NCBI GenBank assembly: GCA_001941065.1
Contig: MSHJ01000005.1
Coordinates: 248,001-312,000, forward strand
Length of the DNA stretch: 64,000 nucleotides
Direction: 5' to 3'
DNA from: Alistipes sp. Zagget8
GTDB taxonomy: Bacteria > Bacteroidota > Bacteroidia > Bacteroidales > Rikenellaceae
Shown: positions 1 to 64,000 of the stretch, one piece after another
How the letters are laid out: the number at the start of each line of letters is the position of its first letter
How positions within the stretch are numbered: position 1 is the first letter of the stretch
The notes under the pieces: generated by a model
Told to the model about the DNA's origin: nothing
Databases searched by the model: none
What the model saw: the letters and a program-made list of their open reading frames with translations, nothing else
Position numbers and translations under genes: made by a program

Positions 1-1
1 T

Positions 2-814
2 TTTTCCACACCGCAGGTGATGGCGATTCTGAACGTCACGCCCGATTCGTTCTATGCCGATAGCCGTATGCCTGATGGCGACGCCGTCGAACAGCGTGTC
101 CGGGAGGCCGTGGCCGAAGGTGCGCAGTTGATCGACGTGGGGGGCTACTCCTCGCGTCCCGGCGCCGACGAGGTCCCTGCCGACGAGGAGTGGCGGCGTG
201 TGGCGCTGGGCGTGGAAGCCGTGCGGCGACTGGCTCCGGATGTGCCGGTTTCGGTCGATACGTTCCGCAGCGAGGTGGCCGCAAAGGCTGTCGAGACGTT
301 CGGACCGTTGATTATCAACGATATTTCCGCCGGGGAACTCGACCCTGCGATGCTCTCCGTTGCCGCGGAATACGACGTTCCCTATATCGCCATGCACATG
401 AAGGGCGACCCGCAGACGATGCAGTCGCAGACCGACTACCGGCGCGACATCACCACCGAGGTCGTGGATTATTTCCGCTCCCGCACCGAAGCGATGCTTG
501 CGGCGGGCATCCGGCGTGAAAACATCGTCCTCGATCCCGGTTTCGGCTTCGCCAAGACCACGGAGCAGAACTATGAACTGCTCGCCGGACTGCATGAACT
601 CTGTGCACTGGGCTATCCCGTGCTGGCGGGTCTTTCGCGCAAGTCGATGATTTATAAAGTCCTCGGCACGACGCCTGCCGGGTCGCTCGCGGGCACGGTG
701 GCGCTGGGCTGGGAGTGCCTGCGTCAGGGAGCGAAGATTCTGCGGGTCCACGACGTGCGCGAGGCCGCCGATACGGTGCGGCTGTTCGGCCTGTTTGAAC
801 GTAACCGAAAATAG
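2..814 (+). CDS. folP: Dihydropteroate synthase, 5'-truncated by window edge
   Basis: ORF 17..814 extends upstream in frame (FSTPQVMAILNVTPDSF); MAILNVTPDSF and DVGGYSSRPGA motifs typical of DHPS. Confidence 0.93.
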   Translation, partial: FSTPQVMAILNVTPDSFYADSRMPDGDAVEQRVREAVAEGAQLIDVGGYSSRPGADEVPADEEWRRVALGVEAVRRLAPDVPVSVDTFRSEVAAKAVETFGPLIINDISAGELDPAMLSVAAEYDVPYIAMHMKGDPQTMQSQTDYRRDITTEVVDYFRSRTEAMLAAGIRRENIVLDPGFGFAKTTEQNYELLAGLHELCALGYPVLAGLSRKSMIYKVLGTTPAGSLAGTVALGWECLRQGAKILRVHDVREAADTVRLFGLFERNRK

Positions 815-816
815 CT

Positions 817-1617
817 ATGGCAAACGAACGACCAGCGGCGGATGCCGCGGAAAAATCCTCCGGAAAACCGGCCGGCCGGCGGAACCAACACCGTTCCGGG
901 CGTTCGGGCCCGCGTTCCGGACAATCGGGGAATGCCCCGGCCCGTAATCCGCGGCGGTGGGCGTGGCGGGAATACGCCCTGCAGCTTTCGGTGGTGATCC
1001 TCGGTATCGTGGTGACCTTTGCGGGGAGCGGCCTGATCGAACGCTGGCGGCAGGCGCGGCAGGTCCGCACGACCATGCTGCTGGTTTATGAGGAACTGAA
1101 AACCAATCTTAAACTGCGTAACGTCTGCTGCGAGAAATTGCGTTTCGACCAAAACGGGATGCTGATGTTCGACCGCTACGAACGGAATGTGGACCTTATC
1201 CCGGAGGATTCGCTGGATCGCTACGTAACGCTGCTCGGTACGATGTACGGCGTCGGCGTCCAGAGCGACGCTTTCGAGGTGCTGAAGAGCTCGGGCGTGA
1301 TCCAATTTGTCGGGGATATGGACCTGCTGATGCAGGTGCTGGGCTGTTACCGGCAGCTGGGTGATTTCGAAGCCCGGGTCGATTCGTATACCCAAAGCAA
1401 GGTGAATGCGATGAACCATTTTTCCACCGGCAGCATCCACACCGATTTCCACCTGGAGTCGCGCGAGCTGTGGCGGATGTTGCTCCGCGATCCCATGTGC
1501 AACAGTTTCATCGGCATGTCGGCCTATTATGTGGGCTATCCCGACTATCTCCGGAGCGACATTGCCGGTGTCGGGAAAACCATCGCCGCCATCAACGCAA
1601 AATACGGATTCGAATGA
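817..1617 (+). CDS. DUF6090-like membrane protein with a basic, low-complexity N-terminal tail
   Basis: Single N-terminal TM ([23 protein letters not shown]) followed by a soluble domain; family assignment by general resemblance only. Confidence 0.55.
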
Positions 1618-2264
1618 TACGAGTTACCGACATACACAAGCGATTCGGCACGCTGGAGGTGCTGAAAGGCGTCTCGCTCGACGTGGCGCCGGGCGAGGTG
1701 GTCTCCATCGTGGGGGCCAGCGGCGCCGGGAAGACCACGCTGTTGCAAATCATGGGAACCCTTTCGCGTCCCGACAGCGGACGTGTGGAGATCGGCGGCG
1801 AGGATGTCTCCGCGCTGGGCGACAAGGCTTTGTCGCGGTTCCGCAACGAGCGTATCGGCTTCGTCTTCCAGTTCCACCACCTGCTGGCCGAGTTCACGGC
1901 TTTCGAGAACGTCTGCATTCCGGGACTGATCGGGCGGCGTCCCCGTGCCGATGTCGAACGACGTGCCGCCGAGCTGCTCGCTATGATGGACCTCACGGCA
2001 CGCCGCGACCACAAGCCCGGACAGCTCTCGGGCGGCGAACAGCAGCGTGTGGCCATTGCCCGTGCGCTGGTCAATTCGCCCGCCGTGCTGCTGGCCGACG
2101 AACCTTCGGGCAACCTCGACTCGCACAACCGCGACGAGATCCACCGCCTGTTTTTCGAATTGCGTGAGAAATTGGGTCAGACCATCGTGATCGTCACCCA
2201 CGACGAGAACCTCGCCGCGATGGCTGACCGGAAGATCACCATGTCCGATGGAACGATTCTCTGA
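1614..2264 (+). CDS. ABC transporter ATP-binding protein (LolD-like)
   Basis: Walker [10 protein letters not shown], signature [15 protein letters not shown], Walker [16 protein letters not shown] overlaps previous stop (ATGA). Confidence 0.9.
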
Positions 2265-3030
2265 CGACGACCAGCGGGAGCTGCTCGAAGCCCTGCACGA
2301 CAAATACAACCGTCCCGAATTCATCCCCGACGACCCGATTTCGGTGCCGCACCGTTACGCGGAGCGTGCCGACCGGGAGATTGCGGGTTTTTTCTCCGCC
2401 ACCATCGCGTGGGGCAACCGCAAAGCCATTGTTCGCAGCGGCCACCGCATGATGCATTTCATGGACGACGCCCCGGCGGATTTCGTGCGCAACGCCTCGG
2501 AGCGCGAACTGGCGCTGCTCTCCTCCTATGTCCACCGCACCTTCAACGGTCAGGACCTGCGCGATTTCGTCCTGGCCCTGCGCCGCATGGAGGAGCGCCA
2601 CGGGGGTATCGGGAATTTCTTTGAAACACGTTACGAAGCTACGCATGATATGCCCGCCGTGCTGGCCGATTTCCGGCGTGAGTTTTTCGTCGGGGACCAC
2701 GCTCCGCGGTGCGAGAAACACCTCTCGTCCATCGAGAAGGGTGCGGCCTGCAAACGGCTCTGCATGTACCTGCGGTGGATGGTGCGCCGGGACGGCAGGG
2801 GCGTGGATTTCGGCATCTGGCGGCGTATCCCGATGTCGGCTCTCTACCTGCCGCTGGACCTCCATGTCGGCAATATGGGACGTGCGCTGGGATTGCTGAC
2901 CCGCCGCCAGAACGACTGGCGTGCCGTGGAGGAGATCACCGCCGTACTCCGCAAATTCGATTCCGACGACCCCGTGCGGTACGATTTTTCGTTGTTCGGC
3001 GCCGGAATCGATAACTATCTGAACGTGTAA
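2248..3030 (+). CDS. TIGR02757 (DUF2400) family protein
   Basis: Family-typical sequence ([39 protein letters not shown]); overlaps upstream CDS by 17 nt. Confidence 0.8.
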
Positions 3031-3031
3031 T

Positions 3032-3733
3032 ATGTTCCGGTTTAAGCAATTCTCTATTCGTCAGGACCGCTGCCCGATGAAGGTCGGCACCGACGGCGTC
3101 CTGCTGGGCGCCTGGGCCGGGGTGCGCCCCTCCGACCGGCGGATGCTCGACATCGGCACCGGCACGGGGCTGATTGCCCTGATGCTGGCCCAGCGGGCTC
3201 AGGATGCGTCTGTCACGGGCGTCGACATCGACGATGTCGCGCAGGCCCGCGAGAATGCCGATGCCTCGCCGTGGGGCGACCGGGTGTTTTTCGAACGATG
3301 CCCCGTGCAGGAGTTCAGGGCGCCGGAACCCTTCGACCTAATCGTTTCGAACCCGCCCTTTTTCGTCGATTCGCTCACCTGTCCCGACGAAGGCCGCACC
3401 GCGGCGCGTCATGCCGTGCACCTGCCGTTCGACGAACTGCGCGACGCCGTCCTCCGCCTCATGGCTCCCGCCGGGCGCTTCGCCGTGGTTCTTCCCACGG
3501 CCGAGGCCGAACGTTTCCTCGCGGTCTGCGCCGGGCGGCTGGCCCTCACGCGCCGTACCGACGTGCGCACCACGCCCCGCCATCCGGCCAAACGGGCGCT
3601 GCTGGAGTTTTCCCGCGCGGGGGCGGCCGATGCCGCTCCCGAGATCTCGGAACTGACCGTCGGCACGGGCGAACACGAGTGCTATACCCCCGAATACCGC
3701 GCCCTGACGCGTGATTTTTACCTGAAATTTTGA
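3032..3733 (+). CDS. tRNA1(Val) (adenine(37)-N6)-methyltransferase
   Basis: MFRFKQFSIRQDRCPMKVGTDGVLLGAW, SAM motif LDIGTGTGLIALMLAQR, catalytic NPPFF. Confidence 0.9.
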   Translation: MFRFKQFSIRQDRCPMKVGTDGVLLGAWAGVRPSDRRMLDIGTGTGLIALMLAQRAQDASVTGVDIDDVAQARENADASPWGDRVFFERCPVQEFRAPEPFDLIVSNPPFFVDSLTCPDEGRTAARHAVHLPFDELRDAVLRLMAPAGRFAVVLPTAEAERFLAVCAGRLALTRRTDVRTTPRHPAKRALLEFSRAGAADAAPEISELTVGTGEHECYTPEYRALTRDFYLKF

Positions 3734-3759
3734 AGGCTCACGAAAAAAAGTTACATTTG
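3729..3759 (+). promoter_or_regulatory. Bacteroidetes vegetative promoter (TTTG-N19-TACATTTG)
   Basis: TTTG at 3729-3732 and TACATTTG at 3752-3759; exact TTTG-N19-TAnnTTTG spacing upstream of 3787 CDS. Confidence 0.65.
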
Positions 3760-3786
3760 TAGAACAGCAATATAAAGACCCGGACC

Positions 3787-4680
3787 ATGAAACTCAGACT
3801 TTTGGCGTTTGCCCTGCTGCTTGCGGGCGGCGTATCGGCACAGAATCCATACATCGCCCTGCAGGGTGCGAACGAAACCGCTTCGGGCGTCTCCATCGCC
3901 CAGCCCCGCACGATCCTCGCCGTGGATGTCACGGTCGAGCGCGACCAGACCCTCACGGGACCCTATGCACGCTATGCGCAGAAATACCTCGGCGTGCGTG
4001 CTCCGCTGGCCGACAAGACGACGTGGAGCGTCACCGGGGCGCAGATCGCCCTGCTGGACCGCGATACCTACCTCAATGCCGGGACTCCCGCGCCCGCTTC
4101 GACGCGCACTTTTAACCACGCCGCCTCCGACGAGGAGTTCGCACGCCTGCAGCCCGACAAGACCGATATGACGACGCCCGCGCTGGAAGATGCCGCGCGT
4201 GCCGCTGCCGACCGGATTTTCTCGCTGCGCCGCCACCGCATCGAGCTCATCACGGGCGAAGCCGGGGAGAACGTCTTCGGCGAGGGTCTCAAAGCCGCGC
4301 TGGCCGAGATCGACCGCATGGAGCAGAGCTATCTGGAGCTGTTCCTCGGCAAACGCACCGTCTCGACCGAAACCCGCCGGTATGTGGTCTACCCGCAGGC
4401 GGACAAGAAACAGTATATCGTCTGCCGTTTCAGCCCGGCCGCCGGACTGCTGCCCGACAGCGATCTTTCGGGCGACATCGTGCTGCTGCAGATCGAGCCT
4501 TCGGGCAACACGAAATGCGATCTGGAAGCCGGTCCGAAGGAGACCTCCGTCGTGGCGTGCCGCGTTGCCGACCCGTCGACCTGCACCGTTCTCGCGGGCG
4601 GCCGCGAATATGCCCGTGCCGTGCTTCCCGTCTTCGAATTCGGCCGCACGATCAACGTCGCCCTGCCGCGGCGCAAATAA
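3787..4680 (+). CDS. DUF4831 family protein
   Basis: Signal peptide; YALPKT-like DUF4831 layout recognised from overall pattern. Confidence 0.65.
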   Translation: MKLRLLAFALLLAGGVSAQNPYIALQGANETASGVSIAQPRTILAVDVTVERDQTLTGPYARYAQKYLGVRAPLADKTTWSVTGAQIALLDRDTYLNAGTPAPASTRTFNHAASDEEFARLQPDKTDMTTPALEDAARAAADRIFSLRRHRIELITGEAGENVFGEGLKAALAEIDRMEQSYLELFLGKRTVSTETRRYVVYPQADKKQYIVCRFSPAAGLLPDSDLSGDIVLLQIEPSGNTKCDLEAGPKETSVVACRVADPSTCTVLAGGREYARAVLPVFEFGRTINVALPRRK

Positions 4681-4693
4681 TTCCCGACGCAGT

Positions 4694-5350
4694 ATGGATT
4701 TCACCTCCCGGATGGCCGCGCTGCTCGGGGCTTTCCGCCGTGAGCGCAACGGAGCCGTGGCCGATTCGATGCGTTTCCACGGCAGGCCCTACGGCCTGAA
4801 TTACGGTGTGAGCCTTCCGACGCTGCGTATGCTGGCGCGTGCCGAGGCTCCCGACCACGAATTTGCCAAATACCTGTATTTGCAGGATGTCCGCTGCCTG
4901 CGGCTTGCGGCGTTCCATATTGCCGATCCCATGCGCCTGACGCCCTCCGAATTCGCCTTCTGGGGCGGCGGGCTGCTCAATTCCGAGATGGCCGAAGAGG
5001 CCGCTTTCGCCCTCTTGAGCCGTTCGGAGGCCCTTCCGGCGCTCTTCGAAACGTGGATAGCCCCGGAGGCCCGCTGCCTCGAACAATATGCCGCCCTGAT
5101 GGCCGCGGCCCGTGCTCCGCATCCGTCGCCGGAGTGGATTGCCCCGGCGGTCGATGCCGTGCGGCGTGCCGCGGCGTGTGACGCTGCCGACGCACATCTG
5201 CTTGCGCAGGGTGCTGCGGCGCTGCTGACCGCCATCGGTTCCCTGAACGACGCGAACCGGCAGGCGGCACTCCGCGCAGCCGGTTCGCTGGATTCGTCTC
5301 CCGCCGCGGAGTATCTCCGCGGGGAGCTGGCCTGGCGTCTGGAGGCCTAA
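4694..5350 (+). CDS. DNA alkylation repair-like HEAT-repeat protein
   Basis: ORF 4190..5350, start at MDFTSRMAALLG; GLNYGVSLPTLRMLAR plus helical repeats. Confidence 0.6.
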   Translation: MDFTSRMAALLGAFRRERNGAVADSMRFHGRPYGLNYGVSLPTLRMLARAEAPDHEFAKYLYLQDVRCLRLAAFHIADPMRLTPSEFAFWGGGLLNSEMAEEAAFALLSRSEALPALFETWIAPEARCLEQYAALMAAARAPHPSPEWIAPAVDAVRRAAACDAADAHLLAQGAAALLTAIGSLNDANRQAALRAAGSLDSSPAAEYLRGELAWRLEA

Positions 5351-5673
5351 TGCTGCAATACGTGCTCGCGTTTTTCGAGTTCTTCGAGCACATTGACCAA
5401 ATGTTCGTAATCCAGCTGTCCGCTCTCGCGCCACAGCACCTCCCCGCGCCGGAAGAACATCAGTGTCGGCACCGACATGATGTTGTATCGGCACACGACC
5501 TCGATCAGCCCGGGGTCCTCGATGTCCACCCGGTAGACATCCGCCCGGCCGTTCATCTGTTTCTGGAATCGGTCGATCACGGGGTGCATCGCCCGGCAGG
5601 GCCCGCACCAGACGGCGAAGAAGTCCACGAAGGTCAGGGCATCCCGCCAGATAATCTTGTCAAAGTCTTTCAT
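5347..5673 (-). CDS. Thioredoxin family protein
   Basis: FVDFFAVWCGPCRAMHPVID (CGPC) and cis-Pro SVPTLMFFRRGE; start at MKDFDK. Confidence 0.9.
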   Translation of the reverse strand: MKDFDKIIWRDALTFVDFFAVWCGPCRAMHPVIDRFQKQMNGRADVYRVDIEDPGLIEVVCRYNIMSVPTLMFFRRGEVLWRESGQLDYEHLVNVLEELEKREHVLQH

Positions 5674-5845
5674 GGAGTCTGTTTTTTCAATGTATTTATG
5701 CATTTTTCCGGCCGATTGCATAGCTGTCGGTCGTAATCGCCGCCTTTGGCGTCGTTTACAAGTTTGACCCACCCCCAAACCCCCGCCTTGGCGGGGGCTT
5801 ATCGCATGCGTCCGGAATTTCCGCCTATATTTCGTGTCGGTATTT

Positions 5846-6811
5846 TTAGCTTATCTCCACCCACGTGATTCCCGCGTGGGTCTTGTCGGCGAGCTCCTTT
5901 TCGGCGTAGCTGATCGTGCGCCGGAGCCCTTCGACCAGCGGGGTGCGGGGCGCCCATCCCAGTTCGCGCCGCGCCGCCGAGATGTCGGGCGTGCGCCGGC
6001 GTGCGTCGTCGATGCGTGCGTCGGTGTGCACGATATGCGACCGGCTCCCCGTCAGGGCGATTATCTTCTCGGCCAGCGAGCGGATCGGGATTTCGTGGTT
6101 GCTGCCGAAATTGATCGTGCGCGTCGTTTCGGTCGGCGGGGCCTCCATCAGCCGCACCAGCCCGTCCACGGCGTCCTCCACCCAGCAGAACGTCCGCAGC
6201 TGTTCGCCGCTGCCGTTGACCGGGATGTCGCGGTTCTGCAGCGCCGCGACGATCATCTTCATCACCACGCGCTGGTCCATCAGGTCGGCGCCGCTGCCGT
6301 AGGTGTTGAACAGGCGGGCGATACGGGCATCGACGCCGAATTCGGCCTGATAGGCGCGGTGCATCGCCTCGGCAGCGCGTTTTCCTTCGGTGAGGATGCG
6401 GTGCGTGGAGCACGCGCCGGCCTCCTCGGAGGTGTCGCGGCAGCCTACGGCGTAGACGTTGCCTGCGGATGCGAACAGGATGCGGGCATGCTCCGTGCGG
6501 GCGGTGTCGAGGGCGTTTATCGACCCCAGCATATTGACTTTGAGGGTCTCCACGGGCAGCGCCTTGTTGTAGCGTACGCGCGACGGCGAGGTGAGGTTGT
6601 AAATCTCGTCGCAGCGAATCCCGAAATGGTTGACGATGTTGTGGCGGACATACCGGAATCCCGGATGCGGGGGCATGTCGCGCAGCAGCGGCGAATTGGC
6701 GATGTCGCGCACATCCACGCAGAAAACTTCGTGCCCTTCGTCCAGCAGACGCAGGCACAGGTGGGTGCCGATGAATCCCACGCCGCCCAGTACGACTATT
6801 CGCTTTTGCAT
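5846..6811 (-). CDS. NAD-dependent epimerase/dehydratase (UDP-glucuronate decarboxylase-like)
   Basis: GGVGFIGTHLCLRLLDEGHEV Rossmann motif; extended SDR layout. Confidence 0.85.
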   Translation of the reverse strand: MQKRIVVLGGVGFIGTHLCLRLLDEGHEVFCVDVRDIANSPLLRDMPPHPGFRYVRHNIVNHFGIRCDEIYNLTSPSRVRYNKALPVETLKVNMLGSINALDTARTEHARILFASAGNVYAVGCRDTSEEAGACSTHRILTEGKRAAEAMHRAYQAEFGVDARIARLFNTYGSGADLMDQRVVMKMIVAALQNRDIPVNGSGEQLRTFCWVEDAVDGLVRLMEAPPTETTRTINFGSNHEIPIRSLAEKIIALTGSRSHIVHTDARIDDARRRTPDISAARRELGWAPRTPLVEGLRRTISYAEKELADKTHAGITWVEIS

Positions 6812-6915
6812 CTCGATCCCGTTTTACGGAGAACAAAAGCAAAATCTATTCCATTTTCCGATGTGCGGGGTGCGGATTCCCGGCGCGATTCGGTTTGTCT
6901 TTTCGAGAGGGGTAT

Positions 6916-6983
6916 ATCCGTACTATTTTAGCTTTCTTTTGTATGCATTTTTTTATCTCCCGGATGTCGGCCGTTTAATTTTG
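6916..6983 (+). promoter_or_regulatory. Candidate HTCS-controlled promoter of the GH89 gene: two half-sites 21 bp apart plus TAATTTTG -7 box
   Basis: ATCCGTACTATTTTAGC (6916) and TTTTGTATGCATTTTTT (6937); TAATTTTG at 6976-6983; same geometry as 22513-22580. Confidence 0.5.
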
Positions 6984-7016
6984 TACAGTCCGATGAACCG
7001 TAAAGCATCCGAAATA

Positions 7017-9554
7017 ATGAAAATCTACCGACCTGTTCTTTTGTTTCTTCTCGCCGTGACGATGCTGTCGTGCGGCGATGCTCCGCAAACACCCGAATCC
7101 TGCGCCCGGGAGGTGATCGAACGCACGCTCGGCCGCCGGGCTCCCGATGTCGAACTGCGCCTGACGGAGAAGGCGCCCGACGGACACGACCGCTTTGCGA
7201 CCCGTGTGACGGACGGACGCCTCGTGATCGAGGGCAGCAGCGGCGTGGCCCTGACGCGGGGATTCTACGATTATATTACGACCAACGGCTACGGGCAGGT
7301 GACATGGACGGGTACGCGCATGGAGCTGCCCGAACGGCTCCCCGATACGCCGCTGCGCGAGGTCAGCTCACCGTTCCGCCACCATTATTATATGAATGTC
7401 TGCACATTCGGCTATACCTATCCCTATTGGAGTTGGAACGAGTGGGAGAAGGAGCTCGACTGGATGGCGCTGCACGGCTTCGACATGGCGCTGGCGCCCA
7501 TCGGCAGTGAGGCCATTCTGATGCGCATATGGCGTGACATGGGCCTGACGGAGGAGGAGATCAACGAGCTTTTCACCGCCCCCGGACACCTGCCCTGGAT
7601 GCGCATGGGGAACATGAGCGGACTGGACTCCCCGCTTTCGGAGCGGTGGCTCGACGAACAGGTCGCCCTGCAGCACCGGATTCTCGACCGTATGCGCGGA
7701 CTGGGCATCACACCCGTGTTCAGCGGCTTCGCCGGCTTTGTGCCTCCGGCCATTGCCCGCGTGCGCCCCGGGGTCACGTTGACCGAGACCCGCTGGAACG
7801 ACCACATGAAGAGCTGGATGCTTCCGGTCGAATCACCCCTCTTTCGGGAGATTGCCGCCCGCTATATGGAGGAGTGGGAGCGGGAGTTCGGACGGGGTGA
7901 ATACTACCTCGTGGATTCGTTCAACGAGATGGAACTTCCCTTCGGAGAACTTTCGCCCGGGGAGGTTCATGCGCAGTTGACCCGTTATGGCGAGACTGTT
8001 TACAAAAGTATTGCCGCGGTCAATCCCGATGCCGTGTGGGTGCTGCAGGGATGGATGTTCGGCTACCAGCGCGACATCTGGACCCCGGACAACATCCGGG
8101 CCCTGCTGGCGGGCGTTCCCGACGACAAATTGCTGGTAGTCGATCTGGCCGAGGATTTCAACGCCATGGTGTGGCGCAATGCTCCCGGCTGGGAGTATGC
8201 CGACGGCTTCGCCGGCAAGCAGTGGATTTACAGCACCGTTCCCAATTTCGGCGGACGCTCGGCCCTCAGCGGCTCGTTGGAATTCTATGCGAACGGCCAT
8301 CTGGCCGCCCTGCAATCGGCCCGCAAAGGTAATCTCGTCGGTTACGGCACGGCGCCCGAAGGGGTGGAGAACAACGACGTGGTGTACGAAATGATCGCCG
8401 ATGCGGGTTGGTCCTCCGAACCGATCGACGTGGAGCAGTGGGTGCGCCGCTATGCCCGTAACCGCTACGGGGATTGTCCCGGGGAGCTCGGCCTTTTCTG
8501 GGACCATATCCTCCGCTCTTCTTATTCGGTCTCCGTTCCCAACCAGGCCCGCTACCGCTGGCAGATGACTCCTTACGACCAGCGGCGCGGTCCGGTCGAT
8601 ATTTCGGATGACTTTTTCCGGGCGGTGGAACACTTTGCGGCAGCCGGGCCGGAGCTGTCCGGCAGCGGGCTGTATCGCGCCGATCTGGCGCTCTATGCGG
8701 CCCTCTATGCTGCCGGCAAGGCGGACATCGCCGTCGAACGCGCCAACGCCGCCTATCTCGCGGGCGACCCGGAGGCCGCTGCTGCGGAACGCGATGCCTT
8801 TTTCTCGCTGCTTCTCACCGCCGACCGCTTGCTGGAATCGACGCCCAATCACCGGCTCGAACGGTGGCTCGGCTTTGCCGAAGCCCGGGGGCATAGCGCC
8901 GCGGAGAAGGAGCGCTACCAGCGCGATGCCCGGCGGCTTATTACCTGTTGGAGCGACGGCGCTTCGCTCCACGATTACGCCTGCCGGGTGTGGTCGGGGC
9001 TTATCCGTGACTACATCGTTCCCCGCTGGGAACACTATTTCGATTGCAAGGAGCGCGGCACGGCGCCCGATTTCGCAGGGCTCGACTCCGTATGGCTCGC
9101 CTCGGCCGCTGAACCGCTCTCGCCGCAGGAGCGCTGTCCCGATGTGCTGACGGCGGCCGAAGAGCTGTTTGCACGCTACGGTGCCTATGGGAGCGATTTT
9201 GTGCGTCCCGAATCGCGGGGAATCGTCGGTTCGTGGTCGCCGTTCGAATTCGGCGGTTCCCGGCGCCGCATCCGTCTGACGCTCGACCCCGCGACCGTGC
9301 CCGGCATCCGGGGCGTTCGTTTCCGCGTCCTGCGGGGCGGTGACGGCGTGCGGGTGGGGAATCCCGTCCTCCAAGTCGACCGGGTGAATATCGCTTCGAT
9401 GCAGTACGAAGCCGAGATGGGGCCCGTACATGCCGAAGCGGTCATCCCGATCCGGCATACGCAGCGCACCGTTCCGGCCGAAGCGGCGCTTTTCGTCACC
9501 CTCGACGGCCCTGCCGCCGCCGATTCGTTCGGGGTCATCGAACTGGTCCGCTGA
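7017..9554 (+). CDS. Alpha-N-acetylglucosaminidase (GH89, NAGLU-like)
   Basis: YPYWSWNEWEKELDWMALHGFDMALA, DSFNEMELPFG, GTAPEGVENNDVVYEMIADAGW motifs; lipoprotein-type N-terminus (MLSCGD). Confidence 0.92.
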   Translation: MKIYRPVLLFLLAVTMLSCGDAPQTPESCAREVIERTLGRRAPDVELRLTEKAPDGHDRFATRVTDGRLVIEGSSGVALTRGFYDYITTNGYGQVTWTGTRMELPERLPDTPLREVSSPFRHHYYMNVCTFGYTYPYWSWNEWEKELDWMALHGFDMALAPIGSEAILMRIWRDMGLTEEEINELFTAPGHLPWMRMGNMSGLDSPLSERWLDEQVALQHRILDRMRGLGITPVFSGFAGFVPPAIARVRPGVTLTETRWNDHMKSWMLPVESPLFREIAARYMEEWEREFGRGEYYLVDSFNEMELPFGELSPGEVHAQLTRYGETVYKSIAAVNPDAVWVLQGWMFGYQRDIWTPDNIRALLAGVPDDKLLVVDLAEDFNAMVWRNAPGWEYADGFAGKQWIYSTVPNFGGRSALSGSLEFYANGHLAALQSARKGNLVGYGTAPEGVENNDVVYEMIADAGWSSEPIDVEQWVRRYARNRYGDCPGELGLFWDHILRSSYSVSVPNQARYRWQMTPYDQRRGPVDISDDFFRAVEHFAAAGPELSGSGLYRADLALYAALYAAGKADIAVERANAAYLAGDPEAAAAERDAFFSLLLTADRLLESTPNHRLERWLGFAEARGHSAAEKERYQRDARRLITCWSDGASLHDYACRVWSGLIRDYIVPRWEHYFDCKERGTAPDFAGLDSVWLASAAEPLSPQERCPDVLTAAEELFARYGAYGSDFVRPESRGIVGSWSPFEFGGSRRRIRLTLDPATVPGIRGVRFRVLRGGDGVRVGNPVLQVDRVNIASMQYEAEMGPVHAEAVIPIRHTQRTVPAEAALFVTLDGPAAADSFGVIELVR

Positions 9555-9568
9555 CGCTCCCGAAAACC

Positions 9569-9636
9569 GTTCACACGATTTTTTTGTTTTTTTGTACTCG
9601 ATTTTCCTTCGGATATTAACGGATTGCCTAATTTTA
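9569..9636 (+). promoter_or_regulatory. Candidate HTCS-controlled promoter of the esterase-SusCD unit
   Basis: Proximal half-site TTTTGTACTCGATTTTC at 9590; TAATTTTA at 9629-9636 (39 bp downstream of half-site start); distal half-site weak. Confidence 0.45.
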
Positions 9637-9657
9637 GGATATAAAACCCGTCCGACC

Positions 9658-10671
9658 ATGTATGACAAACTGAAATATCTTTTTCTGACCGTCCTTCTGG
9701 CGGCCTCCTGTTCCGGTAAGGATCAGGGCGAACCCGTCAACCCCCCCCCGCCCGGCATCGTGCCTAAGGACGGGGTGTTCGAGCAGCGCGGCGAAGGTTC
9801 GTTTGTCTATACGGGCTATGAGCCGTTGAAGGACAAACCGATCACGCTCTACTACTACATTCCCTCCGGCGGCGAGGTCGAACGGATGCCCGTGCTTTTT
9901 TCCATGCACGGCGCCGAGCGCGACGGCACCATCCAGCGCAACGCCTGGAAATATTTCGCCGAAAAGTACGGTTTCGTCGTCCTGGCACCGGAATACTCCA
10001 AGACTTATTATACGGAAAACGACTACCAGTTCGGGAGCGTCTGCCGTTCGTCCGGCTCCGACGTACTGAACGAGGAGTCGCAATGGACCTACCAGACCGT
10101 CGAGGCGCTTTTCGATTATTTCAAAAGCGAGACGGGCAACACCTCCGCAGCCTATTACCTCTTCGGCCATTCGGCCGGCGGGCAGTTCGTTCACCGCTTC
10201 CTGCTGGCCATGCCCGGAGCGCGTGTGGAACGTGCCGTGGCGGCCAATCCCGGGTCGTGGACCTTCCCCTGTGTCGAAGGCATCACGGGAACCGACGGAA
10301 AAACCTACGGCTGGCCCTATGCGGTCGCTGCGACGCCCTTTGCCGATGCCGCGCACCTCACGGCCTTTTTCGCCCGGAAAATGTATGTCCAGATAGGCAC
10401 CGCCGATACCGATGAGAACGACTCGTCGCTGCCCAAGGACGCTCCGTCGATGGCCCAGGGGCCGCATCGTTATGCCCGCGGGCGGAATTTCTTCGCAGCC
10501 TGCACGACGGTGGCGGGGGAGTCGGACATGCCGCTCCGTTTCGTCCTCTCCGAGGTCGAAGGCGTCGGCCACTCGACCCTGCGGATGGTTTACGGCAAAG
10601 CCTCCGTGACGAATCCCGCCGACACCGAGGCCCGCGGAAAAAACAGCGCATTCAATTTATTGTTCGAATAA
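9658..10671 (+). CDS. Alpha/beta-hydrolase lipoprotein (esterase / PHB-depolymerase-like)
   Basis: Lipobox LLAASC; FGHSAGGQFVHRFLLAMP nucleophile elbow; paralog of next CDS. Confidence 0.75.
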   Translation: MYDKLKYLFLTVLLAASCSGKDQGEPVNPPPPGIVPKDGVFEQRGEGSFVYTGYEPLKDKPITLYYYIPSGGEVERMPVLFSMHGAERDGTIQRNAWKYFAEKYGFVVLAPEYSKTYYTENDYQFGSVCRSSGSDVLNEESQWTYQTVEALFDYFKSETGNTSAAYYLFGHSAGGQFVHRFLLAMPGARVERAVAANPGSWTFPCVEGITGTDGKTYGWPYAVAATPFADAAHLTAFFARKMYVQIGTADTDENDSSLPKDAPSMAQGPHRYARGRNFFAACTTVAGESDMPLRFVLSEVEGVGHSTLRMVYGKASVTNPADTEARGKNSAFNLLFE

Positions 10672-10677
10672 ACTGCC

Positions 10678-11685
10678 ATGATAAAACGTACGATCCTTTC
10701 GATTTTCGCCGTGCTCTTCGTCTTTTCGGGCTCTTTCGCCCAAGACGACGGCAAGTTCCGGCGCGGCGGCGGGATGATGGTCTTCACGGGTTACGAACCG
10801 ATGAAGGAGCATCCCGTGAACCTCTATTACTACATCCCCACGCAGGGTAACATCAAGAAGATGCGGGTGCTCATCTCCATGCACGGCGCCGAGCGCAGCG
10901 GCCGCATCCAGCGCGGTGTCTGGCGCAATCTGGCCGAGGAGTACGGCTTCATCGTGCTGGCTCCCGAGTTCAAGCACGACAACGGCTATCTGGAAAACGG
11001 CTACCAGTTCGGCTGGGTCTCCGAGGACCCGAAGATTTTCCGCCTGAGACCGCGCGAGGTGTGGACCTACCAGCTTATCGAGGCTGTTTTCGACTATTTC
11101 AAGGAGAAGACCGGCAACGTGAGCGAAACTTACGATATGTTCGGCCATTCGGCCGGCGGACAGTTCGTTCACCGCTATCTGCTGGCCATGCCCGAGGCAC
11201 GCGTGAGACGTGCCGTGGCGGCCAATCCCGGCAACTACACCTATCCTGACGAGCGCGGGCTCTTCACCCCGTCGGGCGAACCTGCCGATCCTCCCGGCTG
11301 GCCCTATTCGGTGAAGGACACGCCCTTTGCTTCGGACGACTACCTCGCGCCCTTCTTCAAACGCGACCTGGTCATCCTGATCGGTACCGAGGATACCGAG
11401 CCCGTCAGCCCCGACATGGCCGAGAACAACCCCAACCGCATCCAGGGTCGTCACCGCTACGAGCGGGCCTGGAAATTCTTCAACGCCTCGCGCGACATCG
11501 CCCTTAAAAAAGGGCTGGAGTTCAACTGGACCATTCAGGAGGTGCCGGGTGCCGGGCACAACAGCGGCCAGATGGTCTACGGACAGGGGAGCGTGCGCAA
11601 CTGGCGCATCGAGAACGACGAGCGGGTCTACAACCTCAAGGATGTGACGGGCCGCGGGGCCTACAGCCTGATTTTCGAACGATAG
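10678..11685 (+). CDS. Alpha/beta-hydrolase (esterase-like), secreted paralog of 9658 CDS
   Basis: Signal peptide; MFGHSAGGQFVHRYLLAMP; colinear similarity to preceding ORF. Confidence 0.75.
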   Translation: MIKRTILSIFAVLFVFSGSFAQDDGKFRRGGGMMVFTGYEPMKEHPVNLYYYIPTQGNIKKMRVLISMHGAERSGRIQRGVWRNLAEEYGFIVLAPEFKHDNGYLENGYQFGWVSEDPKIFRLRPREVWTYQLIEAVFDYFKEKTGNVSETYDMFGHSAGGQFVHRYLLAMPEARVRRAVAANPGNYTYPDERGLFTPSGEPADPPGWPYSVKDTPFASDDYLAPFFKRDLVILIGTEDTEPVSPDMAENNPNRIQGRHRYERAWKFFNASRDIALKKGLEFNWTIQEVPGAGHNSGQMVYGQGSVRNWRIENDERVYNLKDVTGRGAYSLIFER

Positions 11686-11719
11686 ACCGAACCGAGAACA
11701 AAACTTAAAACCCGAACTT

Positions 11720-14700
11720 ATGAACTATTGTCCTACAAATGCGAATCGTCTGCGGTGTAGGGGTGTGGCGGTGTTCGCCGCACTCGTAACCCTGCTTGTT
11801 CCGGTCTTTGCGTCGGCGCAGGCCGCGCAGCAGAAGCAGCCGGCCGCGTCGAAGACGACCGTCAATGGGTATGTCTTCGACGAGAGCAACCAGCCGCTCT
11901 TCGGAGCCACTGTCACCGAGGAGGGGACCACGAACGCCGTGGCCGTCGACAAGAACGGTTCTTACCGGATTCAGGTGACGCCCCGCGAAGGTCTGAAGCT
12001 GACCTATCGTTTTCTCGGCATGGAGCCGCAGACGGTCGAGGTGGGGCGTCGGAGCACGATCGACGTGGTGCTGAAAAGCGACGCCGTGAAGATCAGCGAC
12101 GTGGTGGTGACCGGTTACGGCAACATCCTCCGGGAGGCCTATACGGGTTCGGCCTCGATACTTTCGTCCAACGACATCTCCCGGCGTGCCGCGGGGTCGT
12201 TCGAGAGCCTGCTCGGCGGACTCGTTCCCGGCCTGCTCTCATCGGGCTCCGGACAGCCCGGCGATGCGGCCGAATTGCGGCTGCGCGGTTTCGGGTCGAT
12301 CGGTTCCGGCGGGCAGCCCCTCTATGTCGTCGACGGGGTGGTCTTCGACCAGGACAACACCTCGGGACACAGCGGTGCGGTGTCGAGCCCCATGGCCACG
12401 CTCAATCCGGCCGACATCGCCAGCATCACCATCCTCAAGGACGCCGCTTCGGCATCGCTCTACGGTTCACAGGGCGCCAACGGCGTGATCGTCATCACCA
12501 CCAAGCAGGGTGTTCCCTCCGACCGCGTGCGCTATACGCTCTCGGTGCAGGCGGGTTTCTCGCGCATCTCCCCGGCCGTGCGGCCCGACCTTGTCGATTC
12601 GGAGCAGTACAAGGAGCTCTGGACCGAAGGCCAGTTCCACCGTCTGGTGCAGCAGGCCGGCGGGTCGTTCGTCGAGAATCTCAACGGGCTCTACAACAAC
12701 AAGCTCGGCTTCACGGTCGACGGCAAGAACTACTACCAGTGGTACAAGCAGGCGCAGCAGGATTTCAACAACTACTACGCCGTTCCCCGGCCTGACGGCT
12801 CCTACCACAACTACGATTTCTGGGGTGCCGACGCCGACAAACTCCCTTCGGTCGACTGGTATGACAAAATCCTGCGCAACGCTTCGTTCCAGCAGTATGA
12901 CCTTTCGCTTTCGGGCGGCAGTTCGACCCTGAAGTACTATATGTCCGTGGGCTATCTCAATCAGCAGGGCATCATCATCAACAGCGACTTGCAGCGCTAT
13001 TCGGCCCGTGTCAGCGTGAGTGCCGACGACCGTAAGAAGCGTATCAACTGGGGCGCTTCGGCCAACATCAGCCGCACCGAACAGTCGGGACCGCTCACCA
13101 GCGGTTCGAATTACAATATGCCCCATTACGCGGCGCTGCTGCTGCCGTCGGTCGTCCCGGCCTACCTCGAAGACGGCTCCTACAATTTCCGTTTCCCCAA
13201 CAACCTGCTCAACGGCAACCACAATCCCATTGCCAGCGCACGGGACAACATCCGCAAACGTCCGCAGTTCAACCTTTTCGCTTCGGCGTGGGTGCGGCTC
13301 AACATCACCGACTGGCTCGATTTCCGTTCGGACATCTCGCAGTATTACATCACCGGCCGGCGCTCCGACTATTTCGACCGGGATTTCGGTACGGGATACC
13401 TCGTGGGCGGCGAGCTGACCGACTACGATTCGAAGCGCCTGAAGACCACCAGCAAGAATATGCTCAATTTCAACTATACGCTCAACGGACGTCACCGCTT
13501 CAGTGCGACGGCGGGGTTGGAACTGGTGGATTTCCGCCAGGAGTGGAATTCCGTGACGGCGGTCAATTTCCTCAACGACCTGCGGCCGGTGCTTTCGTCC
13601 GCCGCCGAGATCTCGGGGTGGAGCGGCAGCGGCTACGACTATTCGCAGGTCTCGATCGTCACCCGTGCCGACTATTCCTACCGCTACCGCTATTTCATCG
13701 GGGGCTCGTTCCGTCAGGACCGCTCTTCGCGCTTCTCGCCCGAACACCGCACGGGTAATTTCTGGTCCGTGTCGGCGGCCTACCGCATTACCAACGAAAA
13801 CTGGGCGTGGCTGAATCCCGTGAAGCGGATATTCAACAACATCAAGTTCAAGGCGAGCTACGGCTACAACGGCAACCTGCCGTCGAATTATTACAACTGG
13901 CGGACGCTTTACAGCGGTTCGGGGCGTTATGACTCCGGGCACGCCCTTTCGCAGACGTTCCGTGCGACTTACGACCTGAGCTGGGAGAAGAACAACGTGC
14001 TCAACGTGGGCGTCGACCTGGGGATGTTCAAAGACCGCATCCGCATCTCGGCCGAGTACTACTCGCGCAAATCCACCGACCTGCTGCAGGAGGTTCCCGT
14101 GTCGCAGGTGTCGGGATACAGCACGATGCTGATGAACACCTCGGCGGGCATCCGCAACCGGGGCTTCGAGCTGGACCTCGACGCCCGCATCCTCAACAAG
14201 CTCTTCAAGTGGAATTTCAAGCTCAACATGGCCACCCTGAGCGCCAAATATTTCGGTCTGGAGCAGGACATCATCGGCTCCAACGCCCAGATCATGCGCA
14301 ACGGACAGAGCGTCGGGGCATGGTACCTGAACAAGTTCGCGGGCATCGACTCCAACACCGGACAGGTGCTCTACTACGGCGTGGACGAATACGGCAACGA
14401 CATCATCTCCAACAGCGACAACCCCTCGTTCCGCCGCATCGTTGGCAAGGGTGTTCCGACCGTGTCGGGCGGTTTCAACACGCTGTTCAGCTACCGCGGC
14501 TGGGACCTCTCGGCGTTGTTCACCTATGCGTGGGGACACGACGTTTACGATTCGCGGGCCGCGGGCCGCACGGGTATCGACGGGCAGTCGATGGACTACA
14601 ACATTGACGTGCGGCAGCTCGACCGCTGGACTCCGGACAACCGTTACGCCTCCAACCGCATCCGCATCAACGGCCAGACCTCGTCGGGCAGCTCCACGCG

Positions 14701-14941
14701 CTATCTCTATAAGGGCGATTACCTCAAGATGAAGAACGTCCGCCTGCAGTACACTTTCCCGGCCAGCACCTTCCGCAAGCTGCGCATGACGGGCTTCACG
14801 CTCTTCGTGCAGGCCGAGAACCTCTGGGTGTGGACCGAGGCGCAGGGATACGATCCCGACCTGCAGATCGACGGTTACATCGCGGCTGCTAAATACCCTT
14901 CGGCCATGACTTTCACGGCCGGTCTCAATTTCAACTTTTAA
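11720..14941 (+). CDS. SusC/RagA family TonB-linked outer membrane protein
   Basis: CarboxypepD_reg-like domain (TTVNGYVFDESNQPLFGATV), plug DVVVTGYGN, LKDAASASLYGSQGANGVIVITTK, C-terminal beta-barrel. Confidence 0.95.
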   Translation: MNYCPTNANRLRCRGVAVFAALVTLLVPVFASAQAAQQKQPAASKTTVNGYVFDESNQPLFGATVTEEGTTNAVAVDKNGSYRIQVTPREGLKLTYRFLGMEPQTVEVGRRSTIDVVLKSDAVKISDVVVTGYGNILREAYTGSASILSSNDISRRAAGSFESLLGGLVPGLLSSGSGQPGDAAELRLRGFGSIGSGGQPLYVVDGVVFDQDNTSGHSGAVSSPMATLNPADIASITILKDAASASLYGSQGANGVIVITTKQGVPSDRVRYTLSVQAGFSRISPAVRPDLVDSEQYKELWTEGQFHRLVQQAGGSFVENLNGLYNNKLGFTVDGKNYYQWYKQAQQDFNNYYAVPRPDGSYHNYDFWGADADKLPSVDWYDKILRNASFQQYDLSLSGGSSTLKYYMSVGYLNQQGIIINSDLQRYSARVSVSADDRKKRINWGASANISRTEQSGPLTSGSNYNMPHYAALLLPSVVPAYLEDGSYNFRFPNNLLNGNHNPIASARDNIRKRPQFNLFASAWVRLNITDWLDFRSDISQYYITGRRSDYFDRDFGTGYLVGGELTDYDSKRLKTTSKNMLNFNYTLNGRHRFSATAGLELVDFRQEWNSVTAVNFLNDLRPVLSSAAEISGWSGSGYDYSQVSIVTRADYSYRYRYFIGGSFRQDRSSRFSPEHRTGNFWSVSAAYRITNENWAWLNPVKRIFNNIKFKASYGYNGNLPSNYYNWRTLYSGSGRYDSGHALSQTFRATYDLSWEKNNVLNVGVDLGMFKDRIRISAEYYSRKSTDLLQEVPVSQVSGYSTMLMNTSAGIRNRGFELDLDARILNKLFKWNFKLNMATLSAKYFGLEQDIIGSNAQIMRNGQSVGAWYLNKFAGIDSNTGQVLYYGVDEYGNDIISNSDNPSFRRIVGKGVPTVSGGFNTLFSYRGWDLSALFTYAWGHDVYDSRAAGRTGIDGQSMDYNIDVRQLDRWTPDNRYASNRIRINGQTSSGSSTRYLYKGDYLKMKNVRLQYTFPASTFRKLRMTGFTLFVQAENLWVWTEAQGYDPDLQIDGYIAAAKYPSAMTFTAGLNFNF

Positions 14942-14953
14942 CCGAACAGCACC

Positions 14954-16543
14954 ATGAAAAAGATACGGATCTATTTGGCTGCGCTTCTCCTGCTTCCGGG
15001 ATTATCCTCTTGCGGGGATTTCCTCGACAAGGAGTCCTATACCGATCAGGACAAGGAGATTCTGAAAACCCCCGAAGGCATCGAGGCGCTGCTCAACGGT
15101 GTTTACGACATCTTCCAGCATGCGAACTACTACGGACGCAACCTGATGGCTTACGAGGCTGCCAAGGGCAACGATTTCTTCGTGCGCGTGTCGAGCGGCA
15201 ACAGCTTCGAGCGCGAGAACCGCTATGCCGAGTCGACCGCCTCGTCGGGAGCCGCCTCGGGGCTGTGGCTCAAGATTTACGGCGGCATCCGAACCGCCAC
15301 CGATGTCATCGAAGCCATCGACGGCGTGCAGGGCATGGGCGAGGACGACCTGCACCGGGTCGAGGGCGAAGCCCGCGCACTGCGCGGACTGGCCTATTTC
15401 GATCTGATGCGGCTGTTCGCCTATCCGCCGCGTTTCTCCTTCCCCGACGGTGAGGAGTATAATATCGGCGCTACACCCGGGGCCTATGCGTGGGGCGTGC
15501 CTATTCTCGAAGGTATGGATATGGCCAATAACATCTTCGACTACGAGGTGCGCCGCGATTCGGCGGTGACGGTATACGGTTACATCGAAGGTGAACTGCT
15601 CGAAGCCAAACGACTGCTGACCGGCACGGCCTCGCGTCAGGGACATGTCAACTATGTGGCCGTCTGCGGCCTGCTGGCGCGTCTGTATCTCTATATGGAG
15701 CGTTGGGACGATGTCGTCGAGCAGGGCGAGGAGGCGTTGAGGGCTGCTGCCGGGACCTACCGGATGATTCCTTACGACACCTACAAGACCTCCTATTACA
15801 AGCCGTTTAACTCGGAGAACATCTGGGAGCTTGTCTACAGCCTTTCGGACAACAACGGCGGCAACAGCCTCAACTACCTCGTCCGCAAGCCCACCTATGA
15901 AAATCCGGGTGCCGAGAACGACGGACAGGTGTCGCAGGCCATCGGCTATGCCGCCTACGGGCTGTTTCCGGCCACGGTTTCCCTGCTGCAGTCCGATCCC
16001 GACGACGTGCGGGGCTATCTGGTCTGCGACCTGGGCATCGCCAACAAGGATTACAAAGGCTACCGCAAATATGTAGGCGAGACCTACCACTATGTCTACA
16101 ACCAGCCCGTCATCCGCCTGCCGGAGATCTACCTGACGCTGGCCGAGGCTTATCTGTGCAAGGAGGGTGGTTCGGTCGCCCTGGCCGAACCCTATTACAA
16201 CTACGTGCGCGAGGCGCGTGTGAACACGACGGGATTCGAATCCTCCACCGTTTCGGGGGCTCTCGCCGAAGTGCTCACCGAACGGCGCCGGGAGCTGATG
16301 CTCGAAGGGCACAACTACTGGGACTATTTCCGCCGCGGCGAAACGATGAAGCGTCCCGAACTGCTTGAAAATGCCAACAAGATAACCATCGCCTTCGGCT
16401 ACGGTTCGGGCAAGAGCCAGGCGCGTATGCAGGTCGTCTATCCGATTCCGCTGTCGGAGCTGGAGGCCAACAAGGCCATCCGCGACCAGCAGAACCCGGG
16501 TTACGAAACCTATGACGAGGTATACCAGACCAATAACGAATAA
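14954..16543 (+). CDS. RagB/SusD family nutrient-binding lipoprotein
   Basis: LSSCGDFLDKESYTD N-terminus; C-terminal RRRELMLEGHNYWDYFRRGE and YPIPLSELEANK. Confidence 0.95.
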   Translation: MKKIRIYLAALLLLPGLSSCGDFLDKESYTDQDKEILKTPEGIEALLNGVYDIFQHANYYGRNLMAYEAAKGNDFFVRVSSGNSFERENRYAESTASSGAASGLWLKIYGGIRTATDVIEAIDGVQGMGEDDLHRVEGEARALRGLAYFDLMRLFAYPPRFSFPDGEEYNIGATPGAYAWGVPILEGMDMANNIFDYEVRRDSAVTVYGYIEGELLEAKRLLTGTASRQGHVNYVAVCGLLARLYLYMERWDDVVEQGEEALRAAAGTYRMIPYDTYKTSYYKPFNSENIWELVYSLSDNNGGNSLNYLVRKPTYENPGAENDGQVSQAIGYAAYGLFPATVSLLQSDPDDVRGYLVCDLGIANKDYKGYRKYVGETYHYVYNQPVIRLPEIYLTLAEAYLCKEGGSVALAEPYYNYVREARVNTTGFESSTVSGALAEVLTERRRELMLEGHNYWDYFRRGETMKRPELLENANKITIAFGYGSGKSQARMQVVYPIPLSELEANKAIRDQQNPGYETYDEVYQTNNE

Positions 16544-16574
16544 ACGAAAATAGAACAATCTAAAACCGAGAACT

Positions 16575-18335
16575 ATGAAAAAGTATCTGTATCGGACGCT
16601 GATCGTACTGTGCTTCGCGCTGGTCGGCTTCTCGTGTGAAAAAGAGGAGTCGAACGAGGAGGTGATGCTCGACGATGTGACGCTGAATTTCGCTCCGGCC
16701 AAGAAATCGGTCCAGGTCGATCTGCCGCTCGACCGGGTCAGCAACTATTGGCATATTTATGCTCCGTCGGAGGATTCGTGGCTCCAATACGAGGTGATCC
16801 CGGGCCGCAAGTCGATGTATGTGGTCGTGGACGGCAACCTCACCGACGATGTGCGCTCCTCCTACATCATGGTGCGCAGCGGACGCCAGACGCAGCGTAT
16901 TCAGGTCGCTCAGGATACCGAGGGCGGCATTTCGCTCTCGTCGGACTACCTTCCGGTGCGTTATCTGGGCGCTTCGTCGTCGCTCACGATCCTCAACACC
17001 GAGTTCCTGACCGACCTGTCGGTTTCGGTCGAGGATACCGAGACGGAGTGGTGCTCCGCGCTGATCGACGGCGACCGGCTCTTCGTCAATACCCGCTTCA
17101 ACGACCGCACGGAGGCTCGCAGCGCCCTGCTGACCGTCACGGGCAAGCGGGCCATTACGGGAGAGACGCGCACGGCCTTCGTCACCGTCTATCAGGGCAA
17201 GGGCGGCATGACGCCCTACGTTTTCGAGATTCCCGATTTCAGCGAGTCGCAGGTCTATAAGGTGATGGACGGCCAGAAACAGGTGGCACAGATCACCCGG
17301 GAGTTCCTGCGTGCGAAAGGCAAGATCAACGCGCAGGCCGTGGTGGTCTACCCGGTGGAGAACGACGAGGTCGACCTCTCGATGGGCTATGTGGCGCAGA
17401 TCGTGCTTGCGAACTCCGATCTGGACGATGCGACCTATACCTATGCTGCCCCGACGGGTGCCGTGCACGGCGGAAGCGTATCGTTCAATATGGCCGACAA
17501 TACGCTGTCGGGCTATATCGCCGGGACGCTGGCCGAGCCTGTGACGAAGATTTATATGCCCGGCGACGTGGGGATGGGGCCCGAGGAGGTCGTGGGCAGC
17601 CAGGAAGCCACCGTGGTTCCGCACGTCATTACCGATGTCCGCAACGCCGAAACCAACGTTTATCCTATCGTGAAGATCGGCACGCAGTACTGGATGGGCC
17701 GGCACCTCAATACGGTCTACTACAACAAGAACAAGAATTTCGAGACCATCCCGACCAATGTGACGACCAATGAAGCGGACCGCCGGAAACCGAACTACTG
17801 CATTTACAGTTACAACAACGGTGCGAGCACGGAATCCGCAGCCGTGACGAACCGCGAGCGCTTCGGGCTGCTTTATCCTTACCTGACTATCGGCGGCTTC
17901 GAGACCGTTGCGGAAGCCGGATTGAGCAATGCGGAAGATCTTATTGCGGACAATCTTTCGCCCGAAGGCTGGATCGTGCCGACCAAGGACGAGGCCAACT
18001 CTCTGAAAGCCTACCTCGGAGGAAACGGCTGCATGGGGCGTCTCCGCCGTTTCGTCGACTACGACGCCGAAGGTCAGCCGCAGGTGTTCCCGACGGCCGG
18101 AAGGCCGGACGACAACATCTCCGGGTTCAATGCTCCCAGAAGCGGTTACAGAAGCCATTCCGGGGCCTGGACCTCCGGAGCGGAGAACGGTTGCTGGATG
18201 TGGACGCGCACTTTCCAGAATGCGACGAATTCTTCCATGTTCCATGTGAGCGATGTGCAGACGTCGCAGAACTCCGCTCGTGCCATGTCCATCCGCAGCC
18301 TCAACGACGGCGGTATCAGGATCAAGGCGCAGTAA
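16575..18335 (+). CDS. BACON-like lipoprotein with C-terminal FISUMP-like domain (candidate surface glycan-binding protein)
   Basis: Lipobox GFSCEKEE; BACON-like repeats; YPIVKIGTQYWMGRHLNTVYYNKNK ... GIRIKAQ; position directly after SusD. Confidence 0.6.
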   Translation: MKKYLYRTLIVLCFALVGFSCEKEESNEEVMLDDVTLNFAPAKKSVQVDLPLDRVSNYWHIYAPSEDSWLQYEVIPGRKSMYVVVDGNLTDDVRSSYIMVRSGRQTQRIQVAQDTEGGISLSSDYLPVRYLGASSSLTILNTEFLTDLSVSVEDTETEWCSALIDGDRLFVNTRFNDRTEARSALLTVTGKRAITGETRTAFVTVYQGKGGMTPYVFEIPDFSESQVYKVMDGQKQVAQITREFLRAKGKINAQAVVVYPVENDEVDLSMGYVAQIVLANSDLDDATYTYAAPTGAVHGGSVSFNMADNTLSGYIAGTLAEPVTKIYMPGDVGMGPEEVVGSQEATVVPHVITDVRNAETNVYPIVKIGTQYWMGRHLNTVYYNKNKNFETIPTNVTTNEADRRKPNYCIYSYNNGASTESAAVTNRERFGLLYPYLTIGGFETVAEAGLSNAEDLIADNLSPEGWIVPTKDEANSLKAYLGGNGCMGRLRRFVDYDAEGQPQVFPTAGRPDDNISGFNAPRSGYRSHSGAWTSGAENGCWMWTRTFQNATNSSMFHVSDVQTSQNSARAMSIRSLNDGGIRIKAQ

Positions 18336-18363
18336 TCCTTCGTAAAGAGGAATGCCGGAGCCG

Positions 18364-18400
18364 AGCTTTCATGGTCCGACGGGCCATGAAAGCTTTTTTT
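18364..18400 (+). terminator. Rho-independent terminator after PUL SusCD unit
   Basis: AGCTTTCATGGTCC-GAC-GGGCCATGAAAGCT stem followed by T-run. Confidence 0.9.
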
Positions 18401-18412
18401 CGAAAAAAAGAT

Positions 18413-18420
18413 TAAATTTG
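18413..18420 (+). promoter_or_regulatory. -7 box (TAAATTTG) upstream of HTCS gene
   Basis: Matches TAnnTTTG 24 nt before ATG; no clear -33 TTTG. Confidence 0.4.
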
Positions 18421-18443
18421 TTTTCGGATACAGCGAATTGCCC

Positions 18444-21400
18444 ATGGGACGCAGAATCATCCTTCAACTCCTGCTGCTGTTTGCGGCGGCCACGGCCGTT
18501 GCGGCCCGCACCCCGGACCGCGTCATATCGCGGCGGTATGTGATGGAGAACGGGCTCTCGTCGAACCGGGTCTACAGCATCGTGCAGGATTCGCTGGGCT
18601 TCATCTGGTTCGGGACCAACGACGGGCTCAACCGCTTCGACGGGCTCGATTTCCGAAAATACTACTATACCGGTGAGGACGACGGCGGGATGTCGAGCAA
18701 CAGCGTCCGCTGGCTGCTGATAAGCCGTGACAACCGTATGTGGATCGCGCTGGACGACGGAGTCGACGTCTACGATTCCCAGACGGGCGCCTTCAGCCAT
18801 TTCGACGCCCGGACGGAAACGGGCGAGGCCATCAACGGCCGGGTGCTGCGCATTGCCGAGGATGCCGACGGCGAGTTGTGGATCGGGACCATGACCGACG
18901 GACTCTACCGTTATACGCCCTCCGCCGACCGGCTGCAGGTCTACCGGCACGACCCGGCCGATGCATCGTCCATCTCCCAGAATTCGGTCGCTTCGCTCTT
19001 CGTCGACAGCGAGGGGATTGTCTGGGTGGGGACTTACGATCAGGGGCTCTGTGCCTTTTCGAAAGAGACCGGACGCTTCACCACCTACCGGAAACAGCCC
19101 GGCGGACTGTCGGACAACCAGGTGCACAGCATCTATGAAGATGCGGTCGGCTATCTCTGGATCGGAACCTACTCTTCCGGTATCGACTGTTTCGACCGCC
19201 GGACCGGCCGCTTCGTCAACTACCGCGACGAGCGCCCCGGCAGCCCGCTCCACCACATCCACGACATCGTTGCCTACGGTCCCGGCGAGATTCTCGTCGC
19301 CTCGGACAACGGGGTCGGCATCTTCCATATCGAGGAGGGGGTGATCCGTCCGGGCGACAAACACAATCCGCGCGTGCTTCCCGTTGCGAATAAACTGGTC
19401 TACAAGGCCTACAAGGACCGCGAGGGCGGCCTGTGGCTGGGCTCCTATTTCTATGGCGTGGAGTATTTTCCGCCGATGCAGCACAATTTCCGCTTTTACG
19501 GCTGCGACGACGGTTCTTCCTCGGACAAGGGACGGGTTATCAAGGCCGTGAGCGAGGGTGAAAAGGGAATCCTCTGGGTGGGCACCGACAACGACGGCAT
19601 CTATACCGTCAATACGCTGACCGACGAGGTGAAGCCTTTCCGCACGGCAGCGGACATCGGGCTGACCCAATATATCGTCTCGGACCTGCTGTACGACGAC
19701 GACCGCCTCTTCACCGCCACCTATGAACGGGGGCTCGAGGTCTTCGACCTGCGGACCGGCCGCGTGAGGAGCTATTTCCATGACCCGGACGACGAACATT
19801 CGCTGCCCTCTTCGCGCGTCTTCATCCTCTTCAAGAGCGCCACGGGACGCATCTATTTGGGGACGGCCAACGGTCTGTGCCGCTATGACCGTGAGCGGGA
19901 CCGCTTCGTTCGGCTGGGTATTCCCGTGCGTATCGCGGCCATTGCCGAGGACGGCGACCACAACCTCTGGGTGGCCACCAAGGAGAACGGACTCTACCAC
20001 TACGACATTCGGACAGGCGCCTGCCGCCATTACCTCGCCGACCCGGACGATCCCTGCTCGCTGGTGCGCAACGTGCTGACGGTACTGGCCGTCGACCGTG
20101 ACGGACGGCTGTGGATCGGTTCCGACGGTTACGGTGTCTGCCGTTACGACGCTGCGACGGACGCTTTTGTCCGCTACGACGATCTGCCGCTTCCCAACCG
20201 CATCATTTCGGGCATCGTTCCCGACGGCGAGACGCTCTGGATCGCGACCAACAAGGGGCTCGTGCGCTGGAACACGGCTACGAATGCGACGCGGCTTTTC
20301 TCCCGCTCGGACGGGCTCTACAACGAGCAGTTCACCGAACTCGCCTGCATGGTCGATTACAGCGGCCTTTTTGTGCTGGGCACCACCGACGGCATCTGCA
20401 CCTTCTCGCCCCACCGGCTCACGGACGATAGCCGCACGGTTCCGCCGGTGGTCCTCACGTCGCTCTCCATCTACAACCGTCCCGTCACGCCCCGCAGCGA
20501 AGCCTCGCCGCTGGTGCGATCCATCGAGACGACAAGGGAGGTCGTGCTGGCCCACAACCAGCGGATGCTCAGCGTCGAGTTCGCGTCTCTGAGTTATGTC
20601 AATCCGGCCGAGATGCTCTACCGCTACAAACTGGAGGGCTTCGACGACAAATGGTACGTCACCGACGGCCGTAACCGCATCGTCAACTACAACAACCTCC
20701 CGGCCAAACGCTATACGCTGCGTATCGAGAGTGCCGACAACAATGGGGTATGGGGCAGCGGACAGACCGTGCTCGACATCGTCGTCCGTCCGCACGCCCT
20801 CAGGTCGCCCCTGGCGTTCACGCTTTATGCGCTTGTTCTGCTGCTGGCGCTGACCGCCCTGATCCGCTACCTGCTCCGGCGTTCGGACCGGAAGCACGGC
20901 GAGAGACTCCGGCAATTCGAAATGAAGACCCAGCAGGAGGTCTACGACGCCAAGATCAATTTCTTTACCCATATTACGCACGAGATCCGGACGCCGCTGA
21001 GCCTCATTATCGGGCCGTTGGAGTACATCCGCAAGTCGCGGCCGATGAATGACAAATACGGCGAGTACCTCGATATCATCGAGATGAACTATAAACGCCT
21101 CTATGCGCTGGTGACGCAGTTGCTCGACTTTCGCAAGGTCGATTCGGGCAACTACCGCCTCAGCTATGCTCCCTGCGGTGTGGCGGAACTCGTCGACGGG
21201 ATCGTGGCGCTGTTCGGTCCGACGGCCCGGCAGCGGGGCATCCGGCTGCATGTGACAGTCGAACCGCAGGATTTGGTGCTGGTCACCGACCGGGAGGCGC
21301 TGACCAAAATCCTCAGTAATCTCCTCTCCAACGCCATCAAGCACGCCTCCGGGCATATTTCGCTCACCGTCCGGCAGTGCGGGGAGCGGGTGACGCTCGT

Positions 21401-22505
21401 CGTCGGGGACGACGGTCCGGGCGTCGCTCCTGCCGAGCGCGAGAAGATATTCCGGCCCTTCTATCAGGTCGCCTCCGACCGTTCGGGGGCAAAGGGCAGC
21501 GGCATCGGGCTGCACATGACCCGGCAGTTGGTCGAGCTGCTCGGGGGAACCATCTCCGTCTCCGACCGGGACGGCGGGCTTTCGGGCGCCTCCTTCCGGG
21601 TGGAACTGCCCGTGCGCGAGGTGTCGGCGGCCGACACCGGGACGGAGAGCCGGCTCCATGAGTTTATCATCGACGATTTCGCGTCGGAGAACCCTGCCGA
21701 CACCGATCCGGAGCCTGTCGAGGAAGACGGGGCCCCGGTGCGGCGATATACCGTCATGCTGGTCGACGACAATGCCGAAATACTGGATTTCCTCACCCGG
21801 GTACTGAGTGAACGCTATTTCTGCATCGCCGTGGCGAGCGGTGAGGAGGCGCTGCTCATGCTGGCCAAGAACCGGGTCGATCTGGTGATAAGCGACGTGA
21901 TGATGGACGGGATGGACGGCCTCGAACTGTGCCGCCGCATCAAGACCGACATCGACACTTCGCACATCCCGGTGGTGCTGCTGACGGCCAAGACTAACCT
22001 CGAAACCAAGATTCAGGGGCTGGAGTACGGCGCCGACGCCTACATCGAGAAACCCTTCTCCATCACCCACCTCAATGCGCAGCTCACAAACCTCATCGCA
22101 GGCCGCAATCGGCTTCGCGAGGCCTTTGCCTCCACACCCCAGCCCGCGACGCGCATCGAGGCCTACAACCGGCTGGATCAGGAGTTCGTCGACCGCTGTA
22201 CGGCCATCATCACGGAGAATATCACCGTGCCGGATTTCTCCATCGAGATGCTGGCTCAGGAGATGGGGATGAGCCGCACCTCGGTGTTCGTCAAGTTGAA
22301 AGCCATTACCGGAACGACCCCCAACGATTTCATCAAACTCATCCGCCTGAAGGTGGCCTGCAAGCTGATGGCCGAGGGCCATTACCGAGCAACGGAGGTG
22401 GGCTTTCTGGTGGGGTTCAATTCGTCGTCCTATTTCGCCAAATGCTTCTTCAAGCAGTTCGGGATGCGGCCCAACGACTACATCAAGAGCCTCGAACGGC
22501 AGTAG
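18444..22505 (+). CDS. Hybrid two-component system regulator (HTCS: beta-propeller/Y_Y_Y sensor, HisKA, HATPase, REC, AraC-type HTH)
   Basis: Repeated LWIGT propeller motifs, Y_Y_Y region, FFTHITHEIRTPLSLIIGPLE H-box, KGSGIGLHMTRQLVELLGG, MLVDDNAEILDFL receiver, C-terminal AraC HTH (VGFNSSSYFAKCFFKQFGMRPNDY). Confidence 0.97.
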   Translation: MGRRIILQLLLLFAAATAVAARTPDRVISRRYVMENGLSSNRVYSIVQDSLGFIWFGTNDGLNRFDGLDFRKYYYTGEDDGGMSSNSVRWLLISRDNRMWIALDDGVDVYDSQTGAFSHFDARTETGEAINGRVLRIAEDADGELWIGTMTDGLYRYTPSADRLQVYRHDPADASSISQNSVASLFVDSEGIVWVGTYDQGLCAFSKETGRFTTYRKQPGGLSDNQVHSIYEDAVGYLWIGTYSSGIDCFDRRTGRFVNYRDERPGSPLHHIHDIVAYGPGEILVASDNGVGIFHIEEGVIRPGDKHNPRVLPVANKLVYKAYKDREGGLWLGSYFYGVEYFPPMQHNFRFYGCDDGSSSDKGRVIKAVSEGEKGILWVGTDNDGIYTVNTLTDEVKPFRTAADIGLTQYIVSDLLYDDDRLFTATYERGLEVFDLRTGRVRSYFHDPDDEHSLPSSRVFILFKSATGRIYLGTANGLCRYDRERDRFVRLGIPVRIAAIAEDGDHNLWVATKENGLYHYDIRTGACRHYLADPDDPCSLVRNVLTVLAVDRDGRLWIGSDGYGVCRYDAATDAFVRYDDLPLPNRIISGIVPDGETLWIATNKGLVRWNTATNATRLFSRSDGLYNEQFTELACMVDYSGLFVLGTTDGICTFSPHRLTDDSRTVPPVVLTSLSIYNRPVTPRSEASPLVRSIETTREVVLAHNQRMLSVEFASLSYVNPAEMLYRYKLEGFDDKWYVTDGRNRIVNYNNLPAKRYTLRIESADNNGVWGSGQTVLDIVVRPHALRSPLAFTLYALVLLLALTALIRYLLRRSDRKHGERLRQFEMKTQQEVYDAKINFFTHITHEIRTPLSLIIGPLEYIRKSRPMNDKYGEYLDIIEMNYKRLYALVTQLLDFRKVDSGNYRLSYAPCGVAELVDGIVALFGPTARQRGIRLHVTVEPQDLVLVTDREALTKILSNLLSNAIKHASGHISLTVRQCGERVTLVVGDDGPGVAPAEREKIFRPFYQVASDRSGAKGSGIGLHMTRQLVELLGGTISVSDRDGGLSGASFRVELPVREVSAADTGTESRLHEFIIDDFASENPADTDPEPVEEDGAPVRRYTVMLVDDNAEILDFLTRVLSERYFCIAVASGEEALLMLAKNRVDLVISDVMMDGMDGLELCRRIKTDIDTSHIPVVLLTAKTNLETKIQGLEYGADAYIEKPFSITHLNAQLTNLIAGRNRLREAFASTPQPATRIEAYNRLDQEFVDRCTAIITENITVPDFSIEMLAQEMGMSRTSVFVKLKAITGTTPNDFIKLIRLKVACKLMAEGHYRATEVGFLVGFNSSSYFAKCFFKQFGMRPNDYIKSLERQ

Positions 22506-22512
22506 GAGCCGT

Positions 22513-22580
22513 TTCTGTACGCGATTGTCATGATTCTGTACGTCATTATCCGGCCGAAAACGCCGCAGGGGTTAATTTTG
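22513..22580 (+). promoter_or_regulatory. Candidate HTCS operator: 21-bp-period direct repeat plus TAATTTTG -7 box
   Basis: TTCTGTACGcgATTgTC at 22513 and TTCTGTACGtcATTaTC at 22534; TAATTTTG at 22573-22580. Confidence 0.65.
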
Positions 22581-22606
22581 GACATATTTCCAGATAAATC
22601 CCTGCT

Positions 22607-24604
22607 ATGAAAAAAACGCTTTTCTTCCTGTTTTCCGCCTTTGCCGCCTGTGCGTTTCCCGCCTCGGCCCGGCAGCATCTGTCGCTCGCCGATCCCGCCG
22701 GCAGGATGAAGCTCGACCTCTATGTCGGGACGTCGGGGATCGAGTATGCGCTGACGCACGACGGGACGACGGTAATCGACCGTTCGCCTGTTTCGCTGAC
22801 CCTGGCCGGAGGCACGGTGTGGGGCGCCGATCCGAAGATCGAACGCGTCGTCCGCCGGTCGGTGGATACGGTGATTTTCCCGCCCGTCTACCGGAAAGAC
22901 CGCATCCGGGATCGTTTCAACGAACTCACCGTCGATTTCGAGGGTGGTTACGGAATGGTTTTTCGCGCCTATGAAGACGGTGTGGCCTACCGTTTCGTCG
23001 CCCGCGGCGGCAGTCCCTTCGTCGTGGAGAGCGAGCAGGCGTCGTTCAACATTCCCGGCGATCCCTGCGCCTATGCCGCCTATCCCAAGGGGCGGATGAA
23101 CAATGGCGCTCCGGACCCTTTTTACAGCTCGTTCCAGAATACCTATACCCATCGTCCGCTCTCGGAGTGGAACGACGGCTCTATCGCCATGCTGCCCCTG
23201 TTGGTCGAGAGCGCCGGGGGCCGGAAGCTCTGCATCACCGAGGCCGACCTCATCGACTATCCGGGCATGTATCTCCGCAACGATGCGGGGAATGTCCTGC
23301 GCGGGGTGCATGCCGCCTATCCGAAGGAGCTCCGGCGGCAGACGCGCGGGTTGAAATGTGTCGTGCAGAGCCGCGAACCCTACATTGCACGCATGGACGG
23401 CCGTTCGCCGCTGCCGTGGCGCGTGATCGTAGTCTCGGAGAACGATGCGCAGCTGCTCGACAACGACATGGTCTACAAACTGGCCACGCCCGCTTCGGGG
23501 AGCGACTATTCGTGGGTCCGGCCCGGCAAGGTGGCCTGGGAGTGGTGGAACAACTGGAACCTGCGCGGCGTCGATTTCGAGACGGGTGTGAACGACGACA
23601 CGTATAAATATTACATTGATTTCGCGGCGGCGAAAGGCATCGAATACGTGATCCTGGACGAAGGCTGGGCCGTGGAGGGTGAGGCGGATCTCTTTCGCGT
23701 GGTTCCGGAGATCGACCTGCCGGGGCTGGTGAACTACGCCGCCGAACGCGGCGTGGGAATCATTCTCTGGGCGGGTTATTACGCCTTCGACCGGGATATG
23801 GAGAACGTCTGCCGCCACTATGCCGCCATGGGCGTCAAGGGTTTCAAGATCGATTTCATGGATCGCGACGACCAGTATATGATCCATTTCAACTACCGCG
23901 CCGCACAGATGGGCGAGAAATACAGGCTGCTCATCGACCTCCACGGCACCTCGAAACCCACGGGGTTGCAGCGCACCTTCCCCGGGACGGTCAATTTCGA
24001 GGGGGTTCACGGCCTCGAAGAGATGAAATGGGCCAAAGAGGGGACCGATCAGGTGACCTACGACGTCACATTCCCCTTTATCCGCATGGTCGCGGGGCCG
24101 GTGGACTACACGCAGGGGGCCATGCGCAACGCCACGAAAGAGAATTTCCGGACCGTCTACACCGAGCCGATGAGCCAGGGCACGCGCTGCCGCCAGATGG
24201 CCCAGTACGTGATCTTCGAATCGCCGCTCAATATGCTGTGCGATACGCCGAGCAACTACCTCCGCGAGCAGGAGTGCACCGATTTCATCGCCGCCGTGCC
24301 GACCTGCTGGGACGAAACCCGCCCGTTGGCAGGCGAAGTGGGGCACTGCGTGGCTGTTGCCCGCCGCCGGGGTGCGGTGTGGTATGTCGGTGCGATGACC
24401 GGCTGGGAGCCGCGCGAGATGGAGTTCGACCTCTCGTTTCTGGGTGCGGGCGATTTCCGGGCCGAGATTTTCCGTGACGGGGTCAATGCCGGCAAGGCGG
24501 CGCAGGATTACCGGCGCGAGGTGCTGCCGGTGCCTGCGGATCGGAAACTGCGTGTGAAGATGGCTCCCGGGGGCGGAACCGTGATGAAGATCGGAAAAAA
24601 ATGA
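22607..24604 (+). CDS. Glycoside hydrolase family 97 protein
   Basis: GH97 core WEWWNNWNL...YVILDEGWA...GVKGFKIDFMDRDDQ...DLHGTSKPTGLQRTFPG...NFEGVHGLEE; Asp in FKIDFMD suggests the retaining subgroup (inference). Confidence 0.95.
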   Translation: MKKTLFFLFSAFAACAFPASARQHLSLADPAGRMKLDLYVGTSGIEYALTHDGTTVIDRSPVSLTLAGGTVWGADPKIERVVRRSVDTVIFPPVYRKDRIRDRFNELTVDFEGGYGMVFRAYEDGVAYRFVARGGSPFVVESEQASFNIPGDPCAYAAYPKGRMNNGAPDPFYSSFQNTYTHRPLSEWNDGSIAMLPLLVESAGGRKLCITEADLIDYPGMYLRNDAGNVLRGVHAAYPKELRRQTRGLKCVVQSREPYIARMDGRSPLPWRVIVVSENDAQLLDNDMVYKLATPASGSDYSWVRPGKVAWEWWNNWNLRGVDFETGVNDDTYKYYIDFAAAKGIEYVILDEGWAVEGEADLFRVVPEIDLPGLVNYAAERGVGIILWAGYYAFDRDMENVCRHYAAMGVKGFKIDFMDRDDQYMIHFNYRAAQMGEKYRLLIDLHGTSKPTGLQRTFPGTVNFEGVHGLEEMKWAKEGTDQVTYDVTFPFIRMVAGPVDYTQGAMRNATKENFRTVYTEPMSQGTRCRQMAQYVIFESPLNMLCDTPSNYLREQECTDFIAAVPTCWDETRPLAGEVGHCVAVARRRGAVWYVGAMTGWEPREMEFDLSFLGAGDFRAEIFRDGVNAGKAAQDYRREVLPVPADRKLRVKMAPGGGTVMKIGKK

Positions 24605-24635
24605 TTATTATTGTAGAACTAAATCGCTCGGAACA

Positions 24636-25715
24636 ATGAAAAGATCGATTACCGTGCTCTTCCTGCTGTTCGTCGCAGCGGCCGGGGCGCAGGAGAAGAA
24701 GGAGGTGAGCAACAATACGCTCGCCGTGCGCATCGCAGACCAGGAACACGATTTCGACGTGGTGGTCAAGAAACTCGAGGATGTGCTGTGGTACGACAAG
24801 ATGGACGACGTGGCCTATGTCGACAAGGTCCGCCTGACCGGTCCGCCGCGTTTCCGGCAAATCCCCACGGGCAACGCCTTCCACGATGCCCTGCTGGACA
24901 ACGACCTCGTTTTCCACGCCTATGTCTTCATCCCCAAAAAGGCGAAGCAGAACAAGAAATATCCGCTGGTGGTCTTCTCCCACGGCGGCATCCACGGCAC
25001 CTTCTCCACGGTCTATGCGCACGTTATCCGTGAACTTGTGGCCCAGGGGTATCTCGTCGTGGCGCCCGACTACCGCGGCAGCACGGGCTACGGCAAGGGT
25101 TTCTACCGGAGCATCGACTACGGGGGATTGGAGAATGAGGATGTGCTGGCGGCCGCCCGCTATATGGTGGAGAATTACCGCATGGTCGATTCCCGGCGGG
25201 TGGGGCTGCTGGGATGGAGCCACGGCGGGATGATTACGCTGATGAACGCCTGCAAATATCCCGAGGTCTATGCCTGCGGTTATGCAGGGGTCCCGGTCTC
25301 CGACGTGACCTACCGTCTCGAATACCAGAAGCCGGGCTATACCGATAATTTCACGGCTTCGTACCACATCGGCAAAACCCCGCAGGAGGCTCCCGAAGAG
25401 TATGCCCGCCGTTCGCCGGTGAACTATGCCAAAGACCTGCGGATTCCGCTGATGATCACCACTGCGGAGAACGACGACGACGTGAGCGTCCGCGAGGTAC
25501 GGCGCATGATCGATTCGCTGAATTTCTACAAGAAGGATTTCGAATACAAGGTCTATCCGCCGATGCCCGGGGCGCACCTGTTCGACCGCATCGACACCCG
25601 CGAGGCGACCGACATCCGTTATAAAGCCTATGAGTTCCTCGCCCGTTACCTGACGCCTCCCAGACCTTTCCGTTCGCCGGACGAACTGCGCAAGGCGGGG
25701 TATCGGTTCAATTAG
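24636..25715 (+). CDS. Alpha/beta-hydrolase, prolyl oligopeptidase (S9)-like
   Basis: DYRGSTGYGKGFYRSIDYGG, nucleophile elbow GLLGWSHGGMITL, C-terminal HLFDR. Confidence 0.85.
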   Translation: MKRSITVLFLLFVAAAGAQEKKEVSNNTLAVRIADQEHDFDVVVKKLEDVLWYDKMDDVAYVDKVRLTGPPRFRQIPTGNAFHDALLDNDLVFHAYVFIPKKAKQNKKYPLVVFSHGGIHGTFSTVYAHVIRELVAQGYLVVAPDYRGSTGYGKGFYRSIDYGGLENEDVLAAARYMVENYRMVDSRRVGLLGWSHGGMITLMNACKYPEVYACGYAGVPVSDVTYRLEYQKPGYTDNFTASYHIGKTPQEAPEEYARRSPVNYAKDLRIPLMITTAENDDDVSVREVRRMIDSLNFYKKDFEYKVYPPMPGAHLFDRIDTREATDIRYKAYEFLARYLTPPRPFRSPDELRKAGYRFN

Positions 25716-25718
25716 AAA

Positions 25719-27086
25719 CTATTCCAGGAAGAGCGCCCGCGGGAGCTGGTCGATGCTGTTGATCGGCACGACCTCGATTCCCTTGGGGCGTTTGCCGCCT
25801 TTGGCCAGATAGCCCGAGACGATGATGCGTTTGAATCCCAGCCGGGCCGCCTCGCTGATGCGTTGTTCGGTGCGGGGTGCGGGGCGCACCTCGCCCGAGA
25901 GTCCGATTTCGCCCGCGCAGCAGACCCCCTCGGCCACGGGACGGTCGTAGTAGGAGGAGATGACGGCCGCCACGACCGCGAGGTCCAGCCCCGGATCGGC
26001 GACCTTGAATCCGCCTGCGAAATTCAGGAAGACGTCCTTCTGGAACATCTTCATCCCCACGCGTTTTTCCAGTACGGCCAGCAGCATGTTCATGCGGCGT
26101 CCGTCGTAGCCCGTCGTCGAACGCTGGGGCGTGCCGTAGGCCGCGCCGCTCACCAACGCCTGCACCTCGATCAGATAGGGCCTCACGCCGTCGGCCGAAG
26201 CCCCCACGGCGATGCCCGAAAGCGGTTCTTCGTAGTGGGTCAGCAGTATTTCCGACGGATTGTCGACCCCCCGCAGGCCGGCGTCGAGCATTTCGAACAC
26301 CCCGATTTCGAACGTGGCGCCGAAGCGGTTCTTGATGCCCCGCAGGATGCGGTAGATGTTGTTGCTGTCGCCTTCGAACTGCAGGACCACGTCGACGATG
26401 TGTTCCAGTATTTTGGGACCGGCTATCGCGCCGTCCTTGGTGATGTGCCCGATGATGAATATCGACGTTCCGGTCGATTTGGCATATTTCAGCAGCGTCG
26501 CGGCGCATTCGCGGATCTGCGACACGCTGCCCGCCGACGAGTCCAGCAGGTCGGTGTAGATGGTCTGTATCGAGTCGATTACCACCAGGTCGGGACGGTG
26601 CTCGGCGATCTGTGCCACGATGTTCTCCAACAGTGTTTCGGGATAAATCAGGCACTCGTCGTTGCCGATTCCTATGCGTGCCGCCCGCATTTTGATCTGC
26701 TCGGCCGACTCCTCGCCCGAGACATAGAGGGTTTTCAGTCCGTTTGCCGCCAGTGCGATTTGCAGCGAGAGGGTCGATTTACCGATTCCCGGCTCGCCGC
26801 CCACCAGCACCAGCGATCCGGGGACCATGCCGCCGCCCAGCACCCGGTTGACCTCGGCATTCCCGAGGTCGATGCGCACGTGTTCGCTCTCGCGGATGTC
26901 CTTCACCCGCTGGGGCTTGGCCGTGGGCAGGGGACCCGCCACGGTCGCGGCGACCGAACCGCTTTCACGGGCGATGATCTCCTCGGTGAAGGTGTTCCAC
27001 TCGCCGCACGAGGGGCAGCGCCCCAGCCATTTGGGGGCTTCGAACCCGCAGTTCTTGCAGAAATATGCTTTTTTGACTTTTGCCAT
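25719..27086 (-). CDS. radA: DNA repair protein RadA/Sms
   Basis: N-terminal zinc finger CKNCGFEAPKWLGRCPSC, Walker A GGEPGIGKST, KNRFG motif. Confidence 0.97.
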   Translation of the reverse strand: MAKVKKAYFCKNCGFEAPKWLGRCPSCGEWNTFTEEIIARESGSVAATVAGPLPTAKPQRVKDIRESEHVRIDLGNAEVNRVLGGGMVPGSLVLVGGEPGIGKSTLSLQIALAANGLKTLYVSGEESAEQIKMRAARIGIGNDECLIYPETLLENIVAQIAEHRPDLVVIDSIQTIYTDLLDSSAGSVSQIRECAATLLKYAKSTGTSIFIIGHITKDGAIAGPKILEHIVDVVLQFEGDSNNIYRILRGIKNRFGATFEIGVFEMLDAGLRGVDNPSEILLTHYEEPLSGIAVGASADGVRPYLIEVQALVSGAAYGTPQRSTTGYDGRRMNMLLAVLEKRVGMKMFQKDVFLNFAGGFKVADPGLDLAVVAAVISSYYDRPVAEGVCCAGEIGLSGEVRPAPRTEQRISEAARLGFKRIIVSGYLAKGGKRPKGIEVVPINSIDQLPRALFLE

Positions 27087-27087
27087 C

Positions 27088-27672
27088 TCAGTTCGCGTTT
27101 GCCGAGGTGTACGACCGGCGTTCGGCCTTCGTGATTCCGGCGTCGGGATAGAAGGCCTGGTATTGTTCGGTCAGGTCGGTGACCAGCACCGTTTTGGTCC
27201 GTCCGTCCGTGTCCTGATAGGTCGAGAGCGTGAACGTGTATTCCGTCTCGGGCTCCGGGCAGTAGATCAGTATCTCGCTCGTGCCCGGGGCCTTGAAGAA
27301 CGCCCCGATCACCGTGCCGGCCTCCGTCCCGGTGTCGATCCGGGCGCGTCCGCCGTTGTATTTCGAGAAATTGAGCGTGTAACCTCCGCCCGCCTGCACC
27401 TGCGCCGACGCGATGATCTCCGCCTTGATCTCTTCGACCACGGGGTCCGTCGTTTCGCCCTCGTCCGCGCGGCTTTCCGGTGTCGGTTCAGGTTCAGGTT
27501 CCGGTTCCGGTTCCGGTTCGGGCTCGGGTTCCGGCTCGGTGCTCGGAACGGTCACTACGGCTTCGACGCGCACGACGGGGTAGACGGCCGTGTAGAACAC
27601 CTCCGATTCGCTGCAGGCTGCCAGCAGCAACGCCGACAGCAGGGCGGCGCCGTATTTCAATCCTTTCCTCAT
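27088..27672 (-). CDS. Hypothetical lipoprotein with (EP)9 linker
   Basis: Start MRKGLKYG, lipobox LLLAACSES; nine Glu-Pro dipeptides. Confidence 0.65.
   Translation of the reverse strand: MRKGLKYGAALLSALLLAACSESEVFYTAVYPVVRVEAVVTVPSTEPEPEPEPEPEPEPEPEPTPESRADEGETTDPVVEEIKAEIIASAQVQAGGGYTLNFSKYNGGRARIDTGTEAGTVIGAFFKAPGTSEILIYCPEPETEYTFTLSTYQDTDGRTKTVLVTDLTEQYQAFYPDAGITKAERRSYTSANAN
27484..27537 (-). repeat. Hexanucleotide tandem repeat encoding (EP)9
   Basis: Nine imperfect GAR-CCN hexamers read on the minus strand. Confidence 0.85.
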
Positions 27673-28310
27673 AATCCCAAATCTTCGTCGATCAATATCA
27701 CCAGCACACGCTTGTCGGGCCAGCAGCGCAGCATCTCTATCCGGGTGTTGCATACGCGGTCCTGCGCGTTGCAGTCCGAGCAGACGCCCGTTTTGGCGCA
27801 GGGCGTGCGGAATCCGGGGTGGCGGGCGATGTTCTGCGGTGCGGCGATGCGGCGGATGCGCTCCTCGGCCGCGTCGCGGTCGGCCACGACCTTGTTGCGG
27901 CCTGCCGCGATAACCACCTTGCGGGGCCCGAATGCCACCGGAGCGATGCGGTTTCCCACTTTGTCGAGCCAGTGGAGCGTTCCCTCCAGCGTCACGGCGT
28001 TCACGCCCGTCACGAAAAAGTCCGACAACAGGGCTTGACGGCGTATTTCGAGCCGTTCCTCATAAGGCATCGAGGCGTCGAATCCGTCGAGCAGCGTTAT
28101 TTCGTCGTTGCCGGCGAGCCACTCGACGATCCCCGTCGCACGCATCGTCATCGAATCGCCGAACGACGCCAGCCGCGGCCGGCACTCCTCCGCGGCGGCT
28201 TTCATCACGGCGAACGCTTCGGCCGTATTGCCGACGGCCACGGCGTCGAAATGGTGCCGCCGCAACGCTGCAGCGCAGGCTTCCAGTTTTTCCAAGCTCT
28301 CTTTTGCCAT
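27669..28310 (-). CDS. LUD domain-containing protein (YkgG/LutC-like)
   Basis: Internal start MAKESLEK; LUD-like architecture and C-terminal Cys cluster CAKTGVCSDCNAQDRVC. Confidence 0.8.
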   Translation of the reverse strand: MAKESLEKLEACAAALRRHHFDAVAVGNTAEAFAVMKAAAEECRPRLASFGDSMTMRATGIVEWLAGNDEITLLDGFDASMPYEERLEIRRQALLSDFFVTGVNAVTLEGTLHWLDKVGNRIAPVAFGPRKVVIAAGRNKVVADRDAAEERIRRIAAPQNIARHPGFRTPCAKTGVCSDCNAQDRVCNTRIEMLRCWPDKRVLVILIDEDLGL

Positions 28311-28314
28311 CACA

Positions 28315-28345
28315 CAAAGGTACACTATTTTCCGGTTTCTGCAAA
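28315..28345 (-). promoter_or_regulatory. Vegetative promoter of LUD gene (TTTG-N19-TACCTTTG on minus strand)
   Basis: CAAAGGTA at 28315-28322 and CAAA at 28342-28345 on + strand. Confidence 0.7.
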
Positions 28346-28350
28346 GCCGA

Positions 28351-28390
28351 AAACACAGGAGGCGCGGAACATTCCGCGCCTCCTGTGTTT
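28351..28390 (-). terminator. Rho-independent terminator of the metalloprotease operon
   Basis: Perfect 19-bp inverted repeat AAACACAGGAGGCGCGGAA-CA-TTCCGCGCCTCCTGTGTTT just downstream of the 28407 stop. Confidence 0.85.
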
Positions 28391-28406
28391 CAATGGCTTC
28401 CCGCCG

Positions 28407-30944
28407 TTACTCCGTTTTCAGCGAGTTTTCGATCCTGCGGAGCATGTAGCTGCAGAAATCGCGCGACGAAGCGTCCGATGCCACGACCAGGCCCTTACGG
28501 TAGATGTCGCGCAACTGCAACAGCATGCCGTAATAGACGTGCTCCGAAAAGTCTTTGGCGTAATACGCCATCCGGTATTTGCCGTATGCGCTTATGGGCT
28601 CCAGCGTCGCCGTGGCTTCGTAGGGGAATGCGGGCTGCATGACCTCCTCGTCTGCCGCCGCGAACGCCGCGGCCCGGCTTCGTGCGGATTTGGGCTCCGC
28701 GAGCACCTTCGAACCGCCGATGACCACGCCCGTGAACGCCTGTTGGAGCTGCCGGTTGTAGTCGGACAGCTTGCGTCCGGCCCTTACGTCTCGGAAGATG
28801 TAGTCGGCCATGTCTGCCGCCATCTCTCCCGGGGTGTAGGCTCCCGGCAGTCCGTTCTGGTAGCGGGGCAGGGTCTCCATGCGCTTCATCAGCGTTCCCA
28901 GACAATCTGCCTGCACGGCCTGCGGGAGGTTGGCCAGCTGGCCTTCGGTGAGCTTCGTGTCGAGCCACGAGAGGTCCTCGATGGCCTTCAGCGTCTCCTT
29001 CACATAGCGGCGCTGCTCCTCCTTGGGCACGACGCGGAGCATCGTCTGCCCGTCGCCCTCCGTGACCTCGGTGTAGTAGACCCCGCCGATGTAGGCCGCC
29101 ATGTAGGAGACCATCTCCCGGACGCCCGTCGACAATGCCGCAATGGCCTCCGTGCGGTAGCTTCCGTCCGCGTCGCGCCCTTCGAGCCACTCCGCTGCAT
29201 GCCGTGCGACGGTGCGCAGGTTCTCGAACCGGTAACGGGTCCGTTTCACGGGATCGTCGCCCAGGTTGTAGTAGGCCAGCCGCACGTCGCCGAAATAGTA
29301 GTCGTACCAGTAGTTGCCGTAGTAATAGGCCGGGTCGCCGGCTTTCTCGCGGAGCATCTCCGAGAGCGCTTTCTGCTCCTCGGCGGGGCTTTTGGCCCCT
29401 GCGATGTCGCCGTAGAGCCAGCGGATGGCGAAATAGTCGTATTTGCCCAGACAGTCGTTCACCAGCCGCACGCCCTTGTCCCCGGGCTGTGCGAGGTAGT
29501 TGTAGTCGTTGAGCGCCGTGATCGACGAGCAGAGCCCGTTCTCGCGGGTGAACGCCGCCGAACGCAGCGAGTCGGTCGGGTAGGCCGCCGCTGCTGCATA
29601 GTTGGTCGCCAGTCCGAGCAGCTGGGCCACGCCGCGTGCCGTGTGCACGGCCAGCGACGAGGCGAGCTCCTCGTCGTCGAGAACCATGTCGCGTGCCGCG
29701 GGATCGGCGGCCGAGAGGTCGATGAAGCGGCGGAGCCGGATGGCGTCGAGCAGGCTCTCGGGCAGGTGGATGCGGCCGCCCGTGATCTCGCCGCTGCGGG
29801 GATCGGTCGAGAGGTTGACCGTCATCTTCGGATTGGTCGAAGCGACGTATTTCACGTAGAACCTGCCGGGGCTGTTGCTGTCGAATCCGTCGGCGGGATA
29901 AACCTCGGCCTTGAGCACGTCGCCCATGCCGATGCGGCGGAAGGCTTCGTTCCACAGCGCGATGCCGCGGCGGATTCCCTGCTGCCATGCCGGGGCGAAG
30001 AGCGTGTCGATGTAGAAGGTCACGGGACGTATCTCACCTCCTTTGCGGAAATCGATCCGCGAGGCGAAATAGGCCGGACGGGAGCCCTGCTCCGCGGTGA
30101 AGCGGGTGAAGGGCACGGGCAGCACGCCGATCCGCGGATCGGCGATACGCGCCGGGGCGCACTCCTCGGGGAGCATCGTGACGGTGCGCCGCGCGAGGGC
30201 CGTGAAGGGCTTGTCCTTGCAGATGATGAAGATGAAATACTGCGTCGTGACGCCGTAGGTCATGTCGCTGATGACCGAGGCGTAGTCCTTTCCGCCCTCC
30301 ACGTCGCGGAGCAGCGAGCGGTCTGCCTTGTAGCTGGCCTTGGAGATATGCAGCGGACCCATGCCGCGGGCTTCGAACGCCTTGAGGTGTTCGTTGTCGC
30401 TCATGAACAGCGCTGTGTTCTCGATCACCACGGCCGTCGAATCGGCGTTGTAGGCTTTGATCGGGTAGCTGGCGACGATGGGCATCGCCGAGTTGATTTT
30501 CAAGGCCTTTGCGATTCCTGCATCGCCGTCGGAGAGCGTTCGCTGCGGCACCTCGTGCATCCGCACCAGCGAATCCCGGCGCGAGAAGGTCACGTGGTAG
30601 GGCGGCAGGGGCTGCTGGCCCGCCAGTCCGTAGTCGGCCAGCGACGACTCCTCGATGGAGGTGTTGATGACGAACTCGCGTTCGAGGATGTCGAGCGGAA
30701 TCTCCGTGTAGAGTTTTCCCTCGATGAGGTGGAGTTTGAAGAGTCCGTCGGCGCTTTTGACCTCTTTGTCCTTGAAGAGTTTTTCATAGGCCGACAGCTT
30801 TTTTTCGGGCGCCGGGGCTTCGCTTTTTTTCTTGTTCCTGCGGCTTTTGGCCCCCGCCTCCGCGGGCAGCGCGGCCGTCGCCAGGAGTGCGGCAAGCAGC
30901 AGCGTGCCGATCTTGTTCAGGGATATTCTCATGGCTGGAGGCAT
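28407..30944 (-). CDS. Zinc-metalloprotease-like protein (DUF5117/DUF5118) with degenerate active site (predicted pseudoprotease)
   Basis: Colinear with 30944..33562 CDS but HEVGHCLGFMHN is replaced by RGVAQLLGLATN; signal peptide; alternative start at 30932. Confidence 0.85.
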   Translation of the reverse strand: MPPAMRISLNKIGTLLLAALLATAALPAEAGAKSRRNKKKSEAPAPEKKLSAYEKLFKDKEVKSADGLFKLHLIEGKLYTEIPLDILEREFVINTSIEESSLADYGLAGQQPLPPYHVTFSRRDSLVRMHEVPQRTLSDGDAGIAKALKINSAMPIVASYPIKAYNADSTAVVIENTALFMSDNEHLKAFEARGMGPLHISKASYKADRSLLRDVEGGKDYASVISDMTYGVTTQYFIFIICKDKPFTALARRTVTMLPEECAPARIADPRIGVLPVPFTRFTAEQGSRPAYFASRIDFRKGGEIRPVTFYIDTLFAPAWQQGIRRGIALWNEAFRRIGMGDVLKAEVYPADGFDSNSPGRFYVKYVASTNPKMTVNLSTDPRSGEITGGRIHLPESLLDAIRLRRFIDLSAADPAARDMVLDDEELASSLAVHTARGVAQLLGLATNYAAAAAYPTDSLRSAAFTRENGLCSSITALNDYNYLAQPGDKGVRLVNDCLGKYDYFAIRWLYGDIAGAKSPAEEQKALSEMLREKAGDPAYYYGNYWYDYYFGDVRLAYYNLGDDPVKRTRYRFENLRTVARHAAEWLEGRDADGSYRTEAIAALSTGVREMVSYMAAYIGGVYYTEVTEGDGQTMLRVVPKEEQRRYVKETLKAIEDLSWLDTKLTEGQLANLPQAVQADCLGTLMKRMETLPRYQNGLPGAYTPGEMAADMADYIFRDVRAGRKLSDYNRQLQQAFTGVVIGGSKVLAEPKSARSRAAAFAAADEEVMQPAFPYEATATLEPISAYGKYRMAYYAKDFSEHVYYGMLLQLRDIYRKGLVVASDASSRDFCSYMLRRIENSLKTE

Positions 30945-33562
30945 TATTTATTGAGCGCTTTGTCGAGGTTGTGCAGCAGGTACTGGTAGTGCATACGGGT
31001 CTCGCCCGACGCCGATGCCGCCTTGCCGCGCAGCAGGTTGCGGATGCGCAGGATGTCGTTGTAGTAGATCATCGAGATGTCCTTCTGCGTGAAATACTGG
31101 AACCGGGGGGCTCCGAATCCCGACACGGCGTCGCCGTCGGCCGCGATTTCGTGCTCACATCCGGCGCAGCTGCACAGCGGCGCGGGCCGGGCGAATGCGC
31201 TGAATGCCTCCCATCCGGCGTCGTCCGCGGCGAATGCGTTAGGCGTGCTGCCTCCGGCGGTGTAGTTCTTCAGCCCGGCCTTGGCGGCCGCGGCCTTGAG
31301 GAATTCGCGCTGGATGGCCATTTCATCCTCGGTCAGGCGGCGGTTGCGCACGGTCGGCTCCCACACGAAATCCGAGACGTCCTTGTAGCAGGCTTCGGGG
31401 GTGTAGGGGTCCTTCGACAGCTGGGCGTTGATGGCGAGGGTCTTTTTGGCCGGGGCGTTGACCACGGCTTTGATAACGGCCTCGCGCACGGCCTCCCGGG
31501 GCGATCCCAGGATGGTCACTTTCTCCAGCAGCGGGGCGTTGTCGAGCCACTGCATCTGCTTGAGCTCCCCGAGGATGAACTGCAGCGCCCGGCGCTGTTT
31601 TTCACGCGGCACGCACGCCACGGCTTCCACGGGGTCGCCTTCGAGTTTCTCGTTGAGGTAGATGCCGCCGATGTTGGCGTAGACGTGCTGGATGTAGGTG
31701 ATGTACTGGTTCACGACGTTCGTGTACATGGCGTTGCGCTGCGAATAGTCTTCGTCCCCGGCGGCAAGCCACGCGTCGAGGTTTGCGAGGATGTAGCGCA
31801 GGTTCCGGATGCCGTATTCCGAGGCTTTCACGGCGTCGTCGCCGAGGTCCTCGGTCTGGGACTTGGGATCGACGATGCCGCCGAACTGCTGCTTGCCGTA
31901 GCGGAAGGTCGGGTCGGCCGACGCCTCGGTGATCCATTTCGAGGTCACCTCATACTCTTCCTCGGGGGTCCCGGCATCGGGAACCGGGGTGTAGAGCCAT
32001 TTCACGGCATATTCGTCGTAGACACCGAAGCGGGGCGGGGTGAGTTTCACGCCGCGTTCCCGGTCGCCGGGCTGTGCCACGTAGTTGAAACGCGCGTAGT
32101 CCATGATCGAGGTGGTCGTGCCGTATTTCTGCGTGAACGACGGCGAGCGGAGCGAATCGACCGGAATCACCGACGACGAACTCATGTTGTGCATGAATCC
32201 CAGACAGTGGCCCACCTCGTGCGCCAGCACGTAGCGGAGTCCGTCGAGGAGTACCTCGTCGGGCAGGTTTACCTGCCGGACGCGCTCGTCGGCCTGCGAG
32301 GTCTGGACGAAGATCATCCGGTTGAGCATCTTCACGACGTCGTGGAAGACGTAGACCGAGGCGTTGAGTATCTCGCCGCTGCGCGGATCGACCCACGAGG
32401 GACCCATGGCGTTGGCGATGGGTATCGGGGCGTAGCGCAGGCAGGAGTATTTGATGTTGTCGGGATCGAACTCCGGGTCGTCTTCGGGGTAGGGCAGCGC
32501 CTTCACGGCGTTCTTGAACCCGATTTTGGCGAAAAGCTCGTTCCACTGCATGACGCCCTCATAGACGGCGGGCTGCCACTTTTCGGGGAAATCCGGGTCG
32601 ATGTAGAAGACGATCGGCCGGACGGGCTCGACCTGCTCGCCGCGCTTCCAGGCCTCCGGGTCCGAAGGCTCCAGCCGCCAGCGGTTGGCCAGGTAGAGGG
32701 CCTTCACGCGCTGCTCCTTGTCGCTGTAGAGGTATTTCCCGGTGGGGAATACCGACATGCGGCTGTCGGTGATGCGGGGGCGGTAGGGCTCCTCGTCGAG
32801 CAGCACCAGCGTGCGGGTCATGACGGCGGTCAGGGGCTCGTTGTCCACGATTTTCTGCTTCGTCACGGGGTGCGTCACCGAGTAGGTGTAGCTCAGCGTG
32901 CTCTTCACCGTGAGGTTGTCGGCGAACGACTTGATGCCGCCCAGCGACGAAAGCTCCTTCTTGAACGACTCGCTGAGGCTCGACGACCCCGAACCGCCAT
33001 AGGCCCCGAGGTACGAGAAGGGCGACAGCTCCTTGACGTGGCTCACGAAGAGGTCCGTGACGTTGATGACCACGGCCGTCGAGTCGGCGTTGTAGGCGTC
33101 GATTTTGAAATTGCGGAAGATGGTCGGGATGTTGTTCCGGTCGAGCGAGCGGAGGATGTTCCCGGCCACGCCCAGCGTGTAGTTGTCGGCGTTGATCTCC
33201 CGGATTTGCACGCTCTCGCCCGTCTTGGTGAAGGTGATGTGGAGCGGCGTGTAGGATTTCGAGCCGGGGACTCCCGTGAGGTTGTCCGAGGTCTCCGAAA
33301 TCACCGACCCCAGCAGCATTTCGCGTCCGAAGAGCGCCTGCGGGAATTCGAAATAGAGCTTGTCGTCGACCTTGTGCAGCTTGATCATGCCATCGGCAAC
33401 CTCGTGTTTCTTCTTGAAGAGTTTGTCGTATGCGCTCTCCTTGGGTTTGGGCGCTGCGGCTTCTGTTTTGGCCTTTTTCCGGCTGCTTTTCCGGCTTTTG
33501 GCCTCGAGGGGCGCGGCGGCTATCAGGGCGCAGAGCGAAAGCGTAAGAACTTGTTTGAGCAT
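30944..33562 (-). CDS. Zinc-dependent metalloprotease (DUF5117/DUF5118)
   Basis: LAHEVGHCLGFMHN zinc motif, SIMDYARFNYVAQPGD Met-turn, signal peptide. Confidence 0.93.
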   Translation of the reverse strand: MLKQVLTLSLCALIAAAPLEAKSRKSSRKKAKTEAAAPKPKESAYDKLFKKKHEVADGMIKLHKVDDKLYFEFPQALFGREMLLGSVISETSDNLTGVPGSKSYTPLHITFTKTGESVQIREINADNYTLGVAGNILRSLDRNNIPTIFRNFKIDAYNADSTAVVINVTDLFVSHVKELSPFSYLGAYGGSGSSSLSESFKKELSSLGGIKSFADNLTVKSTLSYTYSVTHPVTKQKIVDNEPLTAVMTRTLVLLDEEPYRPRITDSRMSVFPTGKYLYSDKEQRVKALYLANRWRLEPSDPEAWKRGEQVEPVRPIVFYIDPDFPEKWQPAVYEGVMQWNELFAKIGFKNAVKALPYPEDDPEFDPDNIKYSCLRYAPIPIANAMGPSWVDPRSGEILNASVYVFHDVVKMLNRMIFVQTSQADERVRQVNLPDEVLLDGLRYVLAHEVGHCLGFMHNMSSSSVIPVDSLRSPSFTQKYGTTTSIMDYARFNYVAQPGDRERGVKLTPPRFGVYDEYAVKWLYTPVPDAGTPEEEYEVTSKWITEASADPTFRYGKQQFGGIVDPKSQTEDLGDDAVKASEYGIRNLRYILANLDAWLAAGDEDYSQRNAMYTNVVNQYITYIQHVYANIGGIYLNEKLEGDPVEAVACVPREKQRRALQFILGELKQMQWLDNAPLLEKVTILGSPREAVREAVIKAVVNAPAKKTLAINAQLSKDPYTPEACYKDVSDFVWEPTVRNRRLTEDEMAIQREFLKAAAAKAGLKNYTAGGSTPNAFAADDAGWEAFSAFARPAPLCSCAGCEHEIAADGDAVSGFGAPRFQYFTQKDISMIYYNDILRIRNLLRGKAASASGETRMHYQYLLHNLDKALNK

Positions 33563-33586
33563 AAATCTTATTGATAGTTAGTTGTT

Positions 33587-34225
33587 TCAGAAATAGCGGT
33601 GAACGATGCGGATGGCCTTCGACCGGGACATATCGCCCGGATTGGTGCCCGGCACGCCCTCGGGGATGTCGCATTTGTGGCGTTTGAAATGCTCGATCCA
33701 CAGGGGGCTCGTCTCGCCCGTCGTCTTGTCGCGGAAGGTCATGGGCTTCATCCGGAAGATCGGTTTTCCGCCGGGACGCAGGTAGGAGACATAGATCAGC
33801 TCGCTGCAGTAATACGTGTCGTCATCGGGGTCGAAAACATAGTCGTAACGTTTTCCCAGCAGCTTTTTGATCCGTTCGATGGCCGCCGGAATGTTCTTCT
33901 GCAGCCGGGGTTTCAGCCTGCCGACCACTACGACCGGTTTGCCGTCGGCCAGCTGGGAGTTGCGGAAGAACTTGTCCAGCTTGCTCTTGACGACCCCGTA
34001 AGGCACGGCTTCGAGCACATAGGTCTCCCCGTCCTCGATATAGGCCACGCCCACGTGCGAAAATTCCAGCTGTTCGATGCCCGAGGTGACGTTCATGATG
34101 GCCTCGGTGTAGGCGCTCCGGCCGTTGACCTGAAAGAGCAGGTCGCCGGTCTCGAGCCGGAACGGCTCTCGGGCATACCCCGTCGCGGCGGTGAGGAGCA
34201 GCAGGATGAACAGAATTCGTTTCAT
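33587..34225 (-). CDS. YiiX/YebB-like (permuted NlpC/P60) cysteine hydrolase
   Basis: ETGDLLFQ, FSHVGVAYIEDGETYVLEA, YYCSELIY motifs; signal peptide; start at MKRILF. Confidence 0.85.
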   Translation of the reverse strand: MKRILFILLLLTAATGYAREPFRLETGDLLFQVNGRSAYTEAIMNVTSGIEQLEFSHVGVAYIEDGETYVLEAVPYGVVKSKLDKFFRNSQLADGKPVVVVGRLKPRLQKNIPAAIERIKKLLGKRYDYVFDPDDDTYYCSELIYVSYLRPGGKPIFRMKPMTFRDKTTGETSPLWIEHFKRHKCDIPEGVPGTNPGDMSRSKAIRIVHRYF

Positions 34226-34315
34226 GGTTTGCATAGGCGAATTGTCTTCGAAAGATAAGCATTATTCCGGCAGTCCCGTGCAGGACTGCCGGAAATAATG
34301 CATCGTTTGGGGGTT

Positions 34316-35884
34316 TTACTGGTTTGCCAGGTAGCGGACCACCTTGCCCGGGATAGCGGTTTCCACCTCGGAATAGGCTTTCAAATCGTCGGTCCGGGCG
34401 TCCAGCACATACATCTTCGACGTTTTGGCACTTGCATCGTACGTGAATATCGCCGTATACATCTCCTCGGTATCGGTATTGACCCTGTTCGGGGCGGTTA
34501 TGACCACCTCGGCAGCCGTGATCGGCGCCGGAAAGCTCTTCGCCACCTGCGGATCGGCCAGCGATTCGTAGCTCGTGCGCCAGAGGTCGCTGCCCTTGGC
34601 GATGTAGAGGTAGTTGAGCGGCACCTCGATGCCGTTGGTGAACATCGTGCAGTCGTCGCTCATGCCTCCGGTCCAGCCGGTGATGTCTTTCTTCCCGACA
34701 TAGGTGATAATGTCCTGGCCGCTGGTTTTCTGCTCGTAGGTGTAGGTGTAGAGCTGATAGGCCGAGCCCGATTTCACCGCCACGAACATCTTGATCTGCT
34801 TGCTGATGAACGTCGGCTGGCGGAATACGCCGATGATCTTGTCGGCTTTGAGCGTTCCGCCGTTTCCGTCCGGCAGTATCTGGCGCAGGTAGCCCCGGCT
34901 GTTATCATAGCGGTAATACCAGAGTTCTCCCGAGCCCATGCGCTGTACCGAGAAATACATCAGATTTCCATAGGGAGCGGCTCCCATGATCTGCGCCACG
35001 TTTTCCTGCGTGGGCTCGGCTCCGGGCAGGATGACCTGATAGGCTTCGTTGCTCGGGGCGATGAAGAGCGAACTGCCGATCAGCATCTCCTGCATGAATC
35101 CCTTGTAGAAGGTCTGTCCCTCGATCTCTCCGTCGGGCGTGCCCTGGAACACTTCGTTGCCGATCGTACCTATGTGGAAGCCCATCGGGTAGTTTCCCGA
35201 CTCCGACGTTTCGACGATTACGCCGTAATCCGGGGCGCGGTCGGTGTAGACGATGAGTTTCGATCCGGTGAAGGTGGCTCCGACCACGGAGCCTTCGATC
35301 TCGCGCGAGGTGTTGTAACGGGTGTAGAGGTCGGTGTAGAGTGTCGTGAATGCCTCGGGAGTCGAGGTGCTCGTGCCTTTGACCGAACCCCATTCGATGG
35401 TTCCGTCCTCCTTTTCATAGACGAAGACCCCGATTTTCGGCGTTATCGTCTGGGAGATCGTCACCCTCTGGATGCTGCCGCTTTCGTTCTGGAGGTAATA
35501 ACGCCATGTTTCACCCGATTCCGGGTTGTTAATGGCCAGCCAGAACGAAGTTTGTCCCGAGTCGTTGAACTCCATTTTTGCGGTACGGGTCACCGTCCAG
35601 TCGAGTTTAAGGGCCGAGGCGATGGTGTCGTTGCCCATGACCCAGTCGTAGGTGAACTGCGATGCGTCCACACCCGGATTGAACCGGACCGTGGGGTTTA
35701 TGCTCAGTGTTTCGTCCTCGATCAGTTCGATGTTGGCTTTGGTTTCGAAGCCGGGTATGCTCATGCCCTCCACCGCGGCGATGCTGGTCCACGAGCCGGT
35801 GTAGTAACTGCCCTTGTCGTCGTAGCAGCCTGTTGCCGCGAGGGCGGCTGCCAGAATAACCGTCAGGTATTTGAGTATTTTCAT
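34316..35884 (-). CDS. PKD-like family lipoprotein
   Basis: Lipobox AATGCYDDKGSYY; family layout matches PKD-like proteins found next to SusD. Confidence 0.75.
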   Translation of the reverse strand: MKILKYLTVILAAALAATGCYDDKGSYYTGSWTSIAAVEGMSIPGFETKANIELIEDETLSINPTVRFNPGVDASQFTYDWVMGNDTIASALKLDWTVTRTAKMEFNDSGQTSFWLAINNPESGETWRYYLQNESGSIQRVTISQTITPKIGVFVYEKEDGTIEWGSVKGTSTSTPEAFTTLYTDLYTRYNTSREIEGSVVGATFTGSKLIVYTDRAPDYGVIVETSESGNYPMGFHIGTIGNEVFQGTPDGEIEGQTFYKGFMQEMLIGSSLFIAPSNEAYQVILPGAEPTQENVAQIMGAAPYGNLMYFSVQRMGSGELWYYRYDNSRGYLRQILPDGNGGTLKADKIIGVFRQPTFISKQIKMFVAVKSGSAYQLYTYTYEQKTSGQDIITYVGKKDITGWTGGMSDDCTMFTNGIEVPLNYLYIAKGSDLWRTSYESLADPQVAKSFPAPITAAEVVITAPNRVNTDTEEMYTAIFTYDASAKTSKMYVLDARTDDLKAYSEVETAIPGKVVRYLANQ

Positions 35885-35896
35885 GGTCGTTCGTCT

Positions 35897-36640
35897 TTAT
35901 TCGTAATTGATCGTTCCTTTGAACTCCACCAGTTCTCCGTTGTCGTAAGTGGGGTTGTCGCGGAACCATTCATAGGTGCGTTTGCCGTAGGCATAGAGCT
36001 TGGCTTTATTGCTTTCCTGCCAACTGTCGGAGGTCACTCCGTTGAGTTCGACGTATTTCTCGGCTTTTATCGAGGTGAAGTTGCCTCCGTAGGTGTTCAG
36101 GTCGTTCTTGTTCCAGAAAACGGGCTGGCTGGTGAATCCTTCGCCCGAGATTTCCAGTCCGATACTCTGGTATTTGTCCAGTCCCACGGCAAAATTTTCT
36201 CCCGGGACGAGTTCCAGGACCAGCGTTCCCGAAACCTTGTCGGCACGTAGCTTGGCGATGTTGGCATGTACGACGGCCGAATCGGCATACTGCCCTGCGT
36301 GGAGAATCTGGCTTTCCGGGAGCGTGAAATGTACGCCTTCCACCAGGTCGCCGTAGCTTTTTTCGGTCGATACACGTACCGAGTATGTCCGGTCGTAATC
36401 CGCGATGTCTCCGGAGAGGTATATCGGGAGTTTGAAATCGGTCTGTTCCTGGCCGGCATGGAATACGGCGGCGAGTTTCAGGGTGTCGAGGGCGCTGCCG
36501 CTCAGATTCAGTCCGGGCAGAAAGTAGCTCTTGACGAAATTCAGCGAGGGATGTTCGGCATCGTATACCGGAATATCCTCCTTTTTGCAGGCTGCGAAAG
36601 CGATGGCGATTGCCAGAACGGATATGATGTATTTTTTCAT
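35897..36640 (-). CDS. DUF4843 domain-containing lipoprotein
   Basis: Lipobox FAACKKEDIPVYD; typical DUF4843 layout and SusD neighbourhood. Confidence 0.75.
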   Translation of the reverse strand: MKKYIISVLAIAIAFAACKKEDIPVYDAEHPSLNFVKSYFLPGLNLSGSALDTLKLAAVFHAGQEQTDFKLPIYLSGDIADYDRTYSVRVSTEKSYGDLVEGVHFTLPESQILHAGQYADSAVVHANIAKLRADKVSGTLVLELVPGENFAVGLDKYQSIGLEISGEGFTSQPVFWNKNDLNTYGGNFTSIKAEKYVELNGVTSDSWQESNKAKLYAYGKRTYEWFRDNPTYDNGELVEFKGTINYE

Positions 36641-36651
36641 GGCTTTCTCTC

Positions 36652-38223
36652 TTAATAGGTTCGGCCCGCGTTGAACTCCTTGTCGGGGATGTCGGGCGTA
36701 TATCTGTTGTCGTTCATCGTGAAATAGTAGGTCAGCTCCGGAACCTGGAACAGCGTGGTCAGCCGTTCAGCGTTGCGCCGCTTGTAGGCGTAGAAGAGCT
36801 GTCCGTCGCCGAGCGTTTCGCGGCGGTATTCCAGCAGTATTTCGGCTTTCAGCTCCTCGGGGTCCGCCGAGTTGAAGATACCGCCCTGCCGTGCGGTCTG
36901 GAGCTGCTGGAGGATGCTCAGGCCTTCGCCCGGACTGACGGCCTCGATGGCCGCTTCGGCGGCGATCAGGTAGGCTTCGCCCAGCTTGAGCAGCGTCACG
37001 GCCTGCTTCGGATAGAGCGCCACGTCCTCTGCCGCACTCGATTCGCGGATGTATTTGCCGACCATGCCTGCCGGCGAGGAGGTTCGTTTCCAGAGATTGA
37101 TGCGGATGTCGCTCGCTGCCGAGAAGAAGGCTGCGGGCACCAGTCCGGAGGTTGCGCTGAGCCATTTGTTCGACATGAAGCGGCCGAACATCTTGAGCCT
37201 TTTGCCGGTCATGCTGAGCGCGTCGCGCATATTATCGTCCAGATCGTCCGTGAGCACGGCGAAGAGGTTTTCCATCGGGCAGCTGCGGTCCACGGGCGTT
37301 CCGTAACTGTCGATGCGGTTGCGCTCGGCTTCGGTGATGAAGTGGACGCCGGCTCCCGCGGCGTTGTCGATGACCTCCTTGGCGGCGTCATACGCCTCCT
37401 TGTCCTTGCCGCGGTAGAGGAACGACCGTGCCTGGAGGAGTTTCACGGCGTAGTAGTTCAGCTTGTACTGCCGGTTGGTGGTGAACATCAGCGTGTGGTA
37501 GCGCTTGTTCGAACTGATGGGGTCGTTGTCCTTCATGATCTCGGCGACATGGGCCAGGTCGGCGTCCACCTTGTCCAGAATCTCGTCGGTCGTCGATGAG
37601 GGAACGAATTTCAGGGCGTCGAGCGTCTCCATGTAGGGGATGCGCCTGGCGGTCTTGCCCTGCTCCGAAAGGTAGGGAGGCTGGAACAGCCGCACGAGGT
37701 CGAGGTGCAGGTAAGCCCTTACAGCCAGCGCTTCGCCCGTCAGCAACTCCTTGACGCCCGTTTCGAACGCTACGTCGGTGGTTTTGAGCTCCTGGAGCAG
37801 CAGGTTTGCGTTGGTGATGGTGTTGTACGTCTTCGTCCAGATAGCCTCCAGCGTGGCGTCGGTCTGTTCTGTACGGATTCCTCCGCGCGTGTAATTGAAT
37901 GCCGGGAACTGCAGTGCGGTCACGGCGTCGCCATAAGTGGGGTCGTTGTAGAAATTATTGGCGTGATAGGTGACCATGTTTCCGCTGCCCATGTACACGG
38001 CGCCTCCCATCATGTCGAGGTATCCGCACGTGAGGTCGAATCCGTAGAGCTTGTCGTCGGCCATTTTGATGTAGAGGCCCGCGAGTGCGGAGTAGAAACC
38101 GTCCTCGTTTTCGAAGACCTTGTTCGAGGTGATCTCCGAACGGGGATATACGTCGAGCCAGTCTTTGCACGATACGGTGCCGACGGCCAACAGCAGCAAG
38201 GTTGCGATATATCTTATTTTCAT
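36652..38223 (-). CDS. RagB/SusD family lipoprotein (SusD-1)
   Basis: VSCKDWLDVYPRSEIT; EILLEYRRETLGDGQLFYAYKRRN; FTMNDNRYTPDIPDKEFN. Confidence 0.93.
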   Translation of the reverse strand: MKIRYIATLLLLAVGTVSCKDWLDVYPRSEITSNKVFENEDGFYSALAGLYIKMADDKLYGFDLTCGYLDMMGGAVYMGSGNMVTYHANNFYNDPTYGDAVTALQFPAFNYTRGGIRTEQTDATLEAIWTKTYNTITNANLLLQELKTTDVAFETGVKELLTGEALAVRAYLHLDLVRLFQPPYLSEQGKTARRIPYMETLDALKFVPSSTTDEILDKVDADLAHVAEIMKDNDPISSNKRYHTLMFTTNRQYKLNYYAVKLLQARSFLYRGKDKEAYDAAKEVIDNAAGAGVHFITEAERNRIDSYGTPVDRSCPMENLFAVLTDDLDDNMRDALSMTGKRLKMFGRFMSNKWLSATSGLVPAAFFSAASDIRINLWKRTSSPAGMVGKYIRESSAAEDVALYPKQAVTLLKLGEAYLIAAEAAIEAVSPGEGLSILQQLQTARQGGIFNSADPEELKAEILLEYRRETLGDGQLFYAYKRRNAERLTTLFQVPELTYYFTMNDNRYTPDIPDKEFNAGRTY

Positions 38224-38235
38224 GGGAATCTGTTT

Positions 38236-41200
38236 TTAGAAATTAGCCTGGAGACTGAGTGTGAACGTGCGGGCGTAGGGATACGAGAGACCGCGCTCCT
38301 GCCGGATCGTGGAGGAGTAGAACAGGTCGTTGGCCGAGAGCGCGATACGAATCATCGACATGCCCAGCAGCCGCTTGTCGGGCGTGTTGAGGTTGTACAT
38401 GATGCGTATCGAGTTCATCCGCAGGTAGTTGTTCTTCTGCACGAAGCGCGAGCTGGCGTAGGTCTTTCCCGAGACGTTGATGCCGCGGTACTTGGCGCTC
38501 TGGCCCGGCTCCGACCAACGGTCGTAGAGGGCCCGGCGGTCCATGTTGTAGGCCACCCGGTCGGTCGAGTTGTTCATCGAGGTGTTCTCGATGCGGTCCA
38601 CGAGCGTCTGGTTGTACATTTCGCCGCCGAACGAGTATTCGAAGCTGGTGTTCAGCGACCAGCGCTTGTAACTGAGGTTCAGGCCGAAATAGCCCCGGAG
38701 GTCGGGCTCCGTGTCGCCCACGACCACCTGATCCGCCGAGTTCCACGTGAAGGTGCGCTTGCCGTCCTTGGTGATGAATATCTCCTGACCCGTTCCGGGG
38801 TCGATGCCGGCCGACGGCACGGCGTAGATCGCCGTGAGCGACTTGCCCTCTTCGAACAGGAAGACGTTTTCGATTTTGGTTTTGTCGGTCGTCGTCTGCT
38901 GCTCCATGATCTGCTTGTTGTAGTCCTTGAGGGCTTCGGAGAGGTTTGTCAGCTTGTTGCGGTTGTGCTGTCCGTTGACGAAGAGGTTCAGCTGCCACTC
39001 CTTGGTGCGGACGGGCGTTACCGAGAGGCTGAAATCGAAACCTTTGTTGCTGACGTCGCCCTGGTTGGCCGTGTAGGACGAGAATCCCGTCGAGGGCAGG
39101 ATGTCCACCCGGGTGATGTTGTTGTCCGTGGTGTTCGAGTAGTAGTTGAACTCCAGGTTGATGCGGTTCTGGAGGAATCCCAGTTCGAGGCCGATGTTGC
39201 GTTTGAGCGTCGTCTGCCACTTGAGGTCTGGATTGGCCAGCGACATGAGCTCCGCGCCCGTGATTCCGTCGTACATCGTCAGGTACTTGTACATGTTCAG
39301 GATCTGGCTCAGCACGAAATTCGAGTTGCCGGTGGTTCCGATGTTGGCTTTCAGGGCGAGGTTGTCGAAGAGCTTGCGGTTCATGAATTTCTCGTTCATG
39401 AGGTTCCAGCGCACGCCCACGGCCCAGAACGACGACACGCGCTGCTTGCTGGCGAAGTTCGACGATCCGTCGACGCGGTAGCTACCGTCGACCATGTAAC
39501 GGTTGTCGAACGAGTAGTTGACCGTTGCGAAGGCGCCCGCCGTGCGGACGATGCTGCTCGAACCGGTGGGGCGTCCCGAAAGCGGATACTGTGCGCCGTC
39601 GGAGGGGAACGTCTGCGAGTCGTTGAGGAATCCCGTCACCGCATAGCTGTGGCTTCGGCCTTGTCCTCCTTGATTTCGCCGCCCAGGACGGCCTGCACGG
39701 TGTGTCGTGCGAAGCTCTTCTGGTAGGCGAGGGTCATCTTGCCGTAGTATTTCGTCGACGAGGTGTTGCCCTTGTTATAGCTCCCTCGGCGGTAGAGCTG
39801 CTCGATGGAGTTGTTTTCGAGCCCGTCGGTGATTGCCGAGCTGAACGGCGAGACGTATTTCTCCGTCATGCTCTCCTGCCGGTCGTAGGTGAATTCGCCG
39901 CGCAGGCGGAGGTCCTTGACGATCTCCCAGTTGGCTCCCAGCTGATACGACAGGCTCAGGCTGTTGCCGCGCGAGAAATTGTTCAGGTTGTTGGCCTCGT
40001 AGAGCGGGTTGATCTGGCTGCCGAGGACGTTGGGCCCGATGTCGGTCCAGGGATAATTCTCGTAGAGCGGGATGTTGTTGGCCGAGAGGGACGGGAAATA
40101 GTTTCCGCTGCTGTCCTTGATGCGGAAGATCGGGAGCAGCTGGGTGTAGGTCGCGAAATTGCCGTAGGGCGAATCCTTCGTGTCGGTGAATCCCACCTGC
40201 AGGTCGCTGGTCAGCTGTAACCGGTGGGTGTCGTAGATCAGCTTCGCACCGCCGCCGTAGTTGTTGCGCAGCGATCCGATCATCACGCCGTCCGAAAAGT
40301 TGCCGTTGAGGCTGATCTGGTAACGCAGCGTGCGGTCGGTCCCCTCCTTGCCGACATCCGTTCCGCCTTCGAGCATCAGCGAGTGGTTGTGCTTGAACGC
40401 GGTGCGGAGCGGTTGTGCGAGCCAGTAGGTGTCCACGCCGTTGGCGGCCTCCATTTTGAGCATCGTCAGCAGGTTGCGCCGTTCGGGGTCCACCCCGCCG
40501 ATGGCGCCCGATCCTTTCGAGAAGACGTCCATTTTCTCGTAGTACTGTACGAGCTCCTTCGAGTTCATCAGGTTGTACGACGAGAGGTCTGGGGTTTCGA
40601 TGCTGGTGTCGAGTTTATACGAAATCTGCAGTTTGCCTTTTTGGGGCATCCTGGTCGCGATGACGACCACGCCGTTGGCGGCACGCGAACCGTAGATCGA
40701 CGAGGCCGCGGCATCTTTGAGGATGGTGACGCTTTCGACGCGGTTGATGTCGAGGTTGTAGACCTTTTCGACCGTGACCTGGAATCCGTCGAGGATGAAG
40801 ATCGGCAGCGTGGTGTAGGTCTGGAGCGTGTTCTCCGAGATGTCGGGCATACTGTTCGCGCCGCGGATTTCGATGCGGTCGGGGATGTAGTTGGGGTTCG
40901 ATCCGAATTCGCCGGTGATGTCCGAGATCACGAACGAGGGATCGTACACCTGCAGCGCCTGCAGGATGTTGGTCGGGTTGACTTTCACGAGGTCTTCGCC
41001 CTTCACCTGCGTCGCCATACCCGTGAAGCTGTTCTTGGCCTTGGGCACATAACCCGTGATAATCAGGGCTTCGGATTCGATGACGTCGGCTTTCAGGGTG
41101 ACGTTCAGCGTTCCGTTGCCGACGGGGAGCGTCTGGGTCTCCATGCCGATCATCGAGAAGGTGATCTGCGTCTCATCGGCGGGCACGCGGAACGAGAAGG

Positions 41201-41717
41201 TTCCGTCGGCTGCCGTCGAGGTGCCGCGCTGCTTGTCCTTGACCGAGATGACCGACACGCCGACCATCGGGTTGCCGGCTTCGTCCCTGACCACGCCCGA
41301 TACCGTGCGCACCGGGACGGCCCGGGCCATGACCGACCCGCCCTGTGCCGCCGTGGTTTTGGGGTCCTGCGACAGCACGATGGTGTTGTTGATGAACTGG
41401 TAGGTGAGTCCCAGCTTGGGGAGGATGCTTTCGAGCACCTTGTTCACGGGGACCTGCCGCGCCGAGACGTTCACTTTGCGCGAGACGTCGACGTTGTTGT
41501 CGCTGTAAAATATCTTGTACCCGGTCTGTTTCTGGATTTCGGCCAGCAGGACCGAGAGCGGTTTTTCCTGTAACCGGAACGAGACTTTGGCCTCCTGCGC
41601 ACGGAGTGCGCCGGCGGGGAAACAAGCCAGGAGGGCCAGCAGCAGGCACATCCGCAGCAGCCGTAAGGGCCGTGTGCCGCGCGGTGCCGGGGTGGTGTAT
41701 GTTGTGATGTTGTTCAT
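38236..41717 (-). pseudogene. SusC/RagA TonB-linked receptor with STN and CarboxypepD_reg domains, split by a frameshift (SusC-1)
   Basis: ORFs 39636..41717 and 38236..39639 are the N- and C-terminal parts of one SusC; junction near 39655-39660; one added base restores IKEDKGRSHSYAVTGFLND. Confidence 0.85.
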
Positions 41718-41732
41718 CTGCTTGATCTTAGG

Positions 41733-43112
41733 TTATTTGACAATGGGGAATGCCTTTTTGCCGACCTCGGTTATCTGCGAGCCGTCGTAGGCGGTTATCG
41801 TCTGGTTGAGACGCTTGCAGAAATGGTAGCGCACGCCTTCTCCCATAAATTCGTACTGGTACTGCTTGCCTATGGCCTCCATCAGCTGAGCCTGCGTGGC
41901 CGTTTCGGGCAGCTTCATCGACTCGCTGTTGCGCTGGACCATGAAATCGTTGAACTGTCCGATTCCCGCGGGCAGCTGGTTCGACTTGGCGGCGGCTTCC
42001 GCGGCCAGGAGGTATACCTCGCCGATCTTGATCATCGGGATGGCCGGCGTGGTCTTCCACTTGTCGATTTTGCTTGTCGGGGCGAATTTCGTGCGCATCG
42101 TGTTGTCAGCGTCGAACCAGTTGCGGCGCCGGTCGTCGGCGTGCAGGTCGTCGATGTCGAGCCGTGGCGAGAGGGTCACGCCCTTACCGTCGGGAGCCGG
42201 GGTGAAGAGCTCTTCCGAGAGTGCGCAGAATCCCGTCTCGGGGGAGGGCAGCGCGAAGATGAACTCCGCCGAGAACTCATAGTCGGTTCCCGAGACGGTC
42301 CTCACGAAAGCGTATCCGCCTTCGTCGATGATTTTCGTCAGCAGTCCGTATGCCTTTCCGAAATCCTCCGCCGTGCCGCGGCTCATCCGTGCGCGTGCTT
42401 CGGCGGCCAGACATCCGTAGTAGTTGAGTTTCCAGACGCGGTCGATGGGCGAAGCCCCCAGGAGCGACATATCGTCGTAGCTCACGCCGGTGACGATGGG
42501 ATCGTATTTGGCGAGCTCCGCGGCAGCGGCTTCCAGCTCCGTGACGATCTTGTCGGTCAGCTGCGCCGTGGTCATCTGCGTGCCTTTGGGCTGCGTGCCC
42601 TCCATCCAGAGGATGTTCGACGCGGCGTTGTCCGCCGCATAGGCGGGGCTGTACAGTTTCAGGAGTTCGAAATGCAGGAACGCCCGCAGGCCCCGGGCCT
42701 CGGCGACCATCATTTCGCGCGATCCGTCGATGAAATCCACGTCGCGTTTTTCGGCGAACAGCCCGAGGATGTCGTTGCACTGGTAGATGGCGGCATAGAG
42801 TTTGGCGTATGCCTCCCGGGCGATTTCCCGGGCCATGTCGCTGTTGAAATCCATCTTGGACCATGCCTCGGCCCCGGCATAGGGGACGAAACTCTGGGCG
42901 AGGAATTCCACGCCTCCCAGCGTGAGGTTCGAGCCGTAGAGGTCCGCGGAGCGGAGCCCGGCATAGATACCGTTCATGTAGTCGCGGAAGGAGGCTTCGT
43001 TGTCGAAGACCTTGGCGCCGGATTGTCCTCCTCCCTTGGGTTCAGCCTCGAACCACTTGTCGCACGACACGGTTACGAGGAGCAGGAGTGCGGTGTATAT
43101 GATTTTTTTCAT
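41733..43112 (-). CDS. RagB/SusD family lipoprotein (SusD-2)
   Basis: TVSCDKWFEAEPKGGGQSG; helical TPR core; YQYEFMGEGVRYHFCKRLNQTI. Confidence 0.92.
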   Translation of the reverse strand: MKKIIYTALLLLVTVSCDKWFEAEPKGGGQSGAKVFDNEASFRDYMNGIYAGLRSADLYGSNLTLGGVEFLAQSFVPYAGAEAWSKMDFNSDMAREIAREAYAKLYAAIYQCNDILGLFAEKRDVDFIDGSREMMVAEARGLRAFLHFELLKLYSPAYAADNAASNILWMEGTQPKGTQMTTAQLTDKIVTELEAAAAELAKYDPIVTGVSYDDMSLLGASPIDRVWKLNYYGCLAAEARARMSRGTAEDFGKAYGLLTKIIDEGGYAFVRTVSGTDYEFSAEFIFALPSPETGFCALSEELFTPAPDGKGVTLSPRLDIDDLHADDRRRNWFDADNTMRTKFAPTSKIDKWKTTPAIPMIKIGEVYLLAAEAAAKSNQLPAGIGQFNDFMVQRNSESMKLPETATQAQLMEAIGKQYQYEFMGEGVRYHFCKRLNQTITAYDGSQITEVGKKAFPIVK

Positions 43113-43124
43113 GTGTTCGCGTGT

Positions 43125-45965
43125 TTAAAAGGTTGCCTGAAGCGAGAGGATGAAGCTCGATGCATAGGGGTAGTAGAGGCTGCGGGGGCTCTTCACCGAC
43201 GACGAGTACCAGAGGTCGTCGCACGTGAGGCTCACCTTCAGCGCCTGCATGCGCATCACCGAGGCGATTCGTTTCGGGAATGCGTATCCGATGCGCAACG
43301 ATGCGAGCGAGAGCGTGTTGCGCTTCGACACGAACCGCGACGAGGCGTATTCCGAGGCGTTGCCGACGCCCTGATAGGCGGCGTTCTGATTCGAGGGGCT
43401 CCATTTGCCTGCGGCGGCCGTCGGGACGTTGTCCGCGTATCCGGCCAGGTCCACCGCCTGCTGGGTGTAGAGGTCGTAGAATTTGCCGCCCAGCGAGTAG
43501 GAGAATACCGCTGCGAAATCGAAATTGCGGTAAGCGGCCGTTGCGCCGAACGTGCCGCGCAGTTTCGGGGTCATGCTTCCCTGATAGGCCAAGTCTGCGG
43601 CGGTCGGGTCGAACGACACCGAACCGTCGCGCAGGTAGAACTGTTCGCGTCCCGTCGCCGGATCGATGCCTGCCGAACGCAGGGCGTAGATTCCGTCGGC
43701 GGCGTCACCCTCGGCCATGCCGGAGTGGTATCCGTTTTCGAAATTGGCCGTATTGAACGTTTCGGCCGAATAGCCGGGCAGTTCGGTGATTTTGCTCCGG
43801 TTGGCGACGCCTTTGGCGAAGAGCGTCAGGTCGACGCCGCTGCGGTTGCGCAGGATGCCCGCCGCCACCGAGAATTCCACTCCCGAGTTGCGGATTGCGC
43901 CGCTGTTGGCATAGCGGTATCCCGATCCGAATGCGACGTTCTGTTCTTCGAGCGTCAGCAGGTCCTTCGACAGCGTGTTGTAATAGCTCACGGCGATGTC
44001 CACCGTGCTGATGCGGCCGCTGACGCCGACGTTTACGTTGCGCGTCGTCTTCCATTTCAGGGCCGGGTTGTAGGCGTTCATGTTGTAGAACGTCACGAGG
44101 CCCTTGTTGTAATCGATTCTGTTTTTATTCTCACCCATGCCGTTGAGGTAGGGATTGTCGATATCGTAGCCGTAGAGCGGATTGGCGAACCCGTAGTCGA
44201 ACTGATAACCCGCCGTGCTGCCGTACCCGGCCGTCAGCATCAGCCGTCCGATGAGCCCGGAGTTTCCCATCAGGGCTTTTTTCAGGTCGTAAGCCGCCGT
44301 CAGGCCGTAGGAACCCGCCGTGCGTTTGTCGGGGGCGAGCATCGAGGACTTGTCCACGCGGCCCGAGAGGTCGACGAACAGCGTCTCGTCGAAGCTCCAC
44401 GACACGATGCCGTAGCCGCTCAGCACGCGCTCATAGGTCTTGGTGCCTTCGGGACGCTCCGCCGCGTAACGCTGCGCGAAGGAGATGTAGTCCATGTGGT
44501 CGCTCGACATGCCCACGCCGCGGAATGCGTCGTCGGTCATCGTCGCCGCGTAGACCTCCATGCCGAGCGAAGCCCGCAGGGTGTGGCGTTCGCGTTCGAG
44601 GCGGTAGTCGGCCCACACCTTCTCCTGATAGCTTTCCAGCCGGTTGCGGAGGATGCGGTAGCTGCCCTTCTGGTCGATTTCGTCGATGCCGTAATCCTTG
44701 TAGACGAGCGACTGCGGGGAGACGAACTCCGAACGTTTGTCGTAATCGTGCGTGAGGTTGAACTGTCCCGCCACGCTGAAATGCTCGTCGATTTTCCAGC
44801 GCAGGGTGAGGTTGTTGTTCACCCGCGAGATTTTATTTTCGGCGAAGCTGTTGAGCGAGGTTTCGTAGAGCGGCGATTGCTGTTCGCTGAAGGTCCCTTC
44901 GCCCAGTATGTCGTAAGGTACACCGCGTTCGTCGGCAGGCGCGTAGTAGGGATTCATCCGCGCCCAGCCGTACATCGGCCCGTAGGTCGATTCCGATGCG
45001 TCGGCCATGTCCACGCTCAGTTCATTAGAAATTTGCAGCTTGCGGGTCGTGTAGCCGATGAAGGCCGATGCGCCGTACATCGTGCGTTTCGAACCCTTCA
45101 TCACGCCCTTCACGGGATTCATGTAGAGCACCCCGCGGTAGCGCAGGCTGCTGTCGCCGCCGTCGACCGTGACGCGGTGCCGGTGCGAGAACGAGGTCCG
45201 GAGGGGCATGTCCAGCCAATCGGTCGAACCGTTGGCCTTCACGTCGGCCATGCGCTGCTGGTAGAGCGCGTCGTTGCCGTCGTAGGCGCCCATGCGCTTC
45301 TCCCAGTCGAGTTTCTGCCCGGCGTCCATCAGGTCGAATGCCCGCATACTGGCGCGTTGGAACGTGCCGTCGAAATTATAGGTCAGCTGCAGCCGCTTGT
45401 TCTCGGGGACCTTCGTCGTGATGACGATGACACCCTGACCGGCCCTTACGCCGTACAAGGCCGTCGCCGTGGCGTTTTTGAGAAGCGTGACGCTCGCGAT
45501 GCGCTGCATGTCGAAATCCTTCAGCCGGTCGAACGACTCGCTGTGTCCGTCGACGATCACCAGCGGCCGTGCGTCGGCGGAGCTCAGTCCCCAGGCGAAC
45601 GATTTCACGCCCTGGAGGCTCATGGCGGCGGGAACCGCATTGGGATCGGAACCGTATTGTTCTTGGGGGTCGGTGCCGCAGATCGACGGATCGATCAGTT
45701 GCAGGGCCCTCATGAGGTCGGTGGGGTGGAGTTTGCGCAGCTCCTCGCCCGAATAGCCGGCTTCGGCTGCGGCAGCGGACTCCGTGCGGCAGTTGTCGCG
45801 GACAAAATCTTCGTGTCCGGACGTGTCACCTTGTCCAAACACCGTCGAGGGGCTCATGGATAGCATGACCGAAACGACTGCCGGGAATGCCAGCGGCCGC
45901 AGCAGGCGTACCGCGGAAATTCCTCCCGGAAGCTTCCGTTCGTTTGTTTGTAAAGGTTTCGTCAT
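43125..45965 (-). CDS. SusC/RagA family outer membrane protein lacking STN and CarboxypepD_reg domains (SusC-2)
   Basis: Degenerate plug IASVTLLKNATATALYGVRAGQGVIVITTK; C-terminal SLASLRIGYAFPKRI...FILSLQATF. Confidence 0.9.
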   Translation of the reverse strand: MTKPLQTNERKLPGGISAVRLLRPLAFPAVVSVMLSMSPSTVFGQGDTSGHEDFVRDNCRTESAAAAEAGYSGEELRKLHPTDLMRALQLIDPSICGTDPQEQYGSDPNAVPAAMSLQGVKSFAWGLSSADARPLVIVDGHSESFDRLKDFDMQRIASVTLLKNATATALYGVRAGQGVIVITTKVPENKRLQLTYNFDGTFQRASMRAFDLMDAGQKLDWEKRMGAYDGNDALYQQRMADVKANGSTDWLDMPLRTSFSHRHRVTVDGGDSSLRYRGVLYMNPVKGVMKGSKRTMYGASAFIGYTTRKLQISNELSVDMADASESTYGPMYGWARMNPYYAPADERGVPYDILGEGTFSEQQSPLYETSLNSFAENKISRVNNNLTLRWKIDEHFSVAGQFNLTHDYDKRSEFVSPQSLVYKDYGIDEIDQKGSYRILRNRLESYQEKVWADYRLERERHTLRASLGMEVYAATMTDDAFRGVGMSSDHMDYISFAQRYAAERPEGTKTYERVLSGYGIVSWSFDETLFVDLSGRVDKSSMLAPDKRTAGSYGLTAAYDLKKALMGNSGLIGRLMLTAGYGSTAGYQFDYGFANPLYGYDIDNPYLNGMGENKNRIDYNKGLVTFYNMNAYNPALKWKTTRNVNVGVSGRISTVDIAVSYYNTLSKDLLTLEEQNVAFGSGYRYANSGAIRNSGVEFSVAAGILRNRSGVDLTLFAKGVANRSKITELPGYSAETFNTANFENGYHSGMAEGDAADGIYALRSAGIDPATGREQFYLRDGSVSFDPTAADLAYQGSMTPKLRGTFGATAAYRNFDFAAVFSYSLGGKFYDLYTQQAVDLAGYADNVPTAAAGKWSPSNQNAAYQGVGNASEYASSRFVSKRNTLSLASLRIGYAFPKRIASVMRMQALKVSLTCDDLWYSSSVKSPRSLYYPYASSFILSLQATF

Positions 45966-45992
45966 AATTCGTGTGGTTTAAATGGGTATTTT

Positions 45993-47210
45993 CTATCTCA
46001 GCGTGATTTTCTTTCCGTCGTAGTCTATCTGCATGCCCGTTCCGGTCGATGCGATGATGGAGAGTATTTTGTCGAGCTCCCCGCACCGCGGGAACTGGCC
46101 GCTGAAGCGGAGTCCGTCCAGGAGGGGCGAGACCTCGAATTCGAAATTGTACCAGCGTGCGAGGCGTTCCATGATTTCGGTGATCGAGGCGTGTTCGAAG
46201 AGGAAGGTTCCGGACATCCAGGCCGTCGCCAGCGACGTGTCCACCTCTTTCACGGCGATTGCGCCGTTGTTCCGGAGGCTGTATTCGGCCTGCTGGCCGG
46301 GTTCGAGCGTCACCCCTTCGCCGCCCGCGAGCGGAGCTATCGCCACAGAACCTTCTACCAGCGTGGTGTATATGGCGCGGTCGCCCTCGTAGGTATTGAT
46401 ATTGAAGCGCGTGCCCAGCACCCGGATGCTCTGGCCGCCCGACTCGACGACGAAGGGCCGCCGGGCGTCGTGCGCCACCTCGAAATAGGCTTCGCCTTCG
46501 AGCCATACGCGGCGTTCGCGGCCCCGGTCCGAGGTGAAGAAGCGCAGGCGCGATGCGGCGTTCAGCCATACCCGCGTGCCGTCGGCCAGCGTGAGGCTGT
46601 ACTCGCTGCCGCGGGGCGTGACCAGCGTGTTGTACTCTTCGGGAAGCTCCTCTTTCGGCTCCTGCCGGGCTTTCCGGGGCTTGTAGGCGAGACTTTTCTC
46701 CCCCGTGAGCTCCACGTCCACGCCTGTCTCCGTCCGGACCGCCAGCGAATCCCGCAGTCCGAGGTCGATGCTCGCGCCGTCGGCGAAATAGAGCACCGCG
46801 TGCTGTCCGTCGGGCCTGATCTGCGCGATCTGCGCCATGACCCGCTTCTGGCGTCCGACGTGCGTGTAATAAATCACGCCGCAGGCGATCAGCACGGCCG
46901 CCGCCAGGCTCGCGGCGCTTTGCAGCATCAGCGAGTAGCGTTTCAGGCGCCGCTGTCCTTTGCGCTCCTCCATCCGGCGCTGCACCTGCTCCCAGGCGCG
47001 TTCCACGTCGCATTCGGCGCGGATTGCACGGCGGTGTTCCAGCTCTTCGGCATCGAGGATTTTCCCGATGATGCGGACTTTGTCCTCTTTTTCCAGCTCC
47101 CGCAGACGCAGTTTCAGCTGTTCACGCTCGTGCGGGGATGTTTTCGACACGAAAAAACGTCCCAGCAGCTTGGCGGCCTTGATAAATGATATGATATCCC
47201 CGACTAACAC
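45993..47210 (-). CDS. FecR family anti-sigma factor
   Basis: TM segment YSLMLQSAASLAAAVLIACGVIYYT; FecR core GSEYSLTLADGTRVWLNAASRLRF and LEGEAYFEV; GTG start. Confidence 0.93.
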   Translation of the reverse strand: MLVGDIISFIKAAKLLGRFFVSKTSPHEREQLKLRLRELEKEDKVRIIGKILDAEELEHRRAIRAECDVERAWEQVQRRMEERKGQRRLKRYSLMLQSAASLAAAVLIACGVIYYTHVGRQKRVMAQIAQIRPDGQHAVLYFADGASIDLGLRDSLAVRTETGVDVELTGEKSLAYKPRKARQEPKEELPEEYNTLVTPRGSEYSLTLADGTRVWLNAASRLRFFTSDRGRERRVWLEGEAYFEVAHDARRPFVVESGGQSIRVLGTRFNINTYEGDRAIYTTLVEGSVAIAPLAGGEGVTLEPGQQAEYSLRNNGAIAVKEVDTSLATAWMSGTFLFEHASITEIMERLARWYNFEFEVSPLLDGLRFSGQFPRCGELDKILSIIASTGTGMQIDYDGKKITLR

Positions 47211-47332
47211 TGTTAGTATAACACTTCGGAAGCGGAAACGGATGACACGCGATGCGAAAAAAATGTAAAAACTTATTCCAGCATCGGTTAGGAAGATGTA
47301 AAACTGTAACTTAGGGGATGGTTTTCAGCGGC

Positions 47333-47929
47333 TCAGAAGAGCATCCACTGATTGGAAAGCACGATCCGCAGGACTTTGTAGGCGCGGGACTTGTGCGTGC
47401 GCACGGTGTTGACCGAGATGCCGAGCACGTCGGCGATCTCCTGGTTGGAGAGCCCTTCGACGGCCATGTTCAGTACCTGCCGGCCCATGTCCGGGAGTCC
47501 TTCGATCGCCTGCGAGATAATCAGCGACGACTCTTCGCGCATGATGGCGTCGATGAAGAACTCCTCGCTTTTTTTCTCATTGCGTTCGTGTTTGTAATGC
47601 GCCGCCTGCATTTCGGCATAGCGGTTGCGTATCTGCTCGTGGCGCAGGTGGTTGAGGCATTTGTTGCGCAGGGTCTTGTAGAGGAATCCCTTGGCCATGT
47701 ATTCGTTGTCGAACGTGCATCCCTGTTCGAGCAGGGCTACGAAAGCCTCTTGCACGAGGTCCTCGCACACGTCACGGCTCTGGACGAAATTCCGGGCGAA
47801 CGAGACGAACATGGGATAATAGCTCCGGAAGAATTCGGGGATATTTCCCCCCCCCTCCGAACTGCGGAATACAGGGGCTTTCGGGCCGTTGTATGTTCCG
47901 TCCTTATCCATGGTTTCTTCGTCTCTCAT
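47333..47929 (-). CDS. RNA polymerase sigma-70 factor, ECF subfamily (FecI-like)
   Basis: DLVQEAFVALLEQ region 2; LPDMGRQVLNMAVEGLSNQEIADVLGISVNTVRTHKSRAYKVL region 4. Confidence 0.95.
   Translation of the reverse strand: MRDEETMDKDGTYNGPKAPVFRSSEGGGNIPEFFRSYYPMFVSFARNFVQSRDVCEDLVQEAFVALLEQGCTFDNEYMAKGFLYKTLRNKCLNHLRHEQIRNRYAEMQAAHYKHERNEKKSEEFFIDAIMREESSLIISQAIEGLPDMGRQVLNMAVEGLSNQEIADVLGISVNTVRTHKSRAYKVLRIVLSNQWMLF
47847..47855. repeat. C9/G9 homopolymer in the 5' coding region of the ECF sigma gene
   Basis: atatttccccccccctccga; encodes part of SSEGGGNIP. Confidence 0.9.
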
Positions 47930-47969
47930 TCAACTAACCTTTGCTGCGGACGCAGCTTCCTCTTGCGGT

Positions 47970-48001
47970 CAAATATACTCGCTTTTTGGATAAATTACAA
48001 A
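47970..48001 (-). promoter_or_regulatory. Vegetative promoter of the ECF sigma gene (TTTG-N20-TATATTTG on minus strand)
   Basis: CAAATATA at 47970-47977 and CAAA at 47998-48001 on + strand. Confidence 0.65.
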
Positions 48002-48045
48002 AAAAATTACAAAACGCTGCGGTTTTCGGTCCTCCCCGATACGCA

Positions 48046-48080
48046 AAAACGGCCCGAATCTCCTGATCCGGACCGTTTTA
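48046..48080 (-). terminator. Terminator downstream of the small membrane protein gene
   Basis: AAAACGGcCCG...CGGaCCGTTTT imperfect stem with flanking A/T runs. Confidence 0.7.
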
Positions 48081-48094
48081 ACGCGGGATGACAT

Positions 48095-48391
48095 TTATAA
48101 GTTCAGGTACAGACAGACCAGGCCGATCAAAGCCCCGACTCCCGCCGCTGCCAGAATCGTGATCCCGACGATCCTTTTGCGCCGTTCGCGCCGGGCCTGT
48201 TCGCGTATTTCCCGTTTTATGGCGGCGATTTGCTCGGGCGGGAAGGTTTTTTCCGCCGTCCGGCGCCCGTCCGGATCGGTTCCCGTATACATCGCACGGA
48301 GTTTCGCGGTCTGTTCACGGTGTTTGCGCAGCTGGGCCCGGTTGGCCTCGCTGCGTTTGATCATGTCGAATACGTGTCCTGCGAAACTCAT
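48095..48391 (-). CDS. Hypothetical small membrane protein
   Basis: 98-aa ORF with basic soluble N-terminal region and C-terminal TM helix. Confidence 0.6.
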   Translation of the reverse strand: MSFAGHVFDMIKRSEANRAQLRKHREQTAKLRAMYTGTDPDGRRTAEKTFPPEQIAAIKREIREQARRERRKRIVGITILAAAGVGALIGLVCLYLNL

Positions 48392-48398
48392 CCCTGCC

Positions 48399-49715
48399 TT
48401 ATTTTATAAAGAACCGGTAAATATCGTTTCCGTTGGCGTACAACAGCAGGAACAGGATGATGATCAGCCCGACATACTGGGCTCCTTCCAACACCTTGTC
48501 GCTCACCTTGCGGCCCGTCACCATCTCCCAGAAGGTGAATATAGCGTGCCCGCCGTCCAATCCCGGAATCGGCAGGATGTTCATCACCGCGAGGATGATC
48601 GACAGGAAGGCGGTTTTCAGCCAGAAATCCTGCCAGTCCCACGTGGAGGGGAAGATGCTGCCGATGGCGAGGAACCCGCCCAGCTCCTCGTACATCTTGG
48701 TCTTGGGCTGTACGATCATCTTCAGCTGGTCCCAGTAGGAGGAGATCATGTCGCCGGCCCGGCGGAAACCCGCCGGAATCGATTCCCAGAAGGTATACTC
48801 CTGCGTGCGGAACTTGTAGGGATTGTATGCGAACACGCCGAGCTTCCCCTCTTCCGAAACGGGCAGTTTGAATTCGACGGGCATACCCCCTTCGCGCACT
48901 ACCGACAGCCGCACCGAGTCTCCGGCGTGCAATTTCAGGTAATCCGTATAACCGCGGTAGTCGAGTCCCCGCATTTCGTCGATGCCGACAATCTCGTCGC
49001 CTTTCTGCAGCCGTGCGGCCGTCGGGGCCACGACGCTGTCGATCAGGAAGGGCATGCGCTGGACGAGGAGTTTTTCATACCCTTTGTTCTGACGCATGGC
49101 GATCAGTTCATCGAGCGGGAGCGTCAGCTCGATCTGCTCTCCGCCGCGCTCCACGACCACCCGGCGGTCGCCCTCGGTAATCAGCAGCGCGTTGAGGAAC
49201 GTGTTCAGGTTCTCCACCTTCCCGCCGTCGATGCTCACCAGCCGGTCCCCGTCGCGGAATCCGAGGCTGTGGCCCGTTTCGTTGAAATTGTAGCCCCATC
49301 GGGCATCCTCGTTCGAGAAATAGCTTTCGCCCCACGTGTAGCTGACGCCGATGTAAATGGTGACGGCCAGCAGGACGTTCATCACCACGCCGGCAATCAT
49401 CACCAGAAAGCGTTTCCAGGCGGGTTTCGACCGGAACTCCCAGGGCTGCGGGGGCTGTTTCTGATACTCCTTGTCCATCGATTCGTCGATCATGCCGGCG
49501 ATTTTGCAGTATCCGCCCAGCGGCAGCCACCCGAGTCCGTATTCGGTGTGTCCGCGCCGGAACTTGAACAGCGAGAATCCCAGGTCGAAGAAGATGTAGA
49601 ATTTGTCGACGCGGATTTTGAAGACCCGCGCCATGATGTAGTGTCCCAGTTCGTGGATGCCCACGAGGATGGTGAAACAGAGGAAGAACTGAATGATCTT
49701 GATTAAAATATCCAT
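48399..49715 (-). CDS. rseP: RIP metalloprotease RseP (site-2 protease, M50)
   Basis: VGIHELGHYIMARVFKI zinc motif, PDZ regions, LPIPGLDGGHAIF. Confidence 0.95.
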   Translation of the reverse strand: MDILIKIIQFFLCFTILVGIHELGHYIMARVFKIRVDKFYIFFDLGFSLFKFRRGHTEYGLGWLPLGGYCKIAGMIDESMDKEYQKQPPQPWEFRSKPAWKRFLVMIAGVVMNVLLAVTIYIGVSYTWGESYFSNEDARWGYNFNETGHSLGFRDGDRLVSIDGGKVENLNTFLNALLITEGDRRVVVERGGEQIELTLPLDELIAMRQNKGYEKLLVQRMPFLIDSVVAPTAARLQKGDEIVGIDEMRGLDYRGYTDYLKLHAGDSVRLSVVREGGMPVEFKLPVSEEGKLGVFAYNPYKFRTQEYTFWESIPAGFRRAGDMISSYWDQLKMIVQPKTKMYEELGGFLAIGSIFPSTWDWQDFWLKTAFLSIILAVMNILPIPGLDGGHAIFTFWEMVTGRKVSDKVLEGAQYVGLIIILFLLLYANGNDIYRFFIK

Positions 49716-49728
49716 TTTCGGAATGTGG

Positions 49729-50880
49729 TTACAGTTTCAGGAATTCCGCCGCCAGCGCACGGGCTTCGGCGTCGGCGTCGGCATAATCCGCCAGGGTGGG
49801 CGAGGGGATGAACGCCGCGTGTTCCAGCGCATGGCGGATGGTGCGCACGATGTCGAGCCACGCACACTTGCGGGCGAGGAACGCGGCCACCGCCACTTCG
49901 TTTGCTCCGTTCATCGTGCAGGCCGCCGTCCCTTTGCGCCGCAGGCAGTCGTAGGCGATGTCCAGCGCCGGGTATTTCGCGCGATCCACCTCGGCGAATG
50001 TGAGCTGCGGATGGTTCAGAAAGTTGAACCGCTCGCCCGGACGGTTCGCCCGGTCGGGGAACAGCAGGGCGAAACTGATCGGCATGCGCATGTCGGGAGT
50101 CCCCAGCTGGGCCTTGATGGCCCCGTCCTCGAATTCGACCATCGAATGCACGATCGATTGCGGGTGCAGCAGCACCGAAATCCGCTCGGCGGGGGTGCCG
50201 AACAGCCAGTGGGCCTCGATCACCTCGAAGCCCTTGTTGACCAGCGTCGACGAATCGATGGTGATCTTCGCGCCCATATCCCATTGAGGGTGGCGCAGCG
50301 CCTGTTCCACCGTGACGTTCGCCAGCTCTTCGGCCGCGAGGTCGCGGAACGCCCCGCCGCTGCAGGTGACGATCAGCCTTCTGACCGGGGCGCGTTCGCC
50401 CACGAGGCACTGGAAGATGGCCGAATGCTCCGAGTCGATCGGGATCACCGGGGCCTTCCGCTCCCGGGCCAGCGGCATCACATAGGCGCCGCCCACCACC
50501 AGCGACTCCTTGTTGGCCAGCGCCAGCTTTTTGCCCGCCTCGATGGCCGCCACCGTGGGCGCCAGTCCCGCGTAGCCCACCAGGGCGTTGACCACCACCT
50601 CCGTGTCGCCGCCTCCGGCGACCTGCGCCACGGCGTCGTCCCCGGCGTAAACCTTCGTGTCGGTGTCTGCGAGCGCGTCGCTCAGGGCCGCATAGTGGCT
50701 TTTGTCGGCGATCACCACCGTGTCGGCGTCGAATTCCCGGGCCTGCTGTGCGAGCCTCTCCCAGTTGCGGTTGGCCGTGAGGATGCGGGCCTCGAACCGG
50801 TCGGGGTTTTCGCGGACGATGTCGAGCGTCTGCACGCCGATCGAGCCGGTCGAACCCAGTATGGCAAGTCGTTGTTTCAT
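49729..50880 (-). CDS. dxr: 1-deoxy-D-xylulose-5-phosphate reductoisomerase
   Basis: LAILGSTGSIGVQTLDIV, ANKESLVVGG, DSEHSAIFQCL, MNGANEVAVAAFL. Confidence 0.97.
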   Translation of the reverse strand: MKQRLAILGSTGSIGVQTLDIVRENPDRFEARILTANRNWERLAQQAREFDADTVVIADKSHYAALSDALADTDTKVYAGDDAVAQVAGGGDTEVVVNALVGYAGLAPTVAAIEAGKKLALANKESLVVGGAYVMPLARERKAPVIPIDSEHSAIFQCLVGERAPVRRLIVTCSGGAFRDLAAEELANVTVEQALRHPQWDMGAKITIDSSTLVNKGFEVIEAHWLFGTPAERISVLLHPQSIVHSMVEFEDGAIKAQLGTPDMRMPISFALLFPDRANRPGERFNFLNHPQLTFAEVDRAKYPALDIAYDCLRRKGTAACTMNGANEVAVAAFLARKCAWLDIVRTIRHALEHAAFIPSPTLADYADADAEARALAAEFLKL

Positions 50881-50887
50881 GCGTTTG

Positions 50888-51757
50888 TCAGAAGACGATG
50901 TATCCCTCGGGGTCCACGGGTTTGCCGTTGTTCCAGAGTTCGAATTCGAAGAGTTTCACCTCGCCGTTTCCGGCTTCGGCGTTGTATCCGATCAGCTCGC
51001 CCGCGCGGATTGTCTGTCCTGTCGACACGAGCGACTGCGAGAGGTTCTTGTAGACCGAGATCAGGTTTCCGGCATGCTGCAATACCACCGTGTAACCCGT
51101 TTCGGGGGCCCACAGGCTCTGCACGACCGTGCCTTTGTCGATGGCCGCGATGCGGTCGCCGGCCGCCGCCGCGATCTTCACGCCGAAATTCCCCTGCTTG
51201 ATGTCGAACTTTCCGGTGATGATTCCCTCGACGGGCGTCACCAGCTCGATCGACTCGCGGACCTTGCGGCGCGACCCTTCGCTGCGGGGCGCTATGGCAT
51301 ACTCCCCGTCTCCCTCCATCTGGGCCCTCAGCAGCGAGTCCTCGGGCGAGGGCATCACCAGCACCTTGCTGATGCGCGACGAGTCCGACGTAGCCAGCGT
51401 CCGTGCCACGGGGGTGCGTCCCTCCAGAATCAGGGCGATGTTGCGGTTGTAGGTCATCATGTCGTTCATCACGCGCTCCATCGAGTCGAGCCGGATGATG
51501 TTCTGCAGGAGGCTTTCGCGCGAACGGTCGGCCTCGGTGCGGTACCCGGGCAGGAACTCCAGCACGGGGCTGTACGCCACCAGCGACAGCGTGAGGATGA
51601 ACAGCAGCAGGACGAACGCCACCAGCCCGGCGAAGATGCTTGCGGGAGAGAGGTGTATGTGCCACTCCTCGGAGTTGTCCGTGGCGTTGAGCATGTTGAA
51701 GCGGCGTTTTCGGAACAGGCCGCGCCACCACATCCGTATTCTCTTCAGAAATTTCAT
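50888..51757 (-). CDS. M23 family metallopeptidase (LysM-less, single TM)
   Basis: N-terminal TM; GVKIAAAAGDRIAAIDKGTVVQS and VVLQHAGNLISVYKNL; degenerate M23 fold; start at MKFLKRI. Confidence 0.75.
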   Translation of the reverse strand: MKFLKRIRMWWRGLFRKRRFNMLNATDNSEEWHIHLSPASIFAGLVAFVLLLFILTLSLVAYSPVLEFLPGYRTEADRSRESLLQNIIRLDSMERVMNDMMTYNRNIALILEGRTPVARTLATSDSSRISKVLVMPSPEDSLLRAQMEGDGEYAIAPRSEGSRRKVRESIELVTPVEGIITGKFDIKQGNFGVKIAAAAGDRIAAIDKGTVVQSLWAPETGYTVVLQHAGNLISVYKNLSQSLVSTGQTIRAGELIGYNAEAGNGEVKLFEFELWNNGKPVDPEGYIVF

Positions 51758-51790
51758 TTTCCGGGAACGTTTTTTCGGGGTTACGTCTGA

Positions 51791-51798
51791 CAAAGGTA
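51791..51798 (-). promoter_or_regulatory. -7 box (TACCTTTG) of the M23 peptidase gene
   Basis: CAAAGGTA on + strand 34 nt upstream of the start codon; no well-spaced -33. Confidence 0.45.
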
Positions 51799-51817
51799 GC
51801 CAAAATTCCAAAAAACC

Positions 51818-51848
51818 TTTGGCATCGCCTTTAAAATTTTTACCTTTG
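51818..51848 (+). promoter_or_regulatory. Vegetative promoter of the nucleotidyltransferase gene (TTTG-N19-TACCTTTG)
   Basis: TTTG 51818-51821 and TACCTTTG 51841-51848. Confidence 0.75.
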
Positions 51849-51888
51849 CAGTTGCTTTGAACCTAAACGTCAAAAACAGATAAAAAGT

Positions 51889-52800
51889 ATGGTCAAACCT
51901 ACACTACTGGTCCTGGCGGCGGGCATGGGCTCCCGCTACGGATCGCTCAAGCAGATGGACGGCGTCGGTCCCAACAACGAAGCTATCATCGACTATTCGG
52001 TCTACGACGCTATCCGCGCCGGTTTCGGCAAGGTTGTCTTTGTCATCCGCCACTCTTTCGAGAAGGAGTTCCGCGAGGTCTTTTCGGCCGACCGCTTCGG
52101 CGGACGCATCGCCGTCGATTTCGTTTTTCAGGAGCTGGACTGCCTTCCCGAGGGGCTTACGGTCCCCGAAGGGCGCGTGAAGCCGTGGGGCACGAACCAC
52201 GCCGTGATGATGGCAGCCGATGCTGTTCACGAGCCGTTCGCCGTAATCAACGCCGACGATTTCTACGGTGCCGAGGCTTATAAGACCATCGGCGACTACC
52301 TCTCGCAGCTCGGCGAGTCGAAGAACCGCTACTGTATGGTGGCCTACGACCTGAACCGGACGCTTTCGGAGAACGGTACGGTTTCGCGGGGTGTCTGCGG
52401 CGTCGATGCCGAGGGCAATCTCACCTCGATGGTCGAGCGCACGCAGATCGAGCGCATGCCCGACGGCCGGATTGTCTTCCACGACGGCGGCGCCGACGAG
52501 GTCCTCGCCGAGGATACGCCGGTTTCGATGAACCTTTTCGGTTTCACGCCCGATTTCTTCGGCTATTCGAAGGAGTATTTTGCGAAATGGGTCGCTGAAA
52601 ATCGCGAAAACCTCAAATCGGAGTTCTACATTCCGACGATGGTCAACAAGCTGATCGGCGACGGCACGGCTTCGCTGCGCGTGCTGCGTTCGGCCGCCCA
52701 GTGGCACGGCGTCACCTATAAGGAGGACAAACCGGCGCTGATGGCCGCCATCGAGAAGATGATCGCCGAGGGGAAATACCCGCGGAATTTGTGGGCATAA
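51889..52800 (+). CDS. Nucleotidyltransferase (sugar-1-phosphate nucleotidylyltransferase-like)
   Basis: LLVLAAGMGSRYGSLKQMDGVG and FAVINADDFYG motifs. Confidence 0.88.
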   Translation: MVKPTLLVLAAGMGSRYGSLKQMDGVGPNNEAIIDYSVYDAIRAGFGKVVFVIRHSFEKEFREVFSADRFGGRIAVDFVFQELDCLPEGLTVPEGRVKPWGTNHAVMMAADAVHEPFAVINADDFYGAEAYKTIGDYLSQLGESKNRYCMVAYDLNRTLSENGTVSRGVCGVDAEGNLTSMVERTQIERMPDGRIVFHDGGADEVLAEDTPVSMNLFGFTPDFFGYSKEYFAKWVAENRENLKSEFYIPTMVNKLIGDGTASLRVLRSAAQWHGVTYKEDKPALMAAIEKMIAEGKYPRNLWA

Positions 52801-52816
52801 CCGTTCTGTCCGATTC

Positions 52817-52853
52817 AAAAAGCGAGGCCTCTGTAAAGAAGCCTCGCTTTTTT
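52817..52853. terminator. Bidirectional rho-independent terminator between convergent genes
   Basis: AAAAAGCGAGGC-ctctgtaaagaa-GCCTCGCTTTTTTT. Confidence 0.9.
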
Positions 52854-52877
52854 AGTGTCGTATGAACCCGGACTGCG

Positions 52878-53267
52878 TCAGTCCAGAAACCCTTCCTTCA
52901 CCAACTGTTCGCGGATGCGGACCCAGTCGGCCACGGGGCGTTTCACGCCGTCCACGAACCGCAGGGGACATCCCAGGCTGCTGTCGTCGATGTAGAGGTC
53001 GGCATGGACCTTCGGCGAGGAGGTCCAGCGCTTCTGCCCCGGGTTTTCGTTCACGGCGTAGAGCGGTATGCCGTTCCTGCGGAACCACTCCGCGGCCTGG
53101 TCCAGCAGTTTGCCGTGGCGCATCGAGAAGAGGATGAGCCGGCATCCGTTGCCGGTGAGTTCTTTCAGCACCGGGACAGCACCCGCATCCTCCCCGATTT
53201 CGGGGTAGGCGTATGTCACCACCGTGCCGTCGAAGTCTATCGCTATGGTTGCATCCCTGATTGCCAT
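52878..53267 (-). CDS. HAD-like hydrolase, BT0820 type
   Basis: IAIDFDGTVV, LILFSMRHGKLLDQA, DLYIDDSSLGCPL. Confidence 0.85.
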   Translation of the reverse strand: MAIRDATIAIDFDGTVVTYAYPEIGEDAGAVPVLKELTGNGCRLILFSMRHGKLLDQAAEWFRRNGIPLYAVNENPGQKRWTSSPKVHADLYIDDSSLGCPLRFVDGVKRPVADWVRIREQLVKEGFLD

Positions 53268-53270
53268 TCG

Positions 53271-55730
53271 TTACCGTTTGATTTTGTGCGACAGCGACCG
53301 GAAGAACGCCTTGATCCGCTTGCGGTAGCTCACCTCCTTGTATTCGTCGCCGTAACCGTACCCATAGCCGTATCCATACCCGTATCCGTAGCCGTACCCG
53401 TAACCGTGTCGGCGCGAGCGGGTTCCGTTCAGGACAATGGCCATATTGTGCAGTTTCTTCTCGCGGTAGAGCCGTTCGATGTCGGGCAGCTGGCGCCGGT
53501 CGAGGACGCCTTCGCGCACGATGTAGATGCAGAGGTCCGCGAGCCGGTCGGTGATGATGGCGTCGGCCACCGACATGGCGGGCGTGCTGTCGATGAAGAT
53601 ATAGTCGTACATTCCGCGCAGCTCCGCCACCAGTTTGTCGAGTTTGTCCGAGAGGAGCATCTCCGTGGGGTTGGGCGGCTGAATGCCGGCATAGATCACG
53701 TCGAGGTTGTCGTGGAACCCGGTTTTTTCGATCAGCTTGCCGAGGTCGGTCTCCGTGCCCGCAAGATATCCGGTGATTCCTCTTTTGCTGTTGCCGTGGC
53801 CAAGTTGGGTCGAGAGTGCGTGACGCCGGAGGTCGAGGTCTATCAGCAGCACGCGCTTGCCGGCCATGGCTAGCGTCATCGCCAGGTTCGTCGCCACGAA
53901 AGTCTTTCCGGCGTGGGGGTCCGACGAGGTGAAGAGGATGGTGTGTATTTCGTTTCCGGCCGAGACGTTCATGAACGTCATGTTCGAACGTAGCATGCGG
54001 AAAGCCTCCGACAGGGCGTCGCGTCCCGTTTCGCGCACCACGATTCCCGAATCTCCGCCGACTCCGCCTTCGGAGTAGGGGATGTCGCCCAGGAACGGAG
54101 CGCTGATGTTGTCCTCCACGTCCTTGCGTCCGCGGATGGTCGTGTCGAGCATGCCGATCAGGTAGAGCAGTCCGAACGGGATTGCCAGCCCCACGATCAG
54201 GGCGATGGCCAGGATCAGCATCGGGCGCGGCGACACGGGGATGGTGCTTCCGTAAGCCAGGTCGATGATGCGGGCGTTGCTCTCGGCGACGGCGTAGTTG
54301 AGCTGCGTCTCCTCCTGTTTGTTGAGCAGGTAGAGGAACAGCTCCTCCTTGATTTTCTGCTGGCGGGTGATGCCCAGGATGACCTTTTCCTGCGAAGGCA
54401 TGGTCGAGATGCGGCGGTTGGCCTGCGTCTCCTCCTTGCGCATGGCGTCGCGCTGGATGATGAGCGTCGAGATGTGCGAGTCGAGCGATGCGATGATCGA
54501 GCGGCGCACGGAGGCCAGCAGGTTGTCGAGGTTCTGAATCACGGGGCTGCGGTCCGAGCTGTTCTCCATCAGTTTTTCGCGCCGCAGGATGGCGTTGTTG
54601 TAGTCTTCGATCTGCGACGAAATGCCCTGATTGGTCACTGACGCCATCATGGGAATCAGCTCCCCGGCGTTTTTCGCGTCGTTCAGGTAGGTGCGGATGA
54701 ATTCCGCGACATTGATCTGGTTTTCGAGCGAGAGACCTTCGGCCTTGTATTTACTGCTCTCCGAGACGCTGCGGGCGGCCTCCGAGGTGATGTCGACCAT
54801 CTGGTTGTCCTTCTTGATGTCCTCGATGTCGCGGTCCACGTCGCCCAGTTCGCGGCCGATGACCGCCAGACGGGCCTTGATGAATTCGGCCGTCGTGACC
54901 GATACGCGGCGTTTGTCGTCGACGGCATCCTCGTTGTAGACGGTGATCAGCGTGTTGAGCACGTCTTCGGCACGCCGGGGCACGGAGTTGTTCATCGAGA
55001 CCGTCACCACCGAAGCCTGCTTGTTGGCCACGTCGCTCTTCACGGCGCTGCGGTAGGCGTTCGTCGTCCGCGACAGCGAATTTTTCACCACGCGGATCGG
55101 GGTCCCGATGTATTCGGGCTTCATGTAGAGGCTCTTGTTGACGACGACCTGCCCGACGGGCGTCGGAATCGTGTCGCCGTAGGCGGCCGTGATGACGCTG
55201 CGGGTCTCCTGCTTGGTGACGAATTTGTCCTCGAAATTCGTCAGCCGCACCTTGTCTCCTTCGAGGGGCGTTACCTCCATGGCGAGCGACAGGTTGTCGC
55301 TGTTGTTGACGAATGCCACCTCGATCGGCGACTGAGCGTAGAGGTTCCGCCTGCGGAGGCGTTCGCGCACGGAGTAGTTGACCGTGAGGTCGAGCCGTTT
55401 GACGACCTCGGTCATCAGGCGCCGCGACTGGAGGATGAAGACCTCGTTGTCGACGCTGCGGCGGTTCTGGAATCCGGCCAGGTCGCTGAATGCGGTCAGT
55501 TCGAGGTCGCCGCCCTTGCGGCTGTCCTTGACGAGGATGGTCGCCGTGCGGCTGTATATCTTGGGGGTGCTTGCCAGGTAGTAGTAGGCCATGCAGAGGC
55601 ACACGAATGCCGAGAGCACGAACCAGTACCAGTTGGCTATGACCATGCGGAGGATGTCGTGCAGCGTGACGGCGCCGGTCATTTCATCGTTGCCCTGCTG
55701 CTGCATGGAGTTTATCTGCTGTTCGGTCAT
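53271..55730 (-). CDS. Polysaccharide biosynthesis tyrosine autokinase (Wzc-like BY-kinase) with (GY)9 tail
   Basis: Wzz domain, TM segments, FTSSDPHAGKTFVATNLAMTLA Walker A, LLIDLDLRR, FIDSTPA, C-terminal Tyr cluster. Confidence 0.95.
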   Translation of the reverse strand: MTEQQINSMQQQGNDEMTGAVTLHDILRMVIANWYWFVLSAFVCLCMAYYYLASTPKIYSRTATILVKDSRKGGDLELTAFSDLAGFQNRRSVDNEVFILQSRRLMTEVVKRLDLTVNYSVRERLRRRNLYAQSPIEVAFVNNSDNLSLAMEVTPLEGDKVRLTNFEDKFVTKQETRSVITAAYGDTIPTPVGQVVVNKSLYMKPEYIGTPIRVVKNSLSRTTNAYRSAVKSDVANKQASVVTVSMNNSVPRRAEDVLNTLITVYNEDAVDDKRRVSVTTAEFIKARLAVIGRELGDVDRDIEDIKKDNQMVDITSEAARSVSESSKYKAEGLSLENQINVAEFIRTYLNDAKNAGELIPMMASVTNQGISSQIEDYNNAILRREKLMENSSDRSPVIQNLDNLLASVRRSIIASLDSHISTLIIQRDAMRKEETQANRRISTMPSQEKVILGITRQQKIKEELFLYLLNKQEETQLNYAVAESNARIIDLAYGSTIPVSPRPMLILAIALIVGLAIPFGLLYLIGMLDTTIRGRKDVEDNISAPFLGDIPYSEGGVGGDSGIVVRETGRDALSEAFRMLRSNMTFMNVSAGNEIHTILFTSSDPHAGKTFVATNLAMTLAMAGKRVLLIDLDLRRHALSTQLGHGNSKRGITGYLAGTETDLGKLIEKTGFHDNLDVIYAGIQPPNPTEMLLSDKLDKLVAELRGMYDYIFIDSTPAMSVADAIITDRLADLCIYIVREGVLDRRQLPDIERLYREKKLHNMAIVLNGTRSRRHGYGYGYGYGYGYGYGYGYGDEYKEVSYRKRIKAFFRSLSHKIKR
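53352..53405 (-). repeat. Hexanucleotide tandem repeat encoding (GY)9
   Basis: Nine imperfect GGNTAY hexamers read on the minus strand. Confidence 0.9.
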
Positions 55731-55739
55731 ATCGTCCGG

Positions 55740-56537
55740 CTATTTGGTGAGGGTTACGATGAGCGTGGCCACGGAGATGGCCGTACCCATCAGTGAAAGG
55801 TAGAAATTTCGGTTCTGGCTGATCTCTCCGGCCTGCGCCTTGTACTTGTTGGGCTTGACGTATACCACGTCGTTCTGCTGGAGGTAGTAGGCCGGGGAGT
55901 CGAACGTGTCCTTCGACGTGAGGTCGAGGACCTGTATCGTGCGCACGCCGTCGACCTCGCGCGTCACGATCACCTCCGAGCGCACGCCGTAGACGGTCAT
56001 GTCGCCGGCCATGGCCAGCGCATCGAAAATCGAGATCTTGTCGCGCGTGACATCGTAGAATCCGGGCCGCAGGACCTCGCCGATGACCGAGATCTTCATG
56101 TCGGCGAACTGCACGTTGACCGTCGGGTCGTTGATGTATCCGCCTTCCCGGATTTTGTCGGCGATGGCTTGCGCCAATTCGCTGCGGGTCTTTCCCGCGC
56201 ACTCGATTTTGCCGATCACGGGCATGTCGAGCATGCCTTTTTCGTCCACCGTGCGCATCTGCAGCGCCTGCGAACTCGCCGTACCGCTGATATTGTTTCC
56301 CGTCAGCGAGTTGTACGACGTCGAGGAGTTGAACGGCACGGCCAGTTCGGGGTCCTTGCTGTTGACGACGATGGTCAGCCGGTCGAGGGGCTTGATGCGT
56401 ATCTGGCCGTTTTCGGCGATTTGTTCGGGCGTAAAAGGCTGTGCGTCCTGCAGATACCACACGCGTTTCTGTGCCGAGCACGAAACGAGCAGGATGGCGA
56501 GAACTGCGCTCCCGATCAGAAGACGGAGTTGCTTCAT
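55740..56537 (-). CDS. Polysaccharide biosynthesis/export lipoprotein (Wza-like)
   Basis: Lipobox LVSCSAQ; KPLDRLTIVVNSKDPE; SVIGEVLRPGFYDV SLBB-like motif. Confidence 0.92.
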   Translation of the reverse strand: MKQLRLLIGSAVLAILLVSCSAQKRVWYLQDAQPFTPEQIAENGQIRIKPLDRLTIVVNSKDPELAVPFNSSTSYNSLTGNNISGTASSQALQMRTVDEKGMLDMPVIGKIECAGKTRSELAQAIADKIREGGYINDPTVNVQFADMKISVIGEVLRPGFYDVTRDKISIFDALAMAGDMTVYGVRSEVIVTREVDGVRTIQVLDLTSKDTFDSPAYYLQQNDVVYVKPNKYKAQAGEISQNRNFYLSLMGTAISVATLIVTLTK

Positions 56538-56691
56538 GTTAAATAAGGTGTATTTAATGAATTTACGAACGCAAAGGTAGTAATTATTCCGTTAAAAAAA
56601 AGGCTGTTCCGCGCAGTTATTTTACAAGAGTGTGCGCGATGGGGCGGATGTCGGGAAAAAATCGTATCTTTAACGTCCGAAATTACGAAAA

Positions 56692-57348
56692 ATGATCGCT
56701 TGCTGCCTGTTCGATCTCGACGGGGTTCTCGTCGATACGGCCCGCTACCATTATTTGGCGTGGGCCTCGCTGGCCCGGGACCTGGGCTTTGAATTCACGC
56801 CTGCCGCGGGCGAAGCCACCAAGGGCGTGAGCCGCATGGCTTCGCTCGACATCGTGCTGCGTGCCGGGGGTATGTCCGACCGCTTCACGGCGGCTGAAAA
56901 GGAGCGCCTTGCCGCCGAAAAGAACGCCCGTTATCTGGCATATGTCTCGGCGATGACGCCTGCCGAGGTGCTTCCGGGGGCCGCGGCGTTTCTGCGCGAC
57001 GTGCGTGCGCACGGGGTGAAGACGGTCCTCGGCTCGGCGTCGAAGAATGCCGGACCGATTCTCGACCGCTGCGAATTGCGCCCGCTGTTCGACGCCGTGG
57101 TCGACGGCACCGGGGTCACGCACCCCAAACCCGACCCCGAGGTTTTCTCGAAAGGGGCGGAAGCGGTCGGCGTGCGGCCCGAAGCGTGCGTGGTTTTCGA
57201 GGACGCCGCCGCGGGCATCGAAGCCGCCGCGCGTGCCGGTATGCGTTCGGTGGGCATCGGCGGCAGCCCCCTGCTTTCCGGGGCCTCGATGCAGTTGAAC
57301 GGTTTCGAAGGATTTACCTATGAAATGTTATGCAGAAAAATAGACTGA
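56692..57348 (+). CDS. pgmB: Beta-phosphoglucomutase
   Basis: CCLFDLDGVLVDTARYHYLAWASLA, VLGSASKNAGPIL, VVFEDAAAGIEAA. Confidence 0.93.
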   Translation: MIACCLFDLDGVLVDTARYHYLAWASLARDLGFEFTPAAGEATKGVSRMASLDIVLRAGGMSDRFTAAEKERLAAEKNARYLAYVSAMTPAEVLPGAAAFLRDVRAHGVKTVLGSASKNAGPILDRCELRPLFDAVVDGTGVTHPKPDPEVFSKGAEAVGVRPEACVVFEDAAAGIEAAARAGMRSVGIGGSPLLSGASMQLNGFEGFTYEMLCRKID

Positions 57349-59609
57349 ACCTCGTCATCGACCCCTGGCGGATCGTCGAGGAGCGTTTCGACCCGCTCCA
57401 GCAGCAGGCCGCCGAGTCGCTCTTCGCGCTGGGCAACGGCGTGATGGGCGGCCGTGCCAATTTCGAGGAGCGTTACTCGGGCCCGTCGCTTCAGGGCAAT
57501 TACATCGGCGGGGTCTATTACCCCGACAAGACCCGCGTGGGGTGGTGGAAGAACGGCTATCCGGAGTATTTCGCCAAGGTGCTCAACGCGGCCTTCTGGA
57601 TCGGAGTCGATGTCGCGGTCGACGGCGAGCCGCTCGATCTGGCGGCGGTCGAAGTGAAGTCCTTCCGCCGCGAGATGGATATGCGCCGTTCGGTGCTGAC
57701 GCGCCGCATGACGGTCACGATGCGCAACGGCGCCGAGGTCGCCGTCGAGTCGGTCCGCTTCCTGCCGCTGCCGCACCGCGAACTGGGCGTTGTCCGCTAT
57801 GCCGTCACGCCTTTGAACCGGGCCGCCGAAATCACCTTCTCGCCCTATATCGACGCCGACGTGCGCAACGCCGACGCTAACTACGACGAGAAATTCTGGG
57901 AGCCGGTCCTCACCGACGGCGACGTTACGCAGAGCCGCACCCGTAAGAGCAGTTTCGAGGCGGCGTGGGCGCAGGCCGTGGAGCTCGAAGGCGCGGAGTT
58001 CCGCTGCGAGACCCGCCCCGAAGAGGTTCGCCATACCGCTTCGGTGCGCTGCGAGGCGGGCCGCACGGCTACATTATATAAATATGCGGGCATCTGCTCG
58101 TCGCTCAACCACGCCCCTGCGGATCTCGTGTCCGCCGCGCGAGCCGTCGCCGCCGAGGGCCGCAGACGGGGTTTCGACGCCCTGCTGAAAGAGCAGGAGG
58201 AGGCGTGGGCGGCCCGCTGGCACGGATGCGACATCGTGATTGAAGGCGACGCCGCAGCCCAGCAGGGCATCCGCTTCTGCATCTTCATGCTTCTCCAGAC
58301 CTACACCGGGGTCGACACCCGCCTGAATATCGGTCCCAAGGGCTTCACGGGTGAGAAATACGGCGGCGTCACCTACTGGGACACCGAGGCTTACTGCCTG
58401 CCGTTCTACATGGCCACCGCCGGAGAGTCCGTTGCCCGCGAACTGCTGGTCTACCGCTACAACCAACTGGACAAAGCTATCGAGAACGCTGCCAAACTGG
58501 GCTTCGGCGACGGAGCGGCGCTCTATCCGATGGTCACGATCAACGGCGAGGAGTGCCACAACGAGTGGGAGATCACCTTCGAGGAGATTCACCGCAACGG
58601 CGCCATCGCCTATGCCATCCACAATTACATCCGCTATACGGGCGACGAGGCGTACCTCGCCGACTGCGGACTGGAGGTGCTGGTGGGCATCGCCCGCTTC
58701 TGGGCCCAGCGCATCACGTGGTCCGAAGCGCGGCAAAAATACGTCCTGCTGGGCGTCACCGGCCCCAACGAATACGAGAACAACGTCAACAACAACTGGT
58801 ACACCTCCTATATCGCCTGCTGGTCGATGCGCTACGCCGCCCGGGCTGCCGCGTGGGTGCGTGAGAACCGCCCGGCAGACTATGCCCGCATCTGCGCTAA
58901 ACGGGCGTTCGACGAGGTTGCCGAGACCGCCGCATGGCTCCGTATTGCTGACAATATGTACCTCGGCGAGGACCCGGAACGGGGCATCTTCCTCCAGCAG
59001 GACGGTTATCTGGACAAGGAGCAGACGCTCGTGCGTGACCTCGATCCGGAGCAACGCCCCATCAACCAGAAATGGTCGTGGGACCGCATCCTGCGTTCGT
59101 GCTTCATCAAGCAGGCGGATGTGCTGCAGGGACTCTATTTCTTCGGCGAGGAGTTCGATATGGAAACCCTCCGCCGCAATTTTTATTTCTACGAACCGCG
59201 CACGGTTCATGAATCGTCGTTGTCGCCCTGCGTCCATGCGGTCCTTGCCGCGCGTCTGGGCGACATGGCGAAGGCCGGCGAGATGTACCTGCGCACGGCG
59301 CGTCTGGACCTCGACGATTACAACCGCGAGGTCGGCGAGGGGTGCCACGTCACCTCGATGGCCGGATCGTGGCTTTCGGTGGTCGAGGGCTTCGGGGGCA
59401 TGTGCGACCGCGACGGCGTGCTGACGTTCGATCCGCGGCTTCCCGAAGCGTGGGAGTCGCTCTCTTTCAAAGTCAATTTCCGGGGCCGCGTGCTCACCGT
59501 GAAGGTTACGCGCACGGCCGTCGAGGTCTCGAACGAGGGCGCCCCCGTCCCGATTGCCGTCTGCGGCAAACGCTACACCGTCGAAACGCATATCGTGCAC
59601 GAAATGTAA
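57330..59609 (+). CDS. Glycoside hydrolase family 65 (maltose/kojibiose-type phosphorylase)
   Basis: ESLFALGNGVMGGRANFEE, YWDTEAYCLPFY, GVTGPNEYENNVNNNWYT; overlaps pgmB by 19 nt. Confidence 0.95.
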   Translation: MQKNRLNLVIDPWRIVEERFDPLQQQAAESLFALGNGVMGGRANFEERYSGPSLQGNYIGGVYYPDKTRVGWWKNGYPEYFAKVLNAAFWIGVDVAVDGEPLDLAAVEVKSFRREMDMRRSVLTRRMTVTMRNGAEVAVESVRFLPLPHRELGVVRYAVTPLNRAAEITFSPYIDADVRNADANYDEKFWEPVLTDGDVTQSRTRKSSFEAAWAQAVELEGAEFRCETRPEEVRHTASVRCEAGRTATLYKYAGICSSLNHAPADLVSAARAVAAEGRRRGFDALLKEQEEAWAARWHGCDIVIEGDAAAQQGIRFCIFMLLQTYTGVDTRLNIGPKGFTGEKYGGVTYWDTEAYCLPFYMATAGESVARELLVYRYNQLDKAIENAAKLGFGDGAALYPMVTINGEECHNEWEITFEEIHRNGAIAYAIHNYIRYTGDEAYLADCGLEVLVGIARFWAQRITWSEARQKYVLLGVTGPNEYENNVNNNWYTSYIACWSMRYAARAAAWVRENRPADYARICAKRAFDEVAETAAWLRIADNMYLGEDPERGIFLQQDGYLDKEQTLVRDLDPEQRPINQKWSWDRILRSCFIKQADVLQGLYFFGEEFDMETLRRNFYFYEPRTVHESSLSPCVHAVLAARLGDMAKAGEMYLRTARLDLDDYNREVGEGCHVTSMAGSWLSVVEGFGGMCDRDGVLTFDPRLPEAWESLSFKVNFRGRVLTVKVTRTAVEVSNEGAPVPIAVCGKRYTVETHIVHEM

Positions 59610-59618
59610 CCGGAAATC

Positions 59619-59649
59619 TTGCAGGACCGGATTTAAATACCTATCTTTC
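59619..59649 (+). promoter_or_regulatory. Possible promoter (TTG-N20-TATCTTTC)
   Basis: Upstream of lipoprotein start at 59679; last base of -7 box deviates. Confidence 0.4.
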
Positions 59650-59678
59650 AGCGTTGACAACCAAAACGATTGCGACCT

Positions 59679-61187
59679 ATGAAAAGAATCACCCCTCTTT
59701 TTCTGGTTTTTGGTTTGCTCCTCTGTTCCTGCAGCGAATCTTCCGAACAACCCGTCGGGCCCGAACCTCCCGAACCGGACCCGCAGACCGCCGGCTGTGT
59801 CGGCATTTATCCCGTTCCGTCGGCCACTTTCGACTGGGAACGCGCCGATTGGATGCCGACGCCTCCGGGCCAGTCCCGAATATCCAATCCCTGGATGGGG
59901 GCGGGTGCATTGAACTATGAGATCGATGTACTCAACGACAGCAAGGCTTCCGCTGGCTGGGTGCTGCTTTACAGCACTTTTGATGCAAACGCATCCGCTC
60001 CGCTCGAAAATCCCTATTTCATCCTTTATAACAAGTATCGGGGCATCATGCGGATCGTCCTTTACGTGACCACGCCGATCCGGGTCTCTCCGACCGGTTA
60101 TTTCGAGGAGAGCCTTTCGGTACCCTCCGGCAGCGGTACGTCGGTATTGAATTTCATGGGTGACGACATCATCGACGGGAATGCGAAACCGGTCGCTCAG
60201 ACACGGATTCATTCCAATGAAATACAGGGCCTCTCCACGCTGGCCTATAACAAGTGGTATTGGTTCCAGTATGAACTGGCCTACGATCCGGCCGTTGTCG
60301 ACCTGCCGCAGGAGGAGGCCCGTTTTGACTGGCGCCTGACCTATTATCGTCTCGACGGTGTTTCGCTCGGCGGTCCCGGCCAGATTTTTCTGAACGGTGT
60401 CATCGGTGCCGCCACGGAAGGTCCCGGGGTGTCGCTCGTCAACCTGTTTCGAACGGAGGGCGAAGGGGCTTATTCGGCCATTGGCCACTGGGGCGTTGTT
60501 AAATTTGCAGAGAAGGGCGATACCGGTAAAAACCGGCTAGGAATGGCCGACGACGTTTTCAAAAAACTTGTCGCCGACCTGAACGCGGCTGCGGAATCAT
60601 CTCCCGCCGATTTCGCAGATGGTGACATCGCGATTCTCAACGGGGTTTTCGGCGGCTCCGGCGACCGGACTCTTCCGGTCAATCTGACCCTCCGCACGCC
60701 TTTGCAGCTGAACGGCCCCGCCGTTTCGTCCGGTCCCTCGTCGCGGGGCGCCGCCCTGATGCAGCTGCCCGGAGCCTCCGCTCCCGAATCCGGTTTGGTG
60801 CCCCTGTACGATAAACCGCTGGGTGTCTGCAACATCTCCGGACGGCCTCCGCTGGAGCTGACCTGCCGGACCCTGAAAGGGAAAAAGACGACCTATGCGC
60901 TCGATATGCCCGCGCAGTTGGCGGATTACTCCGCTTATCTGGTGATTAATCCGGCGGTTGCGGAGATCGCCGACGTGACCGTTGCGAAACAAGACCTCGT
61001 GGTCCGGGAAAAAGGCTCCTCCGCCGTGCGCATCAACCCTACGCAAAGTTACGAAGGCGAATCCCTGCCGGAACTGGAATTCGGCGTCCGTTTTACGCTG
61101 AATGTCACCCCGAAGGACGGGGCTCCGACTTCGGTCATTGTCAAGACATTCCTGCTGGACGATCACCGGAATTATGTAAATCAGTAA
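59679..61187 (+). CDS. Hypothetical lipoprotein
   Basis: Lipobox LLLCSCSES; Pro-rich linker; no family recognised. Confidence 0.65.
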   Translation: MKRITPLFLVFGLLLCSCSESSEQPVGPEPPEPDPQTAGCVGIYPVPSATFDWERADWMPTPPGQSRISNPWMGAGALNYEIDVLNDSKASAGWVLLYSTFDANASAPLENPYFILYNKYRGIMRIVLYVTTPIRVSPTGYFEESLSVPSGSGTSVLNFMGDDIIDGNAKPVAQTRIHSNEIQGLSTLAYNKWYWFQYELAYDPAVVDLPQEEARFDWRLTYYRLDGVSLGGPGQIFLNGVIGAATEGPGVSLVNLFRTEGEGAYSAIGHWGVVKFAEKGDTGKNRLGMADDVFKKLVADLNAAAESSPADFADGDIAILNGVFGGSGDRTLPVNLTLRTPLQLNGPAVSSGPSSRGAALMQLPGASAPESGLVPLYDKPLGVCNISGRPPLELTCRTLKGKKTTYALDMPAQLADYSAYLVINPAVAEIADVTVAKQDLVVREKGSSAVRINPTQSYEGESLPELEFGVRFTLNVTPKDGAPTSVIVKTFLLDDHRNYVNQ

Positions 61188-61194
61188 CACCCTG

Positions 61195-61226
61195 CGGCCC
61201 GGAACATCGGTTTCGGGCCGTTTCTT
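61195..61226 (+). terminator. Rho-independent terminator after lipoprotein gene
   Basis: CGGCCCGGAAC-atcg-GTTTCGGGCCG followed by TTTCTTTC. Confidence 0.8.
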
Positions 61227-61242
61227 TCGGGATGCCGGATTG

Positions 61243-61272
61243 TTGCACGAACCGGAATTTTCATTAATTTTG
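61243..61272 (+). promoter_or_regulatory. Vegetative promoter of GH13 gene (TTG-N19-TAATTTTG)
   Basis: TTG 61243-61245, TAATTTTG 61265-61272. Confidence 0.55.
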
Positions 61273-61298
61273 AAGCCTGATTCAAAATTTCGATCCAC

Positions 61299-62576
61299 AT
61301 GCTGCACCCCGAATGGAGCTATCAGGCCGTTCTGTATGAAATGAACGTGCGCCAGCTCACGCCCGAAGGCACGCTGCGTGCCGCCGCCGCGAAACTACCT
61401 TTCCTGAAAGACCTGGGCGTCGATGCCGTCTGGCTCATGCCGGTCTATCCCATCGGGGAGGTCGAGCGCAAGGGTTCGCTGGGCTCCTACTATTCGATCC
61501 GTGACTACTGCGCTGTGAATCCCGAGCTGGGCACGATGGCCGATTTCGACGCCTTCGTCGCCGAAGCCCACCGCCTCGGAATAAAGGTCCTGCTCGACTG
61601 GGTGGCCAACCACACGGCCCGCGACGCCCGGTGGATCGCTGAACAGCCCGCCTCGTGGTACGAGCGCGATGCCGCGGGCGAACCCGCCGTGCCGTGGGAC
61701 TGGTCCGACACCGCGAAGCTCAACTACGCCAACCGCGACGTGTGGCGGGCGCAGGGCGACGCCATGGAGTTCTGGATCACGCAGCATGCCGTCGACGGAT
61801 TCCGCTGCGACATGGCGATGCTGGTGCCCATCGATTTCTGGAACGAGACCTCGCTGCGTCTCCGGCGTGTGAAACCCGACCTGTTCATGCTGGCCGAGGC
61901 CGAGGAGCGGAACCTCTTCGAGGAGGGAGCCTTCGACGCCTGCTATGCCTGGGAGATGCACCACCTGATGAACGACGTCGCCCGGCAGCGGGTGCGTGTC
62001 ACGGCCCTGCGCGACTATCTTTATGCCGACCGCGACCGCTATCCCGCGTCGGCCATGCGGCTGGCGTTCACGTCGAACCACGACGAAAATTCGTGGAGCG
62101 GTTCGGAATTCACCCGCCTGGGCGACGCCCGCGAAATTATGGCGGTCTTCACGTTCGTCGTTCCGCGGGGCCTGCCGCTGATTTATACCGGTCAGGAGAT
62201 CGGCTACGACCATGCGTTCGCCTTCTTCGACCGCGATCCGATTCCGTCTTACGGCTCCAATACCTTCACGGAGTTCTACCGCCGCCTCACGGCCCTGCGG
62301 CACGACAATCCGGCACTCGCTGCCGGGGAGCGGGGCGGTGAGATGGTCGAAATACGCAACAATGCCGAGGACTGCCTGATGACCTTCGTCCGCGAAACGG
62401 GCGGCAACCGCGTCGTGGCGGCGATGAACCTCTCGCCCTACGCCATCCGCGCCGACTATTATACGGGCATCTACGCCGGGATGTACACCGACGCCATGAC
62501 GGGCGAACCGTTCGAACTCCGGGGACACGTCGGGGAGGATATGGCGCCGTGGAGCTACCGGATTCTGACAAGCTGA
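61299..62576 (+). CDS. Alpha-amylase family protein (GH13)
   Basis: DAVWLMPVYPIG, LLDWVANHT, VDGFRCDMAMLVP, FMLAEAEE, TSNHDENSW regions of GH13. Confidence 0.95.
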   Translation: MLHPEWSYQAVLYEMNVRQLTPEGTLRAAAAKLPFLKDLGVDAVWLMPVYPIGEVERKGSLGSYYSIRDYCAVNPELGTMADFDAFVAEAHRLGIKVLLDWVANHTARDARWIAEQPASWYERDAAGEPAVPWDWSDTAKLNYANRDVWRAQGDAMEFWITQHAVDGFRCDMAMLVPIDFWNETSLRLRRVKPDLFMLAEAEERNLFEEGAFDACYAWEMHHLMNDVARQRVRVTALRDYLYADRDRYPASAMRLAFTSNHDENSWSGSEFTRLGDAREIMAVFTFVVPRGLPLIYTGQEIGYDHAFAFFDRDPIPSYGSNTFTEFYRRLTALRHDNPALAAGERGGEMVEIRNNAEDCLMTFVRETGGNRVVAAMNLSPYAIRADYYTGIYAGMYTDAMTGEPFELRGHVGEDMAPWSYRILTS

Positions 62577-63446
62577 ATGAAAAAACAAACTGATCGGAAT
62601 ATGCGAAAAACATTTTGTCTGCTGGCAGCTCTGCTGCTGGCGGCGGGGCCGGTGGGAGCCTCGGACGACGGGGCCGGAAATAGCAGGGAGTGCGCCGCCG
62701 GAATGAACTTTATACAGAATCAGTGGTCCGGTAGGCGGGTCGCCTTTCTCGGCGATTCGATCACGGACGAGCGCCATATCGGCACGACGAAAAACTATTG
62801 GCAGTATTTGGCCGAGATGCTGGACCTCGTGCCTTTCGTCTATGGGATCAACGGGCATCAGTGGTCCGACGTGCTGGGGCAGGCCCGGAAACTTTACGCC
62901 GAGCGGGGCGATGCCGTAGACGCTGTCGTCGTCTTTGCCGGGACCAACGATTTCAATGCCGGCGTGCCGCTGGGCGAGTGGTACGAGGTCCGGGAATCGG
63001 AGTGCCCGATGCCGGGTCCCGCCGTGGGGATGCGGATGCGCCGTACGCTTTCGGCGGACCCCGGGACTCTCTGCGGACGGATCAATGCCGTGCTGGCCTT
63101 TCTCAAAGAGCACTATCCGACCAAGCAGGTCATCCTGCTCACGCCGCTCCACCGCGGTTATGCGCGTTTCAGCGACCGGAACATCCAGCCCGACGAATCG
63201 TATCCCAACCGGCTGGGGCTCTATGCCGACGCCTATGTCGCAAAAATACGTGAGGCCGGGAGTGTCTGGGCGGTTCCGGTGATCGATCTCAACAGCATCA
63301 GCGGTCTTTATCCCGTTGCCGATTCCCATGTCCGCTATTTCAGCGACGGGCAGACCGACCGTCTGCATCCCAACGCTGCGGGTCACGAACGTATGGCCAA
63401 AGCCCTGGCGTATCAGTTGCTGGCATTCCCGGCCTGTTTCGACTGA
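62577..63446 (+). CDS. SGNH/GDSL hydrolase family protein
   Basis: VAFLGDSITDE block I, FAGTNDFNAGVPLGEW, TDRLHPNAAGHERMA. Confidence 0.93.
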   Translation: MKKQTDRNMRKTFCLLAALLLAAGPVGASDDGAGNSRECAAGMNFIQNQWSGRRVAFLGDSITDERHIGTTKNYWQYLAEMLDLVPFVYGINGHQWSDVLGQARKLYAERGDAVDAVVVFAGTNDFNAGVPLGEWYEVRESECPMPGPAVGMRMRRTLSADPGTLCGRINAVLAFLKEHYPTKQVILLTPLHRGYARFSDRNIQPDESYPNRLGLYADAYVAKIREAGSVWAVPVIDLNSISGLYPVADSHVRYFSDGQTDRLHPNAAGHERMAKALAYQLLAFPACFD

Positions 63447-63755
63447 CACTGCCGGAAAAAGGCCGGATTCCGGCGGCGAACCTTGACAAACTGAACAAGT
63501 TTGCGGAATTTTCCGTATCTTTGCCGGGACCGAAGCAGTGCCTGCGTATGTATTTTGTCGCAAAATATTCTCCGGATAAGGACCGTCGGACGGTCCGGGG
63601 CGTACTGCGCCGTAATTCCCCCCCCCGAAAATAATCGATAGCCACCGTGCCGGCCCCGCCGCCGGCGCCCCGCGGATGATTCGTTTCATCCGCGCGTTTC
63701 CGTATGCCTTCTACCCATTCACTTTTTTTCTATAATCTCAAAAATCATTACAGAA

Positions 63756-64000
63756 ATGAAGAAAATTTGTATTTGCTGGCTGGCTTTGTGCGCCGTGTCT
63801 TATGGAACGTATGCGCAGGAATCGGAACGTACCGGCGGGGATTCCCGCCGGTTGGATTCCCTGCAGCAGGTCGTGAATGCGCTCTCCTCGCGTGTGGAGG
63901 ACACCGAAAGGGCCGAATTGAACCGTGCTGTCTGGAAAGACCGCGCCAAGTATTTCAACCTGGGCTACGTCCGGCAGACGCTCGCGGACAAGACCTACGG
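63756..64000 (+). CDS. Porin / outer-membrane beta-barrel protein, 3'-truncated by window edge
   Basis: Open frame from ATG 63756 to window end: MKKICICWLALCAVSYGTYAQESER...KYFNLGYVRQTLADKTYG; signal peptide. Confidence 0.65.
   Translation, partial: MKKICICWLALCAVSYGTYAQESERTGGDSRRLDSLQQVVNALSSRVEDTERAELNRAVWKDRAKYFNLGYVRQTLADKTY

Follow-up and report, generated by a model that had tools for sequence, protein, structure and literature searches.

Hybrid two-component system (HTCS) regulators are a main route from glycan sensing to gene expression in gut Bacteroidales, and many of them are without a known DNA site. According to the main text of a study of Bacteroides thetaiotaomicron, 20 of its 36 HTCSs had no known DNA site in 2013, and 16 HTCS motifs were predicted as direct repeats with an average period of 21 bp, including HTCS_Man with 16-bp sites and a 5-bp spacer; dimers on one face of the DNA were proposed, and similar DNA-binding domains (DBDs) went with similar motifs (Ravcheev 2013, PMC3878776). 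The promoters of the HTCSs BT0366, BT4124 and BT4663 have been tested by EMSA, in which an HTCS response-regulator fragment bound to promoters that carry predicted sites (PMC5061871, PMC11253607). In addition, an S/CHIP motif is present in the receivers of most HTCSs, and the SHIP motif has been linked to autoinhibition of the DBD (PMC11253607).

Here we followed up a prediction made for a stretch of 64,000 nt from Alistipes sp. Zagget8 (the window; coordinates refer to its + strand unless marked), in which a direct repeat in front of a GH97 gene had been read as an operator of the neighbouring HTCS and as part of a regulon of three PUL promoters.

Results

The PUL and its regulator

The protein encoded at 18438-22505 carries the complete order of HTCS domains (Reg_prop, Y_Y_Y, HisKA, HATPase_c, Response_reg and HTH_18), has one hydrophobic segment near residues 787-809 and retains an intact SHIP regulatory motif in its receiver, and its best solved relatives are an HTCS sensor and a hybrid two-component REC-DBD (4a2l, 12aw). 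Its gene adjoins those of SusC, SusD, GH89 and GH97, and the listed start is a TTG, with an ATG in the in-frame region just downstream. The full domain set thus upholds the identity originally proposed, and we assign the predicted protein to the HTCS regulators. The features of the locus are collected in Table 1.

Table 1. Predicted features of the PUL in the window.
Feature	Position	Strand	Remarks
HTCS half-site 1, GH89 promoter (ATCCGTACTATTTTAGC), predicted	6916..6932	+	14/17 identity to orthologous site in L059
HTCS half-site 2, GH89 promoter (TTTTGTATGCATTTTTT), predicted	6937..6953	+	11/17 identity to L059
-7 box TAATTTTG, GH89 promoter	6976..6983	+	+60/+39 from half-sites; box conserved in L059 at 5233
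GH89 alpha-N-acetylglucosaminidase gene, first target unit	7017..9554	+	Pfam NAGLU domains; 79% identity to L059 copy
HTCS half-site 1, esterase-SusCD promoter (GTTCACACGATTTTTTT), weak, predicted	9569..9585	+	L059 counterpart GGTTGTACTATTTTATC matches better
HTCS half-site 2, esterase-SusCD promoter (TTTTGTACTCGATTTTC), predicted	9590..9606	+	14/17 identity to L059
-7 box TAATTTTA, esterase-SusCD promoter	9629..9636	+	+60/+39 from half-sites
Esterase-SusCD operon, second target unit	9658..18335	+	Two esterase-like genes, SusC, SusD, lipoprotein
SusC gene, second target unit	11720-14941	+	
SusD gene, second target unit	14954-16543	+	
Lipoprotein gene, second target unit	16575-18335	+	Fib_succ_major domain
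Intrinsic terminator between SusCD unit and HTCS gene	18363..18395	+	MFE -27.8 kcal/mol, z -4.1; strong
-7 box TAAATTTG, HTCS promoter	18413..18420	+	Operator upstream absent
HTCS gene	18438..22505	+	Reg_prop/Y_Y_Y sensor, HisKA, HATPase_c, receiver with SHIP motif, AraC-type HTH_18
HTCS half-site 1, GH97 promoter (TTCTGTACGCGATTGTC), predicted	22513..22529	+	
HTCS half-site 2, GH97 promoter (TTCTGTACGTCATTATC), predicted	22534..22550	+	
-7 box TAATTTTG, GH97 promoter	22573..22580	+	+60/+39 from half-sites
Third target unit	22607..25715	+	GH97 (22607-24604) and S9-family hydrolase (24636-25715)

Elsewhere in the window, two adjoining paralogous DUF4953 met-zincin/DUF5117/DUF5118 proteins of 845 and 872 aa are encoded at 28407-33562 (-), with SusD-like and TonB-dependent receptor genes near this pair on the minus strand (36652-41717). 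A short 6-bp tandem repeat (TTCCGG) lies at 27475-27534, and an 18-bp tandem repeat (CGTAGCCGTAACCGTACC) at 53345-53407 within the coding region of a Wzz/AAA protein (53271-55730).

Predicted operator sites at three promoters

A 17-bp half-site with a consensus of about TTYYGTACNNNWTTNTC occurs as a direct repeat with a period of 21 bp in three PUL promoters, those of GH89, of the esterase-SusC-SusD operon and of GH97, in each case 60 and 39 bp upstream of a TAATTTT(G/A) box. We thereby recovered from the sequence the 14/17 match of the two GH97 half-sites and the common 60/39-bp geometry described earlier. Repeat identity within the other two promoters is weak (7/17 for GH89 and 8/17 for the esterase copy), so that only the GH97 copy is visible by eye, and half-site 1 of the esterase promoter departs from the core, with CACA instead of GTAC. 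Half-site 2 covers positions -39 to -23 counted from the start of the -7 box and thus overlaps the -33/-35 region, where, as had been claimed, none of the three promoters has a TTTG. As such, the three predicted promoters fit the AraC-type class II layout, in which the proximal half-site lies over -33/-35 and this element is missing. The motif is absent from the HTCS gene's own promoter, which follows the terminator, again in agreement with the original prediction.

Statistical support and genome-wide scans

In a held-out test, a PWM trained only on the remaining window promoters and those of an orthologous PUL (L059, see below) was scanned over both strands of the window (128,000 positions), and gave 25.3 bits for the GH97 site, 24.9 for GH89 and 24.7 for the esterase operon. 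Each held-out site ranked directly after the training sites and far above all other positions: the next non-training positions scored 10.5-15.0 bits, those at 13.7-15 being register-shifted copies of the same sites, and positions outside the sites reached 10.5-12.8 bits, the held-out sites scoring about twice the best unrelated position. By PWM the window holds exactly three such sites, all within the PUL that includes the HTCS gene, in support of the proposed three-promoter regulon. A self-match of 14/17 at offset 21 is found at 2 of 63,963 window positions.

The genome-wide scans were pattern-based. With at most 3 mismatches, the strict pattern matched the GH97 site only, and the loose core with the -7 box gave 14 matches, compared with 5 for a reversed-pattern control; the motif is hence not frequent in the genome. 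After rescoring, the three window sites reached 32+ bits, the promoter of a paralogous HTCS (C11) 27.6 and one match on C12 20.1, while the matches C9:78586, C9:76384, C3, C13, C16 and C11:294741 were rejected as being at or near background (3.5-13.5 bits). Genome-wide, the motif thus appears to be confined to the predicted regulon.

Conservation in an orthologous PUL

The orthologue comparison is based on one closely matching PUL, L059, which a contig scan placed in an uncultured Bacteroidales MAG and which is syntenic with that of the window (GH89 79% identical, esterases 72 and 79%, SusC 81%, SusD 84%, lipoprotein 74%, HTCS 67% and S9 78%). GH97 is missing there together with the third site, and S9 directly follows the HTCS gene. 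Both sites that this gene order permits are kept, at a register of 59-60 bp: in the GH89 promoter TTCCGTATTATTTTCGC and ATTTGTACACGGTTTTC precede TAATTTTG by 59 and 38 bp, and in the esterase promoter GGTTGTACTATTTTATC and TTTCGTACTATATTTTC precede a poor -7 box, TATCTTGC, by 60 and 39 bp. Between the window and L059 the half-sites agree at 14, 11, 10 and 14 of 17 positions, the spacers at 9/26 (esterase promoter) and, by alignment, 4-10/25 (GH89 promoter), and the register is stable despite a changed distance from the upstream gene. The spacers have thus diverged, and conservation is focused on the half-sites and their register. In the stretches examined of L060 and L061, which carry more distant SusC relatives, neither an HTCS nor a good site was found, so these two loci carry no information on conservation.

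The layouts suggest a different wiring of the regulator itself. In L059 the HTCS gene starts 5 bp past the lipoprotein stop and S9 about 11 bp past the HTCS gene, so that both are probably co-transcribed with the operator-controlled SusCD unit and the HTCS would drive its own expression by positive feedback. The window PUL differs: the terminator and the motif-free promoter would uncouple the HTCS from operator control, and GH97 with the third operator lies between HTCS and S9 in the gene order. This difference between orthologous PULs implies that positive autoregulation was lost or gained, and GH97 and its operator (window 22506-24604), both missing from L059, were gained or lost jointly. 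The differing stretches are 18336-18445 in the window and 16590-16600 and 20744-20758 in L059.

Related regulators

The HTH domains nearest to that of the window HTCS are those of L059 (83% identical), G023 (62%), G026 (60%) and the own-genome paralogue C11 (55%). Scanned with the window/L059 PWM, the loci of the three latter contain matches with TAnnTTTG at +60/61, and all three have a site immediately in front of the HTCS gene, which suggests autoregulation. Site scores in the loci of these relatives were 26.4 bits (L040), 18.3 and 15.7 (L041), 17.3 (L039) and 16.0 (L042). L053, from the same genome (HTH 40%), has two sites of 20.5 and 17.0 bits with the -7 box at +60/61. The more distant L053 HTCS (27-35% identical) has similar GTAC-motif sites on both flanks, at 6861(-) and 10981(+), with -7 boxes at +60.

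Generality of the fixed register

In a motif-free scan, self-similarity upstream of ORF-preceding TAnnTTTG boxes was scored for all periods of 14-28 and all placements. The highest-scoring cell was period 21 near -60 in HTCS loci of the own genome (z 6.8, offset -62), of the genus (161 boxes, z 7.3, -60) and of the order (263 boxes, z 5.4, -60), and own loci without this motif family gave z 5.3 at -62, compared with z 2.2-2.8 for the best other period, all z values being nominal since neighbouring cells are correlated. Against a shuffle that retains positional base composition the period-21 signal persisted, with z 9.4 in the genus and z 7.8 in the order. At period 21, 27% of the SusC promoters in HTCS loci score 9/17 or better, and at other periods 6% do. 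A TTTG at -33 is present in 2.4% of 82 repeat-bearing promoters versus 10.9% of 230 without a repeat, which fits promoters that depend on an activator.

Control regions of the same genome, picked regardless of HTCSs, gave a weaker period-21 effect, so the signal is not exclusive to HTCS loci; some of the control boxes precede carbohydrate genes, and part of the signal may hence come from other AraC-type regulators or from distant targets of HTCSs. We slightly favour the view that Bacteroidales share a grammar of HTCS promoters, with half-sites of any sequence 21 bp apart at 60/39 before TAnnTTTG and no -33 box. If so, a single genome would be enough to read off the operator of an HTCS that has not been characterised. 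In regions not selected for HTCSs, 21-bp direct repeats in the same register were seen in L185 at about 10377 (-), ahead of the gene for a 472-aa protein whose N-terminus is signal-like, in L171 at about 2569 (-), before an aldo-keto-reductase-like gene, and in L174 at about 18510 (-), before a SusC homologue.

Discussion

The three repeats are very probably operators of the HTCS encoded at 18438-22505, acting as a dimeric AraC-type activator. From the observed motif, geometry, conservation, regulon size and domain set we infer a course of events in which sensing of an oligosaccharide would lead the HTCS to autophosphorylate and to pass the phosphate to its receiver domain, which would free the AraC-type DBD. 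Two DBDs might then bind side by side, one to each 17-bp half-site, two helical turns apart and thus on the same face of the helix, with the proximal half-site over the region of the sigma factor's -33 contact. Given this position, the bound HTCS could replace the missing TTTG and recruit polymerase to the -7 box that would set the transcription start, so that GH89, the esterase-SusCD operon and GH97-S9 would be switched on together.

Alternatively, the sites might be bound mainly by the paralogous C11 HTCS (46% identical), or shared with it, joining two PULs in one cross-regulated network: the window/L059 PWM gives 27.6 bits for C11:315821, upstream of the paralogue gene, and the HTH domains of the two proteins share 55% identity and an almost identical second recognition helix. 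The C11 HTCS probably recognises a very similar site, so that the window HTCS may not be the sole binder; this qualifies the original prediction, whose operator and regulon reading is supported. Nevertheless, we consider it unlikely that C11 is the main or a joint binder, as the three best sites of the genome all surround the window HTCS gene, L059 with its orthologous HTCS retains the sites, and the own PUL is the normal target of HTCS-class regulators.

Readings without a dedicated regulator fare worse. Helically phased A/T tracts, as a generic property of Bacteroidales promoters, might create 21-bp self-similarity with no operator involved, and in unselected own-genome regions a weaker signal of period 21 is indeed seen between -60 and -74 (with column-shuffled partners, z is 5.0 at most), their promoters reaching 9.1% at period 21 versus 5.2% at other periods. 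However, the conserved letters include G and C in an ordered GTAC core common to promoters and species, for which A/T phasing is insufficient, SusC promoters show a much stronger effect (26.7% versus 5.6%), and some of the control matches precede carbohydrate genes. Since the signal survives a shuffle that preserves column composition, A/T phasing as the sole cause is ruled out, with the weaker control-region signal partly unexplained, and we regard the absence of any regulator operator as very improbable. Chance resemblance or a degenerate duplication, such as a scar of GH97 insertion, would suit the low repeat identity within two of the three promoters (7/17 and 8/17), but is contradicted by the held-out scores across promoters and species and by the constant register, and is hardly credible.

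With the window HTCS as the preferred binder, the locus provides an uncharacterised PUL, one that includes GH89, an alpha-GlcNAc-cleaving enzyme family, with a specific, conserved and testable predicted operator and with a regulon of three units.

The geometry has a counterpart in Escherichia coli, where AraC occupies araI1-araI2 at araBAD as two 17-bp half-sites in direct orientation with a 4-bp gap, that is, a 21-bp period, the proximal half-site touching the -35 region; the activation geometry predicted for the window sites is of the same class. The E. coli protein is a cytoplasmic one-component regulator working with sigma-70, whereas the regulator predicted here is a membrane hybrid kinase at a Bacteroidota promoter with a -7 TAnnTTTG.

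Among HTCSs, the operators in the main text of Ravcheev 2013 (PMC3878776) and those of the window are alike in being direct repeats with a period of about 21 bp that precede PUL operons close to the HTCS gene; that system concerns another organism and regulator. The predicted operator is thus of a known type. For BT0366, BT4124 and BT4663 binding is experimental, whereas here it is predicted, and the sensor specificities differ; the S/CHIP receiver motif of most HTCSs is also present in the window HTCS. The main text of Ravcheev 2013 states no fixed distance to the -7 box, and in the main texts searched we found no statement of the distance of HTCS sites to it, so that priority is uncertain. 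A constant distance would permit site prediction from a single genome and suggests that the HTCS substitutes for the -33 contact. What our motif-free scan adds to the known systems is the fixed register, with the period-21 repeat placed about 60 bp ahead of TAnnTTTG.
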